Below, piece after piece: positions 1-64,000 of a stretch of DNA of 64,000 bases (the first letter of the stretch is position 1; each line of letters starts with the position of its first letter). The stretch comes from Pelagibius litoralis. GTDB taxonomy: Bacteria; Pseudomonadota; Alphaproteobacteria; Kiloniellales; Kiloniellaceae. The notes below the pieces were generated by a model. That model was not told the DNA's origin. It saw nothing but the letters and a program-made list of their open reading frames with translations, and searched no databases. The stretch lies in the NCBI RefSeq assembly GCF_011683915.1, contig NZ_JAAQPH010000017.1, positions 1-64,000 on the forward strand, given 5' to 3'. A program made the translations under genes and the position numbers.

Positions 1-185
1 ACATACGAAAATAGTGCTCCGCTCTCCCGATCCTCGCCCCGCATCGCGCCCTCCATGATCGCAAACCAAACGCCATAGAGAATCACGACCAAAAGACTTC
101 GGCGAGCCCTTTTTCAGCAGCCTGCTAGGTCGGCTTTCCCGCTTCCATAAAATTTCAGGCATATTTGTCCTAATTTTTCCGAGAT

Positions 186-236
186 GTTCTCATTTTGGTC
201 CTTTTTCTGTTTGGCGAATGAGAACAAAAATGGTAC
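186..236 (+). promoter_or_regulatory. Candidate LexA/SOS operator region of recA
   Basis: Two one-mismatch versions of the alphaproteobacterial LexA site (GTTC-N7-GTTC) lie 50-100 bases before recA. GTTC-N7-GGTC is at 186-200, and GAAC-N7-GTAC at 222-236 reads GTAC-N7-GTTC on the other strand. Their outer halves form a perfect 9-base inverted repeat (186-194 with 217-225). SOS control of recA is expected from the family; which site, if either, binds LexA is inference. Confidence 0.45.
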
Positions 237-287
237 ATAGTGCCGCGTTGCAGTCGCTCGAACCCTATGAGATAAGGAAGCAAGTTC

Positions 288-1388
<1,101 letters not shown>

Positions 1389-1461
1389 CGGTTGATGGTT
1401 TCCGGCTGTCGGGGCCGGGTAGGGCTCACCGTCCCTGGACGGCTGTTTCACGATAGACAAA

Positions 1462-1488
1462 AAAAGCGGGCCCTGGGGGCCCGCTTTT
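1462..1488. terminator. Bidirectional Rho-independent terminator between recA and ialB
   Basis: AAAAGCGGGCCC and GGGCCCGCTTTT form a perfect 12-base stem around a TGG loop. On the plus strand it ends recA with a short T run. On the minus strand it is followed by seven Ts, so it also ends the convergent ialB gene. Confidence 0.9.
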
Positions 1489-1534
1489 CGTTTCGGCGGA
1501 GGTTCGGTTTTCGGCCGATGCCCGCCTGAATGCG

Positions 1535-2185
1535 CTATTTGATCTTGGCGTAGCCCGCCGTAAATCCCTTCAGCGAGAAGGGCATATTGATCGCCTCGTT
1601 TTCCCCGGAACGCACTGTCGCTATGGCCTGACTTCCCGCCTGGAACGAACTTACAACGGCCTCGTCCATCTGGACGAAGGCCTGGCAACCGTCGCGGCGG
1701 CAAAATTGGAAGGGAACAGTCGACACCGGCCGGCCGTCGACGCTGATCTGCACGCCGCGGGAGAGGGGAATGCCAAGAGGCATGGCAACGACCGCCCCTT
1801 TTCTCTGCTGGGCGCCGAAGTTGCCGATGGTGATCTTCAGGATCGGCCGTTGCGAATTGGGCTCGAGAAACTGCTGGGTAATGAAGCAGGCTTCGGGCTG
1901 CGCGGCGCCGGTGGTGGCGCCTGCCACCGTGCAGATCAGTTGCCAGTCCCCGAAGCTTTCACCGGTCGGCTCAAGCCTGGGCTGTGCCTGACCGCTGCCC
2001 GGAGGCTGGTTCGGGGCTTGGTTCTGGGCCAGGGCATCGGGCATCAGCGCAACAAGACCAAGGGCGCCGAGAAGACCGGCAGTGGCCCAGTGGAAAAGGT
2101 TGGTCGATGCCGCAGGCTGACGACGGGCGCCGGCCTGGGCTGTGGGGCCGGACCGAGGACCGGAAGGGGCTGCGTACAAAGCCAT
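1535..2185 (-). CDS. Invasion-associated locus B (IalB) family protein
   Basis: This 216-residue protein is predicted to be exported: a hydrophobic segment at about residues 29-52 ends in a DALAQ cleavage-like motif. It is followed by a low-complexity Gln/Pro linker and then the IalB domain, which starts GESFGDWQLICTV and carries the family's paired cysteines (ICTV, ACFI, FCRRDGC). IalB proteins are widespread periplasmic or surface proteins of alphaproteobacteria. They are named from Bartonella, but their biochemical role in free-living species is unknown. The N-region before the signal core is long, so the true start may lie further in. The gene is convergent with recA. Confidence 0.85.
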   Translation of the reverse strand: MALYAAPSGPRSGPTAQAGARRQPAASTNLFHWATAGLLGALGLVALMPDALAQNQAPNQPPGSGQAQPRLEPTGESFGDWQLICTVAGATTGAAQPEACFITQQFLEPNSQRPILKITIGNFGAQQRKGAVVAMPLGIPLSRGVQISVDGRPVSTVPFQFCRRDGCQAFVQMDEAVVSSFQAGSQAIATVRSGENEAINMPFSLKGFTAGYAKIK

Positions 2186-2469
2186 AGGGGGAGCGTATCT
2201 CCTGCAATGGGATTTCCTGCCGTGCCGCTGTTTCCGGCGGGCGACATTCCCATCACATAGTCGGCTCGCGCGGAAAATGCCAGGGTAAAGCCTGGGTCCC
2301 GGCGGCTTTATGCGGTGCGGAACCGGGATTTAGCCGCCGGGCTTTCTGTGGACAGCCCAGAAGGGGCGCGCTACAACGCCCTGCTCCGGAGGGCGCGCCG
2401 GCGCTTTTCCAATCCACTCTGGAAAAATTCCAACTTGAGGCGCAAGCCGCTGACCAGTAAAGATAGATC

Positions 2470-5121
2470 ATGAGCTCAGGCAACGATATTCGGGCGACTT
2501 TCTTGGACTATTTCAGGCGTAACGGCCACGAGATCGTCGACTCTTCGTCGCTGGTTCCGCACAACGATCCGACGCTGCTTTTTACGGCGGCTGGCATGGT
2601 GCAGTTCAAGAACGTGTTCACCGGCAATGAGACCCGTCCTTACAACCGGGCTGTGACCTCCCAGAAGTGCCTGCGTGCCGGCGGGAAGCACAACGATCTG
2701 GAAAACGTCGGCTATACGTCGCGCCACCATACATTTTTCGAGATGCTGGGGAATTTCTCCTTTGGCGACTACTTCAAGGACCTCGCCATCGAGCTGGCCT
2801 GGAACCTGGTCACCAAGGAGTTCGGCCTGGCATCGGACAGGCTGCTGGTCACGGTCTATTCGGAGGACGAGGAAGCGGCGGCGTTGTGGCGCAAGATCGC
2901 CGGCTTGCCGGACGAGCGGATCATTCGGATTTCGACCTCCGACAATTTCTGGGCGATGGGGGACACCGGTCCCTGCGGACCCTGTTCTGAGATCTTCTAC
3001 GACCATGGAGATCACATCCCCGGCGGCCCGCCGGGCAGTCCCGACGAGGACGGCGATCGCTTTGTGGAGATCTGGAACCTGGTCTTCATGCAGTACGAGC
3101 AGATCGACGCCGACACCCGTAACGCGCTGCCCCGGCCCTCGATCGACACCGGCATGGGGCTGGAGCGCATTGCGGCGGTGATGCAGGGCAAGCACGACAA
3201 CTATGACACGGACCTGCTGCGCGCGATCATCGAAGCCTCCGCCGAACACTCAGGGCAGGCTGCCAATGGCGAGCACGCCGTTTCGCACCGGGTGATTGCC
3301 GATCATCTGCGGGCCAGCGCCTTTTTGATCGCCGATGGCGTGCTGCCTTCGAACGAGGGGCGTGGCTATGTGTTGCGCCGGATTATGCGCCGCGGCATGC
3401 GCCACGCGCACAAGCTGGGCAGTAAGGACCCGCTGATGTGGCGCCTTGTGCCTTCGCTTGTTTCGATGATGGGAGTGGCTTTTCCCGAACTGGCGCGCGC
3501 CGATGCCCTGATCACCGAAACGCTGCGGCTTGAGGAAACGCGGTTCAAGGATACCTTGGAACGCGGTCTTAAACTGTTGGAGGAAGAGACCGACAAACTG
3601 AGTGCCAGCGGGTCGCTGGCCGGCGATGTCGCTTTCAAACTCTATGACACCTATGGTTTTCCGCTGGATTTGACGCAGGATATCCTGCGCGGCCAGGGGC
3701 GCGGCGTCGATACCGACGGTTTCAATGTGGCAATGGACCGGCAACGCGCTGCGGCGCGCAAGGCCTGGGCCGGTTCCGGCGATGCGGCAACCGAGACGCT
3801 GTGGTTTGAGCTGCGCGATCGCCTGGGGGCGACCGAGTTTCTGGGCTACGGCACGGAGACGGCGGAAGGGCAGATCACCGCGCTGCTGGTGGACGGCAAG
3901 GAAGTCCCTGAGGTTACCGCCGGTCAGGCGGTTCATCTGCTGGTGAACCAAACGCCGTTCTATGGCGAATCCGGCGGTCAGGAGGGCGACAAGGGCGTGG
4001 TCTTCAGTGCCGGCGGTGGGGAACTGCGGGTCACCGACACACAGAAGAAGCTCGGCGCCCTGCATGTTCATCACGGCAAGATGGCGCATGGCGTCCTGAA
4101 GGTGGGCGATGCGGTGGAGCTGCGGGTCGACGGACGCCGTCGCGCGGCTTTGCGCGCGCATCACTCGGCCACCCACCTGCTGCACGAGGCGCTGCGCCGG
4201 CGCCTTGGCGACCATGTGACCCAGAAAGGCTCCCTGGTGGCCGAGGACCGTCTGCGTTTCGATATCAGCCAGCCCAGGCCCCTGACCGCGGAAGACATTC
4301 AGGTGGTTGAGGCCGAGGTGAACAACCGCATTCGGGAGAACGCGGCTGTCGAAACGCGTTTCATGACCCCGGATGAAGCGATCGAAGCCGGCGCCCTGGC
4401 GCTGTTCGGCGAAAAATACGGCGACGAGGTGCGGGTCGTCTCCATGGGGGGCGAGGACCAGGTGAAGAGCGGCGGTCAATTCTCGACCGAACTTTGCGGC
4501 GGTACTCATGTCAGCCGTACGGGCGACATCGGGTTTTTCAAGATCACCGGAGAGGCGGCGCTGGCCTCCGGCGTTCGCCGTGTCGAGGCGGTGGCCGGCG
4601 AAGCCGCGGGCGATTATGTGGGCAGGCAGGAGGCCGCCTTGGCAGAAGCCGCGGCCCTGATGAAGGCGACACCCGAAGATCTGCCGACCCGGATTACCGC
4701 ACTCCAGGACGAGCGTAAGCGTTTGGACCGGGAGGTCAGCGAGCTGCGCCGCAAACTGGCGACAGGCAGCTCTGCCTCTGACGAAACACGCGAGATCGCG
4801 GGGTTTAAATTCGCTTCCAGGGTGCTGGAGGGGGTTCCGCCCAAGGATCTGAAACCGATGGCCGATGATCTGAAAAAGCAGATCGGCAGCGGCGTCGTTG
4901 TTCTGATCGCGGTGAACGAGGGCAAGGCGTCGCTGGTCGTCGGGGTAACCGAGGATGCGACGGCCAAGGCCTCAGCGCTGGATCTGGTAAAGGTCGGTTC
5001 AGCGGCGCTGGGTGGCAAGGGCGGCGGCGGCCGGCCTGACATGGCCCAGGCCGGCGGACCCGACGGCGCGTCGGCGGCCGCGGCGGTGAGCGCCATCGAA
5101 ACGGCGCTGGCAGCCGTCTGA
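2470..5121 (+). CDS. alaS: Alanyl-tRNA synthetase
   Basis: Charges tRNA-Ala with alanine and edits mischarged Ser/Gly. The 883 residues have the full bacterial layout: class II catalytic core (opening with the RxxFLxYFxxxGH-type segment, [20 protein letters not shown] region), tRNA-recognition domain, editing domain with the zinc-binding HxxxH (HHSATH) and CGGTH motifs, and a C-Ala domain with a Gly-rich [16 protein letters not shown] segment. The recA-alaS order is conserved in many alphaproteobacteria. The 284-base gap upstream holds no other gene I can support. No clear Shine-Dalgarno precedes the ATG. Confidence 0.99.
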
Positions 5122-5166
5122 GTGGCCGTTTGAATCAAAGAGAGCTTAGCCTATCAGGGCTGCGCC

Positions 5167-6036
5167 CTAGTCGTTCACGGTCTTGCCGTCGCCCGGTAAC
5201 CCGGTTGCCGGATCGCCGACGACGCGAACCTCGCGCTGCGGGAAGGGGATGGTGAAACCAGCCTCGTCGAGCGTCAGTTTCACCGTCTTGGTCAGATCGA
5301 ACAGCAGATCCCAGTAGTCGTCCCTGTTGCACCAGCCGCGCAGGTTCAGCTCCACGGCGCTGTCCGCCAGGGCCAGCACCAGCACCTGCGGTGGCGGGCT
5401 GTCGATTACCCGTTGATCGGCCTGCAGCAGGCCAAGCAGGATCTTCTGGGCTTTTGCGATGTCGTCGTCATAGCTGATGCCGACCTTCAGGTCCAGGCGG
5501 CGGGTCGGCAGCCGGCTGTAGTTCACGATGGCCGCGTTCCACAGCCTGGCATTCGGCACGGAGTGATAGAGGCCGTCGAAGGTGGTCAGCTGTGTAACGA
5601 AGAGACCGATTTCGTCCACGGTGCCGGCCAGACCCTCGGCATCAATGTAGTCACCGACCTGAAACGGGCGCAGGAACAGCAGCATCATGCCGGCGGCGAT
5701 ATTCTGGAGCGTGCCCTGCAAAGCCAAGCCGACGGCGATACCGGCGGCGCCTAGAATGGCGATGATGCTGGTGGTCTGTACGCCGAACTGCGCCAGCACC
5801 GCCACGACGACCAGGACCAGGATCGCATAGCGCACCACGCTGGCGATCACCGGGCGTAGGGTCCGGTCCATGCGCGGCGTGCGCTCCAGCAGCCGCAGAA
5901 CAGCCCGCCGCGCCCAGCCGGCAAAAAACCAGCCCAGGCCCAGAAGGACGATGCCGGCCAGCAGGTCCACGGCGTAGCTGAGCAGCAGATCGCCCAGTCT
6001 GCTCAGTTGCTCAAGCTGTGTACTGCTCAGGTCCAT
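5167..6036 (-). CDS. Small-conductance mechanosensitive channel (MscS family)
   Basis: An inner-membrane tension-gated channel that vents solutes during hypo-osmotic shock. The 289 residues match the E. coli MscS size. There are three N-terminal membrane segments (about 15-40, 65-85 and 90-120). The third is Gly/Ala-rich with the family's GAAGIAVGLALQGTLQN pattern, followed by the FLRPFQVGDYI linker into the cytoplasmic beta and alpha/beta domains. It converges on alaS; the 45-base gap between them holds only a short AGGGC-TGC-GCCCT hairpin that overlaps its stop region. Confidence 0.93.
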   Translation of the reverse strand: MDLSSTQLEQLSRLGDLLLSYAVDLLAGIVLLGLGWFFAGWARRAVLRLLERTPRMDRTLRPVIASVVRYAILVLVVVAVLAQFGVQTTSIIAILGAAGIAVGLALQGTLQNIAAGMMLLFLRPFQVGDYIDAEGLAGTVDEIGLFVTQLTTFDGLYHSVPNARLWNAAIVNYSRLPTRRLDLKVGISYDDDIAKAQKILLGLLQADQRVIDSPPPQVLVLALADSAVELNLRGWCNRDDYWDLLFDLTKTVKLTLDEAGFTIPFPQREVRVVGDPATGLPGDGKTVND

Positions 6037-6070
6037 GGCTCAGCCCCATAGACCGCGAGCGGTGGCCGGC

Positions 6071-6211
6071 TAGATCGGGTCATGTTTCGTCGGAACCACT
6101 GTTTGGTTGCGACGAAACATGTGAATCCGATCGCCATCAAACAGTTTAGAGCAGATTCACCAGATCGATGGATCGCCTCCGGCGATTCCATTCGACCCGG
6201 ATCTGCTCTAG
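6071..6211 (+). repeat. Two-hairpin dispersed repeat, copy 1
   Basis: A 141-base element with two consecutive imperfect palindromes. Hairpin 1 has the stem ATGTTTCGTCG...CGACGAAACAT with an inner AACCA/TGGTT pair. Hairpin 2 is bounded by TAGAGCAGAT/ATCTGCTCTA with an inner GGATCGCC/GGCGATTCC pair. By hand alignment about 128 of 141 positions match copy 2 at 14046-14185, same orientation. It encodes nothing. Its last bases, CTCTAG, supply the TAG stop of the cyclophilin gene on the minus strand. Confidence 0.9.
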
Positions 6212-6765
6212 TCGACGTCTGCGGCAATGCGCAGGGTGATGATCTTGTCGGGATCGCGCACCGTGCCGCTCTGGTCACCGCGCGGGGCCTTTTTGATCAT
6301 ATCGATATATTCCATGCCCTCGACCACCCGGCCCCAGACCGTGTACTGTTTGTCCAGGAAACGTGCCGGCGCAAAGGTGATGAAAAACTGGCTGTTGGCG
6401 CTGTCGGGCGACTGCGAGCGGGCCATGCCGGCCACGCCACGCTCGAAAGGCTCCGCGGAGAATTCAGCGGGGATGTCCGGCAGTTCTGAGCCGCCGCGGC
6501 CGGTTCCCGTGGGATCGCCGGTCTGGGCCATGAACCCGTCGATGACGCGGTGAAAGACGATGCCGTCATAGAACCCGTCGCGGGTCAGCTTCTTGATCTG
6601 TTCAACGTGCTGCGGTGCCAGGTCCGGCAGCATCTCGATCCGCACAACGCCGTCTTTCAGTTCCATCACCAGAACGTTTTCCGGATCCGGCGCGGCTGTT
6701 GCATCGCTGGTTGATGTGGTCATAACCAAAATTCCGATTGCGAGAAGTGAGAGGAGTGACTTCAT
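6208..6765 (-). CDS. Periplasmic peptidyl-prolyl cis-trans isomerase, cyclophilin type
   Basis: Catalyses proline isomerisation during protein folding outside the cytoplasm. The 185 residues begin with a signal peptide (hydrophobic to about residue 18, cleavage near ATAAP). The cyclophilin core shows FYDGIVFHRVIDGFMAQTGDP, with the catalytic Arg in FHR, then GMARS, NSQFFIT and DKQYTVWGRV. Starts 35 bases downstream of icd on the same strand, so the two may be co-transcribed. The stop codon lies inside the dispersed repeat at 6071-6211, which may have inserted at the gene end. Confidence 0.95.
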   Translation of the reverse strand: MKSLLSLLAIGILVMTTSTSDATAAPDPENVLVMELKDGVVRIEMLPDLAPQHVEQIKKLTRDGFYDGIVFHRVIDGFMAQTGDPTGTGRGGSELPDIPAEFSAEPFERGVAGMARSQSPDSANSQFFITFAPARFLDKQYTVWGRVVEGMEYIDMIKKAPRGDQSGTVRDPDKIITLRIAADVD

Positions 6766-6799
6766 TGAGAGCGCTCCAGAAGATTGTCCGATGACGAGG

Positions 6800-8014
6800 T
6801 TAACCCATCGCCTTTTGCAAGTTTTCGTCCAGCTTGTCCATGAATTCGTCGGTCGTCATCCATGTCTGGTCGGGTGCGATCAGCAGCGCCAGATCCTTGG
6901 TCATGAAACCGGATTCCACGGTATCGATACAGACCTTTTCCAGATCGCCGGCAAACTTCACCACCTCTGGCGTCTCGTCGAAGGTGCCGCGGAAATGAAG
7001 GCCACGGGTCCAGGCGAAGATCGATGCGATGGGGTTGGTGGAGGTCGGCTGACCTTTTTGGTGCAAGCGATAGTGGCGGGTCACGGTGCCGTGGGCCGCC
7101 TCGGCCTCGATGGTCTTGCCATCCGGGGTCATCAGCACCGAGGTCATCAGGCCCAGTGACCCAAAGCCCTGGGCCACCGTATCCGACTGCACATCGCCGT
7201 CGTAGTTTTTGCAGGCCCAGACATAGCCGCCCGACCACTTCATGGCGGCGGCCACCATGTCGTCGATCAGCCGGTGCTCGTAGTGAATGCCCTTGGCCTC
7301 GAAAGCGGCCTTGAACTCGCTGTCGAAGATTTCCTGGAAGATGTCCTTGAAGCGCCCGTCGTAGATCTTGAGGATGGTGTTCTTGGTGGAGAGGTAGACC
7401 GGCCAGCCGAGATTGAGGCCGTAATTCAGGCAGGCGCGGGCAAAACCGCGGATCGACTCATCCAGGTTGTACATGCCCATGGCGACGCCGGGCTCGGGGA
7501 AATCGAAGATGTCGTAGGTCGTCGCTTCGCCGCCGCCTTCCGGCTGAAATGTCATGGTCAGCTTGCCCGGCCCCGGCACCTTGAAATCGGTCGCCCGGTA
7601 CTGATCGCCGAAGGCGTGGCGGCCGATGACCACCGGCTGTGTCCAGCCTGGGACCAGCCGCGGCACGTTCTTCATGATGATGGGCTGGCGAAAGATCGTC
7701 CCGCCGACGATGTTGCGGATGGTGCCGTTGGGCGAGCGCCACATTTTCTTGAGGCCGAACTCCTCAACCCGGTCCTCGTCCGGCGTAATGGTCGCACACT
7801 TCACGCCAACGCGGTGTTCCTTGATGGCGTTGGCGGAATCGATGGTGATCTGGTCATCGGTCTCATCGCGCTTCTCGACGGAGAGATCGTAGTATTTCAG
7901 GTCAACGTCGAGGTACGGCAGGATCAACTTGCTCTTGATCTTCTCCCAGATGATACGCGTCATCTCGTCGCCGTCGAGCTCGACGATCGGGTTTTTGACC
8001 TTGATTTTCCCCAT
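6800..8014 (-). CDS. icd: NADP-dependent isocitrate dehydrogenase
   Basis: TCA-cycle enzyme converting isocitrate to 2-oxoglutarate and CO2 with NADPH formation. The 404 residues belong to the dimeric, eukaryote-like type common in alphaproteobacteria rather than the E. coli type: N-terminal [21 protein letters not shown], substrate segment [19 protein letters not shown], and cofactor segment [17 protein letters not shown] about 9 bases before the ATG is a good ribosome binding site. Identification is secure. Confidence 0.98.
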
Positions 8015-8186
8015 CTGTGTTCTCCGGAAGTATTGATCTGGGTTGGTGCCCGGGTTTAAGGGCCTGATGTGATACCGCGGCCCGGCCGGGTAGCGAATTT
8101 GCGGCGCAACATAGCAGGCTATCCGGGCGGTGCAAGGGAGCCTCGCAAAGAGCCGCCGCGATGGTGCCTTGGCCGGCGGGCACGGC

Positions 8187-8771
8187 CTACATCTGTTCGA
8201 TCTTGTCGGGGATCGCCGGGCGGGGGGCGGTCGCGGCCACGGTCAGAACGTCCTCCACGCGATCGACCACCTGGTACAGGCCATCGGTCGGGCCGCGCAG
8301 ATAGCCCTCGGCGATCTGGTGGTCGATCAGGCGCAGCAGGGGGTCCCAAAATCCCTCGATGTTAACCAGCAAGATGGGTTTGTCGTGCAGCTTGAGCTGC
8401 CGCCAGGTGATGATCTCGAAGGTTTCATCCAGCGTTCCAAGCCCCCCGGGCAGGGCGCAGAAAGCGTCCGAGCGTTCGGCCATCATCTGTTTGCGGCTGT
8501 GCATTGAATCGACGACGATGTACTCGCTGGCGCTGCGCAGGCCGACTTCCAGGTCTTCCAGGTGTTTCGGGATGATCCCGACGACCCTGCCGCCGGCATT
8601 CAGCGCGCCCTCGGCGACCGCGCCCATGAGACCGACCCGGCCGCCGCCGAAAACGATATCGACGGTCTCTTCCGCCGCCAGCCGGCCCAGTTTCCGGGCC
8701 GCTTCAAGGTGGCTCTGGCGGACCTGGCCGGAAGAGCCGCAATAGACGCAGAGCGCGTTCAGTTTTCTCAT
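8187..8771 (-). CDS. LOG family protein (TIGR00730), cytokinin riboside 5'-monophosphate phosphoribohydrolase-like
   Basis: Family members hydrolyse the N-glycosidic bond of nucleoside monophosphates; plant and some bacterial LOG enzymes release cytokinins. The 194-residue protein shows both signature motifs: PGGLGTLDE (PGGxGTxxE) and the preceding SRKQMM arginine/lysine segment. A Rossmann-like GGGRVGLMG loop lies near the N-terminus. I chose the ATG at 8771 over a GTG one codon earlier. Whether the substrate here is a cytokinin, AMP or something else cannot be told from sequence. Confidence 0.9.
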
Positions 8772-9015
8772 CACAAACTCGTTACTGTCGGGGGTTGGGG
8801 CAGGGTGCGTTTGAATTTGATCGGTGATGCGCTACTGTGACGTCGCGTCACTATAACGTGGCCGTCTTGTAGCACAGACTGGCGGTTCGCCGCCACCGAA
8901 GGCCGTTTCAAGAAGGTCACTAGCGCCGCTCGCTAGACGCACCAAGAGTGTCCATTGGTCAAGAATGCCCACTGGTACTGAAAACTGGGCGCAAACAAGC
9001 AAGGAGCAGATCGAA

Positions 9016-9531
9016 ATGCTACGAAAGACGATCTTTGCAGCAGCGGGGGCTTTCGCGATTACCGCGGGGGCCCTGCTGGTTTCGGACAATCTGGTACGGC
9101 CCTCGCACGCGGACGGCCACGGAGCGAAGGTGGCAGCGGTCAAAGAGCGACAGGAGGCCATGAAGGCAGTTGGCGGCAACATGAAAATCATCGCCGAGTT
9201 CGTGAAGGATTCCAAAGGTAGCGCGGCCGAGGCGGCGGCAGCGGCGCGCAAGATCGGCGAGATCGCGACGGCGGTTCCCGACGTCTTCAAGGTCGAGGCA
9301 ACGCTGGAAGAGATGGATACGGTCGGAAAGAACCGCGCCAAACCCAACATCTGGTCGGATTGGGACGGATTCCTGGCCCGTGGCAAGGTGCTTGAGGAAG
9401 AGTCGGCGAAGATGGCCTCAGCGCTTGACGGCGGCGATGCCGGTGCCATCCAGACCCAGTTCGGCGCTTTCGGCAAGGAAGGCTGTGGAGGTTGCCATGA
9501 GACCTACCGTGGCCCCAAGGTGGATGGGTAA
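9016..9531 (+). CDS. Cytochrome c-prime (class II cytochrome c)
   Basis: A soluble periplasmic high-spin heme protein; family members bind NO or CO and protect against nitrosative stress. The 171-residue precursor has a signal peptide (MLRKTIF..., ending around PSHADG), a four-helix Ala/Lys/Glu-rich body and the class II hallmark, a heme-binding CxxCH (CGGCH) close to the C-terminus. The start at 9016 is supported by AAGGAG at 9001-9006, nine bases upstream; an earlier in-frame ATG at 8965 lacks such support. Terminated by a strong hairpin at 9564. Confidence 0.93.
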   Translation: MLRKTIFAAAGAFAITAGALLVSDNLVRPSHADGHGAKVAAVKERQEAMKAVGGNMKIIAEFVKDSKGSAAEAAAAARKIGEIATAVPDVFKVEATLEEMDTVGKNRAKPNIWSDWDGFLARGKVLEEESAKMASALDGGDAGAIQTQFGAFGKEGCGGCHETYRGPKVDG

Positions 9532-9563
9532 TTGAGACCCGGCGGTCGCCGCCGGTAAATAGC

Positions 9564-9600
9564 GACGGTGGATGCGGTCTCCGCATCCGCCGTCTTCTTT
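9564..9600 (+). terminator. Rho-independent terminator of the cytochrome c-prime gene
   Basis: A 14-base stem (9564-9577 with 9581-9594, one G-T pair) closed by a TCT loop and followed by TTCTTT. It separates the cytochrome c-prime gene from the diheme cytochrome gene. Confidence 0.9.
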
Positions 9601-9658
9601 ACCGCGTTGCTGGCCCTTGCTGGCCTCTGCCGCGATGTGATGATTTCCCGGAGAAGCA

Positions 9659-10567
9659 ATGTCCGGTCCCAAGTTGAACAGCCTGTTTGCCGGTATCGCT
9701 GTGCTGGCCGTTGCCGTCGTCGGGGTGCCGGCCGCGGCGCAGGACAGCCAGACAGCGGCCCAGACAACACTCAGTGAAGCGGCCGAGCGCGGCGCCTACG
9801 TTTTTCGCGCCGCCGGCTGCTACGGCTGTCATACCGACGAGAAAGGCGGCGGCGAACCCCTGGCCGGCGGCCGCGCCCTGGTCACGCCCTTCGGTACGTT
9901 TTACAGCCCGAACATTACCCCCCATCCCGAGCAGGGCATCGGCGCCTGGAGCGACGAGGAATTCCGTTCCGCCTTGCGTCACGGGGTTTCGCCTGGGGGC
10001 GACCCCTACTATCCGGCTTTTCCCTATACCTCCTATACCGGGATGACCGACGCGGATATCGCCGATCTGCAGGCCTATCTCTTTGCCCAGACGCCGGTTG
10101 AGACCGTCAATAAGCCGCATGACCTCGGCTTCCCCTACAATCTGCGCTTTACCGTGGGTATCTGGAAAACGCTCTACTTTGAAGCGGGCGCCTTTGAGCC
10201 CGAGGAAGCGCAGGCGGCTGAATGGAACCGCGGGGCCTATCTGGTGCGCCATCTCAGCCACTGCGGGGAATGCCATAGCCCCAGGGACTTTCTGGGTGCC
10301 GTTGATCCCGAACGTGAGCTGGCGGGGAATCCTCAGGGGCCCGATGGCGGCAAGGTTCCCGACCTGACCCCGGCGGCCGGCGGCCTGGCCGGATGGAGCG
10401 AATCGGACATCGTCTGGGCCATTAGAGACGGCCTGACCCCTGAAGGTGACTATCTGAGCGACTCGATGGGTGAGGTGATCGAACATGGCACGAGCCACCT
10501 GACGGCTGACGATCTCACTGCAATTGCCATTTATCTCAAGAGCTTACCGCCATCTGACGGGTCATAG
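9659..10567 (+). CDS. Diheme cytochrome c
   Basis: Periplasmic electron carrier of 302 residues. A signal peptide (hydrophobic residues about 7-27, cleavage after AAA) precedes two class I cytochrome domains, each with one CxxCH: CYGCH near residue 55 and CGECH near 205. The layout resembles cytochrome subunits of membrane alcohol, aldehyde or sugar dehydrogenases, but no dehydrogenase partner is adjacent, so its donor is unknown. GGAGAAGC directly before the ATG is the ribosome binding site. It has its own transcription unit after the upstream terminator, possibly continuing into the LysM gene. Confidence 0.88.
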   Translation: MSGPKLNSLFAGIAVLAVAVVGVPAAAQDSQTAAQTTLSEAAERGAYVFRAAGCYGCHTDEKGGGEPLAGGRALVTPFGTFYSPNITPHPEQGIGAWSDEEFRSALRHGVSPGGDPYYPAFPYTSYTGMTDADIADLQAYLFAQTPVETVNKPHDLGFPYNLRFTVGIWKTLYFEAGAFEPEEAQAAEWNRGAYLVRHLSHCGECHSPRDFLGAVDPERELAGNPQGPDGGKVPDLTPAAGGLAGWSESDIVWAIRDGLTPEGDYLSDSMGEVIEHGTSHLTADDLTAIAIYLKSLPPSDGS

Positions 10568-10615
10568 GCTTCATTCGCCCGGCATTGCACCCCTGCAGCC
10601 CGCGTACTAGGGTAT

Positions 10616-11800
10616 ATGAGGGGTATGGAGGCTAGGCGGTTGCAGAGGCTTGTTTTTGGACTGGGCGGTGCCGTGTTGGCAGTCGCCATTGCGGGCTACC
10701 TGCTCTTCAGCAACGGAGCGGATGAGGCCATTGTGGCCGATCAGCAGGCGACACCTCAGCCAGCCGCATCCCAGGATGTCGACGCTACCACGCCGGCAGG
10801 TCAGGCCAATACCGAGGGGGCCGGTTCCCCGGCGGCATCCGGCGATTCGGAAGAACAGGATCAGCGCCCGCAAGTCGTCTTGCGGAGCGGCACGGACGCT
10901 GCCGGCACCCCGGACGGGGCAACGCCGGAGAGCCGCCCGACCTTCGATGTCGTGCGTGTTGAGCCCAGCGGTGAGACGGTCATCGCCGGCCGTGCCGAGC
11001 CGGACAGCGAGGTCAAGGTGACCCTTGGCAAAGGCGGTACGGTGGGGACGGCGAAGGCTGATAGCAGCGGTGCCTGGGCCATTGTTGCCGAGCAGCCGCT
11101 TGCGCCGGGCAGCCATCAGATCGGTATCGAGGCGAAAACGCCTGATGGTCAGAAGCAGCTGTCTGAAAACCTGGTTGTGGTTATGGTACCGGAATCCAAG
11201 GTTCCGGCGGCCACGCCACCGGCAGGGCAGAACGGTGGCGCGGCGCAGCCTGAAGAGGCACCGGTGCTGGCCGTGCTTACGCCGCGCGCGGGTGGCGCCA
11301 GCAAGGTACTGCCGCAGGAGCCCGAGGAGGGTATTTCAGAGGGCAGCCTGGCACTGGATTCAGTCGACTACGATGAGGGCGGGCGGGCAGTCCTGGGCGG
11401 ACGTGCGACGCCGGGCGCCCGCATGCTGGTCTACCTGAACAATCGCCCGATCGGTGAGGCGGTGGCGGGAGACGATGGCCGTTGGAGGCTGTCGCCGGCA
11501 TCCCCCATTCTGGAGGGCCTTCATGACCTGCGGGTCGATCAGGTCGATGGCGGCGGCGGCGTGGTCGCCCGTGTGGAGACGCCTTTCTCCCGCGAGACGC
11601 CGCGGTCGGTTGCAGAATCGGTTTCAGAGGGCGAGGACTATGTGATCGTCCAGCCCGGCAATTCGCTGTGGCGCATTGCGCGGCGCTCCTATGGGCAGGG
11701 CCTGCAGTACACGGTGATCTATCAGGCGAATGCGCAACAGATCGGCGATCCCGATCTGATTTATCCGGGTCAGGTCTTCACGGTTCCGAAGCTCAACTGA
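10616..11800 (+). CDS. LysM peptidoglycan-binding protein with Ig-like repeats
   Basis: A predicted inner-membrane-anchored or exported envelope protein of 394 residues. One hydrophobic segment (about 9-28) is followed by a long Pro/Ala/Gln/Glu linker, two Ig-like modules with the GEAVAGDDGRWRLSP-type repeat (about 115-190 and 255-320), and a C-terminal LysM domain (about 343-393, VQPGNSLWRIARRSYG ... LIYPGQVFTVP). This architecture is common in alphaproteobacteria. Peptidoglycan binding is expected from LysM, while the cellular role is unknown. A second in-frame ATG three codons in is equally plausible as start. Confidence 0.88.
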   Translation: MRGMEARRLQRLVFGLGGAVLAVAIAGYLLFSNGADEAIVADQQATPQPAASQDVDATTPAGQANTEGAGSPAASGDSEEQDQRPQVVLRSGTDAAGTPDGATPESRPTFDVVRVEPSGETVIAGRAEPDSEVKVTLGKGGTVGTAKADSSGAWAIVAEQPLAPGSHQIGIEAKTPDGQKQLSENLVVVMVPESKVPAATPPAGQNGGAAQPEEAPVLAVLTPRAGGASKVLPQEPEEGISEGSLALDSVDYDEGGRAVLGGRATPGARMLVYLNNRPIGEAVAGDDGRWRLSPASPILEGLHDLRVDQVDGGGGVVARVETPFSRETPRSVAESVSEGEDYVIVQPGNSLWRIARRSYGQGLQYTVIYQANAQQIGDPDLIYPGQVFTVPKLN

Positions 11801-11811
11801 GCAAGCCGGTC

Positions 11812-12402
11812 TCAGGTCTCGCCAGCCGCTGCTTCACCTTCCACCGGAGCGTCGTCCATCTCGGCATCGTCGGCGGGCTGGTCATCGGCTTCCGCCGGCT
11901 CACCTGCCGGGCGGCGAACCGAAATCGCTTCGGCCAAGAGGTCCAGATAAGGCTTGAAGTCGAGAATGAGCGCCGTCGCGGTGGCGATGACATTGACCGG
12001 GGTCCTGGGGCTCGGCGGCATAAGCTCACCCTGCAGGATCATGTCATGGTCGTCTGATAAGAGGATCTGACCGCGGCGTAGCCGATCTGTAGCGGCCAGG
12101 ACGCTGCGGGCAAGACCCCGGCCATCGGGCGACTCAGCCGAGTAGGGCAGCTTGCCGAGGTTGGCCGTGAGGCGCAGCGGTGCCGTCTTGCCGGCCAGCT
12201 CAGCCTCGAAATGGATACCACAGGCGGTGAAGTTGAAATGCAGTGGGCCTTCATCGCGGCCATGCTCAATGTGGCCGTCCTCGCCGAGGGCGAGACTACC
12301 CACTTCCAAAGGCAAGGATGCGTCAGCGACCTTCTTGACCGCCGACGGCGCGCCGCCTTCGCAGACTTCGGATTCGCTTGGCTCGTTCCCCGGGGCGTCC
12401 AA
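11812..12402 (-). CDS. Hypothetical protein with acidic tail
   Basis: I do not recognise the family. The 196 residues have no signal peptide or membrane segment. The central part (about 30-160) looks like a beta-rich small domain with alternating hydrophobic residues, and the C-terminal 35 residues are Glu/Asp/Ala/Pro-rich. Codon use matches its neighbours, and it converges on the LysM gene with an 11-base gap, so it is likely real. Upstream of its start lies an AT-richer 150 bases before psd, probably its promoter region. Confidence 0.6.
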   Translation of the reverse strand: MDAPGNEPSESEVCEGGAPSAVKKVADASLPLEVGSLALGEDGHIEHGRDEGPLHFNFTACGIHFEAELAGKTAPLRLTANLGKLPYSAESPDGRGLARSVLAATDRLRRGQILLSDDHDMILQGELMPPSPRTPVNVIATATALILDFKPYLDLLAEAISVRRPAGEPAEADDQPADDAEMDDAPVEGEAAAGET

Positions 12403-12553
12403 GGCTCATACTCCCATCACATCAGCTTGTTGGAGTAGCACGTCAGGTTTAAGGATCGGTAAAGCAGCGCTTTCCTTGATTTTCGACTGTTTGAAGGGGG
12501 GCTCCCTGGTCTATTACTGACTGATCCAAGCAAGCCAAAAGGCGGGTGACGTA

Positions 12554-13240
12554 GTGTTTAGAAGTGTTTTAGTCCCGATTAACCGGGCCGGCTGGCCGTT
12601 TATTGCCGCCGCCCTGGTCGCTGCCCTGCTTCTGGGGTTGCTCTGGTCGCCGCTTTTCTGGCTCGGCCTGCTGGGTGCGGCCTTCTGCACCTACTTCTTC
12701 AGGGACCCGCCACGGGTGACGCCCAGCCGGCCTGGCCTCGTCATTGCGCCGGCCGACGGCATGGTTCAGATGATCGAGTCGGCGCCGCCGCCGCCTGAAC
12801 TGGAGATGGGGGATGCCCCGCTGACCCGGATCTCGATCTTCCTGAATGTCTTCAATGTGCACGTCAATCGGGTACCCTTGGATGGTAAGATCTCGGCGGT
12901 GTCCTATCGCCCGGGCAAGTTCCTCAATGCGGCCATGGACAAGGCCTCGGTCGACAATGAGCGCATGTCCTTGAAGGTCACCAGCTATGACGGTGTGGAT
13001 TTGGCCTTCGTGCAGATCGCCGGTCTGGTGGCGCGGCGCATCATCTGCAACGTCTCCCTCGGCCAACCGGTCCGGGCCGGTCAGGTTTTCGGACTGATTC
13101 GCTTCGGCAGCCGGATGGACGTGTACCTTCCCGAAGGGGTTTCGCCGCTGGTGGTGCCTCATCAGACGGCCATTGCCGGTGAGACGGTCATCGCCGATCT
13201 GCTGTCCCAGGAATCCGCCCGCCAGGGTGAGGAACGATAG
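12554..13240 (+). CDS. psd: Phosphatidylserine decarboxylase, short form
   Basis: Makes phosphatidylethanolamine from phosphatidylserine at the inner membrane. The 228 residues fit the short archaeal/alphaproteobacterial form. Hydrophobic N-terminal segments (about 15-48) lead to the conserved FFRDPPR and NVFNVHVNR motifs. The self-cleavage site RFGSRMD has Gly185-Ser186, where Ser becomes the pyruvoyl cofactor. Starts at a GTG. It is followed after one base by pssA, the preceding enzyme of the pathway, so the two are almost certainly translated from one mRNA. Confidence 0.96.
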   Translation: MFRSVLVPINRAGWPFIAAALVAALLLGLLWSPLFWLGLLGAAFCTYFFRDPPRVTPSRPGLVIAPADGMVQMIESAPPPPELEMGDAPLTRISIFLNVFNVHVNRVPLDGKISAVSYRPGKFLNAAMDKASVDNERMSLKVTSYDGVDLAFVQIAGLVARRIICNVSLGQPVRAGQVFGLIRFGSRMDVYLPEGVSPLVVPHQTAIAGETVIADLLSQESARQGEER

Positions 13241-13241
13241 G

Positions 13242-14048
13242 ATGGCACGCCTGCGCCGAAGAAGGGTATCGGCACTTTCGATCAACCGGATGATTCCAAA
13301 TGCGCTGACGCTGCTGGCGCTCTGCGCCGGTTTGACCGCTGTGCGTCTTGCCCTGCAGGAGCGCTGGGAGATAGCGGTCGGCGCTGTCGTCGTTGCCATG
13401 CTGCTGGATGGTCTGGACGGGCGCATCGCCCGCCTGATGGGCGCGACCAGCGATTTCGGGGCGCAGTTGGACTCGCTTTCCGACGTCATTTCCTTCGGCG
13501 TGACCCCCGCGTTGATGATCTATCTCTGGACCTTGTCCGATGCCGGCGGGCTCGGCTGGGCCACCTGCCTGGTTTTTGCCGCCTGCTGTGCGTTGCGCCT
13601 TGCCCGCTTCAACGCCGCTTTGGGGGATGAGAACCCGCCACCGCTGGCGGCTCGGTACTTCGTCGGCGTGCCGGCGCCCGCCGCCGCCGGGCTTGTGTTG
13701 CTGCCCATGACCATGAGTTTCGTTTTCGGCGATACTGTGCTGCGCAGCGATGCGCTCAATCTGTTGACGCTTTTGATCGTCGCCTTCCTGATGGTGAGCC
13801 AAGTGCCTACCTTTTCGGCCAAGCGCTTGAAGCTACGCAAGCCGCATTGGCGCTTCGCCATGCTGGGTTTGGTGGGCTTCGCCGCGATTTTAATCTCGGA
13901 GCCCTGGGTAACGGTCACGATTGTCGGGCTCGCCTACCTGGTGAGCATCCCCCTGGCCGTTGTGCAGTACCGGCGCGAGGTCAAGACCATCGGTTTGGAC
14001 TCTCCGGCGGAACCGCAGCCGGACCCGGACAACACCACCGAAGACTAG
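13242..14048 (+). CDS. pssA: CDP-diacylglycerol--serine O-phosphatidyltransferase
   Basis: Joins CDP-diacylglycerol and serine to give phosphatidylserine, the substrate of Psd encoded just upstream. The 268-residue membrane protein carries the complete CDP-alcohol phosphotransferase motif DG-x2-AR-x8-G-x3-D-x3-D (DGRIAR ... GAQLDSLSD) followed by about six membrane segments. The ATG at 13242, one base after the psd stop, is preferred over an in-frame start inside psd. The TAG stop is the first three bases of the second dispersed repeat. Confidence 0.96.
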   Translation: MARLRRRRVSALSINRMIPNALTLLALCAGLTAVRLALQERWEIAVGAVVVAMLLDGLDGRIARLMGATSDFGAQLDSLSDVISFGVTPALMIYLWTLSDAGGLGWATCLVFAACCALRLARFNAALGDENPPPLAARYFVGVPAPAAAGLVLLPMTMSFVFGDTVLRSDALNLLTLLIVAFLMVSQVPTFSAKRLKLRKPHWRFAMLGLVGFAAILISEPWVTVTIVGLAYLVSIPLAVVQYRREVKTIGLDSPAEPQPDPDNTTED

Positions 14049-14185
14049 ATCGGATCATGTTTTGACGGAACCACTTCGTGGTTGCGCCAAAACATGTGAA
14101 TCCGATCGCCATCAAACAGTTAGAGCAGATTCACCCGGTCGATGGATCGCCTCCGGCGATTCCATCCGACCGGGATCTGCTCTAG
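14046..14185 (+). repeat. Two-hairpin dispersed repeat, copy 2
   Basis: Second copy of the element at 6071-6211: 12 substitutions and one single-base gap by hand alignment, same orientation. In hairpin 1 a C-to-T change on the left arm is matched by G-to-A on the right arm, keeping the pair. In hairpin 2 the arms around GGTCG/CGACC pair better than in copy 1. It lies between the convergent pssA and RND genes and supplies the pssA stop codon. Confidence 0.9.
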
Positions 14186-14202
14186 CGCTGATTCCTGCCG
14201 GG

Positions 14203-17200
14203 TTACTCGGCTGCTTCGGGAACGCCGGCGCCGCCTTTGCCAAGGCCATCGGCGGATTCTCCATCACCGCTCGCCTTGTGGCCCGTTGACCTGGGTCGCC
14301 ACGATTTCAGGCGTCCGAAGAACCCGGCGAGATCGTGGCGCAGCATCAGGGCGCAGGGCGTGACCACCAGCGTGAGCAGGGTGGCGAAGGAAAGTCCGAA
14401 GACGATGGCGGTGGAGAGCTGGCGCCACCACTGGGTCGAAGGCGCCCCGATCTGGACGGTTCGCGAGAAGAAGTCGATGTTCATCGCCAGCACCATGGGC
14501 ATAAGGCCCAGGATTGTGGTGATGGTGGTCAGCAGCACCGGGCGCAGGCGCTGGGCGCCGGTGCGCAGGATGGCTTCACGCGTCGAGGCGGTCGTTTCGC
14601 GCAGGCGGTCGAAGGTGTCGATCAGCACGATGTTGTTGTTCACCACGATGCCGGCCAGTGCGATGACCCCGATACCCGACATCACGATGCCGAAGGGTTG
14701 GTTGGTGACGAGCAGTCCGATCATGACGCCGACCGTCGACATGATGACGGCGGAGAGAATGAGGAAGGCGCTGTAGAAGCTGTTGAACTGAGTCACCAGG
14801 ATGATCGCCATCATGAATAGAGCGACGGCGAAGGCCTTTCCGAGAAATTCCTGTGCGGCCTTCTGCTCTTCATCCTCGCCCTTGAAGTTGATGATCACCC
14901 GTGGATCGAAGCTCTGGTTTGCCAGCCAGCCGCGCACCTCCTGCACCTTGTCATCCACCAGCAGGCCGGGCGCGACGTCGGCCTTGATTGTCATGGCGCG
15001 ACGGCTGTCGGTACGGCGCAGCAGGCCGACCTTCTGCTTTGGGACACGGGTGACGAAGTTCGATATCGGGATCAGACCGGAATTGGTCTGCATCCGAATG
15101 AGGTCGAGCTGTTCGATGGTGCGGTACTGCTCCGGCAGCCTCACGACGATGTCGATTTCTTCCTTACTGTCATCGGGCCGGTAGTCGCCCAGTTTCATGC
15201 CGTTGGTGATCATCCGCACGTAGCTGCCGATCAAGCTGATGTCGGCGCCGAACTTGGCAGCCTGGGCGCGGTCGACCACCAGCTCCCACTCGATGCCGGG
15301 GATCTGGGTGCCGTCTTCAAAGTCGACGAAGCCACCGATGTCGTTCATCGCCGCGCCGATCTGCCGGACCGCCGGTTCGATCAAAGCCGGGTTGGCCGAG
15401 GAGACTTCGATCTGCACCGGCTTGCCGACCGGCGGGCCGGATTCTTCCTTGCGCGGCTCGACGAAGACGCCCGCCAGAAGGGCGCTGCGCTCGCGGATTT
15501 CGGTCAGGATCTCGTCCGCGGGCCGGCGCAGGAACCAGTCGGTAAATTCCAGGGTGACCTTACCCACGACGTCTTCGGCCTCATCGCCACCCTGAGTGCC
15601 GGAAGATGCCATGGAGCGGGCGTAGATCGCGTGGAATTCACCCTTCTCGCGCTGCAGATCCAGGATTTCCTGCTCTACCTCGCGCAACAGGGCATCGCGC
15701 TCGTCAATGGAAAGGTTGCCGCGGGCATGAACCTGAATGACCGCGTTTTGCGGCTCCACATCCGGAAAGAACTCGACGCCCTTGCCGAAGCTGCCGTAAG
15801 CGAGCCAGACACCGATGAGGACGACAAAGGCGCCCATCAGAACCTTCATTGGGTGGCGTAACGCAGCGCCCAGGAACCTGAGGTACCCGCCGGTAAAGCC
15901 CCCTACGTCGTTCAGATCGCCGCTTTCGCCGGCGGCCAGGGTCTTCATGGTTTTCGGGTCGACCGCACCGCCCGGCTTGCCGAAGACGGAACCCAGGGTC
16001 GGCACGAAGATCAAGGCCATCAGCAGGGAGGCGCTGAGGGTCGCGATCAGGGTGAGCGGCAGGTACTTCATGAACTCACCGACCACGCCCGGCCAGAACA
16101 TCAGCGGCAGGAAAGCCGCCAGCGTGGTTGCGGTGGCGGCGATGATCGGCCAGGCCATGCGTTTGGCCGCGAGGCTGTAGGCGGCCTTCTTGTCCTGGCC
16201 CTCGCTCATCTTACGGTCGGCGTATTCGGTCACCACGATGGCGCCGTCGACCAGCATGCCGACCGCCAGGATCAGGGCGAAGAGCACCACGATATTGACG
16301 GTCAGCCCGGCGATGGAGAGCACCAGGATGCCGGTCAGGAAGGATCCGGGGATGGCGATCCCCACCAGGCCGGCGGAGCGCAGGCCGAGGGCTGCGACCA
16401 CCACCACCATGACCAGCAGGATGGCGCTCAACACGTTGTTCTGCAGGTCGAGCAGATTGTTGCGGATGTCCGTCGATTTGTCCTGGCTGTAGGAGACGAC
16501 GATGCTCTCCGGCCAGTTCTTACGTTCCGCCTCGACCACGGCGCGGACCCGTTCGATGGTTTCGATGATGTTCTCGCCGGTCCGCTTCGAGATTTCCAAA
16601 GCAATCGCCGGCTGGCCGGTAATGCGGGCAAAGCCGCTCGAGTCCTTAAAGGTGCGGCGCAGGCTGGCGATGTCGCGGAAGCGTACCACCGCATCGCCGT
16701 TCACTTTCACCGGTGTGTTGAAAATGTCGTCCACGGTTTCGAAGAGACCGGGAACCTTGATGGGGAAACGGCCGAGACCGGTATCCAGAGAACCGGCGGC
16801 AACCACGATGTTGGACTTGGCGACGATATCCAGGATATCGGCTGCGTTGAGGTTGTAACTCTCCAGCGCCAGGGGATCGACGATGATTTCCAGAAGTTCG
16901 TCGCGGTCGCCGCCGATCTCGGCTTCCAGAACGCTGGAAATCTCTTCGATCTTGTCCTGCAGCTCGCGGGCCATGCGCAGCAGAGTGCGCTCCGGTGCGC
17001 TGCCTGACAGAGTCACGGTCAGAACCGGGAAGAGGCTGAGGTTGATCTCGTGAACCGTCGGCTCTTCGGCATCCTGCGGCAGTTCCGGCTTGGCCAAGTC
17101 GACTTTTTCACGCACGTCGGCCATGGCGATGTCTGGATCGAAACCGGCGTCGAACTCCAGAATGACATTGCCGCCACCAAGGTAGGCGGTGGAGGTCATC

Positions 17201-17439
17201 TCCTTTACGCCTTCGATGGCGCGCAGCTCTTTTTCCATCGGCCTGATCAACAGGCGCTCGGCGTCCTCCGGTGAAATACCTTCATGGGCCAGCACGACGT
17301 AAAGCGTTGGAATGTTGATGTCCGGCGAGTCTTCCTTGGGGATCGTCACGTAGGCAAAGCTGCCGGCGACGAGGATCAGCAGCAGGGTCAGGATGACGGT
17401 TCGCGCGTGGCCGATGGCCGCGTCGATAATCGCGTTCAC
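14203..17439 (-). CDS. RND efflux pump, inner-membrane permease subunit
   Basis: A proton-driven exporter of 1078 residues working with a periplasmic adaptor and an outer-membrane channel. It has the duplicated RND layout: one membrane helix, a periplasmic porter loop, then a block of helices, all repeated. The helix 4 motif reads GMLVDGAIVVTEYADR, with a single Asp where AcrB has two adjacent ones; this variant is common in the AcrB/AcrD/AcrF-like alphaproteobacterial subfamily. Its ATG overlaps the adaptor stop by four bases (ATGA). No outer-membrane protein gene is nearby, so a shared TolC is likely. Substrate unknown. Confidence 0.95.
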   Translation of the reverse strand: MNAIIDAAIGHARTVILTLLLILVAGSFAYVTIPKEDSPDINIPTLYVVLAHEGISPEDAERLLIRPMEKELRAIEGVKEMTSTAYLGGGNVILEFDAGFDPDIAMADVREKVDLAKPELPQDAEEPTVHEINLSLFPVLTVTLSGSAPERTLLRMARELQDKIEEISSVLEAEIGGDRDELLEIIVDPLALESYNLNAADILDIVAKSNIVVAAGSLDTGLGRFPIKVPGLFETVDDIFNTPVKVNGDAVVRFRDIASLRRTFKDSSGFARITGQPAIALEISKRTGENIIETIERVRAVVEAERKNWPESIVVSYSQDKSTDIRNNLLDLQNNVLSAILLVMVVVVAALGLRSAGLVGIAIPGSFLTGILVLSIAGLTVNIVVLFALILAVGMLVDGAIVVTEYADRKMSEGQDKKAAYSLAAKRMAWPIIAATATTLAAFLPLMFWPGVVGEFMKYLPLTLIATLSASLLMALIFVPTLGSVFGKPGGAVDPKTMKTLAAGESGDLNDVGGFTGGYLRFLGAALRHPMKVLMGAFVVLIGVWLAYGSFGKGVEFFPDVEPQNAVIQVHARGNLSIDERDALLREVEQEILDLQREKGEFHAIYARSMASSGTQGGDEAEDVVGKVTLEFTDWFLRRPADEILTEIRERSALLAGVFVEPRKEESGPPVGKPVQIEVSSANPALIEPAVRQIGAAMNDIGGFVDFEDGTQIPGIEWELVVDRAQAAKFGADISLIGSYVRMITNGMKLGDYRPDDSKEEIDIVVRLPEQYRTIEQLDLIRMQTNSGLIPISNFVTRVPKQKVGLLRRTDSRRAMTIKADVAPGLLVDDKVQEVRGWLANQSFDPRVIINFKGEDEEQKAAQEFLGKAFAVALFMMAIILVTQFNSFYSAFLILSAVIMSTVGVMIGLLVTNQPFGIVMSGIGVIALAGIVVNNNIVLIDTFDRLRETTASTREAILRTGAQRLRPVLLTTITTILGLMPMVLAMNIDFFSRTVQIGAPSTQWWRQLSTAIVFGLSFATLLTLVVTPCALMLRHDLAGFFGRLKSWRPRSTGHKASGDGESADGLGKGGAGVPEAAE

Positions 17440-18539
17440 GAGCCGAGCTCCCGCATTCGCGCATCGATCTCCTGCTCGTCCACCGGGCGTACTTCGTCAC
17501 CGGCGTTCACGTATTCCTGGCCCACCGTGATCAGCATGACCTCAGTCGGCGGACCGACCACCCAGATACCCTGTTTGTCGGTGTCGACGATCTGAACGGG
17601 ATGGAAAACCACCCTGTTGTTCTCATCGACCGATTTGACGCCGATGATGCCCTCGTCCGCCAGGGTCAGAATCGCCGGCGACACCAAGTGCGCCTCGCCG
17701 TCATCGAGGGGCAGCGCGATCTCGGCAGTCATGCCATCGGATATAGCCCCATTGGGGTTGGGCACCTCCAGCTCGACGCGAAAGGTCCGGGTCGCCGGGT
17801 CCGCGACGGCGGAGATATGCCGGATTGTTCCGTCGACCACGGCACCGGTCATCAGGCGCGCCTGGCCCGGGTTGCCGACGGCCAGGCGTTGTACCTCACG
17901 TTCATTGACCTGGGCGACGATCAGCATGGGGTCCAGTTCCACCAGACGGGCGAGGGAATCGCCGATGTCGGCAAAGTCGCCGATCTCCATCATGCGGTCG
18001 TCCACAACGCCGTCGAAGGGCGCGCGGATGACGGTGTAGGCGAGTTCGACCTCGGCAATCTTCACCGCTGCTTCCGCCGCTTCCAGCGAGGCCTTGGTGG
18101 CGGCCATCTGAGTCTCCGCGCGGAAGCCTTTCTTGGCGAGCTTCTTGTCGGCCTGGTATTCGATTTCGCGCTGGGCCCGCAGCGCCTTGGCTTCGGCGAG
18201 CCGGGCATTGCGATCGCCCGAGGAGAGACGCGCGATAACGTCACCGGCAGCGACATAGCTGCCTTGTTCCACCGGTAGCTTGATGATCCGGCCATTGGTT
18301 TCGGATTTGATCTCGACCAGGCGGTTGGCCTCAGTGCGGCCACGCAGCAGATCGATGACGGCATGTCTTTGGGCGGTCGACGCGCGCACCCGAACCTGGG
18401 GGGCCTTGTCCAGCGCGGAAAGGTCTGCCGGTGGCTTCTGCGCCTCCGGCTGGGCTTCGCTTTCGCCGAGCTGGCCGGAGAGAATCCAGGCCGTCGCCGC
18501 GATGGCGAGCAGTATGGCGAAGATAAAGGAGCGTTTCAT
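17436..18539 (-). CDS. RND efflux periplasmic adaptor (membrane fusion protein)
   Basis: Links the RND permease to the outer-membrane channel. The 367 residues start with one membrane anchor (about 5-22). A lipoyl-like half (VEIKSETNGRIIKLPVEQGSYVAAGDVIARL) and its partner (AYTVIRAPFDGVVDDRMMEIGDFADIG) flank an Ala/Glu/Lys-rich helical hairpin (about 110-165), and the C-terminal beta-barrel and membrane-proximal domains follow. Lies between the PadR gene (86-base gap) and the permease (4-base overlap), which indicates one operon. Confidence 0.95.
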   Translation of the reverse strand: MKRSFIFAILLAIAATAWILSGQLGESEAQPEAQKPPADLSALDKAPQVRVRASTAQRHAVIDLLRGRTEANRLVEIKSETNGRIIKLPVEQGSYVAAGDVIARLSSGDRNARLAEAKALRAQREIEYQADKKLAKKGFRAETQMAATKASLEAAEAAVKIAEVELAYTVIRAPFDGVVDDRMMEIGDFADIGDSLARLVELDPMLIVAQVNEREVQRLAVGNPGQARLMTGAVVDGTIRHISAVADPATRTFRVELEVPNPNGAISDGMTAEIALPLDDGEAHLVSPAILTLADEGIIGVKSVDENNRVVFHPVQIVDTDKQGIWVVGPPTEVMLITVGQEYVNAGDEVRPVDEQEIDARMRELGS

Positions 18540-18625
18540 ATTGGGGGGCGCTCTATGTCCTGTGTTTTTCCGGTTCCGGGGAGTTGTACGCAGAGATGCG
18601 GCCGCGCGTTTCCCCCTGGGATGAT

Positions 18626-19171
18626 TTATTCGGCCACCAGGGCCTCGGGTTCTGCAACATCTGCCACCAACGCGTCGCGGTTGGTTTCCAGATACTCGGC
18701 TGCGGCGCGATAGACGGCGATACCCATGCCGCGCACGAAGGCCGCGCCGGCGGGTACCACGTTGGTCTCGGTACAGTCCTCCATGCGTTCAAGGGATTGC
18801 CGATACCAGGCGATCCGCTCATCGATCAGCGCCCCGACACGGGCGGGCGGCAGAAACTGTGCAAAGAAAAGAATGAAGAGAAAATCCGAGCGGACTCGAT
18901 CGTGGTCCGGCTGGCTCAACAAGGCGGCGGCGAAGGCATCGCGCCCCTTCGCGGTGAGGGAATAGATCTTCTTATCCGGCCGCTTCTCCTGCGCCTGCGC
19001 GCGACAGGCGACCAGCCCCTCATTGCTCAAGGCGTTCAAGGAAGGGTAGATCGCCCCGAAACTGGCCTGATGAAAATGGCTGAAGGGGCCTTCCTCGAAG
19101 GCTTTTTTGATTTCATACCCGCTTGCCTCTCCCCGTGAGAGTACGCCGAGGCATAGTGTTTTCGAGTCCAT
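18626..19171 (-). CDS. PadR family transcriptional regulator
   Basis: A 181-residue winged-helix repressor. The N-terminal PadR domain (LGVLSRGEASGYEIKKAFEEG ... LNALSNEGLVACRA ... YSLTAKGRDAF) is followed by a longer helical Vir-type C-terminal domain for dimerisation. PadR proteins typically repress efflux or stress genes and are released by phenolics or drugs. It is the first gene of the efflux operon and probably autoregulates it; a TATATC-N7-GATATA palindrome lies 58 bases upstream of its start. Confidence 0.92.
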   Translation of the reverse strand: MDSKTLCLGVLSRGEASGYEIKKAFEEGPFSHFHQASFGAIYPSLNALSNEGLVACRAQAQEKRPDKKIYSLTAKGRDAFAAALLSQPDHDRVRSDFLFILFFAQFLPPARVGALIDERIAWYRQSLERMEDCTETNVVPAGAAFVRGMGIAVYRAAAEYLETNRDALVADVAEPEALVAE

Positions 19172-19228
19172 GGGCGGTGATTCCAGCGCAACTGAGAAAG
19201 CTAATAAACTACCGGTGGTGTATCACAC

Positions 19229-19247
19229 TATATCGGGTCGAGATATA
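19229..19247. promoter_or_regulatory. Candidate PadR operator
   Basis: TATATC (19229-19234) and GATATA (19242-19247) form a perfect inverted repeat with a 7-base spacer in the AT-rich region upstream of padR. Position and symmetry fit an autoregulatory site for the efflux operon; binding is inference. Confidence 0.5.
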
Positions 19248-19399
19248 TCAGATAAGCATACGCAGGGCGGCCATGCGTGGATTGCAAGACAGGGATTTAG
19301 GCCGAATTTTCGATAAATATACAATAATATCAAATATTTGAGTGCTATCTCGGATTGCTGTAGGCTGTCTTTGTCGCAGTAGGAGTGATTGGTATCGCC

Positions 19400-19798
19400 A
19401 TGATCCAGGGTTTCTCGATTTCCGTCTCAGGGCTGATGGCCCAGAGTAAGCGCTTGGCCGTCTCGGCGGACAATGTGGCAAATATGCGCAGCCGCGGCGT
19501 CGACCCTGACGGGCCCCGGGAACAGCCGGGGGCCTATCAGCCAAAGCGCGTTCAGGACGTGACCACCGGTGGCGGTGGCGTGCGCGGTGAAGTGCGCCCG
19601 ATTGCCCCGGCTTCCGTGCGGTCTTATGAGCCGAGCAGCCCGGATGCGAATTCCGAAGGGCTGGTGGACCGGCCCAATGTGAATCTGGCCGAAGAACTGG
19701 TGACGCAGATCCAGGCCCAGCGCGCCTACGAGGCCAATGCGGCCGCTATCCGCACCCAGGACGAGATCACCGACAGCCTGCTGGATATCAAGTCCTAG
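19400..19798 (+). CDS. Orphan FlgC-like flagellar rod protein
   Basis: A 132-residue protein with the flagellar rod/hook architecture. The N-terminal motif (GFSISVSGLMAQSKRLAVSADNVANM) resembles the usual L-xx-xxxR-xxx-xANN-AN segment, and the C-terminal motif (NVNLAEELVTQIQAQRAYEANAAAIRTQDE) is the classic FlgC/FlgE-type coiled coil. Both ends build the axial D0 domain. Length matches FlgC, but no other flagellar gene is present. AGGAG at 19381 is 14 bases from the ATG, and an in-frame GTG at 19385 overlaps it, so the start is uncertain. It may be a dispersed structural paralogue. Confidence 0.75.
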   Translation: MIQGFSISVSGLMAQSKRLAVSADNVANMRSRGVDPDGPREQPGAYQPKRVQDVTTGGGGVRGEVRPIAPASVRSYEPSSPDANSEGLVDRPNVNLAEELVTQIQAQRAYEANAAAIRTQDEITDSLLDIKS

Positions 19799-20077
19799 AC
19801 TTTACAACAGACGCCCGCTGCCAAGCGAAGAGGGGCTGCTGCGGTTGCGGGTCCTATGGCTGAATGCCGCCAACCAGCAAGCCTCAACCCTATCGTTTAT
19901 GCATCAGTGAGAGCTCTGTAGATATGAGTGGGCAGGGTTTGCCTTGTTTTCCATGCTTGGCACAATGAGCATTAGTCTTCTCTGAAGTTATATTTGAAGC
20001 TGCGGTAAATGTCCGAGTAATCAATTTGTGTATTTATGGCTCATAAGTTCGGCCATTTGTAGGTGCACAAATAGATT

Positions 20078-22141
20078 ATGAAAAAGCTCCTGAGGAATAC
20101 CAAAATCCGCACGCGGATCGGCGTCGCTCTGGCGTTGCCGCTGATTGGGTTGTTGGTGATGTCGTTTCTCTCGATCGGTGAACAGGTGAAGGTTGCCGGG
20201 GATATGAAGCGGCTTCAGGAGCTTTCGACCTTGGCGCCCGACATTTCTGCCCTGGTCCACGAGTTGCAGAAAGAGCGCGGCGCCTCTGCGGGCTTTATCG
20301 GCAAAAAGGGCGAGGGGGCGTTCAGCGAGAGGCTGAACAAGCAGCGTGAGGTCACCGATCAGCAACTCGGGCATTTCGCTGCAGCGATCGACGCCTTCGA
20401 TGCGGCGGCCTTCGGTACCGTTTTTGAAGGCAAGCTGCAGGCCGCTCTTGAAAATGTCGAGCAGCTGGATCAGCAACGCGCCGAGGTGAGCAACCTCTCC
20501 CTGTCGGTCGGTCAGATGGCGAAATACTATACCGGGACCATCGCCAAGCTGTTGGACAGCGTCGGCGAGATGGCGGTGCTCAGTACCGATGCCGAAGTCA
20601 CCGATGCCATTGTGGTCTACATCAACTTTCTGCAGGCAAAGGAACGTGCCGGTATCGAGCGCGCCATGGGGGCCAGTGGTTTCGGCAAGGGCAGTTTTGC
20701 GCCTGCGGTGCATCAGCGTTTTGTCTCATTGATCGCTCAGCAGGGCGCTTTCATAGCCAATTTTTTTGCTTTCGCCTCGCCGGCACAAAAGGCGTTCTAT
20801 GCCGAAACACTTCAAGGCCAGGCGGTCGACGAGGTCGCACGTATGCGCAAGATCGCGATCGAGAGCGCCTATGGCGGTTCGCTGGGCGATGTCACCGGGC
20901 CTGTCTGGTTCGACACCATCACGCAGAAGATCAACCTGCTGAAGCAGGTGGAAGACCGCATTGCGACGGACCTGCAGGGGCTGGTGATCGAGTTGGGAGA
21001 GCAGGCCCAGCATGGCTTTATCATTCTGGCAGCCGGCATTGTGATCCTGCTGCTGGCCACGGCTGTGGTCGTTACCGTTTCTGTTCGCAGCGTTACCGGG
21101 CCGCTTTCCGGCGCAACCACGCAGATGAACGTCCTGGCATCCGGCGATCTCTCGATCGAGATCGAAGGTGTCGATCGCGGCGACGAGCTTGGCGAAATGG
21201 CGCGGGCGGTGGCGATCTTCAAAGAGCAGGGCGTCGAAGCCCGCCGCCTCGATGCGCAACAGAAAGACGAGCGGGAGAGCAACGAGCGGGACAAGCGTGA
21301 AGCCATGCATTCCCTCGCCGCAGATGTTGAAGCCAGCCTTGATCCGGTGGTCAGCGATGTCTCCGCTGCGTCAAGTCAGCTGCGTACGACCGCAGAGGGA
21401 TTGTCCACGGTCGCCGGGCAGACGAGCGAGCGGGCCGGCGTGGTTGCCCATGCAGCCGACAGTGCCTCCAGCAACGTACAGACCGTTGCCTCCGCGTCTG
21501 AGGAGCTTTCCAGCTCGATCAGTGAGATTTCCCGTCAGGTGGCGCAGTCCCAGGAGATCTCGGGCAAGGCCGTGGCGGAGGCGGATCGCGCGGGTCAGAC
21601 CGTGAACGGGCTGGCCGAGGCCGCCCAGAAAATCGGCGATGTGGTGAGCCTCATTCAGGATATCGCCGAGCAAACCAATCTTCTGGCCCTGAACGCAACC
21701 ATCGAGGCGGCACGCGCGGGCGATGCCGGCAAGGGTTTTGCGGTGGTCGCCAACGAGGTCAAGTCGCTGGCCAATCAAACGGCACAGGCCACCGAAGACA
21801 TCGGCACTCAGATCGGCGACATGCAGTCGGCCACCGGTGACACCGTCGAGGCGATTGAAAGTGTCCGCAGCATCATCGACGAAATGGGCGCCACGGCCAC
21901 GGCGATCGGCGCGGCCGTGGAAGAACAGGACTCTGCCACCCAGGAGATCTCGCGGAATGCTCAGGAGGTTGCCCAGGGCACGCAGGAAGTAACCAGCAAT
22001 ATCGCTGGGGTCACCGAGGCAGCCTCCAACTCGGGACAGTCCGCCAAGGAGGTCCTGCAGGCGTCCGATCAGCTGTCGAAGGGATCCCAGATCCTTCGCA
22101 GCAAGCTCGACGAGTTCCTCGCGCAGCTCCGCGCGGCCTAG
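20078..22141 (+). CDS. Methyl-accepting chemotaxis protein with NIT sensor domain
   Basis: A chemoreceptor of 687 residues. A membrane segment near 13-32 and a second at about 310-335 flank a helical periplasmic NIT (nitrate/nitrite sensing) domain recognisable from [19 protein letters not shown] follows ([25 protein letters not shown]), then a long cytoplasmic coiled coil with the universally conserved tip ([32 protein letters not shown]). NIT domains are often linked to nitrate or nitrite sensing, but ligands are proven in few cases. No che genes are adjacent. A weak terminator-like hairpin follows at 22276. Confidence 0.94.
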
Positions 22142-22275
22142 AATCGCGACACAAAACGCCATTATGCCGGGCCAGGGGGCCTGACCGGTCAAGCGGCTTC
22201 ATGAGGTTCCGCCGTCTTTTGCGTGAGAGGTCTGGCAGTGATGCCGGCGTCGCGAGATTTAGCCGAAAAAAGCAA

Positions 22276-22309
22276 GAAGCCCGCGGCCTTCTCGAAGGAA
22301 GCAGGCTTC
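22276..22309 (+). terminator. Terminator-like hairpin downstream of the chemoreceptor gene
   Basis: GAAGCCCGC pairs with GCAGGCTTC (one mismatch), and an inner CCTTC-TC-GAAGG stem extends it. It is followed only by ATCTTTCCCC, so termination would be weak. Confidence 0.4.
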
Positions 22310-22352
22310 ATCTTTCCCCAAGCGTGCTGAGGGCCGTCAGGCCCAAGGCTCG

Positions 22353-22520
22353 CTAGGCGGCGATCCCTTCACGCCAAGCGCTGGTCGACTTGCAAGACTG
22401 GCAGATACGCTCGCCAGGCCAGGTGCTCACGAAGTCAGACCGGCACATCAGGCAAGGACGGCGCTTCTTCTCGTATGAGCGGTCGGACTTTGGCTTCGAA
22501 TTTTTTGTAGAATTGCTCAT
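22353..22520 (-). CDS. Small zinc-ribbon-like protein
   Basis: A 55-residue basic protein (from the ATG at 22520). A Lys/Ser-rich N-terminus is followed by RRPCLMCRSDF and ERICQSCKST, that is two CxxC knuckles 15 residues apart, typical of a zinc ribbon. Small proteins like this are common in alphaproteobacteria and are annotated hypothetical; nucleic-acid or protein binding is possible. The reading frame stays open upstream to 22637, but the extra residues look unlike a protein start. No strong ribosome binding site is visible. Confidence 0.6.
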   Translation of the reverse strand: MSNSTKNSKPKSDRSYEKKRRPCLMCRSDFVSTWPGERICQSCKSTSAWREGIAA

Positions 22521-23065
22521 GCCCGGGTGATACCGCCAGCCTGATTCTAATGCAACAAAATTGTTGCACTGCGGTGGCAATTTCGCGCACAGCAGACCTG
22601 TATCTGCCGCATAACGCTCTCGCTTGGGTTTAGTCATTTTGACTATTGATCAGTGGGTTGCGCCCTCAAAGCGACGGCCTGAGACATCTGGGTTCAGCCG
22701 ATGGATGATCGCCAGATAGGCATATTTTCATACATGCCTTCGCACCCTGACGATCGAAGGGCCGGGTCCTGCGGCGGGCCGGTGCCGCGCGGATCATGGC
22801 GCCGTCCGCCCGCTTCTATTCGGATCGGATGTTGCCACCTTTAGCTGCGGGACGACAGGCGTTTCAATCTGATTTCGAAGACTGCTTCCGAACACCCTGA
22901 AAACACTCAGGATCTGCCTAGTAAGGCGGTGGCGGAGACGCAGGGGCCGGCGGCGCCAATTGTCGCGCCCTCTGCAATCTGGTAGGCTTGACAAAGTGCA
23001 TAGTCGGGGTGATCGCGCTTCCAAAGGCGAAGCCGGGGCCGAGAAAAGGCACGGGGAGAGACGAA
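22521..23065. other. Intergenic region, 545 bases
   Basis: I see no supported gene here; open frames on both strands are short and lack start signals. A GGCAT...ATGCC inverted repeat lies near 22708-22738. The region probably holds the divergent promoters of the zinc-ribbon gene and the small membrane protein gene. Confidence 0.5.
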
Positions 23066-23200
23066 ATGTACCGTTCCGTCATCGAAAGCGAGCAGGAAGG
23101 AAGCGAGCGTCGGCGGGTTCGGCGCTGGGTCGAGGGAATTCTCGTCGCTGCCGTCGTTATTGTCGGTGTGACCTACCTCTTTGGCTTGATCCGCTTCTAG
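23066..23200 (+). CDS. Small single-pass membrane protein, 44 residues
   Basis: A charged N-terminus (MYRSVIESEQEGSERRR) leads to one transmembrane helix (WVEGILVAAVVIVGVTYLFG) and ends IRF. GGAGAG at 23055-23060 gives a good ribosome binding site five bases before the ATG. No known family is recognised. The Arg cluster before the helix predicts a cytoplasmic N-terminus by the positive-inside rule. Confidence 0.55.
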   Translation: MYRSVIESEQEGSERRRVRRWVEGILVAAVVIVGVTYLFGLIRF

Positions 23201-23251
23201 TTTGCTGTCGCCGGCTGCGGCGACCCCAAGAAGGTTTCAGACCGGCCGGTG

Positions 23252-23467
23252 TCAGGCGGAGGGATCCAGCCAACCACCGCTGGGCAATTCATTTGCAGGA
23301 ACCTGATGGTGCTGGGCGGAGATCGCCCGGACTGACGGGGCTTCCGTCTGGCTGTGACGCCAGGTGGTTGCGGCCAGCAGCACCAAAGCCACCGCTATGG
23401 TCAGACGCAGAAAATCCTGCCTGTTCAGGCTGGGCGGTCTGCGGGTTTGGTGCCTGCGCTCAATCAT
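23252..23467 (-). CDS. Small membrane-anchored or exported protein, 71 residues
   Basis: Starts MIERRHQTRRPPSLNRQDF, then a hydrophobic stretch (LRLTIAVALVLLAATTW, about residues 20-36) and a hydrophilic tail ending GGWLDPSA. The basic N-terminus before the hydrophobic stretch could be a signal anchor. A GGAG just before the ATG supports the start. Function unknown. The next gene on this strand, the ABC permease, ends at 23632 upstream of it, so this gene could be the last member of that transcript. Confidence 0.4.
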   Translation of the reverse strand: MIERRHQTRRPPSLNRQDFLRLTIAVALVLLAATTWRHSQTEAPSVRAISAQHHQVPANELPSGGWLDPSA

Positions 23468-23631
23468 TCTCCGTCCTCTCACCTGATGCTGCATCAAACC
23501 TTGGTCGCGTTGGCAACGCCTTGCGTTCAATGCGCAGGCCGAAAACCCGCAACAGCCGCCCTCTGCGGTGGGGGCTCAACAGAAGTTACGAAGAGATCGA
23601 AGGAAACGTTTCCGCGGACCGGAAAGTTTTC

Positions 23632-24432
23632 TCAGCGCCAGCGCAGCAGGTTCTTTTCCAGCGCGCTGATCGCCGTTCCGAAAAGCAATCCCAGGATCGA
23701 CAGGCAGACCACACCGGCCAGGAGTTGATCGGTCGCCATCAGATGCCCGGCTTGCAGGACAAAGGCACCCAGGCCGTATTCGGCGCCGATCATCTCCGCC
23801 GCCACCACCAGGATCAGCGCCACCGAGGAGGAGATGCGAAAGCCGGCGATGATGGTGGGCATGGCGCCAGGCAGGACAACCTTGCGGACGATGTCGCGGG
23901 GCGGCAGGTCGAAGGACTGGGCCATGCGGATGAGATTGCGCGCAACCCCGTCGATCCCGCTGTAGCAGTTGATCGCGGTCGGAAAGAAGACGCCGAGCGC
24001 GATGGTCGCCAGCTTCGAGGGCTCGCCGATGCCAAACCACAGAATGAACAGGGGCAGCAGAGCGATCTTGGGGACCGGGAAGATGGCGGAGACCAAGGGC
24101 AGACCGATGGAGCGGGCCAGGGTGAAGAGCCCCATGGCGGTGCCGAGCGCCAGGCCGGCAAGGGTTCCCAGGGCCCAGCCGCCGAGGATGCGGCCGAGTG
24201 AGGCGGTAAAATGGCGCCAGAGTTCGCCGCTGGCGGCAACGGCGTAGAGCGCTTCGGCGATGTTCCAGGGGCTGGGCAGGAAGAGCGGATTGATCCAGCC
24301 CAGGCTGCTGCCGCCTTGCCAGAAGGCGATAAGGGCGGCGAAGACAAGAAGCGCCGGACCACGGCGCTGGCCCGGTGCGAAACCGCCGCCGCGAAAGCGC
24401 ACGGCGGATTTTGTCTGCAGCGGTTCAGGCAT
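23632..24432 (-). CDS. ABC transporter permease, SsuC/TauC/NrtB type
   Basis: Membrane subunit of a sulfonate, nitrate or pyrimidine-precursor type importer. The 266 residues have about six helices and the inner-membrane component (EAA-like) loop GVARNLIRMAQSFDLPPRDIVRKVVLPGAMP that contacts the ATPase. I chose the ATG at 24432, which overlaps the ATPase stop by eight bases, rather than an earlier one at 24465. Third gene of the SBP-ATPase-permease operon. Confidence 0.92.
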   Translation of the reverse strand: MPEPLQTKSAVRFRGGGFAPGQRRGPALLVFAALIAFWQGGSSLGWINPLFLPSPWNIAEALYAVAASGELWRHFTASLGRILGGWALGTLAGLALGTAMGLFTLARSIGLPLVSAIFPVPKIALLPLFILWFGIGEPSKLATIALGVFFPTAINCYSGIDGVARNLIRMAQSFDLPPRDIVRKVVLPGAMPTIIAGFRISSSVALILVVAAEMIGAEYGLGAFVLQAGHLMATDQLLAGVVCLSILGLLFGTAISALEKNLLRWR

Positions 24433-25198
24433 CCGCCATCTCGCGCTCTGCCGAACGTGCCTCATCCTTGATCAGGGTCCAAAGATGGTCGTGCAGCCGG
24501 GCAAGCTCTGTCTGCGCAGCGGGGGTGCCGCGCTCGGCCTGGGGGATGGTAAGGGGGACGATCTCACGCAGGCGCCCGGGGCGGCGTGACAGCACCGCGA
24601 CCCGGTCTGCCAGGCGCAGCGCCTCGCCCAGGTTATGGGTGACATAGACCGCCGTGGTTCTTTCCCGCACCCAGAGGTCCAGAAAGTCCTCCATCAGCAG
24701 ATCACGGGTCTGGGCGTCCAGGGCGGAGAGCGGCTCGTCCATCAGCAGCACCGCGGGGCGCACCGCCAGGGCACGGGCAATGCCGACCCGCTGACGCATG
24801 CCGCCGGAAAGCTGGCGCGGATAGGCGCCGGCAAAGTCGCCAAGACCGGTGCGTCGCAGAACCTCGGCAATGCGTTCGCGCCGCTCGCCGGCTGAGAGCG
24901 CGTGGTGTTCAAGCGCCAGGGAGACGTTATCCGCCACGCTGCGCCAGGGCAACAGGGCGAAATCCTGAAACACATAGGTGAGGGGGTTGAGGCAGTCGGC
25001 CGGCACCGTGCCGTCCACGGTTACCCGGCCGCTGCCGGGTTGGAGCAGGCCGCCCAGAATCCCGAGGAGGGTCGACTTGCCGCAGCCCGAGGGGCCGATG
25101 AGGGCGAGCGTCTCGCCCTCCTGGACGGTCAAGGTAACGTCTTCCAGTACCGTCAGCGCGTCGTAGCGATGGCCGATGCCCTGAAGGTGGATCTCCAC
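24425..25198 (-). CDS. ABC transporter ATP-binding protein, SsuB/TauB type
   Basis: Energises the importer. The 257 residues contain Walker A GPSGCGKST (about 37-45), Q-loop FQDFALLPW, signature LSGGMRQR, Walker B VLLMDEPLSALD and the H-loop YVTHNLGEA. Follows the binding-protein gene after 24 bases and overlaps the permease gene. Confidence 0.94.
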   Translation of the reverse strand: MEIHLQGIGHRYDALTVLEDVTLTVQEGETLALIGPSGCGKSTLLGILGGLLQPGSGRVTVDGTVPADCLNPLTYVFQDFALLPWRSVADNVSLALEHHALSAGERRERIAEVLRRTGLGDFAGAYPRQLSGGMRQRVGIARALAVRPAVLLMDEPLSALDAQTRDLLMEDFLDLWVRERTTAVYVTHNLGEALRLADRVAVLSRRPGRLREIVPLTIPQAERGTPAAQTELARLHDHLWTLIKDEARSAEREMADA

Positions 25199-25222
25199 TA
25201 CCGCAGGCCGGAACGCGGTCGC

Positions 25223-26254
25223 TCAGTTCGTCGGGACATCCAGATGTCCCTCGATAAAGCTGAGATCGACGAAGTCGGCCGGGTCGACGTCCTTGCCCAC
25301 CAGGCCCTGGGCCTGCATCCAGGCGACCTGGTCGTAGATCGATTGGACCTTCAGACGGCCCTGGGGGTCGATGAAGGGCGCGCCGGCTTTGATCGAAGCG
25401 GGCTTTGCTTTGGTGTATTTCTCAATGACCGGGATCAGCGCCTCGGCCTTGTCGCCGAACACCCGTCGGCCGGCCGCATCGGTCTGCATGAAGGCTTCGG
25501 CATAGTCGGCGGCGGCGCGCTGGTAGGCGCGCACGAAACGTTCCACCACGTCGCGGCGCTCTTCGACGTTGCGGGCGGAGGTGAACAGCCCGCCCAACTG
25601 ATAGGGCGTGTACTGGTGCACCCAGCCGATGATCTTCGCCGCACCATCACCTTCCAACTTGGTCGCGATGTGGGCCGGCAGAATGACCGAGTCGACCTGT
25701 CCCGATTTCAGCGCGCCGATCATGTTCGGCACTTTCTCCAGCGGCTTCAGCTGGATTTCGTCGAGATCGATGCCCAGTTTGTCGGCCAGCATGCCGGCCA
25801 TCAGGTGAAAGGAGGAACCCTTCTGCGTCATGCCGAGGGACTTGCCGGCGAATTTCTCCGGGTTGTCGAAGCCGGCCTCAAAGGCCTTGTTGGAGGCGAT
25901 GTAGGCGGAGAAGTCGTAGCCCGGTTCTTCACGGCTCTGGGCGCCGATCACCTTCAGCGCGCCCTTGCCGGCCAGGTTGTAGAAGCCGCCGGTGAAGGCG
26001 GTCACGCCGAAGTCGGCATCGCCCGATGCGATGGAAACGGCGACTGGCTGGGCAGCGCGGAAGAACTTGAACTCGACCTCCAGGCCCTCGTCGGCGTAGT
26101 AGCCCTTTTCCTGGGCGATGAAGAGCGGCGAGGAGGAGACGAAGGTCAGGGCGGAGATGGTGATCTTGTCCGCGGCCTGGGTCGTAGCCGTCATGGCCGC
26201 CAGGGTGAGGACCAAAGAAGCCGCGGCCAGGCCGCGCCGTAGCGATCGATACAT
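25223..26254 (-). CDS. ABC transporter substrate-binding protein, NMT1/SsuA-like
   Basis: Periplasmic binding protein of 343 residues with a signal peptide (MYRSLRRGLAAASLVLTLAAM, cleavage after TQA). Mature domain begins ADKITISALTFVSSSPLFIAQEKGYY, the NMT1/THI5/SsuA opening. The family binds aliphatic sulfonates, nitrate, taurine or pyrimidine precursors; sequence alone does not decide. The sulfolactate genes at 61 kb make a sulfonate attractive, but they are far away. Start at 26254 is supported by GGAAGGAAG upstream. First gene of the three-gene operon. Confidence 0.9.
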   Translation of the reverse strand: MYRSLRRGLAAASLVLTLAAMTATTQAADKITISALTFVSSSPLFIAQEKGYYADEGLEVEFKFFRAAQPVAVSIASGDADFGVTAFTGGFYNLAGKGALKVIGAQSREEPGYDFSAYIASNKAFEAGFDNPEKFAGKSLGMTQKGSSFHLMAGMLADKLGIDLDEIQLKPLEKVPNMIGALKSGQVDSVILPAHIATKLEGDGAAKIIGWVHQYTPYQLGGLFTSARNVEERRDVVERFVRAYQRAAADYAEAFMQTDAAGRRVFGDKAEALIPVIEKYTKAKPASIKAGAPFIDPQGRLKVQSIYDQVAWMQAQGLVGKDVDPADFVDLSFIEGHLDVPTN

Positions 26255-26370
26255 AGTGGAGCTTCCTTCCCGAAAGCGCTGTCTTTGTTTTCGCTGGGAA
26301 TCGTGTTCAGCAGGCACGCTATCCGGCGGCCATGGGGGCGTCAATGGGGGCTGGCTGGACGGATTATCAA

Positions 26371-26402
26371 GAAAGAAAAAGGGGCCTGCCGAAGCAGGCC
26401 CC
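26371..26402 (-). terminator. Rho-independent terminator of the hupE-like gene
   Basis: A perfect nine-base stem (GGGGCCTGC / GCAGGCCCC, loop TTCG on the minus strand) is followed by TTTTTCTTTC. It ends the cobalamin-controlled gene and insulates the ABC operon downstream. Confidence 0.93.
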
Positions 26403-26426
26403 TGTTCTCATTATCTGCCTGCCGCG

Positions 26427-27062
26427 TTAGACGGCGAAGAGCATGCCTTCGATGTTCTCGATCAGGAAGGCGGCACCGATGCCGGCGGCGACGGCCCCGG
26501 CGAGGCGCGGCTTCACCGCTTCCGGACCCTTGGCCTGCCAGAGTTTCAGCACGACCCAGCCGGCGGCGAGCGCGATACCGTACTGGGTGAGGCCGAAGCC
26601 GGCGAGATAGGCCAGCAGCGGCGTAGTCTCGGCGCCGACGATGGCCGCGCCGTAGGCCCAACCGTGGAACAGGCCGGCGACGGCGAAGATGGCGAGGTAG
26701 GCCGCGCTGGGAACCTTGCGCCCGGACAGCACCAGTCCGCCGACCAGCGCCACCGAACCGGTGATGACGATCTCCGCGAAGGGTAGGGCGACACCGGAGA
26801 CGATCAGCAGGCAACCGGCCACGGTCGCCAGCACGAAAGCCAGGGGCGACAGCAGGCGTTGTGTGGTGAAGGCAGCGGCCAGGCCGACGGCGATGATGAA
26901 GGCCAGGTGATCGACGCCGATGATCGGATGCCCGATACCGGAGAGGAAGCCTTCCATGAAGGTGGACGGCGTGGCTCCCCCCATGGGGTGGTGGGCCCAG
27001 GCCGGGCTGGCGATCAGGGACAGCAGGCCGCTGGCCGCAGCGAGAGAGAATTTCTTACCCAT
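26427..27062 (-). CDS. HupE/UreJ family protein, probable cobalt importer
   Basis: A membrane protein of 211 residues with a signal peptide (cleaved near SPAWA) so that the mature N-terminus starts HHPMGG. It has the family motif GIGHPIIGVDHLAFIIAVG with His/Asp metal-ligand candidates, and about six helices. HupE/UreJ proteins move Ni or Co. The cobalamin riboswitch immediately upstream points to cobalt for B12 synthesis rather than hydrogenase or urease maturation. GGAGGAGC favours the ATG at 27062 (8-base spacing) over the one at 27068. Followed by a strong terminator, so it is a single-gene unit. Confidence 0.88.
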   Translation of the reverse strand: MGKKFSLAAASGLLSLIASPAWAHHPMGGATPSTFMEGFLSGIGHPIIGVDHLAFIIAVGLAAAFTTQRLLSPLAFVLATVAGCLLIVSGVALPFAEIVITGSVALVGGLVLSGRKVPSAAYLAIFAVAGLFHGWAYGAAIVGAETTPLLAYLAGFGLTQYGIALAAGWVVLKLWQAKGPEAVKPRLAGAVAAGIGAAFLIENIEGMLFAV

Positions 27063-27076
27063 TTTCATGCTCCTCC

Positions 27077-27094
27077 GCCGTCTCACCCGACGGC
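27077..27094 (-). promoter_or_regulatory. Hairpin between the cobalamin aptamer and the hupE start
   Basis: GCCGTC-GGGTGA-GACGGC (minus strand) forms a six-base stem right before the GGAGGAGC ribosome binding site. It has no T run, so if it is the expression platform it would act on translation initiation, perhaps by alternative pairing with the Shine-Dalgarno region. Confidence 0.5.
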
Positions 27095-27104
27095 TTGTTT
27101 CGGT

Positions 27105-27302
27105 TCACGCAGCAGGCGGCAGGTCTCCTGGCTCGCGCGTCGTCGCCTCGTCACCCAACCTTCCCAGCACCCGGCCCCACTCGGACTAATCCCTGGGGCC
27201 GGCGCCAGTGGTATGAAACGGGTGCGGCTCAGCACTTACAGTTGCGGGGGCAGCCACGGCTTAGGTGCCTGACAGGCACCCGACCGTATTCCCTCTCGTC
27301 CA
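27105..27302 (-). promoter_or_regulatory. Cobalamin (B12) riboswitch
   Basis: Reading on the minus strand, the aptamer shows the standard order: GGTGCC paired with GGCACC, CTGCCCCCGCAACTGTAA, the CCACTGG element, GGGAAGGTTGGGTGACGAGG and the B12 box AGCCAGGAGACCTGCC (27118-27133). It ends about 35-50 bases before the hupE-like gene, which it should switch off when adenosylcobalamin or related cobamides are abundant. Confidence 0.95.
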
Positions 27303-27470
27303 GCCCGATTCTAACCGCGCCGGAACCACCTCAACCTACCTAGCCCCGAGCGGAAGCCCGGATCAAGCGAAAAGCCAGCCTTTGCTTATATTCGCTGCCG
27401 GGGGCTGAGGCGCTGGCGGAGGGACGACGGCTTCTGTCAGGTCGGCGACGGCCCCTCTATGCTACTGTTC

Positions 27471-27953
27471 TCAGGGCGTCTGGAGTTCCAGCGGCAGCAC
27501 GTTGGTGTACTTTACCTGCTTCAGGGCGAAGCTGGATTCGATGGCGGCAACGTTTTCGACCCGGGTCAGCCTGGTTTTGAGGAAGCGCTCATAGGCCGCG
27601 AGGTCGGCCACCACCACCCGCAGCAGGTAGTCCTGGGTGCCGGTCATCAGATAGCACTCCAAGACCTCGGGATAGGCGCTGACCTCTGCTTCGAAGCGGT
27701 CCAGGTCTTCCTCCTGCTGGCGCTCCAGCTTGATGGAGATGAACACCGAAACCGGCAGGCCGACGCTGCGCTGATCGACCAGGGCCACATAGCGGTCTAT
27801 GATGCCCGCTTCCTCCAGCAGGCGCACCCGGCGCAGACAGGGCGAGGGCGATAGGCCGACATGTTCGGCCAACTCGACGTTGCTCAGGCGTCCATCGGCC
27901 TGCAGCGCCGCCAGAATCTTTCGATCGATGCCATCCAGGTTCATAGATGGCAT
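27471..27953 (-). CDS. Lrp/AsnC family transcriptional regulator
   Basis: A 160-residue feast/famine regulator. The N-terminal helix-turn-helix domain (LDGIDRKILAALQADGRLSNVELAEHVGLSPSPCLRRVRLLEEAG) is followed by the RAM effector-binding domain with YLMTGTQDYLLRVVV. Divergent from the E1-like dehydrogenase gene with a 148-base AT-rich gap, so it probably controls that gene in response to an amino acid. The pairing resembles mdeR-mdeB of Pseudomonas putida. An ATG three codons in is an alternative start. Confidence 0.92.
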   Translation of the reverse strand: MPSMNLDGIDRKILAALQADGRLSNVELAEHVGLSPSPCLRRVRLLEEAGIIDRYVALVDQRSVGLPVSVFISIKLERQQEEDLDRFEAEVSAYPEVLECYLMTGTQDYLLRVVVADLAAYERFLKTRLTRVENVAAIESSFALKQVKYTNVLPLELQTP

Positions 27954-28101
27954 AATGTGTCACAAAATAGATGTAAGCCATGATTATATTCTAGAATTTC
28001 CGATAATAGTGGCGTCTTTGGCATGTTCTGCCGGGCAACTTGGCGTAATCTGCATGTCTGGGCGCCGCGTCCTTTCCGCAGAGTAGAACCCGACAAAGAC
28101 G

Positions 28102-30495
28102 ATGATCGAGACCCAAGACCTGAAGATGCTGGAGGCGCTGGAGAAGAAAGTCCTCTGGCTGTCCTCCTGGATGATCCACAACGCCAACCACCTGCGCCCA
28201 AAGAGTGACGGGGTGAAGGTCGGGGGGCACCAGGCCTCCAGCGCCTCCCTCGCCACCCTGATGACGGCACTCTATTTCCATGTGCTCAGGCCGCAGGATC
28301 GGGTGGCGGTGAAACCTCATGCCAGCCCGGTGTTCCACGCGATCCAGTACCTGCTCGGCAACCAGGACCGGGAGAGGCTGGAGAACTTCCGCGGCTTCGG
28401 TGGCGCCCAGTCCTATCCCTCGCGCACCAAGGACGTCGACGATGTCGATTTCTCCACCGGTTCCGTCGGCCTGGGTGTCGCCATCACCTCCTTCGCCAGC
28501 CTGGTGCAGGACTATGTGCGGCTGAAGGGCTGGTCGCAGAAGGCACCCGAAGGCCGCATGGTCGCCCTGGTCGGCGATGCGGAACTCGATGAGGGCAACA
28601 TCTATGAAGCCCTGATGGAGGGCTGGAAGCATGATCTGCGCAACACCTGGTGGGTCATCGACTACAACCGCCAGAGCCTGGACGCCGTGGCGCGCGAAGG
28701 CCTCTACGGTCAGTTCGATGCGCTGTTCCGCTCGATGGGCTGGGAGGTGGTCACCATCAAGTACGGCCACCTGCTGCAGGCTGCTTTCAAGGAACCGGGG
28801 GGTGAGGCGATCCGCGACTGGATCGACGGCTGTCCCAACCAGCTATACTCGGCCCTGACTTTCCAGGGCGGTGCCGCCTGGCGCAAGCGTCTGCTCGACG
28901 ATCTCGGCGATCAGGGGCCTGTCACGGCCTTGATCGAAGCGCGCAGCGACGATGATCTGGCGCGTCTGATGACCAACCTGGGCGGTCATGACCTGCCGGC
29001 GATCCTCGAAGCCTTCGCATCAATCGATCACGACCGTCCGGTCTGCTTTATCGCCTATACGGTAAAGGGCTACGGCCTGCCGCTGGCCGGTCACAAGGAC
29101 AACCATTCCGGTCTGATGACACCGGATCAGATGGAGGCCTACCGCAGCGGCCTGGGCGTTCGCGCGGGGCAGGAGTGGGAACCCTTCGAGGCGATGGAGC
29201 CATCGCAGGCCGAGATCGAGCGTTTTCTGAAAGCGGTCCCGTTCAACGCCCGGGGACGCCGCCGTTATCAGGCGGCGCGGGTGCCGCTGCCCGCGGCCCT
29301 GCCGACGCCAAGCGGCGAGGTGATGTCGACGCAGGAGGGTTTCGGCAAGATCCTGAACGAAGTGGCGCGGGAGGACTCGCCGCTGGCCCAGCGCATCGTC
29401 ACCACCGCGCCGGACGTGACGGTCTCGACCAACCTGGGTGCCTGGGTGAACCGGCGCGGCCTCTTCAGCCGCACCCCGCTGGGCGATACCTTCCGGGATG
29501 AGAAGGTGCCCTCGGCGCAGAAGTGGATCATGGGACCTGACGGCCAGCACCTGGAACTGGGCATCGCGGAAATGAACCTCTTCCTGCTGCTGTCTGCGCT
29601 GGGGTTATCGCACTCGTTGTTCGGCGAGCGCCTGCTGCCCATCGGCACGCTCTACGACCCCTTCATTCAGCGCGGTCTCGATGCCCTGAACTATGCCTGC
29701 TATCAGGATGCGCGCTTCATGCTGGTGGCCACGCCCTCAGGCATCACCCTGGCGCCGGAGGGTGGGGCGCATCAGTCGGTCTCCAGCCCGCTGATCGGTC
29801 TGGCACAGGACGGCCTGGCGTCCTTCGAGCCCGCCTTCGTTGACGAACTCGCGACCATCATGGCCTGGTCCTTCGATTACATGCAGCGCGACGGGGAGGG
29901 GGCACCTTCGGGCCCCTGGCTGCGCGACGAGAAGGGCGGCTCGGTCTATCTGAGACTCTCGACCCGGCCCCTGGAACAGCCCAAGCGGGCGATGAGCGAA
30001 ACCCTGGCCGAAGACATCATCAAGGGCGCCTACTGGCTGCGCGCGCCCGGGCCGAACTGCGAGGTGGTCATCGCCTATCAGGGCGTCGTCGCTGCTGAGG
30101 CGATTGCCGCCGCCGGCTTGATCGCCGAGGACCGCCGCGATGTCGGCGTGTTGGCGGTGACCTCCGCCGACCGCCTCTCTGCCGGCTGGCACGCGGCGGA
30201 ACGGGCGCGGCAGGAAGGCCAGCATCAGGCAAGATCTCACATTGAGGGTCTGTTGGCGCCCATCGACCGGGATGCCGGTCTGGTGACGCTGCTCGACGGA
30301 CATCCCACCACGCTCTCCTGGCTCGGCGGCGTGCGCGGCCACCGGGTGCAGGCCCTGGGGGTCGAGCACTTCGGCCAGACCGGCACGGTGCAGGATCTCT
30401 ACGGCCACCACCGCATCGACACCGATGCCGTTGTTGCCGCCGCCAATGCAGCCTCTGCCGGCCGCCCGATCCGCTATCTCAGGGCCTTGCCTTAG
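28102..30495 (+). CDS. AceE-like 2-oxoacid dehydrogenase E1 / transketolase-family enzyme
   Basis: A thiamine-diphosphate enzyme of 797 residues, often annotated only as transketolase. It follows the homodimeric pyruvate dehydrogenase E1 plan: N-terminal ThDP domain with GGHQASSASLATLM, FSTGSVGLGVA and the Mg/ThDP motif GDAELDEGN...NTWWVIDYNRQSLD, a pyrimidine-binding middle domain (HLELGIAEMNLF), and a C-terminal domain. Homology to P. putida MdeB and the divergent Lrp gene suggest oxidation of 2-oxobutyrate or another amino-acid-derived oxoacid. No E2/E3 genes are adjacent. The last 21 codons have a degenerate copy at 35596-35658. Confidence 0.85.
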   Translation: MIETQDLKMLEALEKKVLWLSSWMIHNANHLRPKSDGVKVGGHQASSASLATLMTALYFHVLRPQDRVAVKPHASPVFHAIQYLLGNQDRERLENFRGFGGAQSYPSRTKDVDDVDFSTGSVGLGVAITSFASLVQDYVRLKGWSQKAPEGRMVALVGDAELDEGNIYEALMEGWKHDLRNTWWVIDYNRQSLDAVAREGLYGQFDALFRSMGWEVVTIKYGHLLQAAFKEPGGEAIRDWIDGCPNQLYSALTFQGGAAWRKRLLDDLGDQGPVTALIEARSDDDLARLMTNLGGHDLPAILEAFASIDHDRPVCFIAYTVKGYGLPLAGHKDNHSGLMTPDQMEAYRSGLGVRAGQEWEPFEAMEPSQAEIERFLKAVPFNARGRRRYQAARVPLPAALPTPSGEVMSTQEGFGKILNEVAREDSPLAQRIVTTAPDVTVSTNLGAWVNRRGLFSRTPLGDTFRDEKVPSAQKWIMGPDGQHLELGIAEMNLFLLLSALGLSHSLFGERLLPIGTLYDPFIQRGLDALNYACYQDARFMLVATPSGITLAPEGGAHQSVSSPLIGLAQDGLASFEPAFVDELATIMAWSFDYMQRDGEGAPSGPWLRDEKGGSVYLRLSTRPLEQPKRAMSETLAEDIIKGAYWLRAPGPNCEVVIAYQGVVAAEAIAAAGLIAEDRRDVGVLAVTSADRLSAGWHAAERARQEGQHQARSHIEGLLAPIDRDAGLVTLLDGHPTTLSWLGGVRGHRVQALGVEHFGQTGTVQDLYGHHRIDTDAVVAAANAASAGRPIRYLRALP

Positions 30496-30535
30496 ATCCG
30501 CCATGGCCGTCGTTGGTCGCGGCCGAAGCGGTAGC

Positions 30536-31594
30536 TCATTCTTCTTCAAGGGTGACAACAACGACTCTGAACGGCCCCGTTTTAGCCAAGGAGGGGTCAT
30601 CCAGCATGAAATGGCGCAGCCTGCCTTCAGTCACGGCGACCTTGTTGCCGAAGACCGTGAGGTTAAGCGGCATGTCGAGACCATCGACAAGGGGTTCGAC
30701 AAGAAGAGGCGCGGGGCCTTCCAGGTCGACAACCAGCAACTTACCGTCGCCGCTTTGAACTGCGCCTTCAAGAATCAGCAGCCGCCCGTCGTCGGTCATT
30801 GCAAGGCCGTCGGGGTTCTGGATCTTACGCGTCAGGTTGAGCGGCACGACCTCCGCTCCAACCTCATTTAGCCTCACCCGAAACAGGGCGCCGTCGCTGT
30901 AGAGGCCGACGATCAAGTCGCCACTGGGCGTCATGACAATCCCGGCCGGGCCCAGGTCGCCCGGTGCGAAAAACGCATCGTCAGCTATCGTTTCAAAGGA
31001 AGCGCCGGGGGCTGCCAGATGAAGGATGCGGTCGCCGATGCTGTCGGTTACGTAGATCCCACCTTTGTTGTCGAGGGCAATGTCGTTCGCGAAACCTTGA
31101 TCCGGGATGGTCGAAGACCAAACGACCTCGCCTTGAGAAAGGTCTATGGCTGCGATCCGATGGGGGCGTCGCACCCTCTCACCGTTGATCTCCTGCCCCA
31201 GGAAGTCGGGCGATGTGACCCATAGCAAACCAGTCTGGGTGTCGAAGCGAAGTGATGTTCCAGCAAAGACCTCATCTGTTTCCTGAAAAGCCCGCTCCGT
31301 TGTTCCGTCGGTTGAAACACGCAGGATGTGACCCGCGGTCACAGAGCCGACGAAGAGGTCACCTTCAGGGCCGACGGCTATCCCGTTAGGATAGTCAAAG
31401 CCCTTCGGCAGCGGAATGGATTGTGCCGCAACTTCGGCTTGGGCGTGATGTGGCCCCATCAGCGGCCCCAGAACGATGAGTGCCGAAAGGAACGCCAAAA
31501 GGCGGTTGCGGCACGCGGTCGCTGATCTGAAAACAACGCGGCATTCGGTAACCAACCGGATTGGCGTTGCTGGACTGAAATCCGAAACTGTCAT
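30536..31594 (-). CDS. SMP-30/gluconolactonase-like beta-propeller, exported
   Basis: Predicted periplasmic six-bladed propeller of 352 residues. After a basic N-terminus a signal peptide (LLAFLSALIVLGPLMG, cleavage near HAQA) precedes repeats such as GFDYPNGIAVGPEGDLFVGSVTAGHILRV and GFANDIALDNKGGIYVTDSIGDRILHL. Relatives hydrolyse lactones or bind ligands; this one has no proven substrate. I prefer the ATG at 31594, preceded by AAGAGGAC. An ATG at 31702 overlaps the SDR stop by four bases and would add 36 unlikely residues, but shows the two genes are probably co-transcribed. Confidence 0.75.
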   Translation of the reverse strand: MTVSDFSPATPIRLVTECRVVFRSATACRNRLLAFLSALIVLGPLMGPHHAQAEVAAQSIPLPKGFDYPNGIAVGPEGDLFVGSVTAGHILRVSTDGTTERAFQETDEVFAGTSLRFDTQTGLLWVTSPDFLGQEINGERVRRPHRIAAIDLSQGEVVWSSTIPDQGFANDIALDNKGGIYVTDSIGDRILHLAAPGASFETIADDAFFAPGDLGPAGIVMTPSGDLIVGLYSDGALFRVRLNEVGAEVVPLNLTRKIQNPDGLAMTDDGRLLILEGAVQSGDGKLLVVDLEGPAPLLVEPLVDGLDMPLNLTVFGNKVAVTEGRLRHFMLDDPSLAKTGPFRVVVVTLEEE

Positions 31595-31698
31595 GGAGGA
31601 GTCCTCTTGTTGGATAGTTGATGCCGCCGTGGCCGGGTTTGCCTGTATGCCTATGGCGGTTTGGCAATGAAGGGTTCCTTCGCGCCGTTGCTGCGTCA

Positions 31699-32469
31699 TC
31701 ACCGTTGGCCGGGGATGCTGTAGCCGCCGTCGATCAGGATCGCCTGACCGGTGATGTTCGCCGCGCGGCTGGAGAGCAGGAAGGCGGCTAGTTCTGCCGT
31801 TTCGCGCGGCGTGCCCAGGCGGCCTATGGGATGGGCTTTGCCGAAGGCAGCGAAGACCGTCTCGTCGTCCTGGAAAGCCTGTCGCGTCATATCCGTGTCG
31901 ATGCCGCCGGGATTGATGTTGTTGATACGGATATCGAACGGCGCAAGCTCGAGAGCGGCGGCACGCAGCAGGCCATCCATTCCAGCCTTGCTCGCGGAAT
32001 AGCTCGTCGAGCCCGGCAGGGCGCCGACTGCGAGCCAGGACGACGTGTTGACGATCGCGCCGCCGCCGTTTTTCTTCATCTGGGTGGCCTGCGCGCGTAC
32101 CGACATCCAGATCGCTTTTAGATTTGTATCGATTGTATGGGTCCAGTCCTCTTCCGACTGTTCGAGCATCGGCACGAAGTTCCCGATGGTTCCCGCGTTG
32201 TTGAAAGCAAAGTCGAGCCGCCCGAAGATGGAAGTCGTCTCTTCAACGATCCGGGCATGATCCTCAGATCGTGTGATATCTGCGGCGATGGGCACTGCCG
32301 TGCCGCCGCTGCGCGCGATCTGCTCGGCGAGTTCGTTCAAACGCTCCTGTCGCCGGGCGACGATTGCAAGCTTTGCCCCTTCGTCGGCGAAGAGTTCGGC
32401 TGCGGCCCTGCCGATACCTGAACTGGCGCCGATGACGACGCCGGCTTTTCCTTCAAGAAGGCCCGACAT
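31699..32469 (-). CDS. Short-chain dehydrogenase/reductase
   Basis: NAD(P)-dependent oxidoreductase of 256 residues, classical SDR: cofactor loop GASSGIG (about 13-19), NNAG near 90, catalytic Ser in NTSSW and YSASKAG (Tyr/Lys), and a NINPGGIDTDM loop. Substrate unknown. Start at 32469 is backed by GGGAG eight bases upstream. Divergent from a LysR gene with only 76 bases between them, so that regulator likely controls it. Confidence 0.93.
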   Translation of the reverse strand: MSGLLEGKAGVVIGASSGIGRAAAELFADEGAKLAIVARRQERLNELAEQIARSGGTAVPIAADITRSEDHARIVEETTSIFGRLDFAFNNAGTIGNFVPMLEQSEEDWTHTIDTNLKAIWMSVRAQATQMKKNGGGAIVNTSSWLAVGALPGSTSYSASKAGMDGLLRAAALELAPFDIRINNINPGGIDTDMTRQAFQDDETVFAAFGKAHPIGRLGTPRETAELAAFLLSSRAANITGQAILIDGGYSIPGQR

Positions 32470-32545
32470 GCTTTTCTCTCCCGTGTTTCCTATTGGAGGG
32501 AAAAGTGGGAGCCACCATGTGCTGTGATAATGGAATGAAAATGCG

Positions 32546-33496
32546 ATGGATAATCCCATAGGCCGCAACAATGAACCGCATGAGCCTGCCGATGATAAAA
32601 TGGCGCTTCTGCAGGCTTTCGCCGAAACCGCGCGACGCCTCAGCTTTGTGAAGGCTGCCGCTGCGCTCAGTCTGACCCCGTCTTTGATGAGTCGCCGGGT
32701 GAAGAAACTCGAGAGCCTGCTTGGTGTTCAATTGCTTGCGCGTACGACGCGACGGGTCACTTTGACGGAGGCGGGAGAGGTTTACCTTGGCTACGCTGAG
32801 AGAATCCTCGCCGATCTGCAGGAGGCGGACGCTGCGGCAGCTTCTTTGGGAAGCCGGCCCGCGGGTCTCTTGACGGTCTCTGTACCCTGGGTTTTCGGTC
32901 GTTTGAAGGTGGCACCGGCTGTTCCTGAATTCATGTCTTGGAACCCCGCAATCCGGGTCGACCTTCGGTTTACGGACTACTATGTCGATCTGGTCGATCA
33001 ACGGATCGATGTTGCGATCCGGATCGGCGAACTCAAGGACTCCTCGCTGCGGGCCCGGCGAATTGCCGATAACCATCGTGGTCTTGTCGCGTCCGCGCGC
33101 TATCTTGACCGCTATGGTCGGCCGGACTCACCAGACGACTTAACGGCACATAGATGCCTGCACTTTCCGAACCTCGTGAGCGGTGACCGATGGTTGCTGG
33201 AGAGGGAAGGCGTGACGCGGCTCGTGCCGATCAATCCTTGGATGCGGGCAAACGATGCCGGTGCTCTTCTCAATGCAGCCTGCGTTGGCGCTGGCATTTC
33301 GCTGCTGTCCGATTTCATCACGGCTGAAGCGCGCCAATCGGGTGCGTTGGAGACTGTGCTGCCCGAGTGGACTGTTCCGGTCACGGGGATCTACGCAGTC
33401 TATCCGGAAGCAAACTTCGTCCCTGCAAAGACACGGGCTTTCGTGGCGTTTCTCGTTGAACGGTTTTCCGGCGGCGGCCCATCCGCTATCCGGTGA
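32546..33496 (+). CDS. LysR family transcriptional regulator
   Basis: A 316-residue regulator. The N-terminal helix-turn-helix (ALLQAFAETARRLSFVKAAAALSLTPSLMSRRVKKLESLLG) is followed by a substrate-binding domain (from about residue 105), of the CrgA-like group judging by RPAGLLTVSVPWVFGRL. Divergent from the SDR gene, its probable target together with the propeller gene. The start could also be the ATG at 32600, which would remove 18 residues rich in Asn/Glu/Pro. Confidence 0.9.
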   Translation: MDNPIGRNNEPHEPADDKMALLQAFAETARRLSFVKAAAALSLTPSLMSRRVKKLESLLGVQLLARTTRRVTLTEAGEVYLGYAERILADLQEADAAAASLGSRPAGLLTVSVPWVFGRLKVAPAVPEFMSWNPAIRVDLRFTDYYVDLVDQRIDVAIRIGELKDSSLRARRIADNHRGLVASARYLDRYGRPDSPDDLTAHRCLHFPNLVSGDRWLLEREGVTRLVPINPWMRANDAGALLNAACVGAGISLLSDFITAEARQSGALETVLPEWTVPVTGIYAVYPEANFVPAKTRAFVAFLVERFSGGGPSAIR

Positions 33497-33513
33497 CGGT
33501 GCCTTGAGGGCCG

Positions 33514-34536
33514 TCAGGTGACCCACTCGAAAAGCCAGCCGGCTGCGAGCGAACCGACAACCGCAAGCACCAGATACAGCATGAAAGGTTTTGCTCGGAG
33601 CACCGGAATGATCGCCAAGGCCCCCCAGATGCTCACCACGCCGCCGGATACCAGGAAAGCCATGGCGGCACCCTGCGACATGCCGTGGTCGATCAAGCCG
33701 CGGGTAAGCGGGAGTGCCGCGTAGCCGTCCAGGTAGGCAGGCGCGCCGACGAAAACGGCCAGGGGAATCGCCCATCGGGACTGGTTTCCGACATAGGCAG
33801 CCAGCGCCTGCGGGGCCAGCAGTTCCTGCATCAGGTATTCCGCCGAAAAGGCGAAACCAAGACAAAGCAGAAGCAGCTTTGTCATCGCCCAGATCTCTTT
33901 GACGAACTGATTGCGTCGCTCTTGCTCCTTCCAGATGGCGAGCCGGAAAGGGGCGGTGGTACCGCATCCGCCCCCGAGGGAGGCGGCAATGCCGTTCTGC
34001 CGCAGCGGCGCGCGGGTCCAGGCAAACCGCGACAGTGCGGCGGTAACGGCGCCGCCGAGAAGCCCGATGCCGAAAGCCGCCAGCGTTTTGCCGACGGCAA
34101 AGCCGAAGCCGAGGGTTGCCGCTGTGACGGCGAACATGGCCGGATCGGTGACGGGCGACGAAAGCCAGAACGCCATGATCGGCGCCAGCGGCACGCCGGA
34201 CGCCAGCAGGCCCGCCATTAGGGGCAGGACCGCGACCCCGCAGACCGGTGTGATCGCGCCGACCGCCGCGGCGGCCAGAATCGCGGTGGCGCGATTCCCC
34301 TCAAAGACCCGCGCGATATGCCCGCCGGCGCCGCTGGCATTCACCCAGGCCGATGCGAGGACACCGGGAATGACGAGCGGGGCGATATCCACCATGCCGC
34401 TGACCACGAATGACAGGGTTGCTGCGGCCTGTTCCGGTTCCCACAGGTAGAGACCCACAACGAACGCCAGGGTGAGCGCTCCCCAGATTCTCGGCTTTGT
34501 CGCGGCCGGTTTGGGCGCCCGTGCAATCTCACTCAT
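33514..34536 (-). CDS. Predicted permease, ArsP/DUF318 family
   Basis: Integral membrane protein of 340 residues with about eight to ten helices and the family's duplicated motifs (VIPGVLASAWVN; AITPVCGVAVLPLMAGLLASGVPLAPIMAFWLSSPVTDP; VGAPAYLDGYAALPLTRGLIDHGMSQGAAMAFLVSGG). ArsP members export trivalent organoarsenicals, but many relatives have other unproven roles, and the cysteine pattern here (ITPVCG, GGGCG) is compatible without being diagnostic. Divergent from a LysR gene (85-base gap), its likely regulator. It converges on the upstream LysR gene. Confidence 0.82.
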   Translation of the reverse strand: MSEIARAPKPAATKPRIWGALTLAFVVGLYLWEPEQAAATLSFVVSGMVDIAPLVIPGVLASAWVNASGAGGHIARVFEGNRATAILAAAAVGAITPVCGVAVLPLMAGLLASGVPLAPIMAFWLSSPVTDPAMFAVTAATLGFGFAVGKTLAAFGIGLLGGAVTAALSRFAWTRAPLRQNGIAASLGGGCGTTAPFRLAIWKEQERRNQFVKEIWAMTKLLLLCLGFAFSAEYLMQELLAPQALAAYVGNQSRWAIPLAVFVGAPAYLDGYAALPLTRGLIDHGMSQGAAMAFLVSGGVVSIWGALAIIPVLRAKPFMLYLVLAVVGSLAAGWLFEWVT

Positions 34537-34621
34537 CTTTGTTTTCCAAGAAGAAACCCGTTTGCGCCGAACGCTAGCCTGCGCCTATGCTCCTGAAAAA
34601 TGAATAATATGGCTATGAGCT

Positions 34622-35521
34622 ATGAGTATAAACGATAGGTTGGCGGTCCCCGAAAAACTGGACAGCGAGCTGTTGCGCACGTTTCTGGCCGTCGCTGATG
34701 CCGGCAGTGTCTCCGGGGGTGCCGAACGGATACTGCGGTCGCAATCGGCGGCCAGTCTGCAGATCAAGCGGCTGGAGAGCCTTTTGGGCGTCCCGGTCTT
34801 CGAGCGGCATGCGCGCGGTGTTTCGCTCACCGCAACCGGCGAGAAGCTGCGGCCGCTGGCGCAGCGTGTCGTCGACCTGCTTGATGCGGCTATCGGTGAT
34901 CTGAGATCGGAAGGCCTGGAAGGATCTCTGCGTATCGGCGTTCCGGACGAGTACGGGGAGATCATTCTGCCGAAGATCATCGCGCGCTTTGCCCGTCATC
35001 ATCCCCGGGTGGAACTGGCTGTGCGTTGCGGCTTCAGCGCCGACTTTCCCGCGGCGCTTTCAAAGGACGAACTCGATCTGGCGGTCCATGCCGTGGAGGC
35101 GGCGCCCCCCGCTTCGCAGATCCTTTTGAAAGAAAAGACGTACTGGGTCGGGGCGCGGTCTCATTCGGTGCACGAGCAGGACCCCCTTCCCATCGCCCTT
35201 TTTGATCGAGCGTGCTGGTGGCGCGACAGGGCCTTGCAGGCGCTGGAAGCCGCCGGCCGGCGCTACCGTGTAATCTACACCAGCGAAAGCGTGACAGGGG
35301 TTGCGGCCGCAATCGAAGCGGGCGTCGCTGTCGGCTTGCTGGGCGAGAGTTCCCTGCGCGATGGCTTGCGGCCACTGCTGCCGGCGGACGGCTTTCCCCG
35401 CATGCCGGATTCCCTGCTGGTTCTGGAGACCGGGCCCGGCGCGCGATCCTCCGTGGGCAAAGCGATGGCCGCGACAATCGTTGAAGCCTTTGGGCGGCAG
35501 GTTCCACGACGCCATTCCTAA
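34622..35521 (+). CDS. LysR family transcriptional regulator
   Basis: A 299-residue regulator with N-terminal helix-turn-helix (LLRTFLAVADAGSVSGGAERILRSQSAASLQIKRLESLLG) and a type 2 periplasmic-binding-like effector domain (from about 95). Divergent from the ArsP-like permease and probably its regulator. A direct CTATGAG repeat spans the start codon region (about 34613-34627), a possible autoregulatory feature. Typical length and composition for the family. Confidence 0.92.
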   Translation: MSINDRLAVPEKLDSELLRTFLAVADAGSVSGGAERILRSQSAASLQIKRLESLLGVPVFERHARGVSLTATGEKLRPLAQRVVDLLDAAIGDLRSEGLEGSLRIGVPDEYGEIILPKIIARFARHHPRVELAVRCGFSADFPAALSKDELDLAVHAVEAAPPASQILLKEKTYWVGARSHSVHEQDPLPIALFDRACWWRDRALQALEAAGRRYRVIYTSESVTGVAAAIEAGVAVGLLGESSLRDGLRPLLPADGFPRMPDSLLVLETGPGARSSVGKAMAATIVEAFGRQVPRRHS

Positions 35522-35540
35522 CCACTTGGACTTAAGGTTG

Positions 35541-35602
35541 GCGGAACAGGCCTCTTTGGGCAGGCCACCGGCCGTCTCGATGGGATGCAAAACCCGCTGC
35601 AG
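35541..35602 (-). pseudogene. Fragment of a Rieske oxygenase gene 5' end
   Basis: Read on the minus strand, 55 of 62 bases match the intact Rieske gene at 36393-36454 by hand alignment. The fragment encodes LQRVLHPIETAGGLPKEA versus LQRVLQPIETAGGLPNEA. Nothing before or after it resembles the rest of the gene, so it is a relic of a second copy or a related gene, in opposite orientation to the intact gene. Confidence 0.85.
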
Positions 35603-35658
35603 CGGCCAACGCGGCCTCCGCCGGCCGCCCGATCCGCTATCTGCGCGCGGTGCCGTGA
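35596..35658 (+). pseudogene. Fragment of an AceE-like E1 gene 3' end
   Basis: The last 21 codons of a relative of the E1 gene at 28102-30495, with stop: ANAASAGRPIRYLRAVP versus ANAASAGRPIRYLRALP. It abuts and overlaps the inverted Rieske fragment at a CTGCAG hexamer, so two unrelated gene ends have been joined. Confidence 0.85.
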
Positions 35659-35844
35659 GGGCCAAGAAGTGCTAACGCTGAAACAGCCAAAGCCGTGCCG
35701 CACAGCCCCTGTGCCATTCTTGTGAGATGGGTTCGTCTTGTTTCATTTTTGGTGATTTCAATGAACCTGCTCAATGCGGGAGTCGACCCATGGGTCATCT
35801 CACCAGTTTGGTGGATCGAAATTCATACCCACGGAGTTTAGGAA

Positions 35845-36159
35845 ATGACCAAAATTCTGACTGCTGTTATGACGACGGCATTTCTGCTGTCATCGGGTGC
35901 CAACCTGTCGCTTGCGGATCCGGCCGTAAACGAAGACGGTTCCCAAACATGCAATGCAAGCGGTGCGAGCACCGGCGTTGCGAACGGTGTCTGCGCCAAC
36001 GATTTGGCGACGAACGAGGGCTACTGTGATGGCGGCTGGAGCACTGAACCGGGCGGCGGTACGACCTGCTCCGAACCAAACGCCAGCAATAGCCAAGAGC
36101 TTGGGGCTCAGAAACTCAAGGCTGCGGCCCCAATGCCCACGCGACAGCCTTCGCGGTGA
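35845..36159 (+). CDS. Small secreted cysteine-containing protein
   Basis: A 104-residue protein with a clear signal peptide (MTKILTAVMTTAFLLSSGANLSLA, cleavage before DPAVN). The mature part is Asn/Gly/Thr-rich with four Cys (QTCNA, GVCAN, GYCDG, TTCSE), which could form two disulfides. The C-terminus is low-complexity. I recognise no family. GGAG and AGGAA precede the ATG closely. It lies alone between the gene fragments and the Rieske gene, followed by a hairpin at 36201. Likely accessory. Confidence 0.6.
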   Translation: MTKILTAVMTTAFLLSSGANLSLADPAVNEDGSQTCNASGASTGVANGVCANDLATNEGYCDGGWSTEPGGGTTCSEPNASNSQELGAQKLKAAAPMPTRQPSR

Positions 36160-36200
36160 GGCCTTCGCCGCGCGGGAAAATTGCCGATCTGATCGAGAAG

Positions 36201-36228
36201 GGGAGCGCGTTTCTTGAAGCGCGCTCCC
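36201..36228 (+). terminator. Terminator-like hairpin
   Basis: GGGAGCGCG pairs perfectly with CGCGCTCCC around a 10-base loop, 40 bases after the small secreted protein gene. The following GTGCTTGTT is a poor T run, so termination may be partial. Confidence 0.5.
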
Positions 36229-36347
36229 GTGCTTGTTCGGCGTCGGGCGGGTCGCCGTTGTCGCTGTTGAAATAGGACTGTCGCTTCTGACGACGCGTAA
36301 CGGCGGATTTGCGCGCCAGACTGGGTTCTCTGAGCGAGGAGGCCGAG

Positions 36348-37520
36348 ATGAGCAGCTGGTTACCGCGGGAGATCGAAGCGCAGCGCGACGCGTTGCAGCG
36401 GGTTCTGCAACCCATCGAGACGGCCGGTGGCCTGCCCAACGAGGCCTACACCGCCGATGCCTTTGCCGCGCTGGAGCGCGACCTGGTTCTGGCCCGCGGC
36501 TGGACCTGTATCGGTGTCGGCGCCTGGGTGCCGCAGCCGGGCGACCTTCGGCCCGTAAAGCTGCTCGGCCTGCCGCTGCTGCTGCTGCGGGACCGCGAAG
36601 GCGCGGTGAAGGTTTTTCACAATGTCTGCAGCCACCGTGGGATGGAGCTCGTCTCGCAACCCTGCCGTTCCAAGGGCCTGATCCGCTGCCCCTATCATTC
36701 CTGGAGCTACGGTCTCGACGGCGCCCTCAAGGCGACGCCCTTCATCGGCGGGCCCGGCACCCGCGACTGCCCGGGCTTCGACCGGGCCGATCACGGCCTG
36801 AAGGCGGTGCGCAGTGCTGTCTGGTGCGATGCGGTCTTCGTCGATCTCTCCGGTGAAGCGGAGGACTTCGCGAGTTTCATTGCGCCGCTGGCCGAGCGCT
36901 GGGGGGCCTTCGATGCTGCACGGCTGCGCCACGGCGGCCCGGACTCCGCCTTCACCATCGAGCTGAACTGCAACTGGAAACTCGCGGTCGAGAACTACTG
37001 CGAAGCCTATCATCTGCCGTGGATCCACCCGAGCCTGAATCAGTATTCCCGCCTGGAGGATCACTACAACGTCGCCGTCGAGGGCCACATGGCCGGGCAG
37101 GGCAGTACTGCCTACCGCGCCACCCTCAGCGACGATGGCCGCGCCTTTCCCGAGCATCCGGATCTGCCCGGACAGTGGCAGGGCGGAGCGGAGTACATCG
37201 CGCTCTTCCCCAACGTGCTGTTCGGCGTTCATGCCGATCATTTCTATAGCGTGGTTCTGGAGCCGCTGGCGCCGGGTCGTACCCGCGAGCACTTCGAGAT
37301 CTATTACTTCGACGATCAGGCCCTCGGCGATTCACTGGCCGACCTGCGCGCCGCCAACACGCACCAATGGCGCGGTATCTTCGAGGAAGACCGGGGCGTG
37401 GTCGAGGGCATGCAGGCCGGGCGTGCTTCGCCGGCTTTTCAGGGCGGCGTGTTCTCACCTGTGATGGACGGGCCGACCCATTGCTTTCACCTCTGGATGG
37501 CCGCCCGCCTGCTCGGCTGA
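36348..37520 (+). CDS. Rieske non-heme iron oxygenase, alpha subunit
   Basis: A ring-hydroxylating or N-demethylating oxygenase of 390 residues. The Rieske 2Fe-2S site is complete: Cys94, His96, Cys114, His117 (CSH ... CPYH). The mononuclear iron site has His222 and His227 in ENYCEAYHLPWIHP. The short GbcA/CntA-like form and the dimethylglycine-dehydrogenase-like genes 9 kb away make a quaternary-amine substrate such as glycine betaine possible; this is inference. No reductase gene is adjacent. GAGGAGG before the ATG at 36348 sets the start. Part of its 5' end is duplicated at 35541. Confidence 0.88.
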   Translation: MSSWLPREIEAQRDALQRVLQPIETAGGLPNEAYTADAFAALERDLVLARGWTCIGVGAWVPQPGDLRPVKLLGLPLLLLRDREGAVKVFHNVCSHRGMELVSQPCRSKGLIRCPYHSWSYGLDGALKATPFIGGPGTRDCPGFDRADHGLKAVRSAVWCDAVFVDLSGEAEDFASFIAPLAERWGAFDAARLRHGGPDSAFTIELNCNWKLAVENYCEAYHLPWIHPSLNQYSRLEDHYNVAVEGHMAGQGSTAYRATLSDDGRAFPEHPDLPGQWQGGAEYIALFPNVLFGVHADHFYSVVLEPLAPGRTREHFEIYYFDDQALGDSLADLRAANTHQWRGIFEEDRGVVEGMQAGRASPAFQGGVFSPVMDGPTHCFHLWMAARLLG

Positions 37521-37621
37521 AACAGGTCGCTTTCCATAATTTTCCTGCGGAAGCTGTGGACAGCGTCGCCCCCGGGATCGTAGTCTTTCCTGAGGTTGCA
37601 ACGTCCACTGGAGGATCCCTC

Positions 37622-38299
37622 TTGGCGGCTGCGAAACCGGGTTCAGGAAAAAAGCGCGCCAAAGCGGTCAAGCGCCCCGCAAGGACCAGCACTTCCGCAA
37701 CGGAGGATCGGGCCAGCTTGCGCGCGCGTATCATCGAAGCGGCCCTGGACATTGCCGAGCACTGGGGTTGGTACGACATTCGCCTGCATCACGTGGCCGA
37801 GCGATTGAATCTTCCGATTGCTGCCATCCGCGCCGAGTTTCGCGACGGCGACGCCATCGCCGACGCCTGGATTGCCCAGGCCGACGATGTGATGCTTGCT
37901 GAACCCGCAGCGGGGTTCGCCGAACTGCCGGTGGAAGAGCGTTTGCAGATCTCCCTTGAAGCCTGGCTGGATGCCCTGGCGCCGCGCCGCAGGGTGACGG
38001 CGGAGATGTTCCTGGCCAAGCTCTGGCCGGTGCATGTGCATCATAATCTGAAACTCATCACCTGGACGTCCCGCACGGTGCAGTGGTGGCGCGAAGCGGC
38101 CCTGCTGGACGGCAAGGGCCAGCAGCGCTCGGTGGAGGAGATCGGCATGACGCTGATTTTTCTTTCAACCCTGGGGCGCTGGTGCCGCGACCGCTCGGAG
38201 GGTCAGCAGCGCAGCAAAGCCTATCTCCGGCGCTCTCTGAGGCGTGCCGACTGTTTCATGGCCTGTACCGCCAGGGTGCGGTTCAGGATGGCGGGCTAG
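37622..38299 (+). CDS. TetR-like transcriptional regulator
   Basis: A 225-residue protein with a basic Ala/Lys-rich N-terminal extension (about 30 residues), then a TetR helix-turn-helix (RARIIEAALDIAEHWGWYDIRLHHVAERLNLPIAAIRAEF) and a helical ligand domain. There is no ATG at a sensible place; a TTG at 37622 with a perfect GGAGG seven bases upstream is the best start. It follows the Rieske gene by 101 bases on the same strand and may regulate it. The resemblance of the fold to COQ9-type proteins is noted as an alternative. Confidence 0.8.
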   Translation: MAAAKPGSGKKRAKAVKRPARTSTSATEDRASLRARIIEAALDIAEHWGWYDIRLHHVAERLNLPIAAIRAEFRDGDAIADAWIAQADDVMLAEPAAGFAELPVEERLQISLEAWLDALAPRRRVTAEMFLAKLWPVHVHHNLKLITWTSRTVQWWREAALLDGKGQQRSVEEIGMTLIFLSTLGRWCRDRSEGQQRSKAYLRRSLRRADCFMACTARVRFRMAG

Positions 38300-38440
38300 C
38301 GGCGTTACTCAAGCGGGCTGCGCCGGCCCAGCAGCTATTCCGCAAAAAAAGCGAAGTATTCCTGTCATCATAACGTCATGTGCTGGCTGTAGAGCTTGAG
38401 TCGTTACGACCGGTGTCGTTCGGCTCAGGGGGCCATCAGC

Positions 38441-39313
38441 ATGTCCATCATCGCGCTGTCGCGTATCAGCAAGTCTTTCGGCGATAAGACCGTCCTGCAT
38501 GGCGTCGACCTCGAGGTCGGCGAGGGGGAAATGGTCGGCCTGATCGGTGCTTCGGGCTCCGGCAAATCGACATTGATCCGCATGATCTGCGGTTTGGAGC
38601 GCATGGATCGCGGCACCGCCGGCCGCATTGCGCTGTTCGACAAGGAGACCCAGAAGGACGGCCGCTTCAGCGAGCATTGCGAGGGCCTGCGCCGCGAAGT
38701 CGGCGTCATCTTCCAGCAGTTCAACCTTATCTCGCGTTTGTCGTTGCTCACCAACGTTCTGGCCGGGCGACTCGGCCGCATTCCGCGTTGGCGCGGCACG
38801 ACGGGGCTGTTTCCGCAGAGCGACAAGGTAAAGGCGCTGCGGGCGCTGGAGCGGGTCGGCCTGATCGATCAGGCGCATCAGCGCGCCTCCACGCTGTCCG
38901 GCGGACAGCAGCAGCGCGGCGCCATCGCCCGGGTTCTGACCCAGGAGGCGCGGCTCATCCTCGCCGACGAGCCGATCGCCTCTCTCGATCCGGCCTCCGC
39001 CAAGCTCGTCATGTCGACGCTGCGTCAGATCAACCGTCTGGACAAGACGACGGTGATCGTCTCGTTGCATCAGATCGACCATGCCTTCGAGCACTGCGAC
39101 CGCATCATTGCCCTGAAAGACGGCCGGGTGCTTCACAACGGCCCGACCGGCGGTATCTCCCCGGACGACATTGCCGATCTCTACGGCGTCGAAGCGGGCA
39201 GCCTCGACCTCGTAAAGGCCCGCCCGGCGAAGCCCACCGGCCGCCCGGCTTATCCAGGCAACGGCCTGGCCCCGCAGGATGACCTGGCCGCACGAGTCGC
39301 GGTCAGCGTCTGA
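38441..39313 (+). CDS. phnC: Phosphonate ABC transporter ATP-binding protein
   Basis: ATPase of the phosphonate/phosphite importer, 290 residues. Walker A GASGSGKST, Q-loop FQQFNLISRLSLLTNVLAGRLG (a PhnC hallmark), signature LSGGQQQR, Walker B LILADEPIASLDP, and H-loop SLHQIDHA. First gene of phnCDE; phnD starts 43 bases later. The C-terminal 35 residues are a Pro/Ala-rich extension. The ATG at 38441 is preferred over one 15 codons earlier. Confidence 0.94.
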   Translation: MSIIALSRISKSFGDKTVLHGVDLEVGEGEMVGLIGASGSGKSTLIRMICGLERMDRGTAGRIALFDKETQKDGRFSEHCEGLRREVGVIFQQFNLISRLSLLTNVLAGRLGRIPRWRGTTGLFPQSDKVKALRALERVGLIDQAHQRASTLSGGQQQRGAIARVLTQEARLILADEPIASLDPASAKLVMSTLRQINRLDKTTVIVSLHQIDHAFEHCDRIIALKDGRVLHNGPTGGISPDDIADLYGVEAGSLDLVKARPAKPTGRPAYPGNGLAPQDDLAARVAVSV

Positions 39314-39356
39314 AATCCCAGTTCGCATTCTTTCGAAAAAAAAACAGGAGCAAATC

Positions 39357-40361
39357 ATGTTCAAGACGTTCACCGCAGCCGCGACAGGCGTTGCGACCGC
39401 CCTGGCTTTGGGCGCCAGCGTCGCCCAGGCCGAGATGCCCAAGGAAATCAATTTCGGCATCATTTCGACCGAATCCACTTCCGCACTGGAATCGTCCTTC
39501 GGACCCTTCCTTGATGACATGGGCAAGTCGCTCGGCGTCAAGGTGAATACCTTTTTCGCGTCCGACTATGCCGGCGTGATCGAGGGTATGCGTTTCGGCA
39601 AGGTCGATGTCGCCTGGTTCGGCAACAAGTCGGCCATCCAGGCGGTAGACCGGGCCGGCGGCGAGGTCTTCGCCCAGACCATCAAGGATGACGGCTCCAA
39701 GGGTTATTACTCCCTGCTGATCGCCCATAAGGACTCCAAGATCAACTCCCTTGAGGACGTGCTGGCCTGCGACAAGACCGCGACCTTCGGCAACGGCGAT
39801 CCGAACTCGACCTCGGGCTTTGCCATCCCCGGCTACTATGTCTGGGCGCTGAACAACAAGGAGCCGGAAGACTGCTTCGCGCGGGTCACCAACTCCAATC
39901 ACGAAGGCAACGCCATGGCGGTCGCCAACGGCAAGGTCGACGTGGCCACCAACAACACCGAGTCCATCTACGCGCGCCTCGCCAAGACCAACCCGGAAGC
40001 CGCCGCCAACATCAAGGAGATCTGGCGTTCGCCGATGATCCCCTCCGATCCGATGGTCTGGCGCAGGGAGCTGGCGGACGAGGCGAAGCAGAAGATCTAC
40101 TACTTCTTCATGCAGTACGGCCGCTTCGGCGACATGGACAAGGTCAAGCGCGAGCGTGACATCCTGGCCAACGTCTCCGACGGCTGGGGCCCCTTCCTGG
40201 CTTCTTCCAACGCGCAGTTGCTGGACGTGCGCCAGATCGAGGCCTTCAAGGCCAAGGTGAAGGCAGAGAATGCCGGCGACATGGAGGCCGTGAAGGCCGC
40301 CGATGCGGAGCTCGCGAAGCTGCAGGCCTATGCCGGCGTTGTCGGCGCGGCCGGCTACTAA
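39357..40361 (+). CDS. phnD: Phosphonate ABC transporter substrate-binding protein
   Basis: Periplasmic binding protein of 334 residues. Signal peptide MFKTFTAAATGVATALALGASVAQA, then the PhnD fold with INFGIISTESTSALESSFGPFLDDM, GKVDVAWFGNKSAI and GDPNSTSGFAIPGYYVW. The family binds 2-aminoethylphosphonate, phosphite or related compounds; the ligand here is unknown. CAGGAG six bases before the ATG is a strong ribosome binding site. A hairpin just after the stop probably reduces read-through into phnE. Confidence 0.95.
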   Translation: MFKTFTAAATGVATALALGASVAQAEMPKEINFGIISTESTSALESSFGPFLDDMGKSLGVKVNTFFASDYAGVIEGMRFGKVDVAWFGNKSAIQAVDRAGGEVFAQTIKDDGSKGYYSLLIAHKDSKINSLEDVLACDKTATFGNGDPNSTSGFAIPGYYVWALNNKEPEDCFARVTNSNHEGNAMAVANGKVDVATNNTESIYARLAKTNPEAAANIKEIWRSPMIPSDPMVWRRELADEAKQKIYYFFMQYGRFGDMDKVKRERDILANVSDGWGPFLASSNAQLLDVRQIEAFKAKVKAENAGDMEAVKAADAELAKLQAYAGVVGAAGY

Positions 40362-40378
40362 ATCTTAGCCACGGGGCG

Positions 40379-40417
40379 GCAGGGACGGGCGGTAGCGCCC
40401 GCTCCTGCGGTTCTTTT
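40379..40417 (+). terminator. Attenuator-like hairpin between phnD and phnE
   Basis: GCAGGGACGGGCG pairs with CGCCCGCTCCTGC (two central mismatches) around a GTAG loop, followed by GGTTCTTTT. It resembles a leaky terminator, as often seen after binding-protein genes that must be expressed above their permease. Confidence 0.7.
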
Positions 40418-40445
40418 CCGCCGCTTTCAATCGGGCCTGCGAACG

Positions 40446-41291
40446 ATGACCATCACCACAGCCAACGCCAATCCAACCGATACCGCGCCCGGCCGTCTGT
40501 CGCCCGAGGTGCGCGATGCCCTGGCGCCGCGTTGGTCCGGCTTCGTCAACAAGGCCGCCGTGGCGATGATCCTCGCTGTCCTCCTGGCTGTCTCCTACTA
40601 CCCGGCAGAGGTCGACCGCTGGACCTATCTCATCACCGATGCCGGCAATATGGCAGTCTTCATCGCCGATTTTCTGAAGCCCGACTTTACCGACCTCGGG
40701 TTCTTCGTGATCAAGATGATCGAGACCGTGCAGATCGCGCTCTGGGGCACCGTCCTCTCGATCATCGTCGGCGTGCCCTGCGCCCTGCTGTCGTCCAACA
40801 ACATCGCGCCGCCCTGGATCGTGCAGCCGATGCGCCGCCTGATGGATGCGGCCCGCGCCATCAACGAGCTGGTCTTCGCCATCCTCTTCGTCGCTGCCGT
40901 GGGCCTCGGCCCCTTTGCCGGCGTGATGGCCTTGTTCATTCATAACCTGGGTGTGATCTCAAAGCTGTTCTCGGAGGCTGTCGAGGCCATCGATCCGCGC
41001 CCGGTGGAGGGCATCCGCGCGACCGGCGCCAGCCGCCTGCAGCAGGTGATCTACGGCGTCATCCCCCAGGTGCTGCCGCTGTGGAGCAGCTACTCGCTCT
41101 ACCGCTTCGAAACCCTGGTGCGCTCGGCCACCGTGCTGGGCATCGTCGGTGCCGGCGGGATCGGCTTCACCTTCTACGAATCCTTCCGATCGTTCCAGTA
41201 CGACCGCGCCTCGGCAGTGATCATCGTCGTGGTGGTTGTTGTCTCGGTCATCGACATCCTCTCCGCCCAGCTCCGCAAGCGCCTGATCTAG
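40446..41291 (+). CDS. phnE: Phosphonate ABC transporter permease
   Basis: Membrane subunit of 281 residues with about six helices. It contains the PhnE loop LFSEAVEAIDPRPVEGIRATGASRLQQVIYGVIPQVLP that docks on PhnC, and TVLGIVGAGGIGFTFYESFRSFQYD near the C-terminus. One permease gene only, whereas some phn loci carry two. No C-P lyase, phosphonatase or phosphite dehydrogenase gene follows. Confidence 0.94.
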   Translation: MTITTANANPTDTAPGRLSPEVRDALAPRWSGFVNKAAVAMILAVLLAVSYYPAEVDRWTYLITDAGNMAVFIADFLKPDFTDLGFFVIKMIETVQIALWGTVLSIIVGVPCALLSSNNIAPPWIVQPMRRLMDAARAINELVFAILFVAAVGLGPFAGVMALFIHNLGVISKLFSEAVEAIDPRPVEGIRATGASRLQQVIYGVIPQVLPLWSSYSLYRFETLVRSATVLGIVGAGGIGFTFYESFRSFQYDRASAVIIVVVVVVSVIDILSAQLRKRLI

Positions 41292-41426
41292 GCGCCACCG
41301 AACCGCCGGGCCGATATGACCAACACCGGTGTTTCCGGCAGGGCTTCATCCTTGCCCGTGCATCTGATAAGTTTCCCTCATCGCCGCCATCGTCACCGGG
41401 ACCGGTGGTCCTGTATCTGAAAATGC

Positions 41427-41447
41427 TGCCGACTTTTGAAGTCGGCA
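41427..41447 (+). other. Perfect hairpin upstream of a membrane protein gene
   Basis: TGCCGACTT-TTG-AAGTCGGCA, a nine-base perfect stem, ends 25 bases before the start of the next gene. It has no T run. It could be a remnant terminator after phnE, a processing site or a translational control element; nothing decides. Confidence 0.5.
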
Positions 41448-41472
41448 ACGCGATGAGGTCGTGCGGTAGAAA

Positions 41473-42042
41473 ATGATAAGCTTCTTGAAAAGCCGGCTCG
41501 ATGTCTGGCGCTGGGTCGGCGACTATGCGTTGGACCTCTCAAAGTTACCCGTGACGGTGCGTCAGGCCCCGGCGCCGATGAATGCTCCCTTGCTTGCCAT
41601 ACTGGGCATTGCCTGTTTGGTTGTTTCTGTATTGGCGTCTGTGGGCCTCTCGGGCAGCGGTCAGCTATCCAGGACGATGCTGCCTGAGGTGCTGCCCGTG
41701 CTGGCGGGGGGCGGACTGCTGTACCTGGCTTTCCTGTCGCGCCGGTCCGGCCGCGACGTGTCGTTTGAGCACAGCGGTGTTTCCGTCAAGGGCCTCTGGT
41801 TCCTGAGAGCAGAGGATTGGTGGATGCCCTACAGTGCCTTCGACGGTGTCGAAGGAAAGGCTGAGCGGGTCCTGCGCGGGCAATACTACCGAACCTTCTA
41901 CGTCATCCAGCTCCGGCATCCTGAGCCGGAAAAGAACATCCCGCTCTTCGTGCACTATCCCGGCTCCCGCGGCATGGACCAGGCCGTCCTGGCGCAGAAG
42001 ACCAAGGACTATGCGCAGGCGCTCGGCGTTGCCGTGGTTTAG
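41473..42042 (+). CDS. Membrane protein of unknown function
   Basis: A 189-residue protein with two central membrane helices (about 36-58 and 74-90) and a soluble C-terminal domain of about 95 residues (DVSFEHSGVSVKGLWFLRAEDWWMPYSAFDGVEG ... HYPGSRGMDQAVLAQKTKDYAQAL). That domain looks like a membrane-associated PH-like fold, but the family is not recognised with certainty. It is on the same strand as phnCDE but 181 bases away and probably separate. Its stop faces the DUF427 gene, which converges on it. Confidence 0.65.
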   Translation: MISFLKSRLDVWRWVGDYALDLSKLPVTVRQAPAPMNAPLLAILGIACLVVSVLASVGLSGSGQLSRTMLPEVLPVLAGGGLLYLAFLSRRSGRDVSFEHSGVSVKGLWFLRAEDWWMPYSAFDGVEGKAERVLRGQYYRTFYVIQLRHPEPEKNIPLFVHYPGSRGMDQAVLAQKTKDYAQALGVAVV

Positions 42043-42051
42043 GCCTCGGCT

Positions 42052-42414
42052 TCAGACCTTCTCGACCGTCACCCTGTCGGGGTAGAAGGCCACATGGCCT
42101 TTCACGCCGGCGACCATGGGCAGCGGATCGGGATAGAACCAGACCGCATTCTCCAGCGTTTCTCCCCCGGTCCTGAGGGAGTAATAGCCGGCGTCGCCCT
42201 TGATCGGGCAGAAACTGTGATGATCGCTGGCCAGCAGGTGGCGCTGCTCGACATCCTCCAGGGGGAAGTAGATCACCGGCGGGTAGGTCTTGCGCGGCGA
42301 CACCTCCTGCAGGATTACCGCGCGGTCGCTGCGCGCGATGACGGTCCCGCCAACCTTTGCGACATAGGGCGCATCGGCCGGCGAGACATGAGCGTTGTGT
42401 TCCTGCTCCGTCAT
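42052..42414 (-). CDS. DUF427 domain protein
   Basis: A 120-residue cytoplasmic protein of the DUF427 family, recognised from TYPPVIYFPLEDV, HHSFCPIKGDAGYYSLR and NAVWFYPDPLPMVAGVKGHVAFYPDRV. The family has a small beta fold and no established function. Starts seven bases after the aldehyde dehydrogenase stop, so it is translated from the same mRNA as the sugar-acid enzymes. Confidence 0.85.
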   Translation of the reverse strand: MTEQEHNAHVSPADAPYVAKVGGTVIARSDRAVILQEVSPRKTYPPVIYFPLEDVEQRHLLASDHHSFCPIKGDAGYYSLRTGGETLENAVWFYPDPLPMVAGVKGHVAFYPDRVTVEKV

Positions 42415-42421
42415 CGAAGCC

Positions 42422-43855
42422 TCACAGCGGCAGGGTGTAGCCGGTCTTCACGGTGGTGTAGAACTCGGCGGCATAGCGGCCCTGTTCGCGTGACCCGTAG
42501 CTGGAACCTTTACGGCCGCCGAAGGGCACGTGATAGTCGACGCCCGCGGTCGGCAGGTTGACCATCACCATGCCGGCCTGGGCGTTGCGCTTGAAGTGGC
42601 TGGCGTACTTCAGGCTGCCGGTGCAGATGCCCGACGACAGGCCGAAGGGCGTGTCGTTGGCGACATCAAGCGCCTGATCGTAGTCGTCCACGGCGATGAC
42701 CGAAGCGACGGGGCCGAAGATCTCTTCCTGATTGATGCGCATCTTGTTGTCGGTCTCGGTGAAGAGCGCCGGCTGCAGGTAGAACCCGGGGGTGGCCCGG
42801 TTCAGAAGCTCGCCGCCCCAGGCCAGCCTTGCCCCTTCGCCGCGGCCGATCTCAATGTAATTCAGGTCCTGGTCGAGCTGGCTCTGATCGATCACGGGGC
42901 CCATCTGGCTGCCCTCGGCCAGGGCGTTGTCGACCTTCAGGGCCTGCATCTTCTGGGTCAGGGCGTCGACGAAGCTGTCGTGAATACCTTTCTGCACGAC
43001 CAAGCGGGAAGACGCCGTGCAGCGCTGTCCGGTGGAAAAGAAGGCGCCGTTGAGAGCGCAGTCCACGGCGGTGTCGAGATCGGCGTCATCCAGCACCACC
43101 AGGGGGTTCTTGCCGCCCATTTCCAACTGCACCTTGGCCAGGCGCGCGGCACAGCCGGCGGCGATGCGCTTGCCGGTATCGACCGAACCGGTGAAGGAGA
43201 TGGCGGCCACGTCCGGATGGTTCACCAGAGTCTCGCCCACGACCGAGCCCTTGCCCATGACGAGGCTGAAGACGCCTTCGGGCACGCCGGCGCGGTGGAT
43301 GATCTCGGCCAGGGCATGGGTCGAGGCGGGCACCAGTTCGGCCGGCTTGATCACCACGCAGTTGCCGTAGGCCAGCGCCGGGGCGATCTTCCAGGCGGGG
43401 ATCGCGATGGGGAAGTTCCAGGGCGTGATGAGGCCGACGACGCCCATCGGCTCGCGGGTCATCTCCACATCGATGCCGGGCCTGACCGAGGCGATCTTCT
43501 CGCCGCTCTGGCGCACGACTTCGCCGGCGAAGAATTCAAAGATCTGGCCGGCGCGCATGACCTCGCCGATCCCCTCCGGCCGGGTCTTGCCCTCTTCGCG
43601 GGCCAGCAGCTCGCCCAGTTCTTCCTTGCGGGCCATGATCTCTGCCGCGACCGCCGCCAGCATGGTGGCGCGGGCCTGGATCGGGCCGGTGGACCAGGCG
43701 GGGAAGGCGGCCTTGGCGGCGGCCACGGCCTCGTTCACCTGGGCCTGATCGGCACGGGCGTAGCTGTCGATGACGTCGTCGGTGTCGGAGGGATTGATGT
43801 TCTTAACGGCATCCGGGCCTTCGACCCAGGCGCCGGCGATCAGGTTTTTCTGCAC
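42422..43855 (-). CDS. Aldehyde dehydrogenase, 2-oxoglutarate-semialdehyde type
   Basis: NAD(P)-dependent aldehyde oxidation; 477 residues with catalytic Glu in QLEMGGKNP, catalytic Cys in GQRCTASS and the PWNFPIAIPAWKIAPALAYGN cofactor segment. Overall similarity is to 2-oxoglutarate semialdehyde (2,5-dioxovalerate) dehydrogenases. The FAH-type dehydratase gene just upstream supports this: together they would convert 2-keto-3-deoxypentonate to 2-oxoglutarate. Succinate-semialdehyde or betaine-aldehyde activity cannot be excluded. Starts at GTG with AGGAG eight bases upstream. Confidence 0.85.
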   Translation of the reverse strand: MQKNLIAGAWVEGPDAVKNINPSDTDDVIDSYARADQAQVNEAVAAAKAAFPAWSTGPIQARATMLAAVAAEIMARKEELGELLAREEGKTRPEGIGEVMRAGQIFEFFAGEVVRQSGEKIASVRPGIDVEMTREPMGVVGLITPWNFPIAIPAWKIAPALAYGNCVVIKPAELVPASTHALAEIIHRAGVPEGVFSLVMGKGSVVGETLVNHPDVAAISFTGSVDTGKRIAAGCAARLAKVQLEMGGKNPLVVLDDADLDTAVDCALNGAFFSTGQRCTASSRLVVQKGIHDSFVDALTQKMQALKVDNALAEGSQMGPVIDQSQLDQDLNYIEIGRGEGARLAWGGELLNRATPGFYLQPALFTETDNKMRINQEEIFGPVASVIAVDDYDQALDVANDTPFGLSSGICTGSLKYASHFKRNAQAGMVMVNLPTAGVDYHVPFGGRKGSSYGSREQGRYAAEFYTTVKTGYTLPL

Positions 43856-43968
43856 GATGACGTCTCCTGACGGAAGTGGGGGGTGATTGCGCTGACTGTA
43901 TTAGAGATGGGGACTGCTGTAACGGTTGGCGGGGCGCCGGGTCAAGATTGCAGGCTGTGGAAAGGCCC

Positions 43969-45165
43969 CTAGAGAAGGCCCCGCTGTGCGAGGTTTTTCA
44001 TCAGGGCCGTGCTGCCGAAGGTCCAGGGCGCGATCTTGTCGCAGTGATTGACCCGGTTGATCAGGGCGCCCAGCTCTTTGGAGCGGATGGTGACGGTGTC
44101 GCCCAGCTTATGGGTGAAGCCTTCGCCCGGCACCTCGCGGTCCTGGATCGGTGCGAACATGGTGCCGAGGAACAGCATCAGGCCGTCGGGATACTGATGC
44201 TCGGCGTTATGGGCCTGGCCCACCAGGTCCTCCAGGCTGCGGCTGATGGCCGACAGAGGATAGGTATCGGCGATGCGAAAGCCGTCGTCGCCGGCGATCT
44301 CCACCTCGATCACGGTGTTGCGCAGCCTTTCCATGTCGAAGCTCTCGTCCAGCAGGCGGATGAAGGGGCCGAGGGCGCAGGAGGCGTTGTTGTCCTTGGC
44401 GCGGCCCAGCAGCAGGGCGGAGCGCCCCTCTACGTCGCGCAGGTTCACATCGTTGCCCAGGGTAGCGCCGACGATGGCGCCACGGCTGTTGACCACCAGG
44501 GCGACCTCGGGTTCCGGATTGTTCCAGACCGAAGAGGCGAGAATGCCGATCTCCGCCCCGCAGCCGACCGCGGACATGGGCTGCGACTTGGTGAAGATTT
44601 CGGCGTCCGGGCCGATCCCGACTTCGAGGTACTGGGACCAGAGGCCGCGCTCGATCAGGCTTTCCTTCAGCCGCGCCGCCTCCGGCGAACCGGGCTTCAG
44701 GTCGGCCAGCTTGGCGCCGACCTCCGCCGTCAGGCTGTCGCGGATGGCCTCGGCCTGGGCTGGATCACCCTTGGCCTGCTCCTCGATCACCCGCTCCACC
44801 ATCGAATCGACGAAGGTGACGCCGCTGGCGCGCAGGGCCTGAAGATCGCAGGGGGCGAGGAAGTGGGCCTTGCCGGCGTCCCGCTTGTTCCAGGCGCTTT
44901 CGGCCAGCATGACGTTGAGATCGCCGACAACCGGCAGGCCGCCCGCCTCAAGGGCCGCGCGGATCTGTTTTGCCGGGTCGTTCAGGTCGAACAGTGCCGA
45001 GGTTGTCGCGGCCATGCCCGACAGATCGTGCACCGCATCGCCGTAGAGCACCACGGGGCTTGGCCCTGAAGCTGTCTGGGCCGGGCCGGCCGGCAGCCAG
45101 GCGCGGCCGATCAAAAGGCCCCTGGTCTCGTCGTCGGGGAGGATAAAGCGGGCGGAAAGATCCAT
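43969..45165 (-). CDS. Fumarylacetoacetase-family dehydratase, probable 2-keto-3-deoxy-pentonate dehydratase
   Basis: A 398-residue FAH-superfamily enzyme. The C-terminal catalytic domain shows YLEVGIGPDAEIFTKSQPMSAVGCGAEIGI, NPEPEVALVVNSRG and the metal-binding LGNDVNLRDVEGRSALLLGRAKDNNASCALGPF. This long subgroup includes L-2-keto-3-deoxyarabonate dehydratases, which act just before 2-oxoglutarate semialdehyde dehydrogenase, encoded next door. Divergent from an XRE-cupin regulator with a 236-base gap. The start at 45165 (MDLSARFILPDDETRG) is chosen by homology to the family N-terminus. Confidence 0.82.
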   Translation of the reverse strand: MDLSARFILPDDETRGLLIGRAWLPAGPAQTASGPSPVVLYGDAVHDLSGMAATTSALFDLNDPAKQIRAALEAGGLPVVGDLNVMLAESAWNKRDAGKAHFLAPCDLQALRASGVTFVDSMVERVIEEQAKGDPAQAEAIRDSLTAEVGAKLADLKPGSPEAARLKESLIERGLWSQYLEVGIGPDAEIFTKSQPMSAVGCGAEIGILASSVWNNPEPEVALVVNSRGAIVGATLGNDVNLRDVEGRSALLLGRAKDNNASCALGPFIRLLDESFDMERLRNTVIEVEIAGDDGFRIADTYPLSAISRSLEDLVGQAHNAEHQYPDGLMLFLGTMFAPIQDREVPGEGFTHKLGDTVTIRSKELGALINRVNHCDKIAPWTFGSTALMKNLAQRGLL

Positions 45166-45401
45166 CTTGGGCTCGTCTCTCTGATGGCGCTCTTGAATTT
45201 CGGCGCATTGGGAAGGCCGGCACTTTAGAGCGATCAGCCCAAGGTTTGAACCGTCATGATGGGCGCCCCCGTGAATTGAGGGAATGCCATCATTCAGGGC
45301 TCGCCAGTGGGCCCTTGGCGCCGGCATGAAAAAACCAGTAGAAATTTCATGAGAGACGAGTCACCCTTCCGCAAAGGTTGGAAACGGCAGAGGCGGATAA
45401 G

Positions 45402-46016
45402 GTGGAGACGACGAGCAGGAATGGGCACGCCCGGCAAAGCGCCCGGGAAAGCAACGGGGCCCTGGCAGGCGCCAGCCTGGGCAGCGACCTGCGCGCGCTG
45501 CGCAAGACCAAGGGCCTGACCCTCAGTGAGCTGGCCCTGCAGGTCGGCCGTTCGGTCGGTTATCTGAGCCAGATCGAGCGCGGGCTTTCGGAGCTTTCCA
45601 TTGGCGATCTGCGCAAGCTGGCGGAATCCCTCGATGCGCCGCTCTCCTGGTTTTTTGTCCATGAAGGGGTGCCGGCGGAAGAGCGCGGCGTCGTCGTGCG
45701 GTCCAGTGCCCGGCGCAGCATTGGCTCGATGGCCGCCGGCCTGACCGAGGAACTGCTCTCTCCCGATCTCGGCGGCGCCTTTGAGGTCATCCGAAGTCTT
45801 TTCGAGCCGGGTGCCGAACTGAGCGAAGCGCAGGCACGGGAGTCGGAAGAGACCGGTTATGTCATTTCCGGAGAGCTGGATCTCTGGATCGGCGCGCAGC
45901 AGTTCCGCGTCTCCGCCGGTGACAGTTTCCGCATCGACCATGAGCCCTATCGCTGGCGCAACCCGGGCCGGGTTCGCGCAGAGGTGATCTGGGTTATCGC
46001 GCCACCGGTCTACTAA
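45402..46016 (+). CDS. XRE family regulator with C-terminal cupin domain
   Basis: A 204-residue regulator. An XRE helix-turn-helix (LGSDLRALRKTKGLTLSELALQVGRSVGYLSQIERGLSELS) precedes a ligand-binding cupin (ESEETGYVISGELDLWIGAQQFRVSAGDSFRIDHEPYRWRNPG). Such PuuR-like proteins often control amine, amino-acid or sugar-acid catabolism. It sits between the sugar-acid genes (divergent) and the two flavoprotein genes (same strand, 73 bases on), so either could be its target. I chose the GTG at 45402 with AGAGG eight bases upstream; a TTG at 45378 is the alternative. Confidence 0.88.
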   Translation: METTSRNGHARQSARESNGALAGASLGSDLRALRKTKGLTLSELALQVGRSVGYLSQIERGLSELSIGDLRKLAESLDAPLSWFFVHEGVPAEERGVVVRSSARRSIGSMAAGLTEELLSPDLGGAFEVIRSLFEPGAELSEAQARESEETGYVISGELDLWIGAQQFRVSAGDSFRIDHEPYRWRNPGRVRAEVIWVIAPPVY

Positions 46017-46089
46017 GGCCGATCTACTAAGAGATTCGATTTACCAAGAACCGATACGGTGTGAAAGCCGCAGAACAGGGGAGAATGTC

Positions 46090-48519
46090 GTGGCGGACCT
46101 GCCAAGCCATGCAAGAGTAGTCATTATCGGGGGCGGCGCCGTGGGCGCCTCGACCCTCTATCACCTCGCCAAAATGGGTTGCAGCGATACGGTTCTTCTG
46201 GAGAAGAATGAACTGACGTCCGGCTCCACCTGGCATGCGGCGGGCAACTGCCCGACCTTCTCCGGCAGCTGGAACATGATGAAGCTGCAGAAGTATTCGA
46301 CGGAGCTTTTCGGGCGGCTGGCCGACGAGGTCGACTATCCGATGAACTATCACCGCACCGGTTCGGTCCGCCTGGCGCAGACGACCGCGCGGATGGAGGA
46401 GTTCCGCCACGTGGCGGCGATGGCGCGCTACCAGGGCCTCGACTACGAGATGCTGGGTCCGAACGAACTGAAGGACCGCTATCCTTACATGGAGCTGCAT
46501 GGCTTGCAGGGCGGCCTCTGGGACCCTGATGATGGTGACATCGATCCCTCGCAGCTGACCCAGGCCTATGCCAAGGGCGCGCGCGACCTGGGCGCCAAGA
46601 TCGTGCGTTTCTGCGCCGTGACGGCCATATCGCAGCTGCCCTCCGGTGAGTGGAAGGTAGAGAGTGAGAAGGGCACCATCATCGCCGAGAAGGTGGTGAA
46701 TGCCGGCGGCTACCGCGCGGCGGAGATCGGCCGGATGGTCGGCCGTGACGTGCCCACCGTTGCCATGTCGCATCAGTATCTGGTGACCGAGGAGATTCCG
46801 GAACTGGCGGCGCTGGGCGACAAGATCCCGCTGCTGCGCGATCCCGATGACAGCTACTACCTGCGCCAGGAAGGCAACGGCCTGATCCTCGGCCCTTACG
46901 AATGGCAGGCGACGCCGCACTGGCTCGACAAAATGCCGGAGGATTTTTCCTTCCAGCTCTACCCCGACGATCTCGACCGGCTGGAGTGGTACATCGAACA
47001 ATCCTGCGCGCGCGTCCCGATCCTGGGGTCGGTCGGCGTGCAGAAGGTGATCAACGGGCCGATCCCCTATACCCCCGACGGCAACCCGCTGGTCGGACCG
47101 GCGCCGGGCCTGCGCAATTTCTATGAAGCCTGCGTGTTCTCCTTCGGCATCGCCCAGTCAGGCGGTGCCGGCAAGACCATGGCGGAATGGATCATCGAGG
47201 GTGAGCCGGAGTGGGATCTCTGGGTCATCGACCCGCGCCGCTACACCGACTTCGCCACCAAGCGCTATGTCGTCGACAAGGCGGTGGAGCTTTACCAGAA
47301 CGAATATGCCATCGGTTTTCCGCACGAGGAGCGTCCGGCCGGCCGTCCGGCCAAGGTTTCGCCGCTCTATGAAAAACTGGCGGCCAAGGGCGCGGTCTTC
47401 GGCGATCGCGGTGGCTGGGAGCGGGCGGTCTGGTTCGCGGCACCGGGTGCAAAACCGGAGCCGGAGCTGAGCTATCACCGCGAGGGTAACTGGTATCCCT
47501 CCGTCGCGGCCGAGTGCAAAGCGGTGGCCGAGTCCATCGGCATCCTCGACATGCCCGGCTTCTCCAAGTTCGAGGTCAAGGGCCCGGGCGCGGCGGACTG
47601 GCTGACCGGCCTGATCGCCGGCCCGCTGCCGAAGGTCGGACGGGTTTCCCTCGGCTACTTCTGCTCCGAAAAGGGCGGGGTGGTGACCGAGATGACCCTG
47701 ACCCGTTTCGGCGAAGACCGGTTCTGGCTGATCTCCGCCGCCGCCGGGGAGTGGCACGACGAGGATTGGCTGCGCGCGCACCTGCCCGCGAATGCGGCCT
47801 TTACCCTGGAGAACGTGACGCCGCGCTGGTCCACGCTGGTGTTGGCGGGCCCGCGATCCCGTGACGTTTTGGGCCAGGTGACCGAGAGCGATCTTTCCAA
47901 TGCCGCTTTCCCCTGGCTTTCCGTCCAGCCCATCGAGATTGCTCAGGCCCGCGGCTTCGCCATCCGCGTGAACTATGTCGGCGAGCTGGGGTGGGAGCTG
48001 CACCTGCCGGTCGAGGCCGTCGGCCCTGTTTATGATCTGCTGTGGCAGGCCGGCGAAGCCCACGGCATCCGCGACTTCGGTATGTACGCCATGGACTCCC
48101 TGCGCCTGGAGAAGGGTTACATGGCCTGGAAGCAGGATCTGGCCAGCGAGTACTCGCCGCTGCGCTCCTCCCTCGACCGCTTCATCCGCCTGGACAAGGA
48201 AGCCTTCATCGGGCGCGAAGCCCTGTTGAAGGAAAAGCAGGCCGGCTCGAAGGAGCGCTTCGTGCCGCTGGTCGTTGAGGCCAAGACGGCGGATGCGCCC
48301 TTCTGCTCCATCGTCTGGAAGGGCGACCGCCGTGTCGGGCTGGTGACCTCCGGCGGTTACGGCCATCGCATCCAGAAATCCATCGCGCTGGCCTATGTCG
48401 AAACCGACCTGGCGGGCGAGGGGGAAGACCTGGAAGTAGAGATCCTGGGGGAGCGTTGCCCGGCGAAGGTCGCGGTCTCTCCACTGTTCGATCCGAAGAA
48501 CGAACGTCTCCGGGCTTGA
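46090..48519 (+). CDS. Dimethylglycine/sarcosine dehydrogenase-like flavoprotein (paralogue 1)
   Basis: An 809-residue fusion. The N-terminal FAD oxidoreductase domain has VVIIGGGAVGAS and GSTWHAAGN, where the His corresponds to the covalent-flavin His of dimethylglycine dehydrogenase. A short connecting domain follows, then a GcvT-like aminomethyltransferase half (from about residue 430; FEVKGPGAADWL, GELGWELHLP) that passes the one-carbon unit to tetrahydrofolate. Expected reaction is oxidative N-demethylation of a methylated glycine; the exact substrate is unproven. Starts at GTG with GGGGAG upstream. Followed after 62 bases by a second paralogue. Confidence 0.88.
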   Translation: MADLPSHARVVIIGGGAVGASTLYHLAKMGCSDTVLLEKNELTSGSTWHAAGNCPTFSGSWNMMKLQKYSTELFGRLADEVDYPMNYHRTGSVRLAQTTARMEEFRHVAAMARYQGLDYEMLGPNELKDRYPYMELHGLQGGLWDPDDGDIDPSQLTQAYAKGARDLGAKIVRFCAVTAISQLPSGEWKVESEKGTIIAEKVVNAGGYRAAEIGRMVGRDVPTVAMSHQYLVTEEIPELAALGDKIPLLRDPDDSYYLRQEGNGLILGPYEWQATPHWLDKMPEDFSFQLYPDDLDRLEWYIEQSCARVPILGSVGVQKVINGPIPYTPDGNPLVGPAPGLRNFYEACVFSFGIAQSGGAGKTMAEWIIEGEPEWDLWVIDPRRYTDFATKRYVVDKAVELYQNEYAIGFPHEERPAGRPAKVSPLYEKLAAKGAVFGDRGGWERAVWFAAPGAKPEPELSYHREGNWYPSVAAECKAVAESIGILDMPGFSKFEVKGPGAADWLTGLIAGPLPKVGRVSLGYFCSEKGGVVTEMTLTRFGEDRFWLISAAAGEWHDEDWLRAHLPANAAFTLENVTPRWSTLVLAGPRSRDVLGQVTESDLSNAAFPWLSVQPIEIAQARGFAIRVNYVGELGWELHLPVEAVGPVYDLLWQAGEAHGIRDFGMYAMDSLRLEKGYMAWKQDLASEYSPLRSSLDRFIRLDKEAFIGREALLKEKQAGSKERFVPLVVEAKTADAPFCSIVWKGDRRVGLVTSGGYGHRIQKSIALAYVETDLAGEGEDLEVEILGERCPAKVAVSPLFDPKNERLRA

Positions 48520-48581
48520 CCTGCGGGCGTGAAGAGCCGGGTTGCGTGAAAATTCTGGGCGCCTGAGGGAGGGCCATTGCG

Positions 48582-51053
48582 ATGAGTGATTTTCCAACAC
48601 AGGCCCGCGCGGTCATCATCGGCGGCGGGGTGATCGGTTGTTCCCTGGCCTATCATCTGGCCAAGCTCGGCTGGCGCGACGTGGTGCTGCTGGAGCGCAA
48701 GCAACTGACCTGCGGCACCACTTGGCACGCGGCGGGCCTCATCGGCCAGCTGCGCGCCACCTCCAACATGACCAAGCTCGCCAAGTACTCGGCGGAGCTT
48801 TACGGCACCTTGGAGGCGGAGACCGAGGTCGCCACCGGCTTCAAGCAGAACGGTTCGCTCTCGGTCGCGATCACCGACGAACGGCTGGAAGAACTGAAAC
48901 GCGGCGCCTCCATGGCCAAGACTTTCGGCCTTGATGTCGAGGTGCTGACGCCTTCGGAGGTGTCGGAGGCCTATCCGCAGCTGGCGTTGGACGGCGTCAC
49001 CGGCGGCGTCTTCCTGCCCAAGGACGGCCAGGCCGACCCGGCGAACATCGCCCATGCCCTGGCCAAGGGCGCGCGCCAGAAGGGCGTGAAGATCTTCGAA
49101 CAGACCAAGGTGACGGCGATCCGTCGGGAAGGTGGCCGGGTGACCGGCGTCGAGACCGACAAGGGCGCCATCACGGCGGACTACGTGGTGAACTGCGCCG
49201 GCATGTGGGGGCGTGAGGTCGGCCAGATGGCCGGTGTGAAGGTGCCCCTACATGCCTGCGAGCATTTCTACATCGTCACCGAGAATATCCCCGATCTGCC
49301 GCGCGACCTGCCGGTGCTGCGCATTCCCGACGAATGCGCCTACTACAAGGAAGACGCGGGCAAGATCCTGCTCGGCGCCTTTGAGCCGGTGGCCAAGCCC
49401 TGGGGCATGGACGGCATCGCCGAGGATTTTTGCTTCGACCAGTTGCCGGAGGACTTCGACCACTTCGCGCCGATCCTTGAGGCCGCCGTGGCGCGCCTGC
49501 CGATCCTGGAGACCGCCGGCATCCACACCTTCTTCAATGGGCCGGAGAGCTTCACCCCCGACGACCGCTACCTGCTGGGCGAAGCGCCGGAGCTGAAAAA
49601 TTTCTACGTCGCCGCCGGCTTCAACTCGGTGGGCATCCAGTCCGCCGGCGGGGCCGGCAAGGCGCTGGCCGAGTGGATGGACGGGGGCGAACCGCCCTTC
49701 GATCTCTGGGACGTCGATATCCGGCGCATGCAGCCCTTCCAGAACAATCGGACCTATCTCTATCAGCGCGCGACCGAGAGCCTGGGTCTGCTCTACGCCG
49801 ATCACTTTCCCTATCGCCAGTTCGCCACCGCGCGGGGCGTGCGCCAGTCGCCGCTGCACGAGCGCCTGGCCGAGCGCGGCGCCTGCTTCGGCGAGGTCGC
49901 GGGCTGGGAGCGCGCCAACTGGTTCCTGCCGCGCGAGGCCCGCGACGCGGGGGAGACGGCGGACTACCGCTACACCTGGAAGCGCCAGAACTGGTTCGGC
50001 TATGCGGCGGAGGAACACAAGGCGGTGCGCGAAGGCGTCGGCCTCTTCGACATGTCCTCCTTCGCCAAGATCCGCGTCGAGGGCCGGGATGCCGAGGCCG
50101 TGCTGCAGCGTGTCTGCGCCAACGACATCGCGGTGCCTGTCGGCAAGATCGTCTACACCCAGTGGCTGAACGGACGCGGCGGGATCGAGGCCGACCTGAC
50201 CGTCACCCGCCTGTCGGAAACCGAGTTCCTGGTCATCACCGGCGCGGCGGTCGGGGTGCGTGACTTCACCTGGCTGAAGCGCCACATTCCCGACGACGCC
50301 CATTGCATCGCCACCGACGTGACGGCGGGCGAGGCGGTGCTCTGCGTCATGGGGCCGAAGTCCCGCGACCTGCTGCAGCCGCTGACCTCGACGGATCTTT
50401 CAGGCGCCGCTTTTCCCTTTGCCACCACGCAGCAGATCGAAATCGGTTCGGCGCTCGCCCGCGCCCACCGCATCACCTATGTCGGCGAACTGGGCTGGGA
50501 GCTTTATGTCTCCGCCGATATGGCCCGCCATGTCTTCGACCGCATCGCCGAGGCCGGCGATACCCACGGCCTGCGCCTCTGCGGCATGCACGTGCTGGAT
50601 TCCTGCCGTATGGAAAAGGCCTTCCGCCACTTCGGCCACGACATCACCGACGAGGACCATGTGCTGGAGGCCGGCCTGGGCTTCGCCGTGAAGCCGGACA
50701 AGGCGGCCAGCCGCTTCGGCGACTTCCTGGGCCGCGAGGCGGTGCTGCGCAAGAAGCAGCTTGGCCTCTCCAAGCGTCTCTTGCAGTTCAAGCTGCAGGA
50801 CGCCGAGCCGCTGCTCTATCACAACGAGCCGATCTGGCGCGACGGCAGCATCGCCGGCTATCTCACCTCCGGCAACTACGGCCACCACCTCGGCGCCGCC
50901 ATCGGCCTGGGCTACGTCGCCTGCGACGTCTCGGAGAAAGCCGACGACGTGCTCGGCTCCACCTACGAGATCGAAGTGGCCGGCGAGCGCTTCCCGGCAA
51001 TGGCGAGCCTCAAGCCGCTGTATGATCCGAAGGCGGAGCGGATGCGGGGGTGA
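48582..51053 (+). CDS. Dimethylglycine/sarcosine dehydrogenase-like flavoprotein (paralogue 2)
   Basis: Same architecture as the upstream gene, 823 residues: FAD domain (AVIIGGGVIGCS; GTTWHAAGL with the flavin-linking His), then GcvT domain (FDMSSFAKIRVEGRDAEAVLQR, YVGELGWELYVSADMA) and GcvT C-terminal barrel (SGNYGHHLGAAIGLGYV). The two paralogues differ clearly in active-site neighbourhood (HAAGNCPTF versus HAAGLIGQLR), so they probably act on different methylamines. Part of an operon with paralogue 1. Its 3' end exists in two further degenerate copies at 52108 and 54001. Confidence 0.88.
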   Translation: MSDFPTQARAVIIGGGVIGCSLAYHLAKLGWRDVVLLERKQLTCGTTWHAAGLIGQLRATSNMTKLAKYSAELYGTLEAETEVATGFKQNGSLSVAITDERLEELKRGASMAKTFGLDVEVLTPSEVSEAYPQLALDGVTGGVFLPKDGQADPANIAHALAKGARQKGVKIFEQTKVTAIRREGGRVTGVETDKGAITADYVVNCAGMWGREVGQMAGVKVPLHACEHFYIVTENIPDLPRDLPVLRIPDECAYYKEDAGKILLGAFEPVAKPWGMDGIAEDFCFDQLPEDFDHFAPILEAAVARLPILETAGIHTFFNGPESFTPDDRYLLGEAPELKNFYVAAGFNSVGIQSAGGAGKALAEWMDGGEPPFDLWDVDIRRMQPFQNNRTYLYQRATESLGLLYADHFPYRQFATARGVRQSPLHERLAERGACFGEVAGWERANWFLPREARDAGETADYRYTWKRQNWFGYAAEEHKAVREGVGLFDMSSFAKIRVEGRDAEAVLQRVCANDIAVPVGKIVYTQWLNGRGGIEADLTVTRLSETEFLVITGAAVGVRDFTWLKRHIPDDAHCIATDVTAGEAVLCVMGPKSRDLLQPLTSTDLSGAAFPFATTQQIEIGSALARAHRITYVGELGWELYVSADMARHVFDRIAEAGDTHGLRLCGMHVLDSCRMEKAFRHFGHDITDEDHVLEAGLGFAVKPDKAASRFGDFLGREAVLRKKQLGLSKRLLQFKLQDAEPLLYHNEPIWRDGSIAGYLTSGNYGHHLGAAIGLGYVACDVSEKADDVLGSTYEIEVAGERFPAMASLKPLYDPKAERMRG

Positions 51054-51255
51054 GACCAAGGTCGAGGCATTGAAGCCCTTTGGCCGGTTCTCATCCAGAA
51101 GCGGACCCGCCTATGACAAGCTTGGGACTTCCACGAAATACCAGAAGCGGACCTTCGGTCAGTGCGATCGTTGTCCGACTCGTTTGCACCAAATGCCAGC
51201 CGTCAAGCGGGCGATCCCAAACCTGCTATAGTTGTCGTCTTGTACCAATTTCAAG

Positions 51256-52002
51256 ATGTATGAAATTATGACGTCACCTGCCGTATCGCCATTGTTGAAT
51301 GAGTTGTTCAACATCGCCCGAGCAAGATACAAAGTAGAGCATGAAGCTTGGGTGAATCTATCTTTCCGTCTCTCTGGGCGGTTCAATCTGGTCACCGCAA
51401 GCTTGAGCATCCAGCGGCAAGGCGATCTAGACATATTGCTGAGGTGCCTTGAAGATGAGTTCAATACGAACAAGGATGCGTCTGGAGTGGATTTTGCCAT
51501 CCACTACCAGATGATGCTTTCCGAAACGTGGATTACTGGGTGTTACGAAATACTTCGGGCGTTTCAACAACGGGATCGGGAAGCCACTGCAGCCAGCCGG
51601 TCACCCTCGGGTGTATGCGAGTTAGACGAGTTCAAATCGGTCTTCGCCGATTTCGAACTCTTGCGAATGCCCATAGCAAAGCTTGAAATAGCAAAAGACA
51701 ATAAGATACAGCACCCATTGCCCATGCGGCGCTTTGGTGATGATGAAACCAAGCCGATTGAGTTCTATGACCCAAAAGACCCAGGCCGATTCCATATCAT
51801 GCCGAATGGAGTGTCGGCGCGCGGTTCGACAGTGTGGCTAGCATTAGACGGTCGAAGCTTGCAGCAGCATTGGGTGGAGCGTCGCGATCTCTCGGACCGT
51901 CTGTTAGCGTTGGTCAAGTTAGTCAAGGGTGCTGGTGAGCTAGAAGCTGAGCAAAGACGCTGCGTGAGCCCTGACGCAGACGAGCCGACAAATGGGCAAT
52001 AG
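51256..52002 (+). CDS. Hypothetical protein in low-GC insert
   Basis: A 248-residue soluble protein I cannot assign. Largely helical N-terminal half (ELFNIARARYKVEHEAWVN ... YQMMLSETWITGCYEILRAFQQRD), polar C-terminal half (MRRFGDDETKPIEFYDPKDPGRFHIMPNG), acidic tail. Base composition and codon use are visibly less GC-rich than all neighbours, which suggests recent acquisition. It lies between the intact 3' end of the flavoprotein gene and a degenerate copy of that end. Starts at 51256 or 51268 are both possible; no clear ribosome binding site. Confidence 0.6.
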   Translation: MYEIMTSPAVSPLLNELFNIARARYKVEHEAWVNLSFRLSGRFNLVTASLSIQRQGDLDILLRCLEDEFNTNKDASGVDFAIHYQMMLSETWITGCYEILRAFQQRDREATAASRSPSGVCELDEFKSVFADFELLRMPIAKLEIAKDNKIQHPLPMRRFGDDETKPIEFYDPKDPGRFHIMPNGVSARGSTVWLALDGRSLQQHWVERRDLSDRLLALVKLVKGAGELEAEQRRCVSPDADEPTNGQ

Positions 52003-52107
52003 AGTTTAACCGGAGCATGACCGCTTGGGGTCACTAGCAGACATCATCCGACGATAAGTCGTAGGTCCGCTTCTCAGCCAGTAGCGGGAGAGCGCTTAAT
52101 CGCCCTC

Positions 52108-52158
52108 GCCAGCTTTAAGTCGAACTATGACCCCAAGGCGGAGCGGGTGCGGGGGTGG
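52108..52158 (+). pseudogene. Fragment of a dimethylglycine-dehydrogenase-like gene 3' end (relic 1)
   Basis: The 17 codons read ASFKSNYDPKAERVRGW against ASLKPLYDPKAERMRG-stop at the end of paralogue 2; about 40 of 52 bases match by hand. The stop has become TGG. Nothing upstream resembles the rest of the gene. Confidence 0.75.
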
Positions 52159-52187
52159 GTGAGTCCACTGGAAGCCTTCGGAGCGCT

Positions 52188-53861
52188 CTAACCGCGCCCC
52201 CACTTGTTCACGATGATTGGTTTCATCGGGGCGGCCTGTCCCGGTAGCGGGACGGTGGCCTGCGGGAGGGTCGGTTTGGCCGGGATCTTCGGGCCTGCTG
52301 CCGCTTCGCCCTCGCCGCGCAGGCTGGTGAGCAGCTTCTTGTGATCCGGCATCGCCTTCACCGTCTGGTCGATCCCCTTGCGGACCTGTTTGACATACTG
52401 CCGCCAGGGTTCGCGCTTCAGCGCGACGCCGCAAGTGGGCGGCGCGGCGTAACCGGTTTCGTAGACCTTCTTGCCCAGCAGCACGGCGTGGTAGACGCGG
52501 TAGGAGAACAGCTGCGCGGAGGTCAGGTCATAGCGCGTCGGCAGCGCGTGTTTCCAGAGTTCCAGGTTCGCGGCGAGAGAGTCCGGCACCGCCAACGCCT
52601 CGCGGGCGTCGATCCAGTACTGGCTGTCGCTGCGGTTGCCCAGGGCATAGTGCAGGCAGATGAAGTCGCGCACTTCGTCATAGAGCTGAGTGGCGATTTT
52701 GTTGTAGCGGTCGCGCAGGGGGGCGGCGAAGTCCCGGTCGGGGAAGTAGCTCAGGAGCGAACGCAGGCTCATCTCGATCATGTAGATGGCGGTTGATTCC
52801 AGCGGCTCGACAAAACCGCCCGACAGGCCTATGGCGACACAGTTCTTGACCCAAGGGTTGCGGGTCCGTCCGACCCGCATGGGGATGATCCGCGGCACCG
52901 CATCCTTGGTTGCGTCGCCCCCGGTGGCGCGGAGGTGGGCGAGAAGTTCTTCGCAGGCTTCGTCGTCGCTGCGGTGGGCGCTGGAAAAGACGTAGCCCGT
53001 GCCGACACGGTTGTAGAGCGGCACGCGCCAGGACCAACCGGCGCCCAAGGCCGTGGAGCGGGTGAGGGGTTCGATCCTCTCCGGGTCCAGATGGGGAATC
53101 TGCACCGCCGCCGCGCGGTCGTTGGCCAGGTACTTCGAATAGTCGACGAAGGGTTCGCCAAGCGCGCCGTTGATCAGCACGCCGCGAAAGCCGGTGCAGT
53201 CGATCACCAGTTCGACCGGCTGGCGCGCCTGTTCCTTCAGGACCAGGGCGGTGATGTAGCCGCGTTCGTCCTTTTCGATGTCGACCACGTCGTCGCGAAC
53301 ATGTTCGACACCGCGCGCCACGCAGATGTCCCGCAGCATGCCGGCGAAGAGCCCGGCGTCGAGGTGATAGGCGAAGCCGACGCCCTGGTCGTAGGGCTTT
53401 GCGTTCAGGGCGCGCGGTCCCTTGGCGGCGCGGCCCAAAGCCAGCGCGGGGGTTATGACGTCCGAGAAATCGACGCCGCCGGCACCGTGTTGCAGGAAGT
53501 GGTGGGCTGAATCCACACCACCGATGAGGGGGCCCTCGTTGAAGGAGTTGATGTAGGCGACCCGCTCGCCCTTCCTGTCGCGGTTCCAGTTGTCGAAGAG
53601 AACCCCCAGCTTGAACGAGGCGTTGCAGTGCTTGAAAAAGGCCCGCTCCGAGATGCCCGCCTGCTGGAGCAGCCGGGGCATGGCCGGGACCGTGGCTTCG
53701 CCGACGCCGACCGTGGAAACGTTCGGTGATTCGATGAGGGTGATGCGCCTGTTGTCGCGATCCCCGGCCTGGGCCTTCCAATAGGTGCCCAGCAGCAGCG
53801 CGGTCAGCCAGCCCGCGGTGCCGCCCCCGACGATGGTGACATGCGTGATTGCTTCGCCCAT
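52188..53861 (-). CDS. Flavin-dependent tryptophan-halogenase-like enzyme
   Basis: A 557-residue FAD-dependent halogenase. Dinucleotide motif GGGTAGW at 12-18, the catalytic Lys at position 84 (FKLGVLFDNW, matching Lys79 of PrnA), and the halogenase motif WSWRVPL in the WxWxIP position. Family members chlorinate or brominate indoles and other aromatics using FADH2 from a separate reductase. No biosynthetic cluster, reductase or TonB receptor gene is nearby. The region between the motifs is intact. A GGGGGGACG before the ATG at 53861 sets the start. Confidence 0.88.
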   Translation of the reverse strand: MGEAITHVTIVGGGTAGWLTALLLGTYWKAQAGDRDNRRITLIESPNVSTVGVGEATVPAMPRLLQQAGISERAFFKHCNASFKLGVLFDNWNRDRKGERVAYINSFNEGPLIGGVDSAHHFLQHGAGGVDFSDVITPALALGRAAKGPRALNAKPYDQGVGFAYHLDAGLFAGMLRDICVARGVEHVRDDVVDIEKDERGYITALVLKEQARQPVELVIDCTGFRGVLINGALGEPFVDYSKYLANDRAAAVQIPHLDPERIEPLTRSTALGAGWSWRVPLYNRVGTGYVFSSAHRSDDEACEELLAHLRATGGDATKDAVPRIIPMRVGRTRNPWVKNCVAIGLSGGFVEPLESTAIYMIEMSLRSLLSYFPDRDFAAPLRDRYNKIATQLYDEVRDFICLHYALGNRSDSQYWIDAREALAVPDSLAANLELWKHALPTRYDLTSAQLFSYRVYHAVLLGKKVYETGYAAPPTCGVALKREPWRQYVKQVRKGIDQTVKAMPDHKKLLTSLRGEGEAAAGPKIPAKPTLPQATVPLPGQAAPMKPIIVNKWGRG

Positions 53862-54000
53862 GGTTCGTCCCCCCAACGATATGGTCGGGATCGCGGCGCT
53901 TTTTTACTTGATTGATATTCCCCAGATCGCCCCGTTCCCCACCTATGAGCTTGCGCCTTTGTTCTTCCCCGGTCAATCCTGGCGCGGAGAGGGGCGCCGC

Positions 54001-54337
54001 GCCGCGGTGCTGCGCAAGAAACAGCTCGGCCTCAGCAAGCGCCTGCTGCAGTTCAAGCTAGAGGGCGCTGAACCGCTGCTCAATCACAACGAGCCGATCT
54101 GGTGCGACGGCGCCATCGCCGGCTACTTCACCTCCGGCAACTACGGCCACCACCCGGGCGCCGCCATCGGCTTGGTTACATCGCCTGCGACGTGTCGGAG
54201 AAAGCCGACGACGTGCTCGGCTCGACCTACGAGATCGAAGGGGCGGGCGAGTGCTTCCCGGCCATGGCCAGCCTGAAGCCGCTCTACGATCCGAAGGCGG
54301 AGCGGATGCGGGGGCAGATGCCTAAAAGCCTAAACTG
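54001..54337 (+). pseudogene. Truncated, frameshifted 3' end of a dimethylglycine-dehydrogenase-like gene (relic 2)
   Basis: About 315 bases closely match 50735-51050 of paralogue 2 (AVLRKKQLGLSKRLLQFKL, then EPLLNHNEPIW, SGNYGHH, ACDVSEKADDVLGSTYEIE). A one-base deletion near 54172 (GGCTTGGTTAC against GGCCTGGGCTAC) breaks the frame. The stop is lost and the frame runs on to 54337. There is no 5' part. This is a decayed further copy from the same tandem family. Confidence 0.93.
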
Positions 54338-54980
54338 AGCTGCAGCATCATCCCATCGCCCTGCGTGTCGACGCCCAGCGCCAGACGGCCGTCGCTCGCC
54401 GGGGCGAGGAAAGCTTCGGTGGCGAAGACGGCGAGGAAGTTGCCGAGGGCGATACCGGCCAGCACGTCGGTGGGGTGGTGCTCGCCTGCCTCCACCCGGG
54501 CCCAGGACGTGGTCAGCACCAGCCCGGCGAGGGCGACGTCGCCGCCGAGGCGCGCCGGGCGGGGAAGGTCGTAGTATGTGAGGGTGTCGCGGGCCAGGCG
54601 CGCGGCGGCGGCGGTCATGCTGGCATGGCCGGAGGGAAGGGAGTCGTCGTCCTGGTCCAGCGGCCGGTCGCGGCCGATCGCCGCCTTCAGGCCCTCGGTC
54701 GCGCCGCGGGTGGCGAGCAGCGCCCCGCCGCCGACGGCGAAGCCCTGGGCCTTGGTCGCCAGCCAGGCATCCGCCGGCGCCGGGGCCGCCAGGCCGGCGG
54801 CGGCATAGAGCCCATAACTGCCGAAGCGTAGCCAGTCGCTGGCGTCGTCGGCGGTGTCGCGCGAGCCGAACAGCGGCGTCTCCTCGTTTGCCCAGTCGGC
54901 GATGTCGGCGTCGGCACCGCCGATCTGCAGCGCCGCGGGAGGGCGAGGGCGAGGGCGAGGCGCTTCCAGGGAACGGTCAT
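54322..54980 (-). CDS. PAP2-family phosphatase with apparent signal-peptide frameshift
   Basis: A vanadium-chloroperoxidase/PAP2 phosphatase: KAAIGRDRPL, LPSGHASMTAAAARLA and SWARVEAGEHHPTDVLAG match the three catalytic motifs (KxxxxxxRP, PSGH, SRxxxxxHxxxD). The best start, MTVPWKRLALALAL at 54980, begins a signal peptide in a different frame from the body; adding one C in the CCC tract after the GAGGGC hexamer repeats (54937-54960) would join them. Alternatively translation starts in the body frame at 55026 or earlier without a signal peptide. Overlaps the readable end of relic 2 on the other strand. Confidence 0.75.
54937..54960. repeat. Hexanucleotide repeat in the PAP2 signal peptide coding region
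   Basis: A GAGGGC unit repeated in tandem (about three and a half copies) codes for the Leu-Ala alternation of the signal peptide core. Loss or gain of units would not change frame, but the adjacent CCC tract could. Confidence 0.8.
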
Positions 54981-55051
54981 GGTTCCGTCCTTCACGGGCC
55001 CCAGTTCGGTTCGATCCACGGTTCATCGCTGTCCCCACGCGCCCGGCCAGT

Positions 55052-55067
55052 CTAGAGCAGATCCGGG
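55052..55067. repeat. 16-base piece of the two-hairpin repeat
   Basis: CTAGAGCAGATCCGGG is identical to the reverse complement of 6196-6211, the outer arm of hairpin 2 in repeat copy 1. It is an isolated end in the gap between the PAP2 and aminotransferase genes, possibly a relic of a third copy. Confidence 0.6.
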
Positions 55068-55278
55068 CGGGAGGGAATTGCCCGGGCGAAACCGCACCGG
55101 GGCCCTTTCCCGCGCCGCAGCAGGGTCCGCGCCGGACGGGGGGCGGCGGCGGTGCCAAAAGCGGGCGGCTGCGGCTTTAAGTCCCTTCCGTCGCCCCGGT
55201 TTTCGGCTATGGTGTCCCTTGCCGATTCCCGGTTCCCCCAACGCCTCGACCGAGGCACCGCAGCAGACGGAGACGAGC

Positions 55279-56424
55279 ATGTCCGGTCTTCTCAAGACCG
55301 TCGATCCCGACGGGCTTCTGGAATACTCCGTGGTCTTCACCGACCGCTCGCTGAATCATATGTCCCAGTCTTTCCAGGGGGTGATGCGCGACATCTCCGC
55401 GACCCTGAAGCAGGTCTACAATGCCGAGGCGGTGGCGGTGGTGCCGGGCGGCGGGACCTATGCCATGGAGGCGGTGGCGCGCCAGTTCGCCGGCGGCAAG
55501 AAAGTGATGGTCATCCGCAACGGCTGGTTTTCCTACCGCTGGACCCAGATCTTCGAGGCCGGGAACATCCCCGCCGAGACCCGGGTGCTGAAAGCATGGC
55601 GAAGCGGCGAGGGGCCGCAGGCGCCCTTTACCCCCGTGCCCATCGAGGAAGCCGTGGCGGCGATCCTGGCCGAACGACCGGACGTCGTCTTCGCGCCGCA
55701 CGTGGAGACCTCGGCGGGCATGATCCTGCCGGACGACTACATGAAGACGCTGGCCGAGACGGTGCACGCCGTCGGCGGGCTCTTCGTGCTGGACTGCATT
55801 GCCTCAGGCACCATCTGGGTAGACATGCAGGCGGTCGGGGTCGATCTGCTGATCTCGGCGCCGCAGAAGGGCTGGAGCGCTTCGCCCTGCAGCGGCCTGG
55901 TGATGCTGAGCGCCGAGGCGCACAAGCGCATCCATGGCACCACTTCTTCCAGCTTCGCCTGCGACCTGAAGAAGTGGCTGGAGATCATGGAGGCCTATGA
56001 GGCGGGCGGCCATGCCTATCACGCCACCATGCCAACCGACGCCTTGGCCGGTTTCCGCGATACCATGAAGGAGACGGAGGCTTACGGCTTCGACAAGGTG
56101 AAGGCCGAGCAGCAGGAACTGGGCGACAAGGTGCGCGCGCTGCTGGCGGGCAAGGGCTTCCAGTCCGTCGCGGCGGAGGGCTTCGGCGCGCCCGGTGTGG
56201 TGGTCTGCTACACCGACGACCCGGAGATCAGGACCGGCAAGAAGTTCGCCGCCCAGGGCCTGCAGATCGCCGCCGGCGTGCCGCTGATGTGCGATGAAGG
56301 CGATGATTTCCAGACCTTCCGCATCGGCCTCTTCGGCCTCGACAAGCTGCACAACGTCGACCGCTCCGTCGCCAATCTCGACAAGGCTTTGGGACAGATC
56401 GTCGGCGCGACCAACCTGCGGTGA
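55279..56424 (+). CDS. Class V aminotransferase (alanine-glyoxylate/serine-glyoxylate type)
   Basis: A PLP enzyme of 381 residues. The PLP-binding Lys is in LLISAPQKGWSASPCSG, preceded by the VLDCIASGTIWVDMQ Asp loop and VVPGGGTYAMEAVARQF near the N-terminus. The subgroup transfers amino groups between small amino acids and glyoxylate or pyruvate. The substrate is not decided; a role on cysteate or another amine feeding the sulfolactate genes 5 kb downstream is possible but unproven. I chose the ATG at 55279 because upstream residues are low-complexity and unlike the family. Confidence 0.88.
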   Translation: MSGLLKTVDPDGLLEYSVVFTDRSLNHMSQSFQGVMRDISATLKQVYNAEAVAVVPGGGTYAMEAVARQFAGGKKVMVIRNGWFSYRWTQIFEAGNIPAETRVLKAWRSGEGPQAPFTPVPIEEAVAAILAERPDVVFAPHVETSAGMILPDDYMKTLAETVHAVGGLFVLDCIASGTIWVDMQAVGVDLLISAPQKGWSASPCSGLVMLSAEAHKRIHGTTSSSFACDLKKWLEIMEAYEAGGHAYHATMPTDALAGFRDTMKETEAYGFDKVKAEQQELGDKVRALLAGKGFQSVAAEGFGAPGVVVCYTDDPEIRTGKKFAAQGLQIAAGVPLMCDEGDDFQTFRIGLFGLDKLHNVDRSVANLDKALGQIVGATNLR

Positions 56425-56441
56425 GGGGAGGCTGGTAGCCG

Positions 56442-57209
56442 TCAGAAGGCCAACAGCCAGATGCCCCAGGCGACCAGACCCGCGCCGCTCCATTGCCCCA
56501 GCCGCTCGCCGAAGGGGGCGAGTTTCTCAATAGCGACAATCGAGGTCAGGGCAAGGATGGCGGCGAGGTTCATGACCCCCAGCACGAACAACAGGGCCAT
56601 CAGGGCCCAGCAGCATCCAACGCAGTAGGCGCCGTGCTTTGTGCCCATGATCAGGGCGCCAAGCCGGCCTTTGCGCCATTCGGTGATCAGGAAGCCTATC
56701 GGCGTTCGGCATTTCTTCAGGCAGACCTGTTTGAGCGGCGTCCACTGCACCACGCCTGCGGCGATCAGGACACAGCCCGCGAGCCAGGGCTCCCGGATCA
56801 CCAGCATGGGCGACAGCAGCCCGGCCGACTGCAGGCCCCACTGGGAAGCGGCGGCGGCGGCGCTGAAGCAAGACCAGACCATCAGATAGGCGAAGATGAA
56901 CCATAGACTGGCTGTCGCGGCGGCCTTTGACGCCTGTCTGCTGCCGGCCACACGCCGGTGGATCAGAATCATCGGCACTGCCGAGGGCAGCATCATGGCG
57001 CCCATCATGACGGCCCACATGAGCCATACCAGAAAAACCTCTTGCGCCGACCACGCGGACTGCAGGGGCATCATCAGTCTGACCAAGGGGGCGTCCATGT
57101 GGGTGATCGACCACAGCGTCAGGCCCCAGCCGGCGGTCAACAGGCCGGCGAGCAGCAAGGCACCGTTGCGGAAGTATGGCGAGCGGTCGGGGCCGATTGC
57201 AGAGGGCAT
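56442..57209 (-). CDS. DUF2182 membrane protein
   Basis: A 255-residue protein with about six helices and the family's Met/His/Cys features (FLVWLMWAVMMGAMMLPSAVPMI; GTKHGAYCVGCCWALMALLFVLGVMN). DUF2182 proteins are predicted metal-binding membrane proteins of unknown function. Starts 12 bases after the DUF1326 stop. The two families are frequent neighbours, so they very likely work together. Confidence 0.88.
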   Translation of the reverse strand: MPSAIGPDRSPYFRNGALLLAGLLTAGWGLTLWSITHMDAPLVRLMMPLQSAWSAQEVFLVWLMWAVMMGAMMLPSAVPMILIHRRVAGSRQASKAAATASLWFIFAYLMVWSCFSAAAAASQWGLQSAGLLSPMLVIREPWLAGCVLIAAGVVQWTPLKQVCLKKCRTPIGFLITEWRKGRLGALIMGTKHGAYCVGCCWALMALLFVLGVMNLAAILALTSIVAIEKLAPFGERLGQWSGAGLVAWGIWLLAF

Positions 57210-57221
57210 TGTCGCCGGCGA

Positions 57222-57824
57222 TCAGCTGGCGTAGGCGAAATCGGTGGCGAAGCCGCAGCGCTCCTTGTAGTCCCACTGAAACGGTCCGTCGTTGTGGGTT
57301 AGGCTTGAGACGGACTCCTGTCCCGGATGGTCGTGGCCGGGGATACCGCAGGTCACGGTGCCGTCGAAGGCGACGTTTTCCAGGCTTTTGGCGGAGGCGA
57401 TCCCGCCGATCCGGATCTGTTCGTTTCCGGCAGCGTGGTCAAGCGCGATCCTGGCCCGTTTCACGGCCAGCACTTTTGAAATGTTTCCGGTGAACAGAAT
57501 GTTGCCCTTTGCGTTGCCCTGGAAAATCTCGCTCAATGCCTCGAACTGATCGTCCCCGGCATTCTCGTCGATATAGATGATGACGCTCCAGGGCGTGCCT
57601 TCTTCTTCATCGCTGTAGCGGCCGGCCATACTCACGGCGATACCGGAGAGGTCGACGCCGTCCGCGCTTCCCCTGTCGATTTGCCATGACAACAGAAAGT
57701 CGCAGATACCGTAAGTGGAAAGACCGTTCGCGACCCCGTTCTGCCGGCGGCAGGGGCATATGGCTTCACAGTTGCAAGCCTCGAAGTAGCTGCCTTGAAT
57801 GTGGTATTCGTTGACGCTTGCCAT
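57222..57824 (-). CDS. DUF1326 protein
   Basis: A 200-residue soluble protein opening YHIQGSYFEACNCEAICPCR, the Cys-rich DUF1326 signature, with the conserved CGIPGHDHPGQE near the C-terminus. Cys and His residues suggest metal or redox chemistry, but the function is not established. Upstream of DUF2182 in a two-gene operon. A 129-base gap separates it from the PQQ dehydrogenase gene on the same strand, so it could be read through from there. Confidence 0.88.
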   Translation of the reverse strand: MASVNEYHIQGSYFEACNCEAICPCRRQNGVANGLSTYGICDFLLSWQIDRGSADGVDLSGIAVSMAGRYSDEEEGTPWSVIIYIDENAGDDQFEALSEIFQGNAKGNILFTGNISKVLAVKRARIALDHAAGNEQIRIGGIASAKSLENVAFDGTVTCGIPGHDHPGQESVSSLTHNDGPFQWDYKERCGFATDFAYAS

Positions 57825-57953
57825 TTCCAGTTCCTACCCTCCCATGAACTGCGATGCGGCGACCGCAATACATTACACGGCTTTACGCTGAGCGCATCCC
57901 CTACGTGACCGCCCTTGCCGTTGGTGGAGCCGGGTATTGGCGTGCCTGGGCCG

Positions 57954-60050
57954 CTAAGGCCGTACCGCGTCCGCCGTGCCCTGGATGAAAGCGATGATGC
58001 GGGTCAGTTCGTCCTCGCTGAGTTTGTCCGCGAAGTTGGGCATGCCGCGCTCCTTCAGGGCGTCGCTGAAGACGATCGCTGCCGCGTTGGTCAGGATACC
58101 CGCTTCGGAGTAGGCGAGGTTGGGGATGTTGCCGCCGTTATTGATGCCCGGCACGCCGTGGCAGAACAGGCAGTTGGAGACGTAGAGACCGGCACCCTCC
58201 GTCACGTGCTCCGGGTCGTAGGTAACGCCGGCGACCAGGGTGGTGCGGGTATTGGTCACCGTCGCCGGCATCGGGGCCTTGGCGCCGACGGCGAAGGTAT
58301 AGATGCGCCCCGGCCCCACGCGTTCGGTCGCGCGCTCCAGCATGCCGTAGACGCCGCCCCAGCCGACCGCGACGCTGACATACTGCCGGCCGTCGACCTC
58401 GTAGGTCGCGGGCGCCGCCACCACGCCGGAACCGACGGGGGTCTGCCACAGGGTCGCGCCGCTGCCGGCGTCATAGGCGATGAAGCGGCCGTCCGCCGTG
58501 CCCTGGAACACCAGGTTGCCGGCGGTGGTCAGGGTGCCGCCGTTCCAGGGGGAGACGTATTCCTGGCGCCAGGCCTCCTCCTGCTTCACCGGGTCCCAGG
58601 CCAGCAGATGGCCGAAGGGCTTCGCCTTGGGCGCGACCGTGTTCAGCATGTGGCCGAGGTTCCAGCCGAGATTGCTGTGCGGACGCCCGGGCAGATGGGT
58701 GTCGAGTTTGAAGTCCGGATCATGCTGCTGTGTCAGGGGCACGCCCTGTGCGGGGATATAGACCAGCCCAGTCTGCGGATTGAACGACATGGGGTGCCAG
58801 TTGTGGGCGCCGAAGGCGCTGGGGATCGTCTCCCAGGCCTTGTCCTTGGCACGGGCGCCGGGCGCCTCGATGGGCCGGCCGTTGGCGTCATAGCCTTCGG
58901 CCCAGGTCACCTCGACGAAGGGCTCGGCGGAGAGGAATTCGCCGTTGGTGCGGTCGATGACGTAGAAGAAACCGTTCTTCGGTGCGTGCAGCAGCACCTT
59001 GCGCGTCCGTCCGTCGATGGGCAGTTCGGCCAGGATGATGTGCTGGGCGGAGGTGTAGTCCCAGCTGTCGCCGGGCGTCTGCTGATAGTGCCAGACATAG
59101 GCGCCGGTATCCGGGTTCAAGGCGACGATGGAGGCAAGATAGAGATTGTCGCCGCCGCCGGGGCTGCGCATGTGGCGGTTCCAGGGGCTGCCGTTGCCGG
59201 TGCCGACGTACATCAGGTTCAACTCGGGGTCGAAGGCCATGGAATCCCACATGGTGCCACCGCCGCCGGCCTCCCAGTACTTCGCCGAGGGGTCCCAGGT
59301 GGCGGCGGCGCGTGCCATGGAGATGTCCTCGAAAGGTTTGGCGGGATCGCCGGGCACCGAGAACCAGCGCCAGATCTGCGCGCCGGTCTCGGCGTCATAG
59401 GCAGTGATGTAACCGCGCACGCCGAACTCGGCGCCGCCGTTGCCGATAATCACCTTGCCGTTGTAGATCCGCGGCGCCCCGGTGATGGTGTAGGACTTGG
59501 CGCGGTCGATGACCGTGTCCTGCTCCCAGATCGGCTCGCCGGTTGCCGCATCGATGGCGACAAGGCGGCCGTCATAGGTGCCGACAAAGACCTTGCCTCT
59601 GTGCAGCGCCACACCACGGTTCACCACGTCGCAGCAGCCCTTGTAGGCATAGTCGCGCGGTACTTTCGGATCGTAGACCCAAAGCGCTTCGCCGCTACGC
59701 GCATCGAGCGCGTGGACGATGCTCCAGGACGCGGTGACGAACATCACGCCGTCGACGACGATGGGCGTGGCCTCGACGCCGCGGCGCGAGTTCAGGCCGT
59801 GGGACCAGGCAAGGCCGAGTTCGCCGACATTTTCAGTGGTGATGCCATCGAGCTTGCTGAAGCGCGTTTCCGCGTAGTCGAGGCCATGGCTCGGCCAGTG
59901 ACGGCTTTCGGCTTCATTGGCCAGCACGGCTGCCTTGTCGACCCCGGCGGTGATTTCTCTGATCTTGTCAGCGGAAAGCGTTTGGGCGGTCAGTTCCGTG
60001 GCCCCCGCGACCAGGCCAACCGCCATCGTCAGCACCGCAATGCACCGCAT
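57954..60050 (-). CDS. PQQ-dependent alcohol dehydrogenase with fused cytochrome c domain
   Basis: A periplasmic quinohemoprotein of 698 residues. Signal peptide (MRCIAVLTMAVGLVAGATELTAQ); eight-bladed propeller with adjacent cysteines (YKGCCDV) forming the usual vicinal disulfide over PQQ; catalytic Asp in GDSWDYTSAQ; C-terminal heme c site CLFCH near residue 620. The residue two after the catalytic Asp is Thr, not Asp, so a calcium rather than lanthanide enzyme is expected. Substrate range of type II alcohol dehydrogenases is broad. No PQQ biosynthesis genes are in the window. Confidence 0.92.
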   Translation of the reverse strand: MRCIAVLTMAVGLVAGATELTAQTLSADKIREITAGVDKAAVLANEAESRHWPSHGLDYAETRFSKLDGITTENVGELGLAWSHGLNSRRGVEATPIVVDGVMFVTASWSIVHALDARSGEALWVYDPKVPRDYAYKGCCDVVNRGVALHRGKVFVGTYDGRLVAIDAATGEPIWEQDTVIDRAKSYTITGAPRIYNGKVIIGNGGAEFGVRGYITAYDAETGAQIWRWFSVPGDPAKPFEDISMARAAATWDPSAKYWEAGGGGTMWDSMAFDPELNLMYVGTGNGSPWNRHMRSPGGGDNLYLASIVALNPDTGAYVWHYQQTPGDSWDYTSAQHIILAELPIDGRTRKVLLHAPKNGFFYVIDRTNGEFLSAEPFVEVTWAEGYDANGRPIEAPGARAKDKAWETIPSAFGAHNWHPMSFNPQTGLVYIPAQGVPLTQQHDPDFKLDTHLPGRPHSNLGWNLGHMLNTVAPKAKPFGHLLAWDPVKQEEAWRQEYVSPWNGGTLTTAGNLVFQGTADGRFIAYDAGSGATLWQTPVGSGVVAAPATYEVDGRQYVSVAVGWGGVYGMLERATERVGPGRIYTFAVGAKAPMPATVTNTRTTLVAGVTYDPEHVTEGAGLYVSNCLFCHGVPGINNGGNIPNLAYSEAGILTNAAAIVFSDALKERGMPNFADKLSEDELTRIIAFIQGTADAVRP

Positions 60051-60356
60051 TTTCGTCTCCCGGTTTCGCGGTCATCGACTGCTCTGTCTCCAGATGCGCC
60101 GTGACCTTGTTTATTATCTTGGGTTTCTTCTTTTGGCTTCACCGGTGAGCCCTTTAGTACTGCCCCGGATATCGGCAAAGCACGCTGTGATGGTAGCCGG
60201 AACCGCGTTGCAACGGAATAGCGAACCGCTGTGCCAATTTCTCGTCAGACTTGCTTGTGCATTGCTATGGGGGCTGGCGATGCAGCATTAGCGGATGGTG
60301 ATCATCACTGATGGTGTGGTCCGGAAGCCACGTCAAAACCGCTGCGTCCGCTGCGG
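60051..60356. other. Intergenic region with GTGAT-C-ATCAC palindrome
   Basis: 306 bases between the GntR gene and the PQQ dehydrogenase gene, both on the minus strand. No gene is supported. An 11-base odd palindrome (60298-60308) lies next to a related GATGGTG, possibly an operator for the dehydrogenase. The AT-rich stretch at about 60100-60140 is the likely promoter area. Confidence 0.45.
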
Positions 60357-61109
60357 TTATGCCAGCGTCACGCTGTAGGCGGTGTCGCCGGTGTGGCAGA
60401 GGGAGATGCGCCATTCGACCGGCCGCCCGTCGAGCGCCAGGGCGATGCGGTCGATTTCCAGAAGCGGGTGGTCCCGTTCCAGGTCGAGTTGACGGGCGAC
60501 CTCCGGACTGGCAGGCACCGCGCGCAGCCGTTCCAAGGCCTTGCCGACGGTGATGCCGTAGTCGCGGGCGAAGAGGGTATAGAGGGTATTCGGTAGTTCG
60601 CGGCCATCGTGGAGTTCGGGAAACAGCTGGTAGGGCAGGGCGATGCGCTCGAAGATCACCGGTTTCCCACTGATCGATCTGACGCGGGTGATGCGGATCA
60701 CGGGGGCTTCGGCCTGGATCTGAAGCCTGGCGGCCTCGTCCTTGCGCGCCGTACCCAGGCCGCGGCGCAGAACGCGGCTTTCCGGCACAAGCGGTTGTCC
60801 CTCGCGGTCGGTCATCTTGAAAAAATGAAAGAGGGCGTGTTCCTGATCGTGTTCCGCCACGAAGGTACCGCGTCCCTGACGCCGGACCAGCAGGTTGTCT
60901 GCTGTCATTTCGTCGAGAGCCTTGCGCACTGTGCCCTGGCTGACACCCAATTCGGCCGCCAGCTGAAATTCACTGGGTAGAAGGTCCCCGGGTTTCCAGA
61001 AGCCACCGATCAGGCGTTCCACCAGAAGCTCTTTCACCTGCTTATAAAGCGGGCGAAAGCCGGGGATCGTGGATGCTTGGGTCGCCAAGTTTGACATTCC
61101 CCTAACCAT
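60357..61109 (-). CDS. GntR family regulator (HutC/UTRA subfamily), probable sulfolactate operon regulator
   Basis: A 250-residue regulator: GntR winged helix (PLYKQVKELLVERLIGGFWKPGDLLPSEFQLAAELGVSQGTVRKALDEM) plus a C-terminal UTRA ligand domain (RVRSISGKPVIFERIALP ... WRISLCHTGDTAYSVTL). Divergent from suyA with 187 bases between starts, which contain an AT-rich palindrome. Effector probably sulfolactate or a related sulfonate, by context. The ATG at 61097 is an equally good start. Confidence 0.9.
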   Translation of the reverse strand: MVRGMSNLATQASTIPGFRPLYKQVKELLVERLIGGFWKPGDLLPSEFQLAAELGVSQGTVRKALDEMTADNLLVRRQGRGTFVAEHDQEHALFHFFKMTDREGQPLVPESRVLRRGLGTARKDEAARLQIQAEAPVIRITRVRSISGKPVIFERIALPYQLFPELHDGRELPNTLYTLFARDYGITVGKALERLRAVPASPEVARQLDLERDHPLLEIDRIALALDGRPVEWRISLCHTGDTAYSVTLA

Positions 61110-61155
61110 GCGCGGCAGAGAGCTGAAATCAGTCTCTCGGTTCGAAAAGCCCTTG

Positions 61156-61167
61156 TCTTATATAAGA
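61156..61167. promoter_or_regulatory. Candidate GntR operator
   Basis: TCTTATATAAGA, a perfect 12-base palindrome, overlaps TTATA-N5-TATAA, midway between the divergent gntR and suyA genes. Position and symmetry fit the UTRA regulator's site; no binding data. Confidence 0.5.
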
Positions 61168-61296
61168 TATAACATATAATTCCATATCCTTGAACAACAG
61201 ATTGCCCGCCGCTGACCGATTGGCCCTTGGGCTGCCCGGGGGGCTCGCGATCTTTTTCAGGCTTTGAGGCAATCAATAAAGGGAGAGCATCCGAAG

Positions 61297-61584
61297 ATGT
61301 CTGCACCTGATTTCATCGTGCATGATGCCGAAGACACGGTCGGGGTGATCGTGAAAGAGGGCATCGATGCCAACAGCACGCTTTCCGGCTGGATTCTGGA
61401 AGACGATTCGCGTTTCGAGATGGCGTGCATCGACGCCATTCCGCTGGGCCACAAGATCGCTCTTGGCGATATTGCCGAGGGGGACACCATCCTCAAGTAC
61501 GGCCATGACATCGGCAAAGCGGTGGCGGGAATCGCCAAGGGCGGCCATGTCCATACCCAGAACGTCAAGACGAAGAGGTGGTAA
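61297..61584 (+). CDS. suyA: (2R)-sulfolactate sulfo-lyase, alpha subunit
   Basis: The small SAF-domain subunit, 95 residues ([21 protein letters not shown] ... [11 protein letters not shown] ... NVKTKRW). With SuyB it splits sulfolactate into pyruvate and sulfite. The split into separate small and large subunits and the sequence of both parts match SuyAB rather than the fused or hexonate-specific altronate dehydratases. GGGAGAG nine bases upstream of the ATG. suyB starts one base after its stop. Confidence 0.82.
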
Positions 61585-61585
61585 G

Positions 61586-62755
61586 ATGAGCGCTCAGAAA
61601 ATTCACGGTTATCGCCGGGAAAATGGGCGCGTCGGCGTCCGCAACCACGTCGTCATTCTGCCATTGGACGACCTTTCCAACGCCGCCTGCGAGAAGGTGG
61701 CCAACAACATCGACGGCTGCCTGGCACTGCCGCATCACTATGGCCGGCTGCAGTTCGGTGAAGACCTGGAGCTGCATTTCCGCACCCTGATCGGCACCGG
61801 CAGCAATCCCAACGTCGCGGCGGTCATCGTCATCGGCATCGAGCCTGTCTGGACCGCCCGTGTCGTTGACGGCATTGCCAAGACCGGCAAGCGGGTCGAG
61901 GGCTTCGCTATCGAAGGCCACGGCGAGATCAAGGTGGTCGCCGATGCCTCGCGCAAGGCCAAGGAGTTTTCGCAGTGGGCGACCGAGCTGCAGCGCGAAC
62001 CCTGTGATCTAGGCGAACTCTGGGTCTCCACCAAGTGCGGCGAGTCCGACACCACCTCCGGGCTGGCATCCAACCCGACCGTCGGCAACTTCATCGACAA
62101 GTTCGACGAGCTTGGTGCGACGACCTGTTTCGGCGAAACCTCGGAGCTGACCGGCGCCGAGCAGGTCTGTGCGACCCGCGCCGCGACGCCGGAAGCGGCG
62201 GAGAAGTTCCTGAAGACCTGGCAGGCCTACATGGACGAGGTTATCGAGCCACATAAGACCAGCGACCTTTCCGACAGCCAGCCGACCAAGGGCAACATCG
62301 CCGGCGGCCTGACGACCATCGAGGAAAAGGCTTTCGGCAACCTGCAGAAAATCGGCAAGAAGACGAAGTTCATCGACGTCCTGCAGCCGGCCGAGCAGCC
62401 AGCAAGCGGGCCGGGGCTCTACTTCATGGACACCAGCTCCGCCGCTGCGGAATGTGTGACCCTGCAGGCCGCCGCCGGTTTTGTGGTACATCTTTTCCCG
62501 ACGGGCCAGGGCAACATCATCGGCAATCCGATCGAGCCGGTGATCAAGCTGACGGCCAACCCGAAAACGGCGCGGGAGATGGGCGAGCATGTCGATCTCG
62601 ACGTCTCGGGCATTCTGCGTGGTGAGATGAACATGGACGAAGCCGGGGATGCCCTGATCGACATCACCCTGCGCACCTGCAACGGGCGTCTGACCGCGGC
62701 AGAGGCCTTGAAGCATCGCGAGTTCGTCATGACCAAACTCTATCGCAGCGCCTGA
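61586..62755 (+). CDS. suyB: (2R)-sulfolactate sulfo-lyase, beta subunit
   Basis: The large UxaA-family subunit of 389 residues, the expected SuyB length. Motifs: [52 protein letters not shown] (metal/cofactor cysteine region), [18 protein letters not shown] and [15 protein letters not shown]. It releases sulfite from sulfolactate and yields pyruvate. Start is coupled to the suyA stop (TAAG-ATG). Sulfite must then be exported or oxidised, but no such gene lies in the window. Confidence 0.84.
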
Positions 62756-62793
62756 TCGGTTCCGACGCAGGCACAAAACAAGGGGGAAGCGGC

Positions 62794-63801
62794 GTGAGCG
62801 AAGGTGAACGCTTTACGCTGGCCGAGGCACGCGACTTGGCGGTCAAGGCTTTGGTGACGGCCGGCACGGCGGAAGGAAACGCCCTGTCGGTCGCCACCGC
62901 CCTTGTGGCCGCCGAGGCCGACGGTCAGAAAGGCCATGGCCTGTCGCGGCTGGCCAGCTATGCCGGCCAGGTCCGAACCGGGAAAGTGAAGGGCGCGGCC
63001 GAGCCGCAGATCGAGCGACTATCGGCTTCGGCGATCCGGGTGGACGCCGGCGCGGGCTTTGCATTTCCGGCTTTGGATTGCGCCCGGGACGCCCTGGTGT
63101 CGATGGCCCGCAGCCAGATGATCGCGGTGGCGGCGGTCTATAACTCCCACCACTTCGGCCAGGGCGGCTATCATGTCGAGCGGCTGGCGGAGCAAGGGCT
63201 TGTCGGGCTGATGCTCGGCAATTCGCCGCAGGCCATTGCTCCTTGGGGCGGCACGCAGGGGCTCTTTGGTACCAATCCGATTGCGATGGCCGCGCCACGA
63301 CGCGAGGCGCCGCCACTGGTTATCGACCTTTCCCTCGCCAAGGTGGCGCGCGGCAAGGTTATGGCCGCCGCCAAGACGGGCCAGGAGATTCCCGAGGGCT
63401 GGGCCCTGGACGCGGAGGGCCGTCCGACCCGGGACCCGGAGGCGGCGCTGGCCGGCACCATGATCCCGATGGGCGAGGCAAAGGGCGCCGCGCTGGCGAT
63501 GCTCGTCGAAATCCTCTCGGCAACCCTGGTGGGCGCCAACCATGGGTTCGAGGCCTCTTCATTCTTCACCGCCGAGGGGCCGCCACCCGGTGTGGGACAA
63601 TTGCTCCTGGCGTTCGATCCGACGCCGCTCTCCGGCGGTGGCTTTGCCGATCGCCTCGAAATCTTGGTTAATGCACTCCAGTCACAGCCGGGCGCCCGCC
63701 TGCCCGGGACCCGTCGTTTGACGGCGAGAGAGGTTGCCGAGCGTGACGGGCTACTCGTTCCGGCTGCAATTGTGGCAGAGATCAAGGCCTTGTTGCGCTA
63801 A
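62794..63801 (+). CDS. comC: Ldh_2-family dehydrogenase, probable (R)-sulfolactate dehydrogenase ComC
   Basis: NAD(P)H-dependent 2-hydroxyacid dehydrogenase of the malate/L-lactate (Ldh_2, YlbC/ComC) family, 335 residues. It shows AVYNSHHFGQGGYHVERLAEQGLVGLMLGNSPQAIAPWGG with the catalytic His and GTNPIAMAAPR. In sulfolactate degraders ComC reduces sulfopyruvate to (R)-sulfolactate for SuyAB, and its place directly after suyAB supports that role. The partner (S)-sulfolactate dehydrogenase SlcC is not in the window. Starts at GTG with AAGGGGGAAG upstream. By sequence alone another hydroxyacid is possible. Confidence 0.78.
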   Translation: MSEGERFTLAEARDLAVKALVTAGTAEGNALSVATALVAAEADGQKGHGLSRLASYAGQVRTGKVKGAAEPQIERLSASAIRVDAGAGFAFPALDCARDALVSMARSQMIAVAAVYNSHHFGQGGYHVERLAEQGLVGLMLGNSPQAIAPWGGTQGLFGTNPIAMAAPRREAPPLVIDLSLAKVARGKVMAAAKTGQEIPEGWALDAEGRPTRDPEAALAGTMIPMGEAKGAALAMLVEILSATLVGANHGFEASSFFTAEGPPPGVGQLLLAFDPTPLSGGGFADRLEILVNALQSQPGARLPGTRRLTAREVAERDGLLVPAAIVAEIKALLR

Positions 63802-63886
63802 GGCAGGCGGTATTGCCGGACCTCACGGTCCCTATCCAAGCTTGTAAAACCTTTCCGGCGGCTACCTCTATTACTCCAACAATTTG

Positions 63887-63908
63887 ACTAATCAACTTGT
63901 TGATTGGT
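63887..63908. promoter_or_regulatory. Palindrome near window end, candidate operator
   Basis: ACTAATCAA-CTTG-TTGATTGGT, nine-base arms with one mismatch, in an AT-rich stretch followed by promoter-like TATCCTATG. Probably regulates a gene beyond the right edge; the 199 bases after comC hold no gene. Confidence 0.5.
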
Positions 63909-64000
63909 GATGGTAAGTCCATGCTATCCTATGCTTTAGGGTGGAATTGCGGGGCGGTACGCTAGCTCATGTATCGGCAGGGAGAGCAGATAAGGCGAGC

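Follow-up and report, generated by a model that had tools for sequence, protein, structure and literature searches.

Gene ends stranded behind acquired genes at an E1 locus of Pelagibius litoralis: a candidate footprint of repeated one-sided recombination

Genes and gene ends between E1 and Rieske

The window, that is, the whole 64,000-base stretch of DNA analyzed here, comprises bases 1-64000 of contig C8 of the Pelagibius litoralis genome (G000). It carries an intact transketolase/pyruvate-dehydrogenase-E1-like gene (E1) and, farther downstream, an intact gene for a ring-hydroxylating oxygenase alpha subunit (Rieske), with two groups of genes, here called cassettes 1 and 2, lodged between them (Table 1). 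Behind cassette 2 lies a 118-base patch that resembles the right-hand border of a past insertion: an inverted piece of Rieske (the filler) runs directly into the last codons of an E1 gene (E1'').

Table 1. Features of the E1-Rieske block and of the second array, in window positions
Feature	Position	Strand	Description
E1	28102-30495	+	Intact, 797-aa transketolase/pyruvate-dehydrogenase-E1-like; PF00456, PF17831; proposed recombination anchor
Cassette 1	30536-33496		SMP-30/NHL-like (30536-31702, -), SDR (31699-32571, -), LysR1 (32546-33496, +)
E1'	33467-33512	+	Truncated E1 3' end in the LysR1/ArsP interval; overlaps the end of the LysR1 reading frame
Cassette 2	33514-35521		ArsP-type permease (33514-34536, -), LysR2 (34622-35521, +)
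Rieske filler	35540-35604	-	Inverted 65-bp copy of Rieske codons ~15-36; 89% identical to 36391-36455
Shared bases at joint	35599-35604		Six bases common to both pieces; possible microhomology
E1''	35599-35658	+	Final 20 codons, with the stop, of a different E1 allele
Rieske	36348-37520	+	Intact ring-hydroxylating oxygenase alpha subunit; PF00355, PF00848; parent of the filler
FAD oxidoreductase/GcvT gene	48582-51053	+	Intact, 823 aa; PF01266, PF01571
ORF, 256 aa	51232-52002	+	Between FAD gene and first truncated 3' copy; no Pfam match
FAD-gene 3' copy, short	52080-52157	+	Truncated, 78 bp, 74% identical
Tryptophan halogenase	52188-53876	-	Between the two truncated 3' ends; PF04820
FAD-gene 3' copy, long	53996-54317	+	Truncated, 320 bp matched, 89% identical; one-base gap and in-frame stop

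When bases 35400-35800 were searched against the genome (6,028,128 bases), three matches were obtained, the query itself included: one to Rieske (36391-36455, minus strand, 89% over 65 bp, E = 1.7e-17) and one to E1 (30435-30479, 89% over 45 bp, E = 2.2e-9). Comparison of the window with itself yields the identical two pairs, and the only other match of each piece in the genome is its parent gene, in accordance with an earlier note on this DNA, which had named the two flanking genes as the parents. The note's description of the scar is likewise borne out: the antisense Rieske match, which it gave as 55/62, is found with 7 differences in 65 bases, the motif CTGCAG lies at the meeting point of the pieces (35597-35602), and the E1-like 3' end runs to a stop at 35658, with 13 differences from the local E1 in the last 60 bases.

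These 13 differences (47/60 bases identical) are distributed 2/1/10 over the three codon positions. E1'' is nearer to the E1 genes of two congeners, G003 and G001 (contig C29), with 6/60 differences each, than to the E1 of its own genome, and 0/60 of its bases are private, i.e., unseen among the congeners. Judged by the predominance of third-position differences, the nearness to G003 and G001 and the lack of private bases, E1'' is an E1 allele distinct from the present E1 and not its decayed copy; as a decayed self-copy of the local E1, the scar is disfavored by 10 of the 13 differences falling at third positions and by the absence of private bases. The filler, in contrast, is closest to the local Rieske (7/65 differences, compared with 14-21 for the seven congeners), and three of its seven changes, all within the last 16 bases on the LysR2 side, are found in no congener. 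The suggestion that both fragments came from paralogues or from another strain thus holds for the E1 piece, which is a different allele, but not for the Rieske piece, for which no paralogue was found. The six bases at the joint are identical to Rieske of G003, G001 and G005 and to E1 of G001 contig C29, whereas the local alleles show one mismatch (Rieske) and two mismatches (E1); the six-base agreement is thus with congener alleles only.

A third E1 3' end, E1', had been overlooked in the first reading and is the weaker copy. It matches the E1 piece of the scar in 40/48 columns, five bases beyond the stop included, a score reached by 0/17,432 random 74-bp pieces of the window; against the E1 end of G006, 0.1% of 17,417 random pieces score as high as E1' does. 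By nhmmer alone it gives E = 1.6, that is, chance level (unrelated gap stretches gave E = 0.2-0.6), and it is its position and its match to the scar that make the case for E1'. It is colinear with the E1-ArsP junction of G006: to the left of ArsP, the alignment carries on into that genome's E1 end. In a homologue of cassette 1 (G010:C23:22312-25189, 73% identical) similarity stops at window position 33453, and the last residues of LysR1 are therefore probably a remnant of E1. Given E1', less certain as it is than E1'', the block consists of at least two cassettes rather than one, each followed by a truncated E1 tail. Cassette 2 is 82% identical over 2,034 bp to G006:C172:24036-26068, which lies directly behind E1 in G006, and both cassettes recur as units elsewhere in the order, SMP-30-SDR-LysR1 in G010 and ArsP-LysR2 in G005 contig C9, G046 and G058.

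Two further observations concern the surroundings of Rieske. An ORF at 35845-36159 (104 aa) has, by reading, a signal-peptide-like start and cysteines but no Pfam match, and a search of 58 genomes returned only itself and one doubtful match (E = 8.8e-4, 29%, internal stops). Downstream of Rieske, ORF reading indicates phosphonate-type ABC transporter-like genes at 38396-41291.

The same locus in congeners

The locus was compared in seven same-genus genomes (G001-G007), the genus being taken as Pelagibius. In three of them the site is unfilled, E1 being followed by Rieske within 0.75 kb (719 bp in G003, 753 bp in G007 and 261 bp in G004), and the contents of the site vary among the congeners, in agreement with the earlier view that the block was gained. 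In G006 the site is half filled: E1-ArsP-LysR2 is present without SMP-30, SDR and LysR1, and an AraC-type gene lies behind. The block therefore grew in steps, and the gain of the SMP-30, SDR, LysR and ArsP genes, correctly surmised earlier, took at least two of them. Other cargo occupies the site in G005 and G001, namely DUF533 and MFS genes, with an additional alcohol-dehydrogenase-like gene in G005. A stretch of ~4.6 kb behind E1 is common to G002 and G001 contig C29, and in G002 the Rieske gene is on a different contig from E1. Overall, it looks as if foreign genes were added at least twice behind E1.

Two readings of the block as a whole were rejected on these data. The rearrangement with inversion proposed in the earlier note is real for the ~65 bp of Rieske, but there is no indication of an inversion of the whole block, since E1-ArsP-LysR2 has the same orientation in G006 as in the window. 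The idea that the site was shaped solely by gene loss from a longer ancestral block is at odds with the three short E1-Rieske gaps and with the lack of cassette 1 in G006; moreover, when 35400-35860 was searched against the seven congeners, the matches were to the parent genes and, in G006, to LysR2, and the same block with intact E1 and Rieske copies at the position of the scar was not seen. An assembly or binning artefact might also be considered, several of the congeners being metagenome bins, but the E1-ArsP-LysR2 junction recurs in G006 and the scar lies inside a 141-kb contig, and we consider such an artefact hardly credible.

Profiles of the E1 3' end and the Rieske 5' end, run over ten E1/Rieske loci, gave strong matches beyond the true genes only at the P. 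litoralis scar (E = 1.4e-12 and 2.9e-12). Nothing better than E = 0.2 was found in the E1-Rieske gaps of G005, G001 (C129), G006, G003 and G007, the profile search revealed no clear E1 tail in the G005 and G001 cargo, and behind ArsP-LysR2 in G006 no E1 or Rieske tail was matched up to E = 5. In the simplest order of gains, the arrival of ArsP-LysR2 left E1'' behind and was followed by that of SMP-30-SDR-LysR1, which left E1'; since G006 has no E1'' behind LysR2, this order calls for later loss or replacement there.

Two side observations were made in the same comparison. In G002 (L056, 8964-9013, E = 0.003) and in G001 (C29, L057, 8715-8763, E = 0.006), the E1 profile has a weak match on the minus strand ~3.5 kb behind E1. 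G001 has two E1 loci (L057 and L054) on different contigs and with different downstream genes, one of them cut by a contig end, which may reflect a duplication or a mixed bin.

Truncated gene ends behind other genes

A second array of the same design as the E1 block is present at 48.6-54.3 kb of the window, where an intact FAD oxidoreductase/GcvT gene is followed by two truncated copies of its 3' end and intervening genes (Table 1), and similar footprints are found in four congeners. Behind the FAD gene of G006, which is read from two contigs, come tripartite-tricarboxylate-transporter genes, a LacI-type gene and a 3' copy of at least 438 bp that is 91% identical. Both G002 and G007 have, beyond other cargo, a truncated 3' copy of the Lrp-type gene that lies upstream of E1, and further truncated 3' copies belong to an SRAP gene in G007 and to a solute-binding-protein gene in G003. 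The stranded tails vary in length (~46 to 450 bp), which would not be expected of a fixed attachment core.

In G007 (P. marinus), the stranded 71-bp tail of the Lrp-type gene (L077, 1649-6809) lies beyond HlyD-like, cation-efflux and SAM carboxyl methyltransferase genes. G002 carries a 78%-identical halogenase downstream of the same FAD gene, and no truncated copy was seen there. A 142-bp direct repeat in the window (6070-6211 and 14045-14185, 91% identical), largely intergenic, looks like a dispersed repeat element.

Over eight tail/gene pairs, scored with E1' left out, 94 of 149 differences fall at third codon positions (with one third as the expectation, nominal p = 1e-13; this null is lenient, as a self-copy also gains third-position bias through changes in the intact gene). 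The bias is clearest for the FAD gene of G006 (29/39), for E1'' (10/13) and for the Lrp-type gene of G002 (9/12), and three of the eight pairs are not significant alone. These figures bear on the idea that the tails are self-copies, produced by internal tandem duplication of a gene end followed by insertion of cargo and decay. Such copies would need no donor, the same-genome identities of 74-91% are compatible with them, in G000 and in G006 the large FAD-gene copy most resembles the gene of the same genome, and the longer copy in G000 has a gap and an in-frame stop. However, tails that differ mostly at third positions suggest that E1'', at least, is another allele: of its 13 differences from the local E1 ten are third-position, no base is private, and with 6/60 differences it stands closer to G003 and G001 than to the local E1 (13/60). 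We therefore regard self-copying as quite improbable.

The frequency of such copies was surveyed in 1,039,500 bases of sampled G000 and G003 control stretches, together with 296 kb of E1 and FAD-gene neighborhoods from eight genomes, these neighborhoods being related, partly overlapping and chosen after the pattern had been noticed. Eleven rows were obtained, of which six are direct 3'-end copies downstream of their gene and one is a direct 5'-end copy upstream; three 5'-end rows flagged as paralogues and one inverted row were excluded from the count. The six downstream copies comprise three in the G000 window (from two genes), one in a G003 control stretch and two in G007. None of the other G000 stretches (660 kb) contained a direct 3' copy downstream of its gene; in G003, 379.5 kb yielded one. 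With 6 against 1 (p = 0.06), the asymmetry toward the 3' side is only suggestive. It should be noted that the survey filters missed the G006 and G002 cases as well as E1', which were found by other comparisons.

A one-sided mechanism and its relation to known systems

We consider it reasonably likely, with moderate confidence, that the E1 block arose by repeated recombination events that were homologous on one side only, with E1 as the anchor, and illegitimate at the right end, that is, by homology-facilitated illegitimate recombination (HFIR), a process for which de Vries and Wackernagel (2002) and Meier and Wackernagel (2003) are cited. A donor from a close relative, carrying an E1 end followed by ArsP-LysR2 and presumably linear, would have recombined homologously with the resident E1 on the left, and its right end would have been joined without homology into the last 20 codons of the resident gene. 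The outcome would be an intact, hybrid E1 followed by the cargo, on whose far side the former 3' end of the resident gene is stranded as E1''; the E1 piece is better read as the old end of the resident gene than as debris moved in. The 65-bp Rieske piece may have been copied, inverted, from ~0.8 kb away as filler during the joining. Short-patch double illegitimate recombination, in which short pieces are pasted in at microhomologies, would be a parallel to the filler. A second, later event of the same kind would have placed SMP-30-SDR-LysR1 between E1 and ArsP, stranding E1'. With one homologous and one illegitimate end, tails of any length and from any gene are predicted, in agreement with what is observed. 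Events on the 3' side may be favored by selection, because the gene and its promoter then stay whole; the 6-to-1 survey count fits this but is small.

Several features of the genomes bear on this proposal. G000 has no Ku match, which makes Ku-dependent end joining unlikely; one of the eight genomes (G004) has one. ComEC is present in 8/8 genomes but also in 10/14 controls and is therefore a weak argument. DUF2460 (PF09343), which we take to be a marker of RcGTA-like gene transfer agents, was found in 0/8 genomes and was detected in a Caulobacter control, as a single marker. Over the last 1,400 bp of the G000 E1, taken in seven 200-bp windows, G006 is nearest or ties for nearest in every one, and consequently no crossover into a foreign allele is seen; sliding identity revealed no foreign tract in the E1 end, and no donor carrying precisely the inserted DNA came to light.

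RecA acts poorly on repeats of ~46-60 bp with 80-90% identity, which counts against another route, namely Campbell-type integration, through one homologous crossover in E1, of circular DNA carrying an E1 3' piece and cargo, or movement of recombinase-free circularizable units bounded by direct repeats. This route predicts the same map of intact hybrid gene, cargo and truncated tail, the cargo is indeed flanked by direct repeats, and 'unconventional circularizable structures' with direct repeats have reportedly been published. It leaves the Rieske filler unexplained, however, and no circular form or donor was seen, and we judge it unlikely, though still to be reckoned with. Gene 3' ends are also common attachment sites, and direct repeats on the gene-distal side could be stacked att remnants of site-specific integration by lost or distant integrases. 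Against this stand five kinds of target gene, the spread in tail length (~46-450 bp) and repeats that are diverged rather than identical; moreover, none of the 21 cargo proteins scanned with Pfam belongs to an integrase or transposase family (4/21 had no match at all), and we regard site-specific integration as very unlikely.

If the HFIR reading is extended beyond E1, the 3' ends of metabolic genes in Pelagibius would be repeated, recombinase-free landing sites, the stack an ordered record of acquisitions from sister species, and the Lrp-E1-Rieske-FAD neighborhood a hot spot, a generalization that we put forward tentatively, as a possibility. Genes gained without a mobile element usually leave few signs of their arrival, and stranded tails would reveal the order, the anchor and the closeness of the donor for each gain. 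The signature, a truncated direct copy of a 3' end beyond cargo with third-position-biased differences, lends itself to easy searching, and the share of the gene pool that enters by such a route could thus be measured across whole genomes.

Among the matches listed in a search of the Pelagibius literature, no title deals with the E1-Rieske locus. The closest parallels lie elsewhere. In Vibrio cholerae, it has been proposed that the orphan immunity-gene arrays of type VI secretion clusters arise by a process resembling HFIR, and Rhs loci are named as a parallel (PMC5361080). Those arrays, as described there, resemble the present ones in their successive insertions, in a homology anchor on one side and in old 3' ends and genes pushed downstream, but they displace the variable part of the anchor gene itself, the effectors (PMC5361080); in Pelagibius, by contrast, the metabolic anchor stays whole and the cargo, with genes for transport, regulation and redox reactions, is unrelated. 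Dimorphic variable segments, attributed to 'illegitimate recombination assisted by homology' (PMC2884548), are similarly non-mobile and strain-variable at fixed sites, but they are short and vary within species, whereas here 2-3-kb cassettes differ between species and leave stranded gene tails. HFIR itself, with one homologous and one illegitimate end, has reportedly been described experimentally in transformation and conjugation (PMC3240628); the Pelagibius locus differs in being a natural footprint, repeated at one anchor. Gene gain of this kind, without a mobile element, is known but seldom documented, and its stacking behind metabolic genes is a fresh example.
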